From positions 1 through 36,568 of IMG/VR virus record IMGVR_UViG_3300009156_000055: a stretch of 36,568 nucleotides of DNA. One strand, written 5' to 3'. The notes under the pieces were generated by a model that did no database searches, was not told the origin of the DNA, and saw only the letters and a list, made by a program, of their open reading frames with translations. This DNA comes from a virus. Below, piece after piece: positions 1 to 36,568 of the stretch (its first letter is position 1; every line of letters starts with the position of its first letter). A program made the translations under genes and the position numbers.

Positions 1-1
1 A

Positions 2-190
2 ATGAGCCAGGTCATATTGGAGTTCCCGCTCGACCGCGATGATGTCAAACTGTTTACTGACACAATCGCGGTCGAACTGGGCAACGGCGTGAGGCTGACC
101 ACGGGGATACCCCAGTGGGTCAAGAGCGTCAATTCTGCCAAGCTACAGATCGTATTGGATATTGAGGGATCACCCGATGCCGTCACTTAA
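2..190 (+). CDS. Small hypothetical phage protein, possibly 5'-truncated
   Basis: This frame encodes about 62 residues and ends in TAA. An ATG lies at base 2, but the window edge hides any ribosome binding site, so this may be the true start or an internal Met of a longer gene. The product is acidic, with alternating hydrophobic residues suggesting a small beta-rich fold. No family was recognised. Its last codons overlap the start of the next gene, whose SD-like GAGGGAT lies inside this frame, so it belongs to the same operon as the recombination and replication genes. Confidence 0.5.
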   Translation: MSQVILEFPLDRDDVKLFTDTIAVELGNGVRLTTGIPQWVKSVNSAKLQIVLDIEGSPDAVT

Positions 191-971
191 AGAGCATCAA
201 TCGTCGGAGTTCACAAAGCTCCTTCTTATAGGGGACTCCAAGTCCGGTAAGACCGGGGCCCTGGCCTCACTCGTCAAAAAGTACAAGCTGCGGATACTCG
301 ATCTGGACAACGGGCTGGATGCCCTTGTGCAGGTAGTTAAACGCGAAGCGCCCGATCGACTCGAGAGCATCGAGTTCCGCACGCTGCGGGACAAGCTCAA
401 GGCCAGTCCCTTTGGCACCGTCGTGGATGGCTCGGCCACGGCCTTCATCGAGTCCCTTAGAATGCTTGATCTGTGGAAGTACGGGAACGTGGACCTTGGT
501 CCGCCCGCGGGCTGGGGCCCTGACTGTGTCCTCGTGTTGGACTCGCTGACGTTCCTTTCTGATGCGGCCTTTCGCTTTCGTGAGCCTTTGGTCCCTAAGT
601 CAAAGGATGGCAAATATGACGTTCGAGCTGTCTATAAAGACGCGCAGGACGCTGTTGAGGGCGTCCTTGCCCTCCTCACGTCTGAGTCTTTCAGAACTAA
701 CGTTATTGTCATTAGCCATGTCAGATATGTGGATAACCCTGATGGCACCAAGAAGGGCTACCCTACGGCAGTTGGATCAGCTCTTTCGCCTCAAATCCCA
801 AGGTATTTCAATTCGGTGGCTCTCGCCCAGACGGGCCCGGGCGGCAAAAGACAAATCCAAACTGCGGCGACGGCGATGATCGACCTCGCTAACCCCGCCG
901 CGTTCAAGATGTTGCCTACGTTGCCAATTGAGACCGGGCTGGCGACGTACTTCGAAACCCTCCGGTCATAG
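177..971 (+). CDS. Sak4-like RecA-fold ATPase (AAA_24 type), phage recombination
   Basis: The predicted protein of 264 residues is a RecA-fold P-loop ATPase. The Walker A motif GDSKSGKT is at residues 19-26 (Lys25), and the Walker B-like strand VLVLDS carries Asp122. A later strand (VIVISHV) fits the sensor strand of RecA-like folds. Size, short N-terminus and motif order match the phage Sak4/AAA_24 family, single-strand annealing or RecA-like recombinases that work with a phage ssDNA-binding protein. The neighbour downstream looks like such a partner. ATG at 177 was chosen over the in-frame TTG at 162 because GAGGGAT sits about 6 nt before it. ATPase assignment is firm; the Sak4 subgroup is inferred. 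Confidence 0.75.
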   Translation: MPSLKEHQSSEFTKLLLIGDSKSGKTGALASLVKKYKLRILDLDNGLDALVQVVKREAPDRLESIEFRTLRDKLKASPFGTVVDGSATAFIESLRMLDLWKYGNVDLGPPAGWGPDCVLVLDSLTFLSDAAFRFREPLVPKSKDGKYDVRAVYKDAQDAVEGVLALLTSESFRTNVIVISHVRYVDNPDGTKKGYPTAVGSALSPQIPRYFNSVALAQTGPGGKRQIQTAATAMIDLANPAAFKMLPTLPIETGLATYFETLRS

Positions 972-981
972 GAGCCAGGAA

Positions 982-1428
982 ATGGCGATGTCCTTTGAAG
1001 AAATCCTCAAGATGCCCACGTCGGAGTTCAAGCAACCCAAACCCTTCCCGACGGGGACATACCACTGCATGGTCGATGGGCGGCCCGAGCACGGCCAATC
1101 CTCGCAGAAGAAGACTGATTATCTGCGGTTCAAATACAAGATCATTGCCGCTGGTAATACTGTGGACGCCCGCGAGGCCGCGGAGCAGCAGGTCGTTGGG
1201 AAGACCCTGCAACAGGACTTCTACATTATCGATAACGACGTTAGCAAGTCGATTATCAAGGAGTTCCTCCAGAACACCCTTGGTATCGCCAACCCTGGCG
1301 ATGCGAAGGGTATTGAACAGATGCTCGATGATGTTCCGAACCGTGAGCTTCTGGTAGAAGTCAAGCATGAAATGTCCCAGGACGGCAAGCGGATCTTCCA
1401 TCGCGTGAACTCGACTGCGCATGTCTAA
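982..1428 (+). CDS. Probable ssDNA-binding protein (DUF669-like)
   Basis: This gene encodes about 148 residues, starting at ATG 982 with GGAG 7 nt upstream. The N-terminal pattern (short helix, then PFPTGTYHCMV) and a following beta-rich body resemble DUF669-type phage proteins, which usually sit beside Sak4/RecA-like genes and are thought to bind single-stranded DNA. A central basic and acidic helical stretch and a C-terminal strand follow. It is 10 nt downstream of the ATPase gene and is followed by a strong hairpin. The role as the annealing partner of the ATPase is inferred from position and fold pattern, not from a clear catalytic or binding motif. Confidence 0.5.
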   Translation: MAMSFEEILKMPTSEFKQPKPFPTGTYHCMVDGRPEHGQSSQKKTDYLRFKYKIIAAGNTVDAREAAEQQVVGKTLQQDFYIIDNDVSKSIIKEFLQNTLGIANPGDAKGIEQMLDDVPNRELLVEVKHEMSQDGKRIFHRVNSTAHV

Positions 1429-1459
1429 GGTATCGTGACTCCCGAGCGTGCGCGTTGAG

Positions 1460-1494
1460 GGCCTGGGGACCATCATGAAAGTGGTCCCCAGGCC
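1460..1494 (+). terminator. Perfect 13-bp hairpin between operon genes
   Basis: GGCCTGGGGACCA at 1460-1472 is the exact reverse complement of 1482-1494, separated by a 9-nt loop. It is very GC-rich. No T-run follows; the next bases lead directly into the AAAGGAGG ribosome binding site of the following gene. It could be an attenuator, an mRNA 3'-end stabiliser for the preceding transcript, or an RNase III site. A classical intrinsic terminator is less likely without a U tract. Confidence 0.6.
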
Positions 1495-1513
1495 GCCATC
1501 AAAGGAGGCACTT

Positions 1514-1735
1514 GTGCCAACCTGCAAGGACTGTTTCTATCATAGGGAGATCGGCAATGAGGTTGCCGTAGCTTGTCACAGATACCCTCCGGCTATAACC
1601 AAAGTCGAGGAGGGCCGGATTACATCTAACTTTCCTCTTATTAATAACGAGACCTGGTGCGGGGAATATCGCACTGGAGCCATATCGGAACAAAATGTTT
1701 CGGTACGTACAGTCAGAAAGGAGTCACGCAAATGA
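1514..1735 (+). CDS. Cys-rich zinc-ribbon-like mini-protein (copy A)
   Basis: This gene of about 73 residues starts at GTG 1514, 5 nt after a near-perfect AAAGGAGG; an in-frame upstream GTG at 1448 would place the hairpin inside the gene and lacks an SD. The protein opens with a CxxC pair (CKDCFYH), then CHRYPP and later WCGEY. Four spaced cysteines suggest one structural zinc site. The spacing and the aromatic and proline neighbours recur in the mini-protein between the terminase genes (35446-35628). The exact function is unknown. Its stop overlaps the next start as ATGA, and its 3' end contains one copy of the 35-nt palindromic element. Confidence 0.7.
   Translation: MPTCKDCFYHREIGNEVAVACHRYPPAITKVEEGRITSNFPLINNETWCGEYRTGAISEQNVSVRTVRKESRK
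1677..1711 (+). promoter_or_regulatory. 35-nt palindromic element, copy 1
   Basis: The core GAACAAAATGTTTCG at 1688-1702 lies inside an imperfect inverted repeat with an AAAAT loop and about 10 paired positions, including wobble pairs. It shares its core with elements at 19473-19507 and 36426-36460. It lies within the end of the mini-protein gene, 20 nt upstream of the ATG at 1732. Promoter, operator and RNA processing site are all possible; the recurrence itself is visible in the sequence. Confidence 0.6.
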
Positions 1736-2064
1736 CTGAGGAACGAAATGAGGCGACATCTTTGGGCGATCCTGTGGAATTTACTCGTAGCAATAACGGC
1801 GGCCCTCCTGATATACTTAGGATTGGAGAGCTTAGCGCGCGTGGGATAGACAGGATAAGCATCGAGACCGCTGATCAAATCCGGGAAATGGGAGAGGCCG
1901 TGGTCACGCACGCGGAGGCGATCCGCGCCGAGGCCAGTGCTCTTGCAGACTCCATCTTGGAGTCGGGACGGCTCTTCTCCGATAGAGTTGCGGCGTTCAG
2001 TAACACAGCACAAAGTATGCTTATCTCCATGAGTGAACAGAGGGATAAGCTTCACAAAAGATAG
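1732..2064 (+). CDS. Helical hypothetical protein
   Basis: The product of 110 residues starts at ATG 1732, overlapping the previous stop (ATGA) and preceded by AAAGGAG. The first 35 residues are polar and probably disordered. The rest is strongly helical and rich in Ala, Glu and Ile, with a heptad-like spacing that suggests a coiled coil or helical bundle. No catalytic motif or membrane segment is present and no family was recognised. Its place between the mini-protein and the ParB-methyltransferase, and the palindromic element just upstream, suggest it heads a separately controlled part of the operon. Confidence 0.6.
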   Translation: MTEERNEATSLGDPVEFTRSNNGGPPDILRIGELSARGIDRISIETADQIREMGEAVVTHAEAIRAEASALADSILESGRLFSDRVAAFSNTAQSMLISMSEQRDKLHKR

Positions 2065-2072
2065 GAGGCCAC

Positions 2073-3368
2073 ATGACTTCAGGGCAATTTCACTTGGTTC
2101 CGCTTGGCGACATCCACGTCAAGCGGGACGAACGGCAGCGGCGCGAACTGAGCGACATCGACGTGCTGGCGGACTCGATCAACCGTCTGGGATTGATCCA
2201 TCCTATCGTGGTTACCCGGGACTTTGAACTCGTCGCGGGCGAGCGCCGGTACACGGCCTGTACCAGATTGGGATGGACTGCGATCCCAGTGCAGTACGTG
2301 GACGAACTTGACCCCCTCAAACTGGAGGCGATCGAGCTTGAGGAGAACATCAAGCGCCAGGATATCTCCTGGCAGGATCAGGTCAACGCTGTCTCTCGGT
2401 GGCACAGCCTTCGGCTGCGCGCTGATCCTACGTGGAGCCAGGCGGATACGGCCGAGGCAATAGGCTTTACCAAGCAGCACATCAACAGACTTATACTGGT
2501 TGCGGAGGAGATGGATGACAACAAAATGGTTGCGGATGCTCCTAAGCTGTCCACGGCCTTGGGCATCGCTCAGCGTGCGCGGGAGCGCCGAGACGAAGCC
2601 AACATCAGTCGATTGCACGAGCACTTTGGAGGCGAACGGCCCGAGGTCGAGCCAGAGTCGATCCTCACGACGGACTTCACCGACTGGGCGCTCGGGGACA
2701 GCCCGTGGCGGTTCAACCTGATCCACTGCGATTTTCCCTATGGAATAGGAGCGGACGACTTTAACCAAGGAGGCGCTCGCGCCCATGGGGGCTATGAAGA
2801 CACGCCCGAGGCGTGGCAGAAACTGATGATGGCCTTGGAGATCACCACCAAGACTATGACGGCCCCGTCGTGCCACCTGATGTTCTGGTTTGCTATGCGG
2901 AAGGCCGATATGCGACTGTATGAATGGACCTGTCGTCAGCTCGAGAACATAGGCTGGGACATCAATCCTCAACCGCTGATATGGATGAAGTCAGATGGAG
3001 CCGGTATTCTCCCCGACCCTGAACGTGGACCCAGACAAATCTATGAGACATGTCTCTTTGGGGCCAAGGGCGACCGCAAAATTGTTAGGGCTGTTGCCAA
3101 CGCTTATAGCGCTCCAACGGTTCGAGAGAGGCATATGTCCGAAAAGCCAGAGCCCATGCTGCGACACTTTTTCGGGATGCTCTGTGACGAGAATACGATT
3201 ATGCTCGATCCCACCTGTGGTAGTGGAAGTTCCTTGCGAGCGGCTGAGAGCCTTGGTGCTAAGTATGTGCTTGGGCTCGAGATCAATAAAGACTATGCGA
3301 ACCTGGCTCGTGAAGCGCTCGAAATAAGCCGCCGTCTGAGAAAAGCTGAGGCTATGGTACATACCTAA
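2073..3368 (+). CDS. ParB-like domain fused to DNA methyltransferase
   Basis: This 431-residue protein has two modules. Residues 5-110 form a ParB/Spo0J-type N-terminal domain with the GERRYTA box at 56-62 and the ELEENIKRQD segment. A helix-turn-helix follows at about 121-142 (WSQADTAEAIGFTKQHINRL). Residues 215-425 form an S-adenosylmethionine methyltransferase of the order motif IV then motif I: DFPY at 220-223 (a variant of DPPY) and DPTCGSGS at 379-386, typical of N6-adenine or N4-cytosine enzymes. ParB-methylase fusions are known in phages and are thought to modify phage DNA against host restriction. The start follows AGGAGG by 5 nt. The stop overlaps the next start as TAATG. Confidence 0.88.
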   Translation: MTSGQFHLVPLGDIHVKRDERQRRELSDIDVLADSINRLGLIHPIVVTRDFELVAGERRYTACTRLGWTAIPVQYVDELDPLKLEAIELEENIKRQDISWQDQVNAVSRWHSLRLRADPTWSQADTAEAIGFTKQHINRLILVAEEMDDNKMVADAPKLSTALGIAQRARERRDEANISRLHEHFGGERPEVEPESILTTDFTDWALGDSPWRFNLIHCDFPYGIGADDFNQGGARAHGGYEDTPEAWQKLMMALEITTKTMTAPSCHLMFWFAMRKADMRLYEWTCRQLENIGWDINPQPLIWMKSDGAGILPDPERGPRQIYETCLFGAKGDRKIVRAVANAYSAPTVRERHMSEKPEPMLRHFFGMLCDENTIMLDPTCGSGSSLRAAESLGAKYVLGLEINKDYANLAREALEISRRLRKAEAMVHT

Positions 3369-4399
3369 TGCCTGACAATTTTAAGATAGCCCTCGTGGGC
3401 GAAGCGTGGGGAGAGCACGAGGAGCGGGAACGTGCTCCCTTCGTGGGCCCGGCGGGATGGCAGCTCAACTCGATGTTGGGCGAGGCCGGGATAGCGCGAA
3501 GGGAGTGCTTTCTTACAAACGTCTTCAACCTACGACCCAGGCCGACAAACAAGATCGAAAATCTGTGCGCTACGCGCAAGGAGGTCCGTCATGCGCTCCC
3601 GCCGCTATCATCTGGCAAGTACATCCGCGATGAATTTCTCCCAGAACTCGACCGCCTTTACGCAGAACTTACTCGAGCTAATCCGAATGTCATTGTCTGT
3701 CTCGGGGGAACTGCCGCCTGGGCAATACTACGTGACGGTAGAATATCGAAACTTCGTGGGGCAGTCGCAGGTTCCCCCGTACTGGCAGGAAAAAAGTGCA
3801 TCCCAACCTTCCACCCCTCCTACATCCTCCAGGGAGGATACGAAGCAAGGCACGTCACTATCCTCGACCTTCAAAAGGCGCGACGCGAGTCCGAGTATCC
3901 CGAGATTAGGCGTCCCCAACGAACAATCTTCACAGAGCCACTCCTCGGGGACCTCGACCAGTTCTACTCCGAGCACATTCTACCCGCCAGAAGACTGGCG
4001 GTCGACATCGAAACCAGAGGGAACGTCATAACCTGCATCGGGTTTGCCCCTACGATAGACGTGGCATTGGTTCTGCCATTTGAGGACCACCGCAACGCTT
4101 CAGGACGTTATTGGGGCTCGAAAGAGGCCGAGGTCGCGGCGTGGAAATGGGTCAAGAAGGCCCTCGCAAGCCCGTGCGAGAAGGTGTTCCAGAACGGACT
4201 GTTCGACATGCATCGCTTGTGGAGGACTTATGGGGTTCCGGTTACTAATGCTCGTCACGATACTATGCTTCTTCATCATGCACTCATGCCAGAGTCCCCT
4301 AAGGGACTCGACTACCTCGGGTCAATCTATACATCCGAAAGTGCATGGAAGCTCGGTATCCGATTGAAACACAAGGGAACGATCAAAAAGGAGGACTGA
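3368..4399 (+). CDS. Split DNA polymerase part 1: UDG-like domain plus 3'-5' exonuclease
   Basis: The N-terminal half of this 343-residue protein resembles the uracil-DNA glycosylase superfamily: GEAWGEHEE at 11-19, PFVGPAG at 24-30 and HPSYIL at 149-154. The C-terminal half is a DnaQ-type exonuclease with Exo I DIET (Asp213, Glu215), Exo II QNGLFD (Asp280) and HDTMLLHH near 297. A UDG-like domain ahead of a family A polymerase is known from SPO1-type phages. Here the chain stops shortly after Exo II. The Exo III motif is encoded at the start of the polymerase gene at 4718, so proofreading should need both chains. The cysteine pattern of iron-sulfur family 4 UDGs is not evident, so glycosylase activity is uncertain. 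Confidence 0.85.
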   Translation: MPDNFKIALVGEAWGEHEERERAPFVGPAGWQLNSMLGEAGIARRECFLTNVFNLRPRPTNKIENLCATRKEVRHALPPLSSGKYIRDEFLPELDRLYAELTRANPNVIVCLGGTAAWAILRDGRISKLRGAVAGSPVLAGKKCIPTFHPSYILQGGYEARHVTILDLQKARRESEYPEIRRPQRTIFTEPLLGDLDQFYSEHILPARRLAVDIETRGNVITCIGFAPTIDVALVLPFEDHRNASGRYWGSKEAEVAAWKWVKKALASPCEKVFQNGLFDMHRLWRTYGVPVTNARHDTMLLHHALMPESPKGLDYLGSIYTSESAWKLGIRLKHKGTIKKED

Positions 4400-4400
4400 C

Positions 4401-4721
4401 ATGGCTATTCCCAGTATCCTCGCCCGCATCGCGGCAGGAGTGGCCACAGAGGCCATCGAGGACAGCGAGGCCTCGCTCATGGCCACCCTGGCCGAGCATC
4501 TGGGCGTGCCCTTCCCAAAGGACAGCGACTCACTGACCATTCCCGTGGCCAGCTCCGCGATCTCTGCCATCGGCTACAAGTCCCCCGACACGATCACAGT
4601 GGTGTTCAAGCGGGGCGGGTCGTTGAGCTACGACTTCATGGGTTCCCTCGATGAATTTGCCGCGTTCGCGCTGTCGCCCTCCAAGGGAGCGTTCTTCAAC
4701 GCTCACTTCAAAGACCGATGA
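4401..4721 (+). CDS. KTSC-domain protein inserted between polymerase parts
   Basis: This 106-residue protein carries a C-terminal KTSC-type domain at about 48-106: a VASSAISAIGY start, a TVVFKRGG strand, and the SKGAFFN signature close to the end. KTSC is a small phage and bacterial domain of unknown role. The N-terminal 40 residues form helices. Its SD (AAGGAGG) lies in the end of the exonuclease gene and its stop overlaps the polymerase start as ATGA, so the three genes are translationally linked. It sits exactly where a contiguous polymerase would connect Exo II to Exo III. A bridging or regulatory role in the polymerase is speculation. Confidence 0.75.
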   Translation: MAIPSILARIAAGVATEAIEDSEASLMATLAEHLGVPFPKDSDSLTIPVASSAISAIGYKSPDTITVVFKRGGSLSYDFMGSLDEFAAFALSPSKGAFFNAHFKDR

Positions 4722-6205
4722 AGGCCACCCGCACTGATCTACTTCGCCCCGGCGAGCCCAAATCCGAGACCGAGCGTCTCTGGATATACAATGGCCTGGA
4801 CTGCTGCGTGACCCTTGAAGTTCTCGAGGCCATCCTTCCCCAACTCGATAACCTTACGGGTAGTACTTATGCACTATCGCTTGCTCTGCAGGCGCCGGTG
4901 CTGGAAATGAACCTCCGTGGAGTCCTTGTCGATGAAACCGAACGAGTACGAGCTATCGAACAGTATCGAAGTGACACTGACCGCCTACAGCGGAACCTGT
5001 ATCGGATCGTTCACGATGGAGTCGGATACACCAATTTCCGAGACAGCGGAAAAACTAAGGCTTGGCGTTCTAACTCCCATGTTGCTGCTCTCCTCTATGA
5101 TGTACTCAAACTTCCTGAAGTACGAAAGCGAAACGAACGGGGAGAGATGGTACGCACAGTTAACCGGGACGCCCTTGAACGACTACAGATACATTTTATC
5201 TCTCAGCCAATTATTAACCATATCCTCGCACTACGAGATTTTGGTAAAAAGATTGGAGTCCTTGAGACGAAAATTGACTCCGACGGGCGACTCCGTACTT
5301 CTTATAACATCGCAGGAACTACAACAGGTAGATTTTCTTCTAGCCTCAATGACTTTGGAAGTGGTGGAAATCTCCAAAACATTGAGGAACGCCTCCGCCG
5401 TATCTTCGTAGCTGATCGGGGAATGAAGTTCGCCAACATCGACCTTGAACAGGCCGACTCCCGTAACATAGGAGCGCTGTGTTACAATGTCTTCAGAGAC
5501 CCGACGTATCTCGATGCTTGTGAGTCAGGGGACCTACACACTACAGTTGCCAGAATGTCGCGACCGGACTTGCCCTGGAGTGGTGACCTCAAGAGGGACC
5601 GCGTGGTCGCTGAGCAACCCTACTATCGGCATCACACTCTACGCCATGTGTGTAAGGTGCTCGGCCACGGTACTAATTACCTTGGTTCCCCGTACGAAAT
5701 GTCCAAGCACACCAAAATCGAGCAGTCGATCATCAAAGACTTCCAAGCGCTCTACTTCTCCACGTTCCCCTCGATCCACAAGCTCCACGACTGGGTCAAA
5801 GAAGAAATAATGAACAAGGGTTACTTGGTGACGCCCTTTGGGCGTAAGCGCTGGTTCTTCGGCAAGCGCGACGAGCGTGATACACTGAAACAGGCCGTGG
5901 CCCACCTGGGCCAGTCGATGACCGCGGACGAGATGAACCATGCTATGTTGGCCCTATGGCGGCTGAACATTGTACAGATCATGTTGCAGGGGCACGACTC
6001 AATACTTATACAGTACAAGGAGGGCGAAGAAAATGAGGTTATTCCGAGGGTTCTTTCTGCGATGCGGGTTCCCCTGGAACTCGAGGGCGGCCGCGAGTTC
6101 GTAGTGCCTGTGGAAGTGCAAGTCGGATGGAATTGGGGTAAGAAAACTGCTGATAACCCGAATGGGCTTTCCAAGTGGCACCCCCCGCAGGCATCCGAAG
6201 GCTAG
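4718..6205 (+). CDS. Split DNA polymerase part 2: family A polymerase domain
   Basis: The 495-residue protein begins with the Exo III-like motif YNGLD (Tyr24, Asp28), which belongs to the proofreading domain encoded upstream, and continues into a family A polymerase. Motif A is NIDLEQADSRNIG with Asp242. Motif B is RHVCKVLGHGTNYLG with Arg309, Lys313 and Tyr321. Motif C is GHDSILI with Asp427. Position 317, equivalent to Phe762 of E. coli Pol I, is His rather than Phe, Tyr or Leu, and the usual Glu of the HDE motif is Ser428. The metal-binding aspartates are intact, so it should be active. The ATG overlaps the KTSC stop. Thumb, palm and fingers look complete. Confidence 0.92.
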   Translation: MKATRTDLLRPGEPKSETERLWIYNGLDCCVTLEVLEAILPQLDNLTGSTYALSLALQAPVLEMNLRGVLVDETERVRAIEQYRSDTDRLQRNLYRIVHDGVGYTNFRDSGKTKAWRSNSHVAALLYDVLKLPEVRKRNERGEMVRTVNRDALERLQIHFISQPIINHILALRDFGKKIGVLETKIDSDGRLRTSYNIAGTTTGRFSSSLNDFGSGGNLQNIEERLRRIFVADRGMKFANIDLEQADSRNIGALCYNVFRDPTYLDACESGDLHTTVARMSRPDLPWSGDLKRDRVVAEQPYYRHHTLRHVCKVLGHGTNYLGSPYEMSKHTKIEQSIIKDFQALYFSTFPSIHKLHDWVKEEIMNKGYLVTPFGRKRWFFGKRDERDTLKQAVAHLGQSMTADEMNHAMLALWRLNIVQIMLQGHDSILIQYKEGEENEVIPRVLSAMRVPLELEGGREFVVPVEVQVGWNWGKKTADNPNGLSKWHPPQASEG

Positions 6206-7422
6206 GCAACTGGATCGAGTCCTACGAAGAGTTCACTGAAATTCTGCCATCTCCGGCATTGTTTCGCAAGTGGGTTGCGATCTTCTTCGTTGCCGCTGCA
6301 ATGGAACGTAGAGTGTGGGTGAGGACCATGGGGTCCGCGCTCTATCCGAACCTCTATGTTCTATTGGTAGGTCCTCCTGGCATTGGCAAGGGCGTGGCTA
6401 TGCATCCCGCCGAGGCCATGATGCGAGATGTCCCTGAGATCCACGTTGGCCCCTCGGACATGACCACGGCCAGCATGATCGATGCCCTGAACGAGTCAGT
6501 TAGAAGGGTCATCATCCTGGGTGGTAACCCGCCCTTTGACGAGTTTCACTCACTCACAGTGGTCTCCCGAGAACTTGGGGTGCTTATCCCTGGCTGGGAG
6601 ACTTCGCTGATGAACAACCTAACGGATATCTACGATGGATTTACAGTCGATCAGAAGCGACGAGGGAAAGATCTTAGGATCAAGATTAAAGCTCCACAGA
6701 TTAATCTTTTGGGAGCGTGTACTCCTGCATATCTTAATGAAGTCATGCCTACGGGAGCTTGGGATCAAGGGTTCATTTCCCGCACCCTGCTCATATATTC
6801 AGGTGAGCGAGTCAGTCGAGACCCTTTCCTCGATGAGGGACTTGGCCCCACCGCAGGTCGCCTGCACGCTGATCTTCTCCATGATCTTAAAACTATCGCG
6901 CTCGAGTACGGTCAAATGTCCTTCACCACTCCCGCCGCAGCTGCAATCAAGGCCTGGATCAGAGGCGGTTGCAAACCCGAACCTGAACACTCTAAGCTCC
7001 AGTACTACAACTCCCGGAGAACCGCCCACCTCCTGAAACTGTGCATGATCTCCAGCATCGCGCGACGGGGCAACAAGATAATCGAGATCGAGGACTATGC
7101 CCAGGCCCTCAATTGGTTGATGGAAGCTGAGCAATATATGCCAGACATCTTCAAATCAATGGTGTCGGGCGGGGACTCCAACGCGATGGAGGAGACCTGG
7201 AACTACGTGTGGACCCTATACGGCAAGGAGAAAAAGCCCATCTCGGAACACCGCATAGTCCACTTCCTGCGCGAGCGCGTGCCTGCCCATTCCATCATGA
7301 AGGTCATCGAGATGATGGTCCGGGGAAGGATGTTCGAGCTGCAGTCGGATGAGGGCACAGTGGGCTACAAGCCCGCGTCGCGGGAGGCCCGACTCACCGG
7401 GCGAGCTGATCCTCGAGAGTAG
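6175..7422 (+). CDS. DUF3987-type ATPase, probable replicative helicase
   Basis: The 415-residue product starts at GTG 6175, overlapping the polymerase end by 31 nt; no ATG or clear SD gives a better start, so the start is less certain. It has a P-loop GPPGIGKG at 66-73, with Gly where Ser or Thr normally follows the Lys. The segment VVSRELGVLI and the following NNLTDIYDG match DUF3987-family proteins, found with phage and plasmid primase-helicase systems. The C-terminal third is helical and could include a winged helix. As the last gene of the replication operon it is the best candidate here for DNA unwinding at the fork. Confidence 0.65.
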   Translation: MAPPAGIRRLGNWIESYEEFTEILPSPALFRKWVAIFFVAAAMERRVWVRTMGSALYPNLYVLLVGPPGIGKGVAMHPAEAMMRDVPEIHVGPSDMTTASMIDALNESVRRVIILGGNPPFDEFHSLTVVSRELGVLIPGWETSLMNNLTDIYDGFTVDQKRRGKDLRIKIKAPQINLLGACTPAYLNEVMPTGAWDQGFISRTLLIYSGERVSRDPFLDEGLGPTAGRLHADLLHDLKTIALEYGQMSFTTPAAAAIKAWIRGGCKPEPEHSKLQYYNSRRTAHLLKLCMISSIARRGNKIIEIEDYAQALNWLMEAEQYMPDIFKSMVSGGDSNAMEETWNYVWTLYGKEKKPISEHRIVHFLRERVPAHSIMKVIEMMVRGRMFELQSDEGTVGYKPASREARLTGRADPRE

Positions 7423-7738
7423 CCCCGCCGGGATCACGCTCGTCAATGCCACTCATGACCTTGATGTAGATCTCACGAGCGTTGCGGTGCCCCCGGAGGG
7501 CTCGATCTTGACTTGCCTGATTGGTGTCAGTCATCCAGTTCTGGAATAGGAGTCCGACGCGGGCAGTGTATGCGGCCTCTACCCCGCGCCGGTCGAGTCG
7601 ATCGAGTTTCTTATCGTACTTGGTCGGTTTGAGGGGCGGAACGCCCTCGCCCGGGCTTTGATCACTGACAACGAGCATCAGGAAGAAGGCTATTCCAACG
7701 GCTATGATAAAGGCTATTAGGGGTCCAAGGTACTTCAT
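7394..7738 (-). CDS. One-TM protein, candidate spanin or holin
   Basis: This 114-residue product starts with MKYLG followed by a single hydrophobic helix at about residues 5-26, with no lipobox Cys. The rest is charged and helical. Topology (short N-terminus, one TM, soluble helical tail) and its position directly after the endolysin gene fit an inner-membrane spanin, or less likely a pinholin. Its ATG overlaps the endolysin stop as ATGA. It is the last gene of the minus-strand block and overlaps the end of the plus-strand ATPase gene by 29 bp. Function is inferred from position and topology only. Confidence 0.6.
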   Translation of the reverse strand: MKYLGPLIAFIIAVGIAFFLMLVVSDQSPGEGVPPLKPTKYDKKLDRLDRRGVEAAYTARVGLLFQNWMTDTNQASQDRALRGHRNAREIYIKVMSGIDERDPGGATLEDQLAR

Positions 7739-8514
7739 GTGATAGCCGTACCGTTGATGTAAACTGTAACCTTTCCGTCCTCGATAACGATCTTAATCTC
7801 AGTCTTCCCGTCCACTTGGACGGGGGGAGGTTCCTCCGGTCCCGGAGGCTCGATGTGAGGGGGATTTCCTACGTAGACCGGAGGCAGTGCATCGTCCGCC
7901 GCTTCTCGCTGGATGTAGATCGTGTTGTCTAGCTCGAGGAGACATTTGAGTACAGGCATACAGCCCACCCGTGAGTCACGAGCCCCGCTACTCCACTGGC
8001 CATCGGCCACATAGAACCCGCTCGTGTAGATGTTAGTCCCAGCGTACACATAGGCCGAGGGGCTCCCGTGGAGCCTGTAACCCCATCCATTATAGGACTC
8101 CCACCAAAACGCGGCCTTCTCTAGCCGCCAATCCTCCACATCGTCGAGTCCGTGGTCCTCGAGCGCGATTATCGCCGCCCTGTCCCAGGCGTCTTGCCCG
8201 TAGTAGGGCCCTTGCCCTTTCGGGACGTGGGTCGAGACTTTGTTGAGCGGGTCCCCTTGCGCGAGCTGGGTAGAGAAGTCACAATCCGCTTCACGAAAAT
8301 GAGTAGGTCCGATCCACCACCAGGGGACCCCCGTCTTCGCTTCGACATTCTGATACCGAGCCTTATTCGCGAGGATTTTCTTGGCGATACCCTGGGCCAT
8401 TGTGAGCTTGTTGCGCTCCATGATATCCCACCAGTGCGCGGCCTCAGGCCAGAAGGCCCCATACTTGGGGATTGTCGTGGAGGTAGTGATTGCCCGGGGC
8501 GTGATCTCACTCAT
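7735..8514 (-). CDS. Endolysin, lysozyme-family muramidase
   Basis: The 259-residue protein carries the pattern of the phage lysozyme family seen in Gram-negative phages: HFREADCDF, QGDPLN, VPKGQGPYYGQDAWDRAA, a WESYNGWGYR box and YVADGQW. The Glu in HFREAD is the likely catalytic acid. No signal peptide or TM is visible, so release would need a holin. The last 60 residues are a proline-rich linker followed by a short strand module (KTEIKIVIEDGKVTVYING) not typical of the catalytic core. The gene overlaps both neighbours by ATGA. Confidence 0.82.
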   Translation of the reverse strand: MSEITPRAITTSTTIPKYGAFWPEAAHWWDIMERNKLTMAQGIAKKILANKARYQNVEAKTGVPWWWIGPTHFREADCDFSTQLAQGDPLNKVSTHVPKGQGPYYGQDAWDRAAIIALEDHGLDDVEDWRLEKAAFWWESYNGWGYRLHGSPSAYVYAGTNIYTSGFYVADGQWSSGARDSRVGCMPVLKCLLELDNTIYIQREAADDALPPVYVGNPPHIEPPGPEEPPPVQVDGKTEIKIVIEDGKVTVYINGTAIT

Positions 8515-8843
8515 TCGACTACCGAGACTGTCCCGAGGATCAACGAAGTGATATCTGTATCGGTTTGAAACACCATAATCAGTTTATAAAGCTTGGGCCG
8601 TAACGCGAACATAGCTGGCGCTTCGACGCGCCACTGCACGATCCCGGGCGCGGGCAGGGTGATACTCCCGCCGCGCATAGTAATAATCAACTCGTCGAAC
8701 CGACTGAGCTGGTCCTGGAGCCTCAAGATGACATCGACCACCCCCGAGAAGTCGTAGAGAGTATCGTTATCGATGCTCCACACTTCCACAGTCTCTACCC
8801 AAGTACTGTAGATCGATGCGGGAGGGATTGATCCATCTAACAT
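8511..8843 (-). CDS. Small probable tail/baseplate structural protein
   Basis: The 110-residue product starts at an ATG preceded by AGAGG and overlaps the endolysin start by ATGA. It is predicted to be mostly beta, with a DLYDFSG-like acidic segment, then VDVILRLQDQLSRF, and a strand pattern ending in ILGTVSVVE. That pattern resembles small phage tail and fibre-attachment proteins that precede or follow fibre genes. No catalytic motif is present. Role as a fibre adaptor or minor tail protein is inferred from its place between the collar/fibre gene and lysis genes. Confidence 0.55.
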   Translation of the reverse strand: MLDGSIPPASIYSTWVETVEVWSIDNDTLYDFSGVVDVILRLQDQLSRFDELIITMRGGSITLPAPGIVQWRVEAPAMFALRPKLYKLIMVFQTDTDITSLILGTVSVVE

Positions 8844-8852
8844 CTTGGACCT

Positions 8853-10085
8853 CTACAGCTTGATAAACCAGGTTACGAGCCGCGCGAGCGGCATGTTGTT
8901 GATAGGTGTAGTGCCGCCGATAGTGGTTGTAGTGAAGGTATGGCTGTGGCCGGGCTCGTTTGGGATAGGGTGGAAGTGGTTTACACTGTCCGTTCCGGTA
9001 GTAAAGTTGTGGGTGTGGTTTGTGGCCTGAGAGCCCGAGGCACTGAAGGAGTGGGCGTGGTCGCCAGAGCCGAAGCTGGCGCCGCTGGTAGTACCAGTCG
9101 TACCGGCGGTAAGGAGATTGGCACCTCCGGGAGGGCCTTGTTGTACTCCCGAGAAATAAGTATAGGTGTGGCTGTGGTCAAGGCTATAGCCCGTACCAGC
9201 AGAGCCAATCGTAGTTCCCGAGGACGAAATGACGATAGTCTGGTTTTCAGCCCCGGTCGTGCCACTGTGCGTATGGAAGGTGTTAACAGTACTGGTCTGC
9301 CCCCCGTGCGCGTGAGACCCATCCACCGAGGTCGTGCCAGTGTGTTGGTGGGCTGGCATCTGACCCACGCTAAGCGTAACCGAGTTAGCTCCGATACTCG
9401 CCGCGGGGAAGGTTGTAGTTCCGACATTGAAAAGCAGCCCGGTAAATGCACCGGCCGGAGTATTACCCATGTCATCGACGCCGAATAGTGCCGCGCCTCG
9501 ACAAGAAGGTAGTACGATGTTCTTGTTAGCGTTAAAGTCGGCTATAGCCCCAGAGGGAGTGCGTCCCCCTGACACAGTAGCCATAGCATCATTGACATTG
9601 TTATACAGATACTGGAACAGCGCAAATGTGTCACTGTTCGTATTGTTCAATCCATTAGCTCGTTCTGTCGCGAGCGAGGCCGCGTTGCCGATAGTCCTTC
9701 CATTCAGCCTGACATAGCCAGGTTTGGTCGTATTGATAAACTCTCCGTGGATCATACCAGTCTGGACGCGCTCCTCGGCAGGAATAACCACAGTCAGATC
9801 AACTGGGTTCGGATTAGGCACCGCAAGGGTAAAGGTTATTTGAACGTCGTCCTTGGACTTTACCTGAAAGTCATAGCTGACGACGTAGGGCACGAACACG
9901 TCTGGCCAACGACCGTTCGCATCCGCGACTACCGGATTGGGATGGGCACTTGACTCGCCCGCGTCGCGAAACACTGTCAGCGGTGACGTTGTCCCGCCCT
10001 GAAAGAAGAACGCCTTAGCGCCATCCGCGCGGAGGTCGTCAGCATAACGCTCGACCATTCCTGATCTATTCCACAGGCTTCCCAC
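8853..10085 (-). CDS. Tail fibre with collar domain and HxH repeats
   Basis: The N-terminus (FFFQGGTTSPLTVFRD, then VVADANGRWPDVFVP) is a common tail-fibre attachment module. A phage tail-collar domain follows (GYVRLNGRTIG, LPSCRGAALFGVDDMG, SVTLSVGQMPAHQHTG). The last 210 residues are Gly/Thr/Ser-rich and hold eight HxH motifs (for example AHQHT, SHAHG, DHSHT, DHAHS, NHTHN, GHSHT). HxH ladders in T4-type fibres coordinate iron inside a trimeric needle. GTG 10085 was chosen because GGAGG lies 5 nt upstream; an in-frame TTG at 10097 lacks this. It overlaps the end of the preceding ejection-protein gene. Confidence 0.85.
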   Translation of the reverse strand: MGSLWNRSGMVERYADDLRADGAKAFFFQGGTTSPLTVFRDAGESSAHPNPVVADANGRWPDVFVPYVVSYDFQVKSKDDVQITFTLAVPNPNPVDLTVVIPAEERVQTGMIHGEFINTTKPGYVRLNGRTIGNAASLATERANGLNNTNSDTFALFQYLYNNVNDAMATVSGGRTPSGAIADFNANKNIVLPSCRGAALFGVDDMGNTPAGAFTGLLFNVGTTTFPAASIGANSVTLSVGQMPAHQHTGTTSVDGSHAHGGQTSTVNTFHTHSGTTGAENQTIVISSSGTTIGSAGTGYSLDHSHTYTYFSGVQQGPPGGANLLTAGTTGTTSGASFGSGDHAHSFSASGSQATNHTHNFTTGTDSVNHFHPIPNEPGHSHTFTTTTIGGTTPINNMPLARLVTWFIKL

Positions 10086-11481
10086 GAGCGCCTCCAATGA
10101 CAGTGGCGGGATCTACATCAGTCCCAAGATTGTTGTTTAGGTTCTTTGTCGCGAGGTTAAACCCCACTATCGCGGCGTTACCGCCAGAGCGTACTACCCG
10201 TTCATAGGCCCGGGACCATGCGGCCACACTTGCCGCGAGCGCGGGCGAGGTCAGTGCATGGGCAACCACCTTAACTGGGATCATGGTGCCGAGCACCGCG
10301 AGCGGGGCGGCTATAGCTCCTGCCCCAGTGATGCCTCCAACGGCAGCTGCTCCTACGGCGGCTTTAGCCATGGTCCCGGCCGAGGGCCCTCGCCATGTCG
10401 GCGCGCGCTCGGCGACCTCTGCGATACTGTCCAGATGGTGCCTCAGCGAGCCCGAACCGCCCTGCCCAAAGAGGATATTCTTCGAGGCCTCCGGCAGTTC
10501 GCCATAGCGACGGACAAAGTCGCCCGCGCCGAACTCTCCGACCTCGTTCTGGCCCAGGTGCTGGACCAACTGAGCCTGGACCTCGCCCTGCTTCTTGGCG
10601 GGGGTTAGCTGGCGCATCCGCGCGAGCGCGGCAAGGTCCTCTGGCGTGCCAGTCCGGGCCATATTGGCCATTTGGGCTATGGCGTCTTCAGCTGGCTTAT
10701 CTGTCACAGTGGTCAGTCGGGGCGGCACGGGACCAGTAGAACCCGCGATCCGACCCTGGAGCATCTCGCCGGTAGCCCCAACTTCCGCACCAGGCTCGAT
10801 CCCGCCCTTAGAGATGGCCTTACTCAGCGCGGCCCCGCCTCGCATAGCGGCGATCCCGGGGGCTACTGGCCCACCAAGGGCCGCAGCCATGGCGTTTTGG
10901 GGCTCCTGAAGTTCGCCTCCAGCGCTCTTAAGGAACTGACCGAAGCCCTTTTTTGCGCCCGCAACCCACTCAGGAATTAGATTGCTGATCGCGTCCGTAA
11001 CTGGGCCCTCGGTTCGTCCAGTGGTTCCGCGGCTAACGCGGATGGCTGCGACTTCTCGGGCCTGCTCGGCCGGGTCCTGGGACAGTGTCGTGCCCTCGAG
11101 GGGCGAGGGCTTTTGCGCCTTTGGCGTATAGGGCTTTGCCCCGGGCGGAAGCGTGTCCAAGGGATGAGGGTCCTCGACTAGCCGTGCGCCAGCGGGAAGC
11201 GTATCTCCCGCGTCCGCTGCATATGGCTGTTGCGTGTCACTTTTTGGAGTACCGCCCCCTGCCATCGACAGAACCTTGGACGGATCGCCGAAACGCTCTC
11301 GCGTACCGGGCGGGGCTATCCTCGGCGGGGGCTGTCGCTGTTGCTCCTCGATGTAGTCACCGACTGGGTCAGAGCTGAACGGAGCAAAGCGCTGACGGAA
11401 GGTGTCCACAGAGGGATCAACAGGGTTTAACCTGCCCCACCGAGGCTCATTTGGCTGCAGATAATCAAACTCTCTGGCCAT
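10066..11481 (-). CDS. Probable internal virion/ejection protein (471 aa)
   Basis: The protein starts at ATG 11481, sharing bases with the preceding stop (TAATG). Residues 1-150 are Pro/Arg-rich and disordered, with two near-repeats of the DTLPxGA type. The middle is helical and Ala/Gly-rich. Around residues 375-425 there is a long Ala/Gly/Val hydrophobic segment able to form one or two membrane helices. Such a segment in a large protein next to two other Ala/Gln-rich proteins suits DNA-ejection proteins that form a channel across the host envelope. There is no lytic transglycosylase motif. Assignment is from context and composition. Confidence 0.6.
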   Translation of the reverse strand: MAREFDYLQPNEPRWGRLNPVDPSVDTFRQRFAPFSSDPVGDYIEEQQRQPPPRIAPPGTRERFGDPSKVLSMAGGGTPKSDTQQPYAADAGDTLPAGARLVEDPHPLDTLPPGAKPYTPKAQKPSPLEGTTLSQDPAEQAREVAAIRVSRGTTGRTEGPVTDAISNLIPEWVAGAKKGFGQFLKSAGGELQEPQNAMAAALGGPVAPGIAAMRGGAALSKAISKGGIEPGAEVGATGEMLQGRIAGSTGPVPPRLTTVTDKPAEDAIAQMANMARTGTPEDLAALARMRQLTPAKKQGEVQAQLVQHLGQNEVGEFGAGDFVRRYGELPEASKNILFGQGGSGSLRHHLDSIAEVAERAPTWRGPSAGTMAKAAVGAAAVGGITGAGAIAAPLAVLGTMIPVKVVAHALTSPALAASVAAWSRAYERVVRSGGNAAIVGFNLATKNLNNNLGTDVDPATVIGGARGKPVE

Positions 11482-13154
11482 TAGCTGTATGGCTCCCGCT
11501 TACCGTTCCGAATGATAAACAGTTTACCACCTACATCAAAGATCTTACCTTCATCTTCAGCAGTGATCTTCCGCGCGGTGGCTGGAGCCGCCGCAGGAGC
11601 AGCTGTATCGGGCGCAGTCGTAGCCTGGTTACCACCAGCTATATCCAGAATTTCCTGTCCTTTTTTAGTCGGTTGGCCTGTTGTTGAGTCAACAAAGAGT
11701 GGGTTCTTATCAGCATAGTCACTTAGGGCTTCGTTGACTCCCCAAGATGTAGCTCGGAGAGGATTATTCTTCATGTAGTCACGAGATACCTTAGAAGCGT
11801 TCCTATCATAAACAGCCATCTCCCGAAGGTGTCCAATGATCTTCTCGATACCGCCGGGAGTCTGCAGTATTTGTGGAAATATCTTTTCAACGAACGATCT
11901 ATCAGCGTCGGAAAAGGACTTACTGAAGCTTCCGACGTGCGCCATAAGAGCCTGGTTAGAAAGGGAAGTGAACTCTTCGTTGAGCATAGCGGATTGCTGA
12001 GCTGACTTAGCAAAGGTTCCAAACCTATTCTTAAACTGAGTTGGATCAACTCCAAGTATCTTTAGCACCGATAGTGTCTCATTGACAGCCGCAGCATATT
12101 TATTGGCAGATGCTCCAGATACAAAGTCCTTGTCTTTGGTAAGCGCACTCATTCTATCGAGCGTAGAAATCAACTGTTGGGATTGTCCAGCCCTCTTTTC
12201 AGTATCAAGATAGATCTTCTCCGCTTCTTCTATTCTCTTTGGAGCCTGTTGAAGTTCCAACTTGTAATCACCAAAGCTAATATCAGGCTTACCAGCTTGA
12301 CGCCGTGAAATCCTTTCTTCCATCCAACTCTGTTGTTCTTTGTCTAGCTTAAGCTTACCCATAGCATCTCGGAAGCGCTCCATAAGAGCCCGCCCCGGGC
12401 CACTGGTCATCAACTGCCGTGGCATACCAGACAAGGCCTGTCCCACCGCAGCGGCCTCAGCCTGGGCATCGGCCTGGTATGCAGGCATCTTGATCGGGGT
12501 ATTAGGATCTGTAGCTGGCTGAGGGGCCGCCTGCGGAGGCGCTGCTCCAAGAGCCGGAGCTGCCGCAGCATTGAGCGTCTCCGCGCTCATCACTGGGGTC
12601 TGTCCCGGCAGTGTATTCGGAGTGGGCGGAGGCCCAGCCAATTGCTGTGGCTGTGGCTGTGCAGCGCCCTGCTGAGCGGCAGCTATGATGGCGTCACTCG
12701 GGCCGGGCTCGGCCGCAGCCTGTTGTGGCCCTGTCGGGGGAAGGGCGCTTTGCGGTTTCACTCCCGGAATAGCTCCGGGTGGGCCCTGGAACGGGTCGGG
12801 AGCAGGCGTCTGTGGCGCCGGAGTCAGCGGGATGTTAGGGGCTTGCTCCGTCGGGGCTGCGCCCCCGCCACCCATCTTGGGATACACAAATTTACTCAGG
12901 AAGTCTGCCTGTAGGGCATCCGCCGCGCCCTTTTGGGTCAACTGCCGACGCGCAAGCGCGGCCGCCTGGAGCTTCAACCCGGCCTCCATCTGGCCCGCGG
13001 CGAGCAGCTGCGATGCCTTCCTCTCCAGTGAGTCTGGATCGGTGCTCTTGAGGTCCGCAAGCGTTTCCTTCAGCGTAGCCCTATCCCGAGCCGCTCCCGC
13101 GACGGAGGGGAGGGCCCCGAGCAGACTGAAGTCCACATTAAAGTTGTCGGCCAT
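11481..13154 (-). CDS. Probable internal virion/ejection protein (557 aa)
   Basis: The start ATG 13154 follows TAGGAG by 6 nt; a TTG two codons upstream is less likely. Residues 1-90 are helical, about 90-245 are a Pro/Ala/Gln-rich low-complexity linker, and 250-500 are a long charged helical region. A short beta tail (KIFDVGGKLFIIRNG) ends the protein. The base usage changes within the gene: the helical part is visibly more A+T-rich on reading than the Pro/Ala linker. With its two neighbours it forms the three-gene ejection-protein block typical of podoviruses. No enzymatic motif was found. Confidence 0.6.
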   Translation of the reverse strand: MADNFNVDFSLLGALPSVAGAARDRATLKETLADLKSTDPDSLERKASQLLAAGQMEAGLKLQAAALARRQLTQKGAADALQADFLSKFVYPKMGGGGAAPTEQAPNIPLTPAPQTPAPDPFQGPPGAIPGVKPQSALPPTGPQQAAAEPGPSDAIIAAAQQGAAQPQPQQLAGPPPTPNTLPGQTPVMSAETLNAAAAPALGAAPPQAAPQPATDPNTPIKMPAYQADAQAEAAAVGQALSGMPRQLMTSGPGRALMERFRDAMGKLKLDKEQQSWMEERISRRQAGKPDISFGDYKLELQQAPKRIEEAEKIYLDTEKRAGQSQQLISTLDRMSALTKDKDFVSGASANKYAAAVNETLSVLKILGVDPTQFKNRFGTFAKSAQQSAMLNEEFTSLSNQALMAHVGSFSKSFSDADRSFVEKIFPQILQTPGGIEKIIGHLREMAVYDRNASKVSRDYMKNNPLRATSWGVNEALSDYADKNPLFVDSTTGQPTKKGQEILDIAGGNQATTAPDTAAPAAAPATARKITAEDEGKIFDVGGKLFIIRNGKREPYS

Positions 13155-13163
13155 AGTCAACTC

Positions 13164-14258
13164 CTACGCTGCGAGTCCAAGGCCCTTAAGAGCACTGCTT
13201 CCGATCGGGGTCGAGGCCCCTGCCGTGGCCAGGTTGAGGCCCAGGTTCCACAGGTTCTTCGAGCCAGCCATCTCCGCGTTCGCGGCAGTCTGGAAGGTCG
13301 GCGAGTACTGCCCTGCGATGTTCTGGAAGCCCTGGGACTGTTGTCCAGAAAGCGTGGACAGCAGATTGGCAATGCTGTTGCCTGTCCCGGTGTACACTCC
13401 ACTCTGATCCTCGCCGCCGCGCTGGGCCAAATTGGCCAGGCTGGTCCCGGTCCCGAGCAGGGTATTGGCCACGTTAGTACCTGTGCCCGACAACAGATCG
13501 GACAGTTTTCCGCCGGTGCCAGTGTAGATGTTAGCCGCGCCCGTGCCTCCCGTAAGGGCAGCATTGGCTGTGCCCGAGGCGGCAGTCGAGGCCGCGTTCG
13601 CGCCAAGAGGCGCATAGGCCCCCTGCTGGGCCTGGCCGAGGCCGGATACACCTGCGCGCCAGGCACCGTAATCTTGATTGGCCAGGCCCTGCCCAAAGGT
13701 CTGCGCTTCACGGAGCTGGTTTCCGCCCGCGGCCATGCCAGAGGCATTCGCGTTACGCAGAACGGACTCGAGTCCCTGGTTCAGCTGGAACTGGTAGCCG
13801 GGGCTGGACTGAAACGCGGCCTGAACCTGTCCCGCCATAGGACCAAGGCCAAAGGCCCCCTGCGCGATATCACCGCCCTGAAGAGCCCGTGCATCATAGC
13901 CTTGCCCTTGCCCAGCGAGTCCGCCGTAGGCGTCTGTTGCCCCCTGAACACCGCTTCGGAGTGACTCAAGGCCCCCTGTCTGTCCAGCCAAAAGGGCATT
14001 GGTCCCGCCGGTCTGGCCCCCATAAAGAGCCGCGATTGCCTGGGGCGAGTAGTTCTGGATGTCTCCGCGCGCCGTGGCTTGCCCGCCCTGAAGGGCACCA
14101 ATGGCACTGCCCTGTCCACTTTGGAGGGCGTCGATGCCGCGGGTCTGCGCGGCACCAATGCCAGATTGGATCTGATTGGAGATCCCCGTAAGATACTGCT
14201 GCTGTTGTTCTGCAGCTTTCTTAACGGGATCGCCGGTAAAGATATCGAACAGGCCCAT
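13164..14258 (-). CDS. DNA transfer/ejection protein, Gly/Gln/Ala-rich
   Basis: The 364-residue protein starts MGLFDIFTG after a strong AGGAGG at 5 nt spacing. It is built of short Gly-Gln-Thr-Ala-rich repeats (for example GALQGGQAT, LLAGQTGG, NIYTGTGG, GVYTGTGNS). The central block YQFQLNQGLESVLRNANASG followed by a YGQGLA-like FGQGLANQDYG matches a family of phage DNA-transfer proteins, which is the main basis for the call. No signal peptide is present. It likely resides inside the capsid and leaves with the DNA. It is first of the three ejection-type genes. Confidence 0.65.
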   Translation of the reverse strand: MGLFDIFTGDPVKKAAEQQQQYLTGISNQIQSGIGAAQTRGIDALQSGQGSAIGALQGGQATARGDIQNYSPQAIAALYGGQTGGTNALLAGQTGGLESLRSGVQGATDAYGGLAGQGQGYDARALQGGDIAQGAFGLGPMAGQVQAAFQSSPGYQFQLNQGLESVLRNANASGMAAGGNQLREAQTFGQGLANQDYGAWRAGVSGLGQAQQGAYAPLGANAASTAASGTANAALTGGTGAANIYTGTGGKLSDLLSGTGTNVANTLLGTGTSLANLAQRGGEDQSGVYTGTGNSIANLLSTLSGQQSQGFQNIAGQYSPTFQTAANAEMAGSKNLWNLGLNLATAGASTPIGSSALKGLGLAA

Positions 14259-14267
14259 TATAGCCTC

Positions 14268-15029
14268 CTATGACTTCTTCAGTCCGTACATCGCGATGCG
14301 CCCAGAGACTATCGTGCCTGAGGCAAAGAAGAACCGCACAGCATTACATGGGGTAGAGTCGCTGGCTTCCTCACCAGCACCGATCACCATATAAGTACCG
14401 CTACCAGCATCATACCAGTCAACAGATCGCCAACTAGCCGCGTTTAGGTTTTGGTTCCTATTTGGATAGAGCATAACCTCAGAACTATTTCCCCACGTGG
14501 AGCTTGTGGCCCCACCAATCCTGAAGTACGCGCTGGAGCCTTCTAGAGTCGAGCTGTGGAAGTTGGCCGCGGTGCCGCCCATATAGACATATACCCAGGT
14601 CCATATATTGGCAGTGTTCTTCCACGTCGCGCCTCCATCCAGACTCATCTGCATCCACAACGCTGCGTTGTGGGAAGAGGTCCTCAGCGACGTGATGTGG
14701 AACTGATAGGTATCGTAAGTGTTGTCTATCCCCGTGAATACAAGTTGTCCAGAGTTGTTTGCCACTTGAGACGAGAGGAATATCAGTCCGGGAGAAACGC
14801 CCGGAGGCGGATTTTGTAGTGCGGTAATAGCCGCTTGTTGTGTTGTGTTATTCGCCTGCTGTGCTGTGTTAATTGCCTGCTGTGCTGCAAGAGATGTTTG
14901 CAGTGTCGCGACATTCGCTTGAAGCTGTGTCGTGGTCGTGAATAGATCTTGAAGCCATGAATACCATTCAGGGTCCCAGTGACTCTGTTCATCAGTAACT
15001 CTTGAGAACGGATCGAGTGGGGCCTTCAT
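14268..15029 (-). CDS. Structural protein with coiled coil and beta C-domain
   Basis: The 253-residue product has a short N-terminal module ending in WYSWLQDLF, then a trimeric-looking coiled coil at about residues 32-72 with runs of Gln/Ala/Asn, and a compact beta domain (about 80-253) with regular aromatic residues such as WTWVYVYMGG. This architecture fits a tail appendage or head/tail fibre trimer. The start overlaps the stop of the hub protein (ATGA). The C-terminal domain resembles carbohydrate-facing fibre tips only in general pattern. Confidence 0.55.
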   Translation of the reverse strand: MKAPLDPFSRVTDEQSHWDPEWYSWLQDLFTTTTQLQANVATLQTSLAAQQAINTAQQANNTTQQAAITALQNPPPGVSPGLIFLSSQVANNSGQLVFTGIDNTYDTYQFHITSLRTSSHNAALWMQMSLDGGATWKNTANIWTWVYVYMGGTAANFHSSTLEGSSAYFRIGGATSSTWGNSSEVMLYPNRNQNLNAASWRSVDWYDAGSGTYMVIGAGEEASDSTPCNAVRFFFASGTIVSGRIAMYGLKKS

Positions 15030-16444
15030 CCAGAGTACCCCCGTGCTTCAAGATCATCTATCGAACCTCCCGACAGTCCCACATGGACCGGGTCCGAGAC
15101 CCTCAACCGGAACCGAACGCCCTGGCCCTTAGACAGCCCGCACTGCAGGACATATGGGTGGGAGAGCGACTCCCCCGGACCACCGAGGCGACGCAGCACA
15201 GGGTCACCGTAGGTGTATCCCCCGTCGAGTGACCATGAGATCTCTACCTTCGGGTTCGTTACAGTGGAGGTCGTTCCTACAGCGGTCGTTAGCAAGAAGC
15301 TGCTCCGAGGCACCATGACCCCGCGCGGAAAGCCTGACATCACCCCGCTTTCTACCTGCCAAATCAACGGGTCAGTACCTTCAAGAAAGTATGATCCGCT
15401 GATCTGATACAGATCTCCGGTAAACTCATCTCCGACGATCCAGCGATCGAAGATCCGTATACTCTTCATTCCCTTCCAGTTGGACCGATTAAACGACTTG
15501 CGCTCGTTCCACTCGCCCGTGACTAGGTTATACTCCCACGTCCAATTATCATGAGAGGACAAGACCCAGAAGGCATTCTTGCCGTACATATAGACAAAGG
15601 CCTCGATGAGGTTACGGCCCCCGGCGAGTACCGCTGATTGAATGGCCCTACTAACATCATCGGTAGAGACTGGTGTAGGCGTGTATCCATCCAACTTATA
15701 AACGATGAAGTCATCTCCGGCCCAGAGCAACTGATTGGCCCATCCGGTCTCCCAACCAGCGACAGCATGAGTCCCAACGATACCCCGAGGGATAGTGACC
15801 TCGCGCGCGAACGGAAATGGGCTTGTTCCTGCATCGCGATAGACCCCTGTCCACTTATCTCCGAAGGCATAAAGTCGCCCTGCGTATCGCAGTACCCGCC
15901 GCACGAACAGACCCTGCTCGGTGTTCAGCGACAACGCCTGTACATTAGTAGAATTAAGATCGGAAGCATAGATCTGACCCCCACCGAACGACCAGACAAA
16001 GTACCCATCGAAGTCACAAACACTCGTTGGCCCGGCAGGTAGATTGGCCGAGACAAAGGCTGTTATCCCGGTACTGGTGTCAACATTAAAACAGCCATTT
16101 TCGCTGACAACTACATTCTGTTTAACAAGAGCATTATTCCGCCCGAAGGTTACTGGTTCGGTCCCTACAAACGGACCTAAATCTGTCACAGAAAAGATAC
16201 TATCAAACTTCATAAGTCTACCATTAATTGCCCATACTCCAACGGCTTCTGCGTCAAGAAATCCTCTAGTATGACCACTTATTGCAGTCGTTGCTATCCG
16301 TTGAATACCAGGAGAACGCCTTACGATGATCTGTGATGGTGCTCCATAGGGCGTCTTCTCCACATAGGCATTGATCAGCCTTCCACCAGACTCTTGTGGC
16401 CTGGTGGCCGGGGCTGACGTAGTTGGAAATACAATAGACGGCAT
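15026..16444 (-). CDS. P22 gp10-like packaged-DNA stabilisation/tail hub protein
   Basis: The 472-residue protein has the layout of P22 gp10-type head-closure proteins: N-terminal RLINAYVEK and SPGIQRIA segments, repeated short beta-blade units (for example YAGRLYAFGDKWTGVYRD, GWANQLLWAGDDFIVYKL), then a WEYNLVTGEW and FDRWIVGDEFTGDLYQI region. These proteins plug the portal and hold packaged DNA. It follows the small gp4-like gene, as in P22-type phages. Start overlaps the previous stop as TGATG. Family assignment is confident from pattern; exact homology would need profile search. Confidence 0.78.
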   Translation of the reverse strand: MPSIVFPTTSAPATRPQESGGRLINAYVEKTPYGAPSQIIVRRSPGIQRIATTAISGHTRGFLDAEAVGVWAINGRLMKFDSIFSVTDLGPFVGTEPVTFGRNNALVKQNVVVSENGCFNVDTSTGITAFVSANLPAGPTSVCDFDGYFVWSFGGGQIYASDLNSTNVQALSLNTEQGLFVRRVLRYAGRLYAFGDKWTGVYRDAGTSPFPFAREVTIPRGIVGTHAVAGWETGWANQLLWAGDDFIVYKLDGYTPTPVSTDDVSRAIQSAVLAGGRNLIEAFVYMYGKNAFWVLSSHDNWTWEYNLVTGEWNERKSFNRSNWKGMKSIRIFDRWIVGDEFTGDLYQISGSYFLEGTDPLIWQVESGVMSGFPRGVMVPRSSFLLTTAVGTTSTVTNPKVEISWSLDGGYTYGDPVLRRLGGPGESLSHPYVLQCGLSKGQGVRFRLRVSDPVHVGLSGGSIDDLEARGYSG

Positions 16445-16788
16445 CAGAAGTACTCAGCTTCCTGGGTCCCGTAAGTGGGACCGCTCGAGGTCAACCGGCG
16501 TAAGCGACTCTCATAGTACTCCTTGATCTGCGGATCGAAGTTCTTTCCCGCCACGGGAGCACAGATGTTGGCCAATAGTCCCGCGAGCGAGTCGAACCAC
16601 TCAGCGGGGATATACCCATCATTAACTACCTCACAGATGTTATCCGAGGCCAGTTGCATTACCAACGGATCTACGTTATTATCGATCTTCTCTGAGTACT
16701 CCGCCTCGAGTCCCTGACCAGTGCCGACAATGTTGAGCTTGTCCGCAGCCTCACGGATAAGCTCGAAGCGGGTTTTGGTTGTTTTCAT
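16444..16788 (-). CDS. P22 gp4-like head-tail connector
   Basis: The 114-residue helical protein begins MKTTKTRFELIREAADKL, followed by a region of helices and a YYESRLRRL segment. Size, helical content and location directly before the gp10-like hub suit the gp4-type head-completion protein that binds under the portal. No lysozyme-like catalytic motif is seen, although P22 gp4 has been reported with such activity. It overlaps the preceding stop as ATGA. Confidence 0.65.
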   Translation of the reverse strand: MKTTKTRFELIREAADKLNIVGTGQGLEAEYSEKIDNNVDPLVMQLASDNICEVVNDGYIPAEWFDSLAGLLANICAPVAGKNFDPQIKEYYESRLRRLTSSGPTYGTQEAEYF

Positions 16789-17402
16789 AGCGGCAGAAGC
16801 TCCAGTGTGATGTTCAACCGCGTGATAGGGGCACCTGTCGTAGATGAGAACCTAATGATGTCGCCTGCGTTAATACCTGTAGTCCATCCGGCCAAGGTGC
16901 TGTTCTGATACTTACCCGCGACAAGAACAGGGTTAACTCCTCCCGTGATATCCACTAGACCGGTAGGCCATGCAGAGAAGTTACCCTTCTGGAGGGTTAT
17001 GGTGGGATTTCCGCTCGTCGCGTCGCTAATGATAGTGACCCTCGTAATAGTACAAGAGTATGGGATTAACGTGTCCTGCACGCTAGGCGTAGCTCCAATG
17101 AGCAGCGCGGCGGGAACACCCCTAATCCTGTGATTGGCCGTAAGTTCCAGACTTCCGGCCCCGTTAAACCCCAGACCACCACCTGCCGTCAATATCTCGA
17201 CTGCCCCGGTGCCAGAGGTATCCCGTCCGAGTAGTCGATCAGACGGGATACTCTGGAGGGCTGTTATAGGGATATTGGCATAGGCCTGTGCCGCGAAAGT
17301 GTAGGTACCACCATTCTTAGTGATAGTGATCCCGGTCCCGGCCAAAACCTGAGCCGGGAACCGAGGCAGAATACGAGCACGAAGACTTGGTTGCGTACCC
17401 AC
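16785..17402 (-). CDS. Minor virion protein with fibre-like motif
   Basis: Two in-frame GTG codons occur at 17408 and 17402; 17402 sits 5 nt from AGGAGG and is preferred, giving about 205 residues. The central motif LLGRDTSGTGAVEILT followed by GGGLGFNGAGSLEL is a recurrent fibre/tail-protein segment in phages. The remainder is beta-rich. It lies between the small acidic proteins and the connector gene. A short fibre, head fibre or spike-adaptor role is inferred. Confidence 0.55.
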   Translation of the reverse strand: MGTQPSLRARILPRFPAQVLAGTGITITKNGGTYTFAAQAYANIPITALQSIPSDRLLGRDTSGTGAVEILTAGGGLGFNGAGSLELTANHRIRGVPAALLIGATPSVQDTLIPYSCTITRVTIISDATSGNPTITLQKGNFSAWPTGLVDITGGVNPVLVAGKYQNSTLAGWTTGINAGDIIRFSSTTGAPITRLNITLELLPL

Positions 17403-17411
17403 GAGCACCTC

Positions 17412-17588
17412 CTACTGCGGATCTCTCTCGACCTTGAACTGTTTGTTCTGGCTAAGAGAGTCGGCTATGATAAGATCGTCTCCGATCTCGACAGGAACTC
17501 CCCGCGGAAGCTTGTATGGGCCAAAGTCGAGTACCTTAGCCTCTAACGGATCACCAGTACCAAGCCAGGTTACTTTAACTCGAGCCAT
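17412..17588 (-). CDS. Small hypothetical protein (58 aa)
   Basis: ATG 17588 is preferred, with GGAGG 5 nt upstream; a longer in-frame start at 17600 lacks an SD. The product has a charged beta-like pattern (ARVKVTWLG, EAKVLDFGPYKL, VEIGDDLIIAD) that could form a single small barrel. No family was recognised. It is in the head operon between the Pro-rich mini-protein and the minor virion protein. Confidence 0.5.
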   Translation of the reverse strand: MARVKVTWLGTGDPLEAKVLDFGPYKLPRGVPVEIGDDLIIADSLSQNKQFKVERDPQ

Positions 17589-17599
17589 ATCTTCCTCCA

Positions 17600-17806
17600 C
17601 TATTTTTTGGACTTGGACTTGTCGTCCTCTTTGGGCTGAGCTTCCTCCGGGATTGGGATCGCCTGAGCCGGAGGCGGTGCCATAGGGTTCGGCACTACGG
17701 GCTCACCCGGCTTCGGCACCGGCCCTTGGGCCGACTGCTGCGAGGGCGGCACGTGAGTATCCAGCTGCGGGGGGTTCGCCTTGTCTTCGTCTTTGTGTTG
17801 GGCCAT
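17600..17806 (-). CDS. Pro-rich mini-protein (68 aa)
   Basis: The 68-residue product is almost entirely disordered: Pro/Gln/Ala-rich with a Lys/Glu/Ser tail. Start ATG 17806 has GAGAG about 5 nt upstream, so the SD is moderate. Such disordered mini-proteins occur near capsid genes as decoration or assembly factors, but nothing here proves a role. Confidence 0.5.
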   Translation of the reverse strand: MAQHKDEDKANPPQLDTHVPPSQQSAQGPVPKPGEPVVPNPMAPPPAQAIPIPEEAQPKEDDKSKSKK

Positions 17807-17818
17807 TTCACTCTCCGT

Positions 17819-17845
17819 AAAAGCGGGAGGGGACTACCCCCTCCC
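17819..17845 (-). terminator. Probable intrinsic terminator after the capsid genes
   Basis: On the minus strand a GC-rich 8-bp stem GGGAGGGG/CCCCTCCC with a 5-nt loop is followed by GCTTTT. It lies 17 nt after the stop of the decoration-like gene and before the Pro-rich gene. The T-run is short, so termination may be partial, allowing some read-through to the tail and lysis genes. Confidence 0.6.
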
Positions 17846-17861
17846 AGTTGGACGAGGTCGG

Positions 17862-18251
17862 TTACGCAAGTGGCTTGACGAACTGAACGATGATGTAGGC
17901 ATCACCAGTAGCCGTCCCGGTGATGTTAGCATAGACATCGGTGTCGGCCACGAGTGGCATCACCAACGCCGCAAGTGGTACTGTGTTAAGACTGCCTGCC
18001 GTCAATGCGATAGTGGCAGCAATCTCCGAACCGGTAGGTGTCGTACCAATACCAAACACTGGAGTAGAGCCAGTGATAGCCGTCTCCACGTTGGTAGAGG
18101 CAGCGAGGATGATAGCTCCCGCCGGGAGCGTACCAACCTTGATGCTGTAGACAGAGACACCGCCAGTCGGCGCGGCTCGGGCAGCAATATACTGCACGAA
18201 CTCATATCCGGCTTCGCGAGCGGCTCCCCTGTTGTTGAGTGACGTTACCAT
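17862..18251 (-). CDS. Probable capsid decoration protein
   Basis: ATG 18251 with GAGGAGG about 8 nt upstream gives 129 residues; an upstream in-frame start at 18269 overlaps the capsid gene. The protein is beta-rich, with a KVGTLPAGAIILAAS segment, Ala/Thr/Gly-rich strands and no enzymatic motif. Its place directly after the major capsid gene and before a terminator, plus size, suits a capsid cementing or decoration protein. No clear family was identified. Confidence 0.5.
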   Translation of the reverse strand: MVTSLNNRGAAREAGYEFVQYIAARAAPTGGVSVYSIKVGTLPAGAIILAASTNVETAITGSTPVFGIGTTPTGSEIAATIALTAGSLNTVPLAALVMPLVADTDVYANITGTATGDAYIIVQFVKPLA

Positions 18252-18265
18252 GTTATGAGCCCTCC

Positions 18266-19450
18266 TCAATCAGACGAACAAGCGAAGAACCCATTCACCA
18301 CGCCCCACTGCTTAAGAGTGGTCGAGGTGTACGGGTGCCGCTTGAACATCTTGCCGACGCCGTAGGCCATCTCGATGCCGACGCCAGTGATGAAGCCGTA
18401 GTCGTCTTCCTTGCGGAACGTGGGCTTGGCCATCTGACCCCACGCGAAGACTGCAGCCTGTTGGCCGAGCATGAACACAGGCTCGACCCGCGTAGTGCCA
18501 CCCTGACCTCCAAGCAGGAGGTTGCCAGTGCCTGCCGGACCCCAGGGACCAGGGTTGGCAGTCGTGCCCACGAAGCGGCTGATCTCAGGAACACACCTGA
18601 CAATCACTCCGTCATAGATCTGATCGCCATCTTGGAAGATAGGGTTCTTGGTAGCGCCATATGGCCCTGACTGTTCGCGGGGCCTTGCGTCCTTGTTGAT
18701 GGTCTCCAGGGAGATCTTCAGGTCGCGGAACGCGTTAGTGCCTGCGCACGCGATGTAGTACTCATACCCATCATCAGTCCGATAGGGACGGATATGGGGA
18801 TCAGCATTCATTGCGAGCCGCTTCATCAGTGACAGGTTCGTGGCAGTGAACTTGTCGTTGGTCGTGTCGCACTGACCAAGAGACGTAGCAAAGTCCGTCG
18901 CGTTGTTGGACACTGCGTTACCAAATAGGATACGATCCGAATTGGCAGCGCGCCACGCGTCCTTCTGAGCCGTCGAAGCCTGATCGAACTGGATACCATT
19001 GACCCTCGTGCCGCCGCTTGACGGCGGAAGGGTCTCGGTCGGCAGGGCCATCAGCGCGGCAATGATCTCGTCCCGCTGAAGTTCCTTACCCCAGTCGCTC
19101 AAGAGCGGCTTCGCCACCCCAAATACGTCGGCTGAGTCCTTATGAGACTCAGACTTCGTAGTCACCACAGCGTTACGAGCCCATTCGATCCTGACTCGCA
19201 TACCGTAGTTGTCGATCTTCTCTTCGTTTCCGACCAGCGTCTGTGTCGCCACGCCAGCTCCCTGAAGGCGCGAGACGAGCGGGATGTTCATATCCTCGCC
19301 GCCTGCCTTCAGCTCGCTGCGGATACGAATAACCGCGTTCAGGCCCTCACTCATGTAGGGCGAGAACTGATTACCTCTAACAAACTCTCGGTTGATTTCC
19401 TCTGTATACCGAACGAGTTTGTTATTGTCTTGAATGGTTGTCACAGCCAT
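18266..19450 (-). CDS. Major capsid protein (N4-gp56/DUF4043-like)
   Basis: The 394-residue protein follows the scaffold gene and has the features of N4-gp56/DUF4043-type HK97-fold capsid proteins: an N-terminal region ending in the NIPLVSRLQGAG segment, LVGNEEKIDNYGMRV, a conserved-type VAKPLLSDWGKELQRDE helix, and C-terminal GQQAAVFAWGQ with KEDDYGF. No N-terminal protease-cleaved delta domain is evident, consistent with a separate scaffold. The start codon lies in a 14-bp palindrome, and a 35-nt palindromic element ends 22 nt upstream. High expression would be expected. Confidence 0.85.
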   Translation of the reverse strand: MAVTTIQDNNKLVRYTEEINREFVRGNQFSPYMSEGLNAVIRIRSELKAGGEDMNIPLVSRLQGAGVATQTLVGNEEKIDNYGMRVRIEWARNAVVTTKSESHKDSADVFGVAKPLLSDWGKELQRDEIIAALMALPTETLPPSSGGTRVNGIQFDQASTAQKDAWRAANSDRILFGNAVSNNATDFATSLGQCDTTNDKFTATNLSLMKRLAMNADPHIRPYRTDDGYEYYIACAGTNAFRDLKISLETINKDARPREQSGPYGATKNPIFQDGDQIYDGVIVRCVPEISRFVGTTANPGPWGPAGTGNLLLGGQGGTTRVEPVFMLGQQAAVFAWGQMAKPTFRKEDDYGFITGVGIEMAYGVGKMFKRHPYTSTTLKQWGVVNGFFACSSD

Positions 19451-19472
19451 GGCTGTAACCCTTTCCTGACTC

Positions 19473-19507
19473 GAGCCATATCAAAACATTTTGTTCCGGT
19501 ATGGCTC
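19473..19507 (-). promoter_or_regulatory. 35-nt palindromic element, copy 2
   Basis: This is the best-paired copy. Read on the minus strand, GAGCCATA at the 5' end pairs with TATGGCTC at the 3' end, followed by an inner stem of GGAAC with GTTTT, around an AAAAT loop. It has 14 paired positions of 15 with two wobble pairs. It occupies the space between scaffold stop and capsid SD, suggesting control of capsid expression. Confidence 0.7.
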
Positions 19508-19513
19508 ATGCGC

Positions 19514-20311
19514 TCATCTCTCTTTGCCATTACTCATGGCATATCGAAACAAGCTATCGTGGCTCATATCGCCCATCTTCTCCGTGTTTCCGGCGGAGGC
19601 GGTGGTCTTTGAGAGCGACGGGGGAAGTCGTGTCTCAGACGGTCGACTGGCAGCGCTTCCACGAACCTTATCTAGCATACTGGCCTGGAAGGTGGGATCG
19701 GCCATCTTCTCAGCCAGCTTCTTCTCAAACCAAGCATTAGGATCGTCACCAACGGCAGCAAGCGTAGCCTGCTTCCTGTGCCACTGCACGACCGCGTCGT
19801 AGCGGTTCGGTGACTGCACCACACGCTCGTAGTCGGCCACGTCGAGGGTTTGCTGAGCCCTGGCATCAAGGAATGCCTGTTCAGCCTCCGCGACCTTATC
19901 CTGCCCGTGCCGGGTCTCAGCGATTAGCTTGCTGTTGTACATCGTAGTAGCGTTCTGCTGTTCAACAACAGGCCGTAGATACCGCTGGATGATTTCTTCC
20001 GTGGCCTTGTCAGGGTTTTCGAAGAAGTCCGGCTTCTTTTCCGCTTGACGCAAATGCGTCGCGATCTCGTTCAGGCGCGCTTCCAGCGCCCTCGCTCGAT
20101 CTTCAGCCGCTCTTCGACCTTCGGCCTCCTCCCTCAACCGCCAAGTCGGAACGCCCGGCTCGGGAGGTTCCACAGCGGCCGGAGGTGGAGGCTCCGGTGC
20201 TGGGGGCGGGGCAGGTTCCGGCTCTGCCGGAGGCTCCGCTGGGGGAGTCACTTGTGCTAGATCGAACATCTCTTGCTGGAGCTGCTCGGGGCTCTTATCG
20301 TCGTCTGCCAT
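19514..20311 (-). CDS. Scaffolding protein
   Basis: The 265-residue protein is acidic, with a Pro/Glu/Ala-rich disordered N-terminus (about residues 20-55), then long charged helices (about 55-110) and a Lys/Arg-Glu helical C-terminus. This composition and the position just upstream of the major capsid gene are typical of podovirus scaffolding proteins. No protease signature is present. The start follows AAGGA by 6 nt. A 35-nt palindrome separates it from the capsid gene. Confidence 0.8.
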   Translation of the reverse strand: MADDDKSPEQLQQEMFDLAQVTPPAEPPAEPEPAPPPAPEPPPPAAVEPPEPGVPTWRLREEAEGRRAAEDRARALEARLNEIATHLRQAEKKPDFFENPDKATEEIIQRYLRPVVEQQNATTMYNSKLIAETRHGQDKVAEAEQAFLDARAQQTLDVADYERVVQSPNRYDAVVQWHRKQATLAAVGDDPNAWFEKKLAEKMADPTFQASMLDKVRGSAASRPSETRLPPSLSKTTASAGNTEKMGDMSHDSLFRYAMSNGKER

Positions 20312-20353
20312 CTTCCATCCTTCCGCTGTTTCGTAGCGTTTACGTATCCGGGG

Positions 20354-20506
20354 CTATCGCCCCCGGCGGCGAGGCACCGTTTCGTGGTGCAGACGCAATT
20401 CCATCAAAGTGTCTCGGAGCGCATAGCGCATCCCACGATGCAGCTTCCTGCGACGCATTCTCCGCATCAGGTGCCGGATGAACCGGCTGAAGTCACTGTC
20501 CGACAT
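20354..20506 (-). CDS. Arg-rich mini-protein (50 aa)
   Basis: This small frame runs from ATG 20506 to TAG 20354. It is strongly basic: RRMRRRK at the middle and PRRRGR at the end, with amphipathic helices between, so RNA or DNA binding is plausible. The SD is weak (GGAA about 7 nt upstream). A 6-bp GC hairpin (20348-20366) overlaps the stop. It fills the space between scaffold and the DUF6496-like gene. Support is from intact frame and composition; it might not be translated. Confidence 0.4.
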   Translation of the reverse strand: MSDSDFSRFIRHLMRRMRRRKLHRGMRYALRDTLMELRLHHETVPRRRGR

Positions 20507-20585
20507 TTGCGTTTCCACAGACTATATGCGACTATCACTCGACAGAGTAACCGTCGCCACCAGTTGTCATCGGGTGTAAAGGGTC

Positions 20586-20780
20586 TCATCGTCTCCGATA
20601 ATCCCCCACTTTCAAGTGATCAATTCCTCCGCGGCGGACTGGCCCCGCGACTGCGGGCTTTGCCTTGCCAGCTGTATTCAGCGCAATGGCAACCGCCTGT
20701 TTCTGTGGCTTTCCCGCGCTTATCTCGGTACGTATGTTCTGCGAGATAATTTTTGGGTCTTTCCCTTTGATCAGTGGCAT
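20586..20780 (-). CDS. DUF6496-like small protein
   Basis: The 64-residue protein starts MPLIKGK and contains the pattern GKPQKQAVAIAL, the hallmark of a small family widespread in proteobacterial phages and prophages (DUF6496-type). Function is unknown. It is basic and helical. The SD AGGG lies about 8 nt before the ATG. It sits between the membrane protein and the scaffold region. Confidence 0.75.
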   Translation of the reverse strand: MPLIKGKDPKIISQNIRTEISAGKPQKQAVAIALNTAGKAKPAVAGPVRRGGIDHLKVGDYRRR

Positions 20781-20842
20781 GTCAGCACCCTACACAGATA
20801 TCTGGAACCGGCTGTAGCGTGGCCGGGGCGGGATCAATCCTC

Positions 20843-21073
20843 TCAGCCGAACCGAAAGGGCCCAGGGACATGAATGCCCGCAGCTCCCAACAGCACCAAT
20901 ATCACCCAGACAACAACCAGTATCAGGATCACCATCATAAGTATGTTAATGATCCGTCTGAACGGCTCTGGCAGCGGGATCAACGGCAGCAGCTGCTGAA
21001 CAGCCCACCAGATCACCCCCATTATGATTAGGACAACTATGATGCCCACCAGTGTCCCTATAAATCCAGTCAT
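20843..21073 (-). CDS. Two-TM membrane protein, holin-like
   Basis: The 76-residue protein has two hydrophobic helices, at about residues 4-24 and 40-66, joined by a short loop with LPLIPLPEPFRR. That loop and overall pattern resemble small two-TM proteins of the Thivi_2564 type, sometimes found in phages. Length and topology fit a class II holin, but the gene is far from the endolysin gene (7735-8514). The SD AGGAGG lies 5 nt before the ATG. Holin function is plausible but unproven. Confidence 0.65.
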   Translation of the reverse strand: MTGFIGTLVGIIVVLIIMGVIWWAVQQLLPLIPLPEPFRRIINILMMVILILVVVWVILVLLGAAGIHVPGPFRFG

Positions 21074-21074
21074 G

Positions 21075-21647
21075 TTATCCTCCTAGTATCCCGTTCTCGA
21101 AGAAGTCCTTATACGTGAACCCTGGCTTTGCCGGGGGCGGGACCATCTGGGACTGAAGCCCTGCGAGCGTTTGGGGCTGTGCCGATGTATAGGGCACACT
21201 CCCAACAGCTCCCGGACCTGGAGCACCGATCCGTGTCCACCAGCCCTTGTCAGGTCCCTCGATGCCAAAGCGTTCACCTCCGGCAGCGTAGGTCTGGGGA
21301 CCACCAGCGAAGCCTACCGTGCCCGAGGCATTGCCTGTAGCGTAGTTGGTTATGTTCGAGCCTCCAAGGACGCTTTGTACCACTGGATCATACGCGGTCC
21401 GAGTGTTTTGATCTACCCCGCGCGCGGCACGCTGATGAGTCACCCCCGGGAAGTACTCCCCAGACAACACATCGGCCAGCGACTTTCGCCGAGCCACAGC
21501 CCGATTGAGCGTGGTCTCGATGAAGGCCTGCCATGCCTGTGGCCCTTGCCCACCGACCTCGGCCTTGGTATAGGCCAGGAGCTTGTCCCGGACCTGAGGG
21601 TCCTGAAGCTCTTCCGCGAAGCGTCTTCGTCCGAGATCATCTGCCAC
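21075..21647 (-). CDS. Putative virion peptidoglycan hydrolase-like protein
   Basis: The 190-residue product starts at GTG 21647, with GGAGG at ideal spacing inside the portal end. Its N-terminal domain has KAEVGGQGPQAWQAFIETTL, recalling the E-containing helix of SleB-like or lysozyme-type cell-wall hydrolases, followed by GTVGFAGGPQTYAAGGERFG and a GWWTRIG box. The C-terminus is Pro-rich. It could be a virion-borne lytic enzyme for infection. No transmembrane segment is present. Confidence 0.45.
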   Translation of the reverse strand: MADDLGRRRFAEELQDPQVRDKLLAYTKAEVGGQGPQAWQAFIETTLNRAVARRKSLADVLSGEYFPGVTHQRAARGVDQNTRTAYDPVVQSVLGGSNITNYATGNASGTVGFAGGPQTYAAGGERFGIEGPDKGWWTRIGAPGPGAVGSVPYTSAQPQTLAGLQSQMVPPPAKPGFTYKDFFENGILGG

Positions 21648-23703
21648 TGGTACCTCCAGCGGGTTTGGGCTTCTGGGCGGCCTGCTTCAGCATCATCTGG
21701 TGCTTCTGCTCGCCCTGGACCAGGGCCTGTTGACCCTTCAGTTCATTGTGCCGCAGATCCTGTTGACCCTTCATAGCGTTCAGCTGAATGTCCTGCTGTC
21801 CCATCTGCTGGGTAGACTGAAGCTTGCTGAACTCGGTCGAGGCCTTGATCTGCGCCAGTTTCTGTGCGGATTGGACCTTCATGACGCTTTCCTGCATCTT
21901 CATCCCGTGCTCTTGCTGTTTCATAGCCAATTCTTGCTGTTTTTCACGGGGATCGTTGCTCTGGGCGGCCTCCTGAGCCTTGGCTATGTTGAGGGCGGTC
22001 TTGGACTTCGTTTCATCGACCTTAGCCGCCTCACCAGCGATCGTAATGGCCTTAGCCTGCTCAGCCACAGGATCTTTCTGCTCCAGAAGAGCCAAAAGCT
22101 TCCGCTTGAGCTGACCTTGTAGCGGAGCAAGCTCAAGTAGGATCTGTGGAGGTATATTAGCCCCTTGAGCGGTGAGGGCGACCAGCGTGTCATAAGCATC
22201 TCCCATCATGTTGACCTCATCTGGGCCCTCATCCAGGGAGAAGTTGACATCTAGCGTCCCAATCGAGTTCACGAGCCGCGGAAGCCCGTATTCATCCACC
22301 CCTACACCGTTGACTTGCACCAACTGCGCGAGTCCCGCGTCGTCTGTAACCCGAATATAGCGCTCAGCGGTCCAATATCGCTGCACAGCGTTCCAAATAG
22401 CCCGATAAAGACGCAGTTTCCAGTTCTTTATGCCTATAACGAACGGCCCCAGCTCGGCGATACCTGCTTGTTGGAGCAGGTTGATCGCGCGTCCGGACTT
22501 GTACTCGAGGCCCTGACCTATTAGGGCCGGGCTGGGGCCGAAGTTCTCGATCTCGTTCTTCGCATCCTCTAGGAACTTGATTTGGCCTTCGATGTTAGTG
22601 ATGCGCGCTGCATCATCGAACTCCATCTCGAAGCCCTTGTTGTAGATAACCACACCGTCCGGTCGAATGGCCTCCCGCCGAGTAACTTCAATATCAGCAA
22701 ATGCTCCATCTTCCGCCTTGATCCGGCGCGAAACCAGCTCATGTAGGCCTTTCGAGCGGCGCTGGTTGATCTCATCCTGGGATGAACGTAGATTACGGAC
22801 GAAGCCATAGCGATCACCGTCATGATCCACGAAGCTGGAGAACATGATATACTTGCATATCATATCTCCCTTCTCATTGTAGAAGTAGCCCTTGCCCTCG
22901 TCGATCTTCATCGAGCCCGTGAACAGGCACCACTTCCACCCTTTTCCACTCTTGTACCAGATATCCACTACCCGCAGGCGCTTATGCCGAGAGTCCACGT
23001 CAAACCAGCGCCTCTCCCGTTCCGGGTTCGAGGTCAGGTCCGCGCCGTCGCCCTCCATCAGAACCCGCATCTCCTTCGCGGTCTCCTCGTCGGGCGCGAG
23101 CAACACAGCATCCTCAATGTCGAGCCACTTGCCCTGACCCATGAACCTTGCATCGGCGAAGTCATGATCGTAGGAGCGCACATCATAGAAGAAACTGTCC
23201 GTTTTGACGAGGGCGAACCCGATATCCTTGTCGTCCTTGTCCCCTTTGACGAGCATCATCTCGACGCCGCCAATACCATCCACAGCAGCGTTCTCGGTAG
23301 CGAAGGGGAAGAGCGACTCGCGGAGATCACTCTCCACCACATACCTGACCACTGCCGTCGCCAGCTCGGCACCCATCTCATCCTGATCTCTCGGGGTCTT
23401 TGGGTAGGCCTTCGGGTCCTGCTTGATCTTCTCCATCAGCCCAATGATCGAGTCAATCTTACGCCCGATCCTGTTGTACGTCACCACAGGCTGTTTGCGT
23501 CGGTTGAAGACCTCCACCTGATCTGCGGTCCACTGAGCCCCATGCCGGTATCCCCGAGCGTTCTTCTGCTCTAGGATCTCGTCGTGCTTCGAGGCAATGT
23601 AGTCCAGATAGGACTGCTTGCAACGACGCAGCTCCCAATAGCCCTCGTCGTCAATATCGCTATCATTGACCACATAGTCATCTTTATATGCTGCGATGGC
23701 CAT
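21637..23703 (-). CDS. Portal protein (P22-like)
   Basis: The 688-residue protein matches P22-type portals in length and order: YRHGAQWTADQVEVFNRR near residue 50, VVTYNRIGRKIDSIIGL at about 73-90, and GGVEMML and SFFYDVRSYDHD later in the N-terminal half. A Gln/Met/Lys-rich long helix from about residue 560 to the end resembles the P22 portal barrel that extends into the capsid. Its ATG overlaps the repeat-protein stop as TGATG. It is unusually far from the terminase genes because of a 10-kb inserted block of tail and glycan-facing genes. Confidence 0.88.
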   Translation of the reverse strand: MAIAAYKDDYVVNDSDIDDEGYWELRRCKQSYLDYIASKHDEILEQKNARGYRHGAQWTADQVEVFNRRKQPVVTYNRIGRKIDSIIGLMEKIKQDPKAYPKTPRDQDEMGAELATAVVRYVVESDLRESLFPFATENAAVDGIGGVEMMLVKGDKDDKDIGFALVKTDSFFYDVRSYDHDFADARFMGQGKWLDIEDAVLLAPDEETAKEMRVLMEGDGADLTSNPERERRWFDVDSRHKRLRVVDIWYKSGKGWKWCLFTGSMKIDEGKGYFYNEKGDMICKYIMFSSFVDHDGDRYGFVRNLRSSQDEINQRRSKGLHELVSRRIKAEDGAFADIEVTRREAIRPDGVVIYNKGFEMEFDDAARITNIEGQIKFLEDAKNEIENFGPSPALIGQGLEYKSGRAINLLQQAGIAELGPFVIGIKNWKLRLYRAIWNAVQRYWTAERYIRVTDDAGLAQLVQVNGVGVDEYGLPRLVNSIGTLDVNFSLDEGPDEVNMMGDAYDTLVALTAQGANIPPQILLELAPLQGQLKRKLLALLEQKDPVAEQAKAITIAGEAAKVDETKSKTALNIAKAQEAAQSNDPREKQQELAMKQQEHGMKMQESVMKVQSAQKLAQIKASTEFSKLQSTQQMGQQDIQLNAMKGQQDLRHNELKGQQALVQGEQKHQMMLKQAAQKPKPAGGTSGR

Positions 23704-26555
23704 CAGTGTCGTCCTATGATAACGCGGCCCTGACGTGGCCTTCTGATCGAGTAGTCAGACAGCATTCCGTGTCCAATAGGATAGGTATAGCGCGGGTCGT
23801 GCGGGAAGAACGGCTCGAACAAGGTGTCCGCATCGGTCATCTTCGAGGCGCTTATAAACTGATCGTATACCAACTGTGGCGTAAATAGCCGATCAGCGTC
23901 AGAAATCAGGTTCGGAAAGAGTTCATTTCGCTGAACAACCGTCGGCGAGTAGAAAGTACTCGTATCCGCGAAGAATACTGGATCAACCTTAGAGCCGACA
24001 CTCGGCATTCTAAGAATATCAGTATCCACAAACGGGAATGGACTGATGTTGACCGCAGACACTGTCAACGCAGGCGCAAAGAATACATCACTATCAACAA
24101 ACAGCACAGGCTGGATGTCGGACACGGCCAGTACGACCGGGTTGAATACAGCGTCCGCGTCGGTGAACTTCGACGGGCCGACAAACAGCCCTGTAATCGG
24201 ATCAAAGAACACGTCCGTATCAGTGAACGTCAGCGGAATGACATTGACTGTCCCGGCGGCGAGCGCGGGCACAAAGAAGTTATCCGCGTCATTAATCCTG
24301 CCAGCCATTGTGGGCTGTGCGCCGCCACCAGTGACCAACGCCATCCTCGGCGAGTCACTATCAATAAACAGCGTGGGCGTGATATTGACTGCGCCTACGG
24401 CCAGCGTCGGATTAAAGAAGGTATCACTATCAGAGAAGAAAGTGGGAACTACTAGTTGCCCTTGGGCTGGCCCGCGGATAACCACAGTGACCGACATCGG
24501 CGGAGGTACATAGCGTCGGTTCTTGATCAGGGGCGAACTGTCGGACTCGTGATAGATACGCTTCAGCTCACCGCCAACTACCGTCGGGCTGTAGTGGGTA
24601 TCACTCTCGGCATAGACAGCCGGAACCACTATGAATTGACCACCACCAATACCTACGCTAAAGATAGTATCCGTGTCGACATAGCGGCCTCCCGGTCGAA
24701 TATCCAGATTTCCACTCCGAATAACGACCGTAACTGACATAGGCGGAATAAACCGCCTGACGATGATCCGTTCCGAGGCCGCGGCATAGGTATTGACTAT
24801 TGGAGACGTACCGATCCCCTGAAGAGATGGCCCATAAAACCAGTCAACGTCAGTTAACAGCCCCGGGGTCGCTCCGACAGTTCCCCCCACAAGTGAGGGA
24901 CTATAGAAACTATCGGCGTCCCCGAAGAAGAAAGTCCCGAAGTTATATATAACCGCGATACTAGAGAACGCATCAGCGTCAACTAGTAGGCTCGGTGTCA
25001 GGGCCCGCGTCGCGGCAAGCCCCGGAACGAATATAACATCACTATCAATAAAGAATACTGGCGCGGTCTGCTTCAGTGTCGAGACTAATGGAGCGAAGAA
25101 CGTATCACTATCGATTATCAAAGGCTGGGCAACAGATACACCCCCGACGAAGCTGGGAGCAAAGACTCTGTCAGTATCGATGAATAGGCCCGGTCGCGGC
25201 CCAATCAGCGGACTAAAGAATACGTCCGAGTCCGCGAATAGCGTCGTAGTAAACCCTGCACCGAAGTTAGGCGCAGAGAAGATATCACTATCAACGAACA
25301 GCGAGGACAGTACAGCTGTTGTAGTACTTAGACCTATAATAAAGAACGTATCAACATCGTTGAAGGAGTTCTGGGCCAGTAGGTTTTTGCTGGTGCTGAG
25401 CGTCGGCCCAAAGAACGTGTCACTATCAGCCAGTCGCTGGGGCGTGACTATACCAGCATTAGGAATTGTAAAGGTCTGAATAACAGACGAGTGAGGTATC
25501 CTTCGTCGTCGATAGAATGCGCTCGCCGCGGCATAGGATGGGTACGAGCCCAGCGCGACCGCGGGACTATACCAAGCGTCGGTATACGGAATAAGATTAG
25601 GCGTGATCGACAGCACCTGGCCCGCCGTTGGACTGGACCAGCTGTCCGCATCGGAGATCTTGCCCGGTGTAAGCCCTATAGTCGATCCTAGCGCGGGACT
25701 AATAAAGCTGTCTGCATCAGAGATCAGCCCAGGCGTAAGCCCCGTAGGAGCCCCTGGCTGTTGCCGAGGAATATCGATAACCTCGCCAATAGGCCTAGAT
25801 CGATAGACATATAACGGCGTCATCCCAGCTTCGGCTATACCCGGGAAGTCTCCAGAAAGGGCCGGGGCACTGTACGTATCATTGTCTGTATATTTTCCGG
25901 GAGTCAGGGTCTGAGTAAGATCAGCCTTGAATGTAATGACGCCCAGCACGTCATTGGTAGGAGTGGTTCCAGTAAACTGAGAACTCACAGTAGTTGTTGC
26001 TGTTACTCTCTGATGAGAGAGCATCGCATGAGAGTTAGCTTGGAACGCACTAACAGTAAACGTAATCGAAGTAGACCAAGTAGAATTGACGTTAGAAACA
26101 GCCCAAGACACTACAAGCTCAGAGGCCTGAGTCAAGGTGCCAGTCAGAGGGGCAACATAGGGCGTAGTTACGTCAGATATATTAGATGGACTTCTATCTA
26201 CTGGAGAGACAACAAACGGCCCCTCGAATACCGCAGCTACGCACGAGAAGTCATTTGCGCTCGCGGTGGCCGCGATAGTGACCGTCGTCAACGATCCAGC
26301 CACTGTTACCCGAGAATAGAACAGCCTACCCGAGATCACCCCGCTGAGGGTTCCCGCGTTCTGCGCAGTATAGGTGTTACCAAGATTGTCAGTGCAACCG
26401 GAGGCTGTCAAAGCAGTCTGCTGGGCCATCAAGGCCACAACAAGATCACCCACCGCCACAGTAGTCGCGGTGTTCAGGGTAATGGCGTTACTCGCGAGGA
26501 TACTGGCCCCGCTCGAGGCGCCCGTACCACCAGCTTTGAGATCGCCAAAGGCCAT
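23703..26555 (-). CDS. Giant repeat protein with about 27 DxD/FFxP units
   Basis: Residues 1-210 of this 950-residue protein form a beta-sandwich-like domain (GDLVVALMA, AASANDFSCVAAVFEG). Residues 217-918 contain about 27 tandem units of 18-28 residues with the core (L/F)xDxDxFFxPxL, such as FVDSDVFFAPAL, FIDTDRVFAPSF and LISDADSFISPAL. Four units have longer inserted arms with Arg pairs followed by IPP or IPH, two of them sharing PPMSVTVVI. A solenoid or fibre, possibly calcium-binding through the acidic pairs, is inferred. It lies between the GH9-like protein and portal. No catalytic motif is seen. I recognise this repeat type only loosely from phage tail-like proteins. Confidence 0.75.
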   Translation of the reverse strand: MAFGDLKAGGTGASSGASILASNAITLNTATTVAVGDLVVALMAQQTALTASGCTDNLGNTYTAQNAGTLSGVISGRLFYSRVTVAGSLTTVTIAATASANDFSCVAAVFEGPFVVSPVDRSPSNISDVTTPYVAPLTGTLTQASELVVSWAVSNVNSTWSTSITFTVSAFQANSHAMLSHQRVTATTTVSSQFTGTTPTNDVLGVITFKADLTQTLTPGKYTDNDTYSAPALSGDFPGIAEAGMTPLYVYRSRPIGEVIDIPRQQPGAPTGLTPGLISDADSFISPALGSTIGLTPGKISDADSWSSPTAGQVLSITPNLIPYTDAWYSPAVALGSYPSYAAASAFYRRRRIPHSSVIQTFTIPNAGIVTPQRLADSDTFFGPTLSTSKNLLAQNSFNDVDTFFIIGLSTTTAVLSSLFVDSDIFSAPNFGAGFTTTLFADSDVFFSPLIGPRPGLFIDTDRVFAPSFVGGVSVAQPLIIDSDTFFAPLVSTLKQTAPVFFIDSDVIFVPGLAATRALTPSLLVDADAFSSIAVIYNFGTFFFGDADSFYSPSLVGGTVGATPGLLTDVDWFYGPSLQGIGTSPIVNTYAAASERIIVRRFIPPMSVTVVIRSGNLDIRPGGRYVDTDTIFSVGIGGGQFIVVPAVYAESDTHYSPTVVGGELKRIYHESDSSPLIKNRRYVPPPMSVTVVIRGPAQGQLVVPTFFSDSDTFFNPTLAVGAVNITPTLFIDSDSPRMALVTGGGAQPTMAGRINDADNFFVPALAAGTVNVIPLTFTDTDVFFDPITGLFVGPSKFTDADAVFNPVVLAVSDIQPVLFVDSDVFFAPALTVSAVNISPFPFVDTDILRMPSVGSKVDPVFFADTSTFYSPTVVQRNELFPNLISDADRLFTPQLVYDQFISASKMTDADTLFEPFFPHDPRYTYPIGHGMLSDYSIRRPRQGRVIIGRH
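23802..25907 (-). repeat. Tandem protein-coding repeat array (about 27 units)
   Basis: The DNA encoding residues 217-918 of the giant protein. Units are 54-80 nt long with a conserved middle like (GTN)GAYNNNGAYNNNTTYTTY. DNA copies are diverged, so the repeat is best seen in translation. It is a feature of the gene, not a mobile or CRISPR repeat. Confidence 0.8.
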
Positions 26556-26558
26556 CTA

Positions 26559-29500
26559 TCACATCGCGAACGAAGAGAACTGATATGGATTAGGTCCGGG
26601 CGGTGGAGCAGTCCCCACTACGACCTGGGCCAGCGCGGCCGAGCCGCTTTGAGCGAAGGTAACATCTCCCGAGTAGAACGCTGTTATACTGTGTGTTCCA
26701 TCACTGAGTGCCGTTGTACTGAATGTAGCCACGCCCGCGGCCAGTGTTCCAGAGCCGATCGGACTTCCACCATCCCTGAAGGTCACGGTGCCCGTGGGCG
26801 GACCTCCAGTCCCTGTGACGGTCGCAGTGAACAGCACGATCTCGCCGGTATCACTAGGGTTATTATTCGAGATAAGAGTGACGTTAGTAATGGTCTTAGC
26901 GGTTTCATCCCAAGCATCCAGATAGAATGCCACGTTCTGCAGCGGAAACACATCCTGTTGTACTGAGCGCTCCATCAGATTTAGCTGGAAATGCGACTCC
27001 CATACAGCCTCGTAGACTGGTGCTGCATAGCGTCCCGGGATAACCTCGCGCTGGGCGTTATGATCCGCAGCATAATTTGGATCAGGCCCCTCAACGCAAC
27101 CCGCGTTAGAAGCAGGGCTCCAAGTACCAAAACTAAACAGCCACTGGCCGATAAAGTGAAACATATAACAGCCGATGCCAGAAGCACACTCTGACCCAAA
27201 CATCAGATTATCCATATTAAAGATAGTACCAGGCCAGCGCGTGCCTACCTGGGCAATAGAAGTCATTCCAGACATATTGGCCCCGCAGATAAAGGCCATG
27301 CCGTCCTGAAGAACCTGCAAGTAGCGGGAGTCTCCAGAGACCGCGTGCGAGGCTATAAAGGCCCAGTGATACCCCGAGATATCAATACCCTCAGAGCCGA
27401 TATTAAATTGATTATTATCAGCAACCATCATCGTTCGACAAGCCGAAATCGGCTTTGGAGTAGTAAATATCTCTAGACCAGCCTCGATCCTGCCATAACA
27501 GCCCTTAAACGTATCTGCTATAACAGACTTTGCCGCAGCATTAATTCCAGGGGTCTGGTGGTATTCCCACGCAGCCAGTGGCCTTCCACCGAAACAGTCG
27601 AACCATATGTTATTAGGGTTTCCTCCGCCATAACCCAGATCCGTTTCAATAACAGTTTTGTAGACTGCAAGACCAGTAAGTCTATAGAGTACTGCAGCAG
27701 CATTAGTCCGCGCGATCCCAGAATTCCCCTCATTATTCAGAGTTGCAAGATTATTAACGTAGGTAGTATGGGTCCACGGAGTTCCGCTCCAGGGTGGGTT
27801 AGTGGAGGCCATTCGGGCCTCGAGACCAAGCACCCCATTATAGTAATTATCTTGCTCAGTGAAACTCCCAAATAATAGCTCGGCCCAATTCCATGCCTTT
27901 ATAGCACTATTCTTCCACATATCTCCAGCGGCGTTGAAGCCATAAGCATAGAACACCTGAGCTATCTTACCTGCCCCGTGAGCATAGTAGAAGTTACTCA
28001 TCTGATCAGGGGCATTAGCGTAGTTAACGCTCGGGCTGAGATTAGAGGGCGTAAAGGAGGTGCCAGTACCCGTATCCATCATCAGTCCGCCGGGCACAGA
28101 GCCCTCAGGCAGGAACGAGCCCGCCCCGTGCTGCATCCGACGATAGCCCTCCAGGCCAAAAACGGCCTGGGTAAACATCTCTGGGAGGCTGTTGGTCCCG
28201 GCATACTCCGGCACTGTCGGGAACATTTCCAACAGCTTTGGCAGTCCATAGGCCGTACTGGCGGCCTTCTGCGGCCGCATCAATACTAATTCACACCAAC
28301 TATAGACCGCGCCCGTGACCGAAGCGAGTCGCGTACACCAGTCACCTGCGTCAGCCCAAGAGCCGCCGCCCGCGCCGTATCCAGACTGATACCAAGTGTA
28401 AGGCGTGCCCGTGGGGAAGAACCACTCAGGCCGCGCCGCTATAGCATCATTAATCTGCCCATTTATACCAAACAGTGGTGCGCCCCAGCCCATAGGATAG
28501 GGCACCTTACTCTGATAGATCTTGCCTTGGTTGCCTCCCGCAGTCACCCCATCAGTAAAGTTTTGTGGGCGTGTATAGCCAAACCGCCCGTCTAGGGCAA
28601 TGCCCCACCTATGATGATACTCGCCCCCGGCCATGATCTTAGCAAGATCATTCCAGACAGTCGATCTTACCGGGAACGGATCAGATACTCCCAGCCCAGC
28701 GATCCTCAGCCTATAATTGCCCGCGGTCGAGGTCGTGAAGGTAGGAAATTCCAGCCCATAGACATTGGTTCCAGCTCTATTATTCTCCTGTAGCTCTACA
28801 ACATATCCCTTACCACTTCTAGAGTGCCATGGAGCGTACGGTGGAAGATTATCCCCTCTAACGGGCACCCCAGTGCCAAAGTCAATGGCAGTAAACTGAT
28901 TTGGCGCGGGGACAGTATCTACTCTAATACTAGCATGAGTTAGCTGGAAAGGTCCATCATCTCCACCCATGTCTTTCAGTCGCAACCGCTTTCCAACAGC
29001 CCATCCATGGTTAGTTGCAGTAGTGAACACGGCGGGATTAGCCGCGGTCATAGCCGTGATATTCTGCCGTTTTGCGGGATTAGTGCTGTCGAAAGCAGAC
29101 TTCCCGTCGGCACTACTGTATCCACTCGTAATGTTATCAACCGGGATACTAACCCGTTCTTCGGCCTGGCCCGAGGCTATTCGCAGCACAATCGGAAACG
29201 GCCCGCCTACAGTGGTCCCCACGTTGTTGATAATCTCGAACTGAGTGAAGGCCGAGTAATCGACCGCGCCCTCGTTAGGTGCCCCTGGCATCCAGTGCGA
29301 CAAATAAGCAATCTTGCCTACATCATCCGGCCTATACCCTATCTGATTGACATTAATAGCCAGTGCCCGCGTCGAGCGATCGTTCCACGTCAGATTGGTA
29401 CTGATACTCGCCGCGGAATTAACGATAGCATAAGGCCCGCCCTGGGCCAGAGGCCCATCCAGCTTCAGATAAAGGTGATGTTTCAAAGAAGAGGTCTGAC

Positions 29501-30122
29501 CAAACTGTCCCATAAAGGGTAGATCAGCGTAACCGTGGTCGTAGTTTTTTGACTTGATATAAACCGCAATAACTGTTCGTCCCCCGAACGAGGCCCAGTT
29601 AGCTGGATTTGTTGCCGCAGTCCGATCAAGGAATGCGTCAGGCTCGAGATCGCACGACCTAAAATACTCCTGATTAGTCCCGGCCAACCAGCCTCTTCGT
29701 CCCGCCGGGGCAAAGGTAGTCCACCTAGAATAATCCCAGACCTTACCCGTGCCCGGAGTCCAGGTCCCTGTGAACCGCGTCGCACAGAGGTCAGCTGTAT
29801 CATTATTGATCCTGAGAATATCCCAAGACCCATTACAGTTAGGAACTCCAGCTACCCCAGTAATGCCGACAGTCCCCGCTGAGCCATCATTTATGTTGAA
29901 ATAGAACGGAGCAAAGACGTTACTGCCCGTACAAGTAATACGGATAGACCCATCTATCGGACTAGAAGACACATTTGTTATGGTGACTGCAGCAGATGAA
30001 GATGCAGCTATCGATACCCCACCGTTGCTGAAGATCTGCCCATGCGTGATAGCACCGTCCCGCGCCTCCACGCAGACAGTATCCGGTGAAACCATAGTTA
30101 CTTCTTTAACTGTAATAGGCAC
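26559..30122 (-). CDS. Very large GH9-like virion glycan hydrolase with Ig domain
   Basis: This about 1187-residue protein has an N-terminal beta domain, then a CelD_N-like Ig module (INVNQIGYRPDDVGKIAYL), an inserted tail-fibre-type module (AVFTTATNHGWAVGKRL), and an alpha-rich catalytic-like region with DAGDWC at 591-596, the hallmark of glycoside hydrolase family 9. A bacterial Ig-like domain follows near the C-terminus (TGTVTFRDGGSPIGSG, YSGDVTFAQ). The general-acid Glu was not pinned down. GH9 enzymes cut beta-1,4-glucans, so a depolymerase for host exopolysaccharide is plausible. GTG 30122 fits best after the upstream stop (in-frame ATG 30095 and TTG 30146 are alternatives). The start SD is weak. 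Confidence 0.65.
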   Translation of the reverse strand: MPITVKEVTMVSPDTVCVEARDGAITHGQIFSNGGVSIAASSSAAVTITNVSSSPIDGSIRITCTGSNVFAPFYFNINDGSAGTVGITGVAGVPNCNGSWDILRINNDTADLCATRFTGTWTPGTGKVWDYSRWTTFAPAGRRGWLAGTNQEYFRSCDLEPDAFLDRTAATNPANWASFGGRTVIAVYIKSKNYDHGYADLPFMGQFGQTSSLKHHLYLKLDGPLAQGGPYAIVNSAASISTNLTWNDRSTRALAINVNQIGYRPDDVGKIAYLSHWMPGAPNEGAVDYSAFTQFEIINNVGTTVGGPFPIVLRIASGQAEERVSIPVDNITSGYSSADGKSAFDSTNPAKRQNITAMTAANPAVFTTATNHGWAVGKRLRLKDMGGDDGPFQLTHASIRVDTVPAPNQFTAIDFGTGVPVRGDNLPPYAPWHSRSGKGYVVELQENNRAGTNVYGLEFPTFTTSTAGNYRLRIAGLGVSDPFPVRSTVWNDLAKIMAGGEYHHRWGIALDGRFGYTRPQNFTDGVTAGGNQGKIYQSKVPYPMGWGAPLFGINGQINDAIAARPEWFFPTGTPYTWYQSGYGAGGGSWADAGDWCTRLASVTGAVYSWCELVLMRPQKAASTAYGLPKLLEMFPTVPEYAGTNSLPEMFTQAVFGLEGYRRMQHGAGSFLPEGSVPGGLMMDTGTGTSFTPSNLSPSVNYANAPDQMSNFYYAHGAGKIAQVFYAYGFNAAGDMWKNSAIKAWNWAELLFGSFTEQDNYYNGVLGLEARMASTNPPWSGTPWTHTTYVNNLATLNNEGNSGIARTNAAAVLYRLTGLAVYKTVIETDLGYGGGNPNNIWFDCFGGRPLAAWEYHQTPGINAAAKSVIADTFKGCYGRIEAGLEIFTTPKPISACRTMMVADNNQFNIGSEGIDISGYHWAFIASHAVSGDSRYLQVLQDGMAFICGANMSGMTSIAQVGTRWPGTIFNMDNLMFGSECASGIGCYMFHFIGQWLFSFGTWSPASNAGCVEGPDPNYAADHNAQREVIPGRYAAPVYEAVWESHFQLNLMERSVQQDVFPLQNVAFYLDAWDETAKTITNVTLISNNNPSDTGEIVLFTATVTGTGGPPTGTVTFRDGGSPIGSGTLAAGVATFSTTALSDGTHSITAFYSGDVTFAQSGSAALAQVVVGTAPPPGPNPYQFSSFAM

Positions 30123-30123
30123 T

Positions 30124-30861
30124 TTACGGACCCCACACAGCTTCAACTAGAAGATTTCCGCCGTAGCCAAAGTCATCGCCAGGGTTCACAGACGAGATCG
30201 AGGGAGTTAAACTCCCCGCGGTGACACTGTGAGCCATGCAAAAGAAATTACCAGTGCCACTTTCATAAGACCCAGGAGTACTAACCCCGTCATCAACCAT
30301 TGGAGGTGTTGGCGACCATGCTGGCGTCAGCACGGGATGCAACCTTCCAAAGACAACACACGCCCCGCCCGAAGGAACAGTGATCGCGCTCGGGAAAGTG
30401 TGCGGGTCCCAGCCAACTGACTCCTGGAAAACTTGTGTTGCAGTTGGAGCACCCGAACACCCCACCAATCTACCTACCATTATCCCGCCATGATCCCCAA
30501 CTACATCTATAGTAACTACAATAGTGGCGGTTGTCCCGGTGGGCCAGGGCTTATACCAGATAGACAAGTTATTATTGGTAGCTCCTACCGCAAGAGTCAT
30601 AGCATTACCATCAATCGTGACTCCGGTCATAACTCGTATTGCTGTAGCCCCAGCGCATACAACTACAATTCTGTCCGACGCGGCCGCACCAATACTCACC
30701 CCGCTAAACGTGAAAACTGAGTCGGCAAAGCTCGAGGTAATCACCGCCGGGGCTGCAGTCTTAGTAAAATCCAAAGCACTGCCCGTGGGCCCGGGCGAGG
30801 GCACAGATCTGCCGTAGCTCAGCGCGGGACCAATCACTCGTCTGCGGCGAAGCAGTGCCAT
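30124..30861 (-). CDS. Beta-sandwich tail/spike protein (245 aa)
   Basis: The product starts with an Arg-rich MALLRRRRVIG, then a Gly/Ser/Thr-rich beta domain with segments VVVVCAGATAIRV, TATIVVTIDVVGDH and VPSGGACVVFG. The pattern matches a small jelly-roll or concanavalin-like domain common in phage structural proteins. Its basic N-terminus is shared in style with the next gene upstream (MSLIKRKLMGP). The start overlaps the previous stop as TGATG. It appears part of the tail appendage cluster. Confidence 0.55.
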   Translation of the reverse strand: MALLRRRRVIGPALSYGRSVPSPGPTGSALDFTKTAAPAVITSSFADSVFTFSGVSIGAAASDRIVVVCAGATAIRVMTGVTIDGNAMTLAVGATNNNLSIWYKPWPTGTTATIVVTIDVVGDHGGIMVGRLVGCSGAPTATQVFQESVGWDPHTFPSAITVPSGGACVVFGRLHPVLTPAWSPTPPMVDDGVSTPGSYESGTGNFFCMAHSVTAGSLTPSISSVNPGDDFGYGGNLLVEAVWGP

Positions 30862-32216
30862 CAGTACACGTTATTCCCTATTGCAGTCTGGTAAGTATTG
30901 ATCCTAGCCATTATTCTCTGCATTTGAGAACTAAATGCCTGTGCCGCGCCAAAGGTTCCAGCCGCTATCTGAAAAGCATTATTCCCGAATAGCATAGGGA
31001 ATGCTGCGTTAAAGACGCCACTCGGCGAGGCCGTGACCGTGCCCGCGCTACTACCGTTCTTCCATCGCGTGAAATCAGTACTACTTGTACGCGAAACCGC
31101 GTACTGGCCCTGGACGTTAGTATTGGCAGCTCCAGTAGAGTCAGTCGCCAACATCTGCGCATACATATTACCAGCATAAAGTGGTACTATAAAACTGTCT
31201 ACGAGCGTTCCATTAAGAATTACCGCTGGAACACCAGTTCCTACTGCATCATTAGTGGTAAGATAGCACAACATATAATTATTGCCGCTGGTACCAAAAT
31301 TATAGCCAGTATTAATATTAGGATTAAACTGCGTACTAAGAACTGACGAAGCGCCTCCTGTATAACCATGATCTGCAACGAAAGTGCCATCAGCAGGACC
31401 AGTCTCCACCAAATTAAAGTTATTCTGCTTGATATTAGTCTTGCTAGTGGCAAAGTCGGCCCCAGCTATCATATAAAGTCCATCTATACGCAACCAATCT
31501 CCATCATTCACTAGTCCCATAATAAGATCACGATAGGCCGTGGCCCGTGCCGTAGTCGGCGTCGCGATGCGATCAAAGAACTGTTTAACGGCATACGCTT
31601 CTACAGAACCATAGCCAAAAGCCTCTATCTTTGTAACTGAATAAAGGTTCGATCCGTCATCGTTATTCATAGTATCATTTGTTACCGAAGCTGTATCACT
31701 AGCAGGATAAGTATAAAAGTGTCTAAAGCCAACAACACTAGATCTTAGTCTAACCTCACTACTAGTATGATGCATAGAAACAACCAATGATCTGCTTCCA
31801 TCATGAGAATAGGCTACAGCATCACTTGTTATAAACCCTCCTGACGAAACACTTCCACTCGCACTCCCAGAGAACAGCACCTGCACTTGAGTACCATCAA
31901 AGTCGTAAATATCCCCACTCGTCGCGCCATTACCGATATAGAGTTTATCCCAACTCAGCGTCCCAGATGCCGGGGCCTGTAGCGTTATCTTGAGTTGTGT
32001 ACCGTTATTAATTCTATCAAAGCCTCCCCCCGAATAAGGAAATATAACCTGCCTGTTTGTAATTCCTGTCCAGCCAGAACCATCAAGACTACCACTAGTA
32101 CTAAGCGAACGCTCGAACACGGTGAACCACGCAGCCGTGGCCGGAGCAGCAGTATAATACGTCCCCACACTAAACGGGAACGAGGGCCCCATGAGCTTAC
32201 GCTTAATCAGACTCAC
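30861..32216 (-). CDS. Tail appendage protein (451 aa)
   Basis: The start is GTG 32216, overlapping the preceding stop (GTGA). The N-terminal residues are basic (SLIKRKLMGP). The middle is Ser/Thr/Gly-rich beta with DNSH-like patches, and the C-terminal 150 residues (YAVSRTSSTDF, RWKNGSSAGTV, FPMLFGNNAFQIA) resemble LamG-like or lectin-type tips of phage tail proteins. The base composition seems more A+T-rich by eye than the head genes, possibly indicating recent exchange. A receptor-facing role is inferred. Confidence 0.55.
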   Translation of the reverse strand: MSLIKRKLMGPSFPFSVGTYYTAAPATAAWFTVFERSLSTSGSLDGSGWTGITNRQVIFPYSGGGFDRINNGTQLKITLQAPASGTLSWDKLYIGNGATSGDIYDFDGTQVQVLFSGSASGSVSSGGFITSDAVAYSHDGSRSLVVSMHHTSSEVRLRSSVVGFRHFYTYPASDTASVTNDTMNNDDGSNLYSVTKIEAFGYGSVEAYAVKQFFDRIATPTTARATAYRDLIMGLVNDGDWLRIDGLYMIAGADFATSKTNIKQNNFNLVETGPADGTFVADHGYTGGASSVLSTQFNPNINTGYNFGTSGNNYMLCYLTTNDAVGTGVPAVILNGTLVDSFIVPLYAGNMYAQMLATDSTGAANTNVQGQYAVSRTSSTDFTRWKNGSSAGTVTASPSGVFNAAFPMLFGNNAFQIAAGTFGAAQAFSSQMQRIMARINTYQTAIGNNVY

Positions 32217-32512
32217 TTCAGCACCTTGCCGTTAGCCCCAAAGATCTCGAACAGTCGATCCTTCCGCAGATATCTTCCGCCGTTGTTATATCGCTCCCAC
32301 GCGTCGAGCCGCATCTCCAGTGGCATACAGCCCTTGCCCACGCACTGCCAACAGATGAAGCTATCACAGCAGTTACAGTGCGGAATGGAGTCCCCGCCGG
32401 TCTCTTCCGCGCCACAGTGCGCACAGATAATCCCGTCCTGCTCGAGATTAGAGCCACTAGCCCTAATCTCGACGCCATAGCTACGCTGGCGGCTATGTCG
32501 AGTAATGAGCAT
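32213..32512 (-). CDS. Zinc-finger-like protein (99 aa)
   Basis: The protein has two closely spaced metal-binding clusters: CAHCG, then HCNCCDS, CWQCVGKGC. Seven or eight Cys/His ligands could bind two zinc ions. The rest is basic and helical with a RYLRKDRLFEIF segment. It might bind nucleic acid or serve as an assembly factor. The start is ATG 32512; a clear SD is not visible. It sits between two virion-type genes, so a regulator within the structural operon is unusual. Confidence 0.65.
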   Translation of the reverse strand: MLITRHSRQRSYGVEIRASGSNLEQDGIICAHCGAEETGGDSIPHCNCCDSFICWQCVGKGCMPLEMRLDAWERYNNGGRYLRKDRLFEIFGANGKVLK

Positions 32513-32515
32513 GGC

Positions 32516-32998
32516 CTACTCGTCGAACTTAACTTCCCAGAGCACCGTGCCCGTGTAATCGCTCGTCGCGCCCTTGGCCATGCAGGCTACGCCGTTCAGG
32601 TTAACCGCAGGCCAGGGCAACCCGATCTCGTCGGGAGCGTACCAGATGAACCCAGAGTGCTGGTTCAGGGCCTTCGTCCACAGCCGACTGGCGTAGGTGC
32701 CCTCGGCGGTGTAGTTGGCTTTCCAGGCACTTCCCGGACTCGGGGGCGTCCCCGCCTCGATCGGGGGCACAAACACCGGAGTCACCGATGTTGCCGTGCC
32801 GTCAGCTGTCTGCCGTTGGATAGTGTAGATGATGTTACAGTCCTGCGTGGCCGGGTTACTTACCGGGCCGATCGCGATCTCTCGCAGTGTCCCGCGGCGG
32901 AGCGTGGCGGTTTGCGCCCAGCCCGCAAGGTTGGTCTTGTAGGTAGTGCTCAGGGCCTGCAGCGTGCCCGCGAAGTCACTCGCAACATTGAACAGCAT
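32516..32998 (-). CDS. Virion-type hypothetical protein (160 aa)
   Basis: The start is preceded by AAAGGAG with 6-nt spacing, one of the best SDs in the window. The product is beta-rich, with conserved-looking segments VPPIEAGTPPSPGSAW, NYTAEGTYASRLW, and LPWPAVNLNGVA. The pattern resembles a recurrent phage structural protein of unknown place. No enzymatic motif is present. It is probably incorporated in the virion or needed for appendage attachment. Confidence 0.5.
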   Translation of the reverse strand: MLFNVASDFAGTLQALSTTYKTNLAGWAQTATLRRGTLREIAIGPVSNPATQDCNIIYTIQRQTADGTATSVTPVFVPPIEAGTPPSPGSAWKANYTAEGTYASRLWTKALNQHSGFIWYAPDEIGLPWPAVNLNGVACMAKGATSDYTGTVLWEVKFDE

Positions 32999-33009
32999 TG
33001 GAGTCTCCT

Positions 33010-33342
33010 TTAATGGCCTTTACGTTTGTCGCCCAGGCCGGAGAACATCTCATCAGTCAGAATGAGTGTTGGACGGATCACCTGGTCGAACGGAATGACC
33101 GAGCGCCTTCGGCCGGTCACTGGATCGTAGTGCTCAAGGAGCACCTCCATACTCTTGCCGAAGAGTTCCTTCATGCGTGCCTCAACCTCGCTTCGCAAGC
33201 CGTAGTTCTGTCGGAGGCAGTTCGCGATGATATTAATACTCGCGGACAAAACCTCCTCGATCGAGCGTCCGTTCGCGGCCCTGACAAAGGCCTCAAACAG
33301 ATCGCGGCCGACCTCGGGCTCGCGGAGAGGGTCTTTAGGCAT
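33010..33342 (-). CDS. Helical hypothetical protein (110 aa)
   Basis: The protein starts MPKDPLREPE and is largely helical and charged (EEVLSASINIIANCLRQ, RMKELFGKSMEVLLEH), ending in a basic tail. Its start overlaps the end of the S74-domain gene by 8 nt. It resembles small helical accessory proteins encoded next to terminase genes, but no family was recognised. Confidence 0.5.
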   Translation of the reverse strand: MPKDPLREPEVGRDLFEAFVRAANGRSIEEVLSASINIIANCLRQNYGLRSEVEARMKELFGKSMEVLLEHYDPVTGRRRSVIPFDQVIRPTLILTDEMFSGLGDKRKGH

Positions 33343-33970
33343 CGAAAACAGCCCCGTAATTGACGTGGAGCAACCCCTGGAAGCGGCGAACTGCCCTTGG
33401 GAAGTGTTTTAGCACCTCCTGAGCGATCAGACCCACCTCCAGGGGAGCATCTGGCCTCCTGTAGCGGTACTCGTAGAGGCCCAGGGGGCCGTAGTCGCCA
33501 ATTCTTCGGATATCGTGCTTCGCGCGCGCGTCGGACAACTGGAAGATGCCCGAGACGTTCCACGTCACAGTGATATTGCCCCCGTTCGGGGTCACTGGGA
33601 GCCCGCCGCCTGCGGTGTCGTAGTACGACATGAGCCTCCAGGTGGTATTCGCGCCCGTGTTCTTGCGATAAATGACCAGGGCCTCCACGGAGTTCCCACT
33701 TACAGCCGTATAAGTGAGGTCCCCTCCATCAAATACCCCGTCCGTACTCGATACCGTTGTAGCCGTGGGCGTTATTCGTTGATCAGTGCCCACAATGGCA
33801 TTGGGCGAGGTCAGGGTGGTCGCGTAGAACTGGTGCGTTGCCGCGTAAGTATAGACGCCAGTGTCCACGAGCGCGCAAAACGGACCCAGAGTAGCACTGT
33901 CAGTGATAGACGAGTCCGCGCTCGCGTCCATCAGAGCCTTTTTCCACAACGGATACAGAGCGGGAGCCAT
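33335..33970 (-). CDS. Virion protein with C-terminal S74/IMC-type domain
   Basis: This 211-residue protein joins a phage structural N-terminus (PALYPLWKKALMDA and ATHQFYATTL segments) to an intramolecular-chaperone-like peptidase S74 domain. The S74 domain starts with SDARAKHDI (Ser146, Lys151), continues with YEYRYRRP and ends with VGLIAQEVLKHFP at about 179-191. The Ser-Lys pair required for self-cleavage is present. Such domains help fold trimeric tail spikes and then detach. Here the spike part is short. The start follows AAGGAGAT with 5-nt spacing. Confidence 0.75.
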   Translation of the reverse strand: MAPALYPLWKKALMDASADSSITDSATLGPFCALVDTGVYTYAATHQFYATTLTSPNAIVGTDQRITPTATTVSSTDGVFDGGDLTYTAVSGNSVEALVIYRKNTGANTTWRLMSYYDTAGGGLPVTPNGGNITVTWNVSGIFQLSDARAKHDIRRIGDYGPLGLYEYRYRRPDAPLEVGLIAQEVLKHFPRAVRRFQGLLHVNYGAVFDA

Positions 33971-33985
33971 CGGTGATCTCCTTGG

Positions 33986-35449
33986 TTAATAGACAACCCA
34001 GTCGCCGGGACCGGCGAGTTCTCTGGTGGTATAGCCGATCTTAATGGCCTTAGTTTCGACCTTTTTCACGGGCGAGAAAGGCCTCGACATGCACGCGTAG
34101 CGCCACTCGTCCGCGGCATGATCTTCGCCCTCGGTATTCACGTCTTCCATCTTGGTTACGTCGTGTTGGAGGGCTGGGATAGTGCGGATACTTGCCGCGC
34201 ACGTGGCGAAGCAATAGATCATAGGCAGCTCGTCGAACCCAACGAGCCGCGCACGCATCTGATCCCAGCCCCCCATCGAGCCCCGCTGGGGGACCCGAGC
34301 GTTGTCCGCCGCGTGGAAGGGCCGCCGCTTATGCCTGATAAGGACCTTGTTCATGCGTTCCGCTATGGAGGGGCCCCCATCTTCCCTGAAGCAGGCCGGG
34401 TCGAGCACCCCATAGCGCAAGGTCTCCTGGTCCTCGCGCTCTGAGATGCCTTCTGCTACCTCTTCTGCGGTCATTTTCAGGCCGATGTTGATCGAGGCCG
34501 CACCATACCACTCCCTATACCGCACAATAGCGCCGCGTGGGAGCACTCTCCCATCAGGGACCTTATAATCATCGCTGACAATAGCCCACCAGCCAACGCT
34601 GAAGGGTCGGGCTGATCCCCAGTCCATCGACCTAAAACGCGCCCATTCTCGTGGAATACTAAATGGGTCTGTGACATGTTTATCGTATCTCCAGCAATCA
34701 AAATACGCGCCCTCGATTACGGTCCAGTCTCCTTCGAGCCACGCTCGGACCATGGAGTCGCTGGACAGTCCTCTTAACCTGTCCGCGTAGGTCGGGTCCG
34801 AGGCAAGGAGAATTTTGTTATCTCGGAGTTTCGCCGGGATAAATAGTCGTCGGTGCTTGGTGACTGGGTCGAGTATGGGCTCATAACCTCCAGGCGCAGG
34901 ATCGACAAAGTAGGCCTTGACCCAGTGGTGACCGACACCTCCCGGATTTGCGGCAGCTCGTATTCGCTTGGTATGGATATTGTGAGCCGACCGCAGGCGG
35001 GCTCGTAGGAAACGGTAGCCGTAATCGGTAGGCCACTGGGTAAGCTCATCCCAGCCGATCCATGTGTAAGCGTGTCCCTGGTATCGTGTGGCATCGTGGT
35101 CCCTCTCTATGTACCGCATCCTGAGGCTGGCCCCGTTGGCCCAGGACCAGGTTTTGGCCTGCTCGTGCCAAGAGCCTCCTGAGATCGGGAATATCTCTCG
35201 AGCGCGGCGTAGTAAGTCCTCGAGTTCGTTGTAAGTTCTGCGGAATACCACTCCCTGCCAGTACTGACCGTAAGTTGGTACATCTTGAAGAAAATCGCCG
35301 AGGAGAAAGTCACTTTTGCCCCCTCCCGCCGCGCCCCCATAGAAGAGTTCGGGGCACCAGTCGGCCGTGATCGCGTCAGTTTGCGGGCCGGGCTGAGGGC
35401 TCCACGCGACCCCGGTCGGGCTCTCCTCTGGGCGGACCTTGGGCCTCAT
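33986..35449 (-). CDS. Large terminase subunit (TerL)
   Basis: The 487-residue protein begins at ATG 35449, which overlaps the mini-protein stop as ATGA; a longer in-frame start at 35590 would put the whole mini-protein in another frame inside it. Walker A YGGAAGGGKS has Lys45; Walker B WDEL has Asp134 and Glu135. The RNase H-like nuclease has DWGSA (Asp276), VLDPAC (Asp350) and HAADE (Asp447). It powers DNA packaging at the portal and cuts genome ends. All expected motifs are intact. Confidence 0.92.
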   Translation of the reverse strand: MRPKVRPEESPTGVAWSPQPGPQTDAITADWCPELFYGGAAGGGKSDFLLGDFLQDVPTYGQYWQGVVFRRTYNELEDLLRRAREIFPISGGSWHEQAKTWSWANGASLRMRYIERDHDATRYQGHAYTWIGWDELTQWPTDYGYRFLRARLRSAHNIHTKRIRAAANPGGVGHHWVKAYFVDPAPGGYEPILDPVTKHRRLFIPAKLRDNKILLASDPTYADRLRGLSSDSMVRAWLEGDWTVIEGAYFDCWRYDKHVTDPFSIPREWARFRSMDWGSARPFSVGWWAIVSDDYKVPDGRVLPRGAIVRYREWYGAASINIGLKMTAEEVAEGISEREDQETLRYGVLDPACFREDGGPSIAERMNKVLIRHKRRPFHAADNARVPQRGSMGGWDQMRARLVGFDELPMIYCFATCAASIRTIPALQHDVTKMEDVNTEGEDHAADEWRYACMSRPFSPVKKVETKAIKIGYTTRELAGPGDWVVY

Positions 35450-35628
35450 GGGCTCACTGTCCAGCCCCCGCACCAGTCCGTTGGCGCGGGCGAGGGCCAC
35501 ATAGTCGCGGGATACGCGAGCGCGCTCAGCTGGGAGAGGATCAGGTAGGGCGGGCCCTTCCGACAATTTCCAGCCATGTAGAAGGCGCACGTCGAGCAGG
35601 ATTGACCACTGGGCGGTCTAATAGGCAT
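35446..35628 (-). CDS. Cys-rich mini-protein (copy B) between terminase genes
   Basis: The 60-residue protein begins MPIRPP and has CSTCAFYM, then NCRKGPP and WCGGW. Its spacing of CxxC, C-x3-PP and WCG matches the mini-protein at 1514-1735 (CKDCFYH, CHRYPP, WCGEY), implying two members of one family. It overlaps both neighbours: TAATG with the small terminase stop at 35628-35630, and ATGA with the large terminase start at 35449, strong support for translation. The cysteines probably bind zinc. It might assist terminase or be an unrelated accessory. Confidence 0.65.
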   Translation of the reverse strand: MPIRPPSGQSCSTCAFYMAGNCRKGPPYLILSQLSALAYPATMWPSPAPTDWCGGWTVSP

Positions 35629-36260
35629 TAGTTTAGCCCTTTCCGGTCGTGGACCACCTCTACCTCACTTTCCGCACTGGACCCCGCCCCGAGTTCCTTG
35701 GCTCGCCGCTCTTTCCACTGATCGAAGTTTTCCCGGGGCGGCCGATCAATGAAGTCCCGGTCCATTTTCAGGGTGACCTCTTGGCCGGGGCCGTGCCCTG
35801 TGCGGTCTGCGAAGGTCTTTACCACGTCGATTAGCAGGGGAATGCTGAATGTCTCTGGGTTGTCGTGCAACCGCTCTTGCAAGAGCTCGATCGCGTCGAG
35901 GGACATGTTGTTCATCCGCTCGGCCAGATCGGCGAAGATGCTCTTTGCCTCTGCGCGATAGTCCTCTACTAGGGCCGCGAATGCGGCGTCGTTGAGTAGG
36001 GTCGAGATCCTGGACTGATTGTACCCAGTAACCAGAGCCGCCTGGGACTGTTTCATGCCCGTGGCGAGGCACTTCGCGAGGGAGTGGTGCGAGGCGTGGA
36101 TACGGACGAGGGACTTGGGCTTCGTGCCGCGGTTAGTCGCGAGCGCCGCGATGTCGGCCTCGGTTAGGTCGCGGGCGTGCTCGATGAACAGGGGGCGGGG
36201 CACGTTCCCCATGAGGCGGGGGCCGGTCGAGGTGTCTAAATCGTCGATGAAGTCATCCAT
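35628..36260 (-). CDS. Probable small terminase subunit (TerS)
   Basis: The 210-residue protein contains an HTH-like segment CLATGMKQSQAALVTGYNQS at about residues 65-84 and a long helical region (YRAEAKSIFADLAERMNN, IELLQERLHDN) suited to oligomerisation. The C-terminus is charged, a typical TerL contact. Position directly before the mini-protein and TerL supports the call. ATG 36260 with AGGA 8 nt upstream was chosen; an in-frame ATG at 36374 lacks a good SD and would add a low-quality extension. Confidence 0.7.
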   Translation of the reverse strand: MDDFIDDLDTSTGPRLMGNVPRPLFIEHARDLTEADIAALATNRGTKPKSLVRIHASHHSLAKCLATGMKQSQAALVTGYNQSRISTLLNDAAFAALVEDYRAEAKSIFADLAERMNNMSLDAIELLQERLHDNPETFSIPLLIDVVKTFADRTGHGPGQEVTLKMDRDFIDRPPRENFDQWKERRAKELGAGSSAESEVEVVHDRKGLN

Positions 36261-36568
36261 ATGGCTGGTCCTGTGATCGACGCAGTCCGGCCGCGCGCGA
36301 GTAGTGTGCGCCCCTCTCGGATAGTAGTCAAGTAGATTGTGGTATGGCTGTTTCGGAACCAGCCGTCGGACCATACATATGGCTCTTTGCCGCGTCGGCT
36401 CCCCGACATAAGGGGCGGAGGCCCCGAGCCGTATCGAAACATTTTATTCTGATATGGCGGGGTCACTCGATATGGCCATTCCCCCTCGGTATTCTGGCGG
36501 GGCTGAAGCGGCCAGCAATAAAAGTTCTTTTTTTAGCCCCCCGGCCTCTTTATGTTTCAATATTCGAG
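36261..36568 (-). promoter_or_regulatory. Leader region of the terminase/structural operon
   Basis: About 308 bases upstream of TerS hold no convincing gene. Read on the minus strand, they contain the third 35-nt palindromic element and five GCCATAY motifs (plus coordinates about 36259, 36342, 36377, 36452, 36470), one overlapping the start codon. A 7-8 pair hairpin (GGCTG/CAGCC) lies at 36346-36364. A TTGACT with a weak -10 17 nt later is near 36317-36332. The last 60 bases are A+T-rich with a run of seven A's. This region likely initiates transcription of the late genes. Confidence 0.45.
36426..36460 (-). promoter_or_regulatory. 35-nt palindromic element, copy 3
   Basis: It shares the GAATAAAATGTTTCG core (here with T for C at one stem position, still able to pair as G-U) and the flanking GCCATATC and GATACGGC. 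It lies 165 nt upstream of the chosen TerS start, or 51 nt from the alternative upstream ATG. It has the same orientation relative to the downstream gene as the other two copies. Confidence 0.65.

Follow-up and report, generated by a model that had tools for sequence, protein, structure and literature searches.

A GH9-family protein in the TerL-portal cassette of a tailed phage, most likely captured from Hyphomicrobiales and probably directed at host exopolysaccharide

The window analyzed here (36,568 bases) is a whole IMG/VR virus record and carries a terminase large subunit (TerL) and a P22-type portal, both matched by family searches, with a cassette between them that comprises a fibre-type gene, a repeat-protein gene and a long gene for a GH9-type protein (Table 1), along with small genes. 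The GTG start of the GH9-type gene is positioned 1 base after the stop of the upstream gene and is preceded at ~8 bases by GGGG. Its dN/dS was 0.16 vs. a 63%-identical phage and 0.05 vs. a 99%-identical phage, and the gene is therefore a real coding sequence that is maintained under purifying selection. Within the protein, an insert at residues ~336-440 interrupts the CelD_N-type Ig domain and is common only to phage and Hyphomicrobiales proteins in a 27-sequence alignment. No signal peptide was found in the window protein, the start of which coincides, by eye in the alignment, with the mature N-terminus of its cellular relatives; these relatives display a hydrophobic leader ahead of it.

Table 1. 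Features of the GH9-type protein and of the cassette around its gene.
Feature	Position	Strand	Remarks
GH9-type protein	26559..30122	(-)	1187 aa, GTG start, intact ORF
Phage-specific beta-rich insert, residues 35-125	29748..30020	(-)	By alignment in 3 phage proteins, absent from cellular relatives
N-terminal beta domain, residues 126-250	29373..29747	(-)	Common to Hyphomicrobiales GH9 proteins
CelD_N-type Ig domain, residues 251-486	28665..29372	(-)	Family match and alignment
GH9 (alpha/alpha)6-type catalytic domain, residues 487-1075	26898..28664	(-)	Profile and predicted fold
DAGDW, residues 591-595	28338..28352	(-)	D591, D594: expected GH9 aspartates (nucleophilic water/base), from alignments
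E1051, candidate general acid	26970..26972	(-)	Just before last barrel helix; alignments and models
Big_3_5 Ig-like domain, residues 1085-1168	26619..26870	(-)	E 1e-20; cellular relatives lack it
Terminase large subunit, cassette boundary	33986..35590	(-)	Family match
Fibre-type protein with Peptidase_S74 endosialidase chaperone domain, first cassette gene	33335..33970	(-)	Family match
451-aa protein	30861..32216	(-)	No family match; possibly lectin/fibre-like
245-aa protein	30124..30861	(-)	No family match; same cassette
950-aa DSDxF-type repeat protein, last cassette gene	23703..26555	(-)	Ends PIGHGMLSDYSIRRPRQGRVIIGR(H)
P22-type portal, other cassette boundary	21637..23703	(-)	Family match

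Comparison with the sister phage L010 revealed 61-68% identity for the 451-aa, 245-aa, GH9 and repeat genes vs. 95-99% for most head genes. In phages with 72-78% TerL identity, the TerL-portal slot is occupied by unrelated large proteins of the fibre or repeat type, and in more distant phages and prophage relatives the portal follows almost directly after TerL. Judged from these comparisons, the cassette appears to behave as a receptor or adhesin module whose proteins would reside in the virion, and the GH9-type gene is encoded in just such a variable receptor/fibre region as would be expected of a virion-associated depolymerase. The repeat proteins encoded immediately upstream of the portal keep the same C-terminal motif and differ in their repeats; this motif, P[I/V/T]G..(S/A)DY(G/S)IR...IGR, recurs in 33 locus records, some of them overlapping (window 23703-26555 on the minus strand, and L101-L121), and is possibly a virion-attachment or processing signal. 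In a related phage (L120, 3120-5950), a glycosyltransferase family 9 gene occupies the slot, accompanied, by eye, by another glycosyltransferase-like and a methyltransferase-like gene. Elsewhere in the window, a ParB N-terminal domain is fused to an N6/N4 DNA methylase (2073-3368, plus strand), and a uracil-DNA glycosylase is fused to a weak PolA-type 3'-5' exonuclease domain (3368-6205, plus strand) ahead of a separate family A polymerase gene; we read the latter pair as a putative split replication polymerase with a uracil-DNA glycosylase.

A preliminary description of this DNA had likened the protein to cellulase family 9 by virtue of a CelD_N-like Ig domain, a DAGDWC motif and a C-terminal Ig domain. 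All three are present: CelD_N matched residues 255-304 of the phage protein alone at E 8e-5 (23.8 bits, just under the cut-off of 24.6), DAGDWC occupies residues 591-596, and the C-terminal domain is of the Big_3_5 type. Because PF00759 had no match in the window protein scanned alone, assignment to the family had to go through intermediate sequences; with the phage protein as sole query, NCBIfam and PHROG searches likewise returned no GH9 call and nothing useful, and phmmer against the PDB no match. In a plasmid collection, tblastn identified an Aminobacter protein annotated as GH9, with 28% identity across residues 133-1068 (~935 aa, E 1e-64), and this relative scored 57 bits against PF00759 (cut-off 27.7). 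A genome scan for relatives yielded 79 loci, comprising 24 from Hyphomicrobiales or Hyphomicrobiales-like genomes (L012-L035) and 55 from cyanobacteria, Planctomycetota, Verrucomicrobia, Armatimonadota and others. Among the 27 aligned sequences, PF00759 matched 24, namely all of the cellular relatives scanned, and failed on all three phage proteins (the window protein, L010 and L011). The profile from this alignment matched 13 distinct sequences in the PDB, all GH9-family enzymes (best 6e-37), and an hhalign comparison with two GH9 sequences that score strongly against PF00759 gave E 1e-38. The resemblance to GH9 was thus confirmed by way of intermediates, and we regard membership of the phage protein in GH9, by ancestry and fold, as close to certain.

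The predicted fold strongly supports an (alpha/alpha)6 barrel like that of solved GH9 structures, and the alternative that the preliminary description had named as contradicting it, a fold devoid of this barrel, was not obtained. Two AlphaFold models, of the whole protein and of residues 126-1080, reached a pTM of 0.70 and 0.78, respectively, and their leading Foldseek matches were all GH9. With VIA-align, the two models matched CelD at Z 22.2-22.9 (480-491 residues aligned), and the first row of another family (GH76, Z 13.8) comes after 42 rows of GH9. The active-site loops, in the D591/D594 and E1051 regions, were modelled at pLDDT <50, so the geometry of the pocket is tentative.

The two aspartates of the DAGD-type motif (D591 and D594) and a C-terminal Glu (E1051), as expected of GH9, were invariant in 36/36 aligned sequences, including phages of two unrelated lineages. 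The catalytic Glu had been left unresolved in the preliminary description, which proposed a search for the triad by structure prediction; a conserved candidate did emerge from the alignments. We consider this Glu most likely to be E1051, which MAFFT aligns with the Glu of NEIAINWNA in a canonical GH9 (the last hhalign segment is ambiguous there) and which, from the structural end-points of the predicted models, falls within one residue of the place of E555 in CelD. Two other residues were rejected, as E1038 (D in one phage and one bacterium) and E1042 (mixed E/D) are less conserved and lie 9-13 residues further than E1051 from the last barrel helix. Some conserved subsite residues have changed in the phages of the 36-sequence alignment, with H969 replaced by N in two phages, R973 lost and D596 replaced by C in two phages; vs. 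its cellular relatives, the window protein carries H969N, R973L and D596C. In the window protein, IFNMDNL stands in place of the PLHEDHR-type motif seen in the relatives. A His/Arg substrate-binding motif near the C-terminus is usual for GH9, not strictly defining, and because the motif varies in cellular relatives as well (the His is missing in 6 of 33), its loss does not decide GH9 membership. As a measure of background, we took the 87 columns with 95% conservation among the cellular proteins; all three phages keep 40 of these, and the window protein keeps 63. Conservation of the triad appears to go only modestly beyond this background, and, given such high background retention, triad conservation alone was rejected as proof of catalysis.

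The viral contigs matched were four near-identical copies, the 63%-identical sister L010 and a 26%-identical relative, L011. The latter is a genuine tailed phage with a head module unrelated to that of the window (TerL phrog_15, portal phrog_21, protease phrog_53); its GH9-type protein (7563-11813) keeps, by eye, a twin-arginine-like leader (SRRMLLKAF...), which suggests a secreted rather than a virion form in that phage. A profile-derived scan found no further viral members, tblastn of the phage protein had no match in 50,697 phage records, and a search for relatives of L011 returned L011 itself as the sole match. Among the viral structures listed from BFVD, there was no convincing match to the GH9 fold (best TM-scores ~0.1).

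The closest cellular relatives, of which Aminobacter WP_268738182.1 (annotated glycoside hydrolase family 9) is one, are 28-31% identical to the phage protein and share with it the domain order of residues 126-1075, the Ig insert and the D/D/E triad; they differ in having an N-terminal leader and in lacking both the insert at residues 35-125 and the Big_3_5 domain. A homologue of the Wzy/O-antigen-ligase gene of Aminobacter is found near the GH9 gene in 24/24 of the Hyphomicrobiales-type loci vs. 0/55 of the other GH9 loci, and most of the former also harbor flippase, export, tyrosine-kinase-like and glycosyltransferase genes. By gene content, these relatives sit in Wzy-type exopolysaccharide (EPS) clusters, not in cellulose-degradation loci, and for this reason the cellulose or beta-glucan substrate suggested in the preliminary description is not supported. 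In many genomes the EPS cluster (L006, L012-L035) comprises a nonribosomal peptide synthetase with a MupA/Atu3671-type luciferase-like monooxygenase and a phosphopantetheinyl transferase, and it is conceivable that its EPS bears an unusual amino or hydroxylamino decoration. In a tree of the family, the phages, on long branches, fall together with Hyphomicrobiales, and a split with full support sets both apart from the other phyla. Based on this split and on the insert at residues 336-440, the phage gene was most likely captured from a Hyphomicrobiales GH9. A Hyphomicrobiales host for the window's phage would fit with relatives of its portal in prophage-like loci of Methylorubrum and of five more genomes from that order, without this being proof.

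Taken together, we think it reasonably probable that the protein is an EPS-degrading, or at least EPS-binding, receptor protein derived from a captured Hyphomicrobiales GH9; its catalysis, polymer, place in the virion and host are what we infer. We surmise that a tailed soil phage took a GH9 gene from a Hyphomicrobiales EPS locus and fitted it into its host-recognition cassette. The protein, lacking a signal peptide, would become part of the tail or, less likely, be set free at lysis, with the N-terminal insert specific to the phages and the Ig domain at the C-terminus serving in attachment or carbohydrate contact. The GH9 barrel would then bind the host's Wzy-type EPS or capsule and cut its backbone by the inverting GH9 mechanism, with D591/D594 activating water and E1051 as the acid, thereby opening a path to the cell surface. 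In a more general form, which we put forward tentatively, phages may have domesticated the EPS-cluster hydrolase of their own hosts into a virion depolymerase by removing the leader and adding phage domains, in at least two unrelated lineages, in which case the cluster would name the receptor polymer.

The main rival to this proposal is that the protein is a catalytically dead GH9 scaffold which acts purely as a polysaccharide-binding receptor protein. The subsite changes H969N, R973L and D596C, the low-confidence active-site loops in the models and the failure of PF00759 on the phage protein are in keeping with such a loss, but D591, D594 and E1051 have been kept in all three phage proteins, which are divergent and come from two lineages with unrelated head genes, along with a majority of the strongly conserved cellular positions in the window protein (63/87), and we therefore hold a dead scaffold to be unlikely. 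An auxiliary metabolic gene, whose product would be a free enzyme aiding the host during infection in the use of beta-glucan from plants or soil, would find precedent in viral GH9s with carboxymethylcellulase activity (PMC10465536) and in those reported in sediments (PMC8725595). However, an auxiliary cellulase would be a secreted enzyme close to the cellulose-degradation GH9 of the host, whereas the window protein has no signal peptide, sits in a fibre/repeat-protein cassette with content that turns over between relatives, and has its closest cellular relatives in EPS synthesis loci rather than cellulose utilization loci; this role seems improbable. Even more doubtful is a soluble depolymerase freed at lysis, aiding lysis or the release of progeny from EPS instead of entry. 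Family searches did find no known phage anchor domain in the protein, but virion-borne receptor proteins are a better fit to a variable cassette that also encodes an S74 fibre protein and, in addition, a repeat protein whose terminus is conserved.

As for known systems, the CelD_N-Ig GH9 enzymes (Clostridium thermocellum CelD 1CLC, CbhA 1UT9, BoGH9A 6DHT and endoglucanase 3X17) resemble the phage protein in the Ig domain plus (alpha/alpha)6 barrel, the DAGD motif and the C-terminal Glu; they differ in that identity over the aligned structure is ~15% and that the phage protein lacks the conserved His/Arg subsite motif and carries extra domains. GH9 xanthanases show that the family is able to cut bacterial EPS (PMC10881899), and one of them, PspXan9 (6FHJ/6FHN), matched our models at Z 19, albeit as a secreted bacterial catabolic enzyme and not a phage protein. 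Earlier studies described virus-encoded GH9 genes from the rumen (PMC10465536) and the Mariana Trench (PMC8725595) as auxiliary metabolic genes, the rumen virome enzyme showing carboxymethylcellulase activity and 79.5% identity to a rumen bacterial GH9 (PMC10465536); while the preliminary description deemed such an enzyme rarely expected in phage virions, viral GH9 is thus not unheard of (PMC10465536, PMC8725595). Compared by description, those genes differ from the one in the window in that they were read as cellulases for host metabolism and that no tail or receptor cassette was reported around them. With phage capsule/EPS depolymerases (tailspikes), the GH9-type protein would share cleavage of a receptor polysaccharide from a variable host-recognition slot. 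Known tailspike depolymerases have mostly beta-helical or other folds, among which a GH9 barrel is unusual.

Within the part of the literature covered, we came across no description of a GH9 from a receptor cassette or tail of a phage, none of a GH9 of Hyphomicrobiales EPS loci, and nothing relevant on GH9 in Rhizobiales EPS loci or unipolar polysaccharide clusters. If our proposal is true, the GH9 barrel would join the folds used by phage receptor depolymerases, acquired by a direct route in which an EPS-processing enzyme is captured from the host itself, and the receptor would be the polymer of the GH9-Wzy cluster, which is widespread in Hyphomicrobiales (Methylobacterium, Mesorhizobium, Aminobacter, Rhizobium and others). 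The phage finding also draws attention to a GH9 that is conserved in the EPS clusters of Hyphomicrobiales and is apparently undescribed there.
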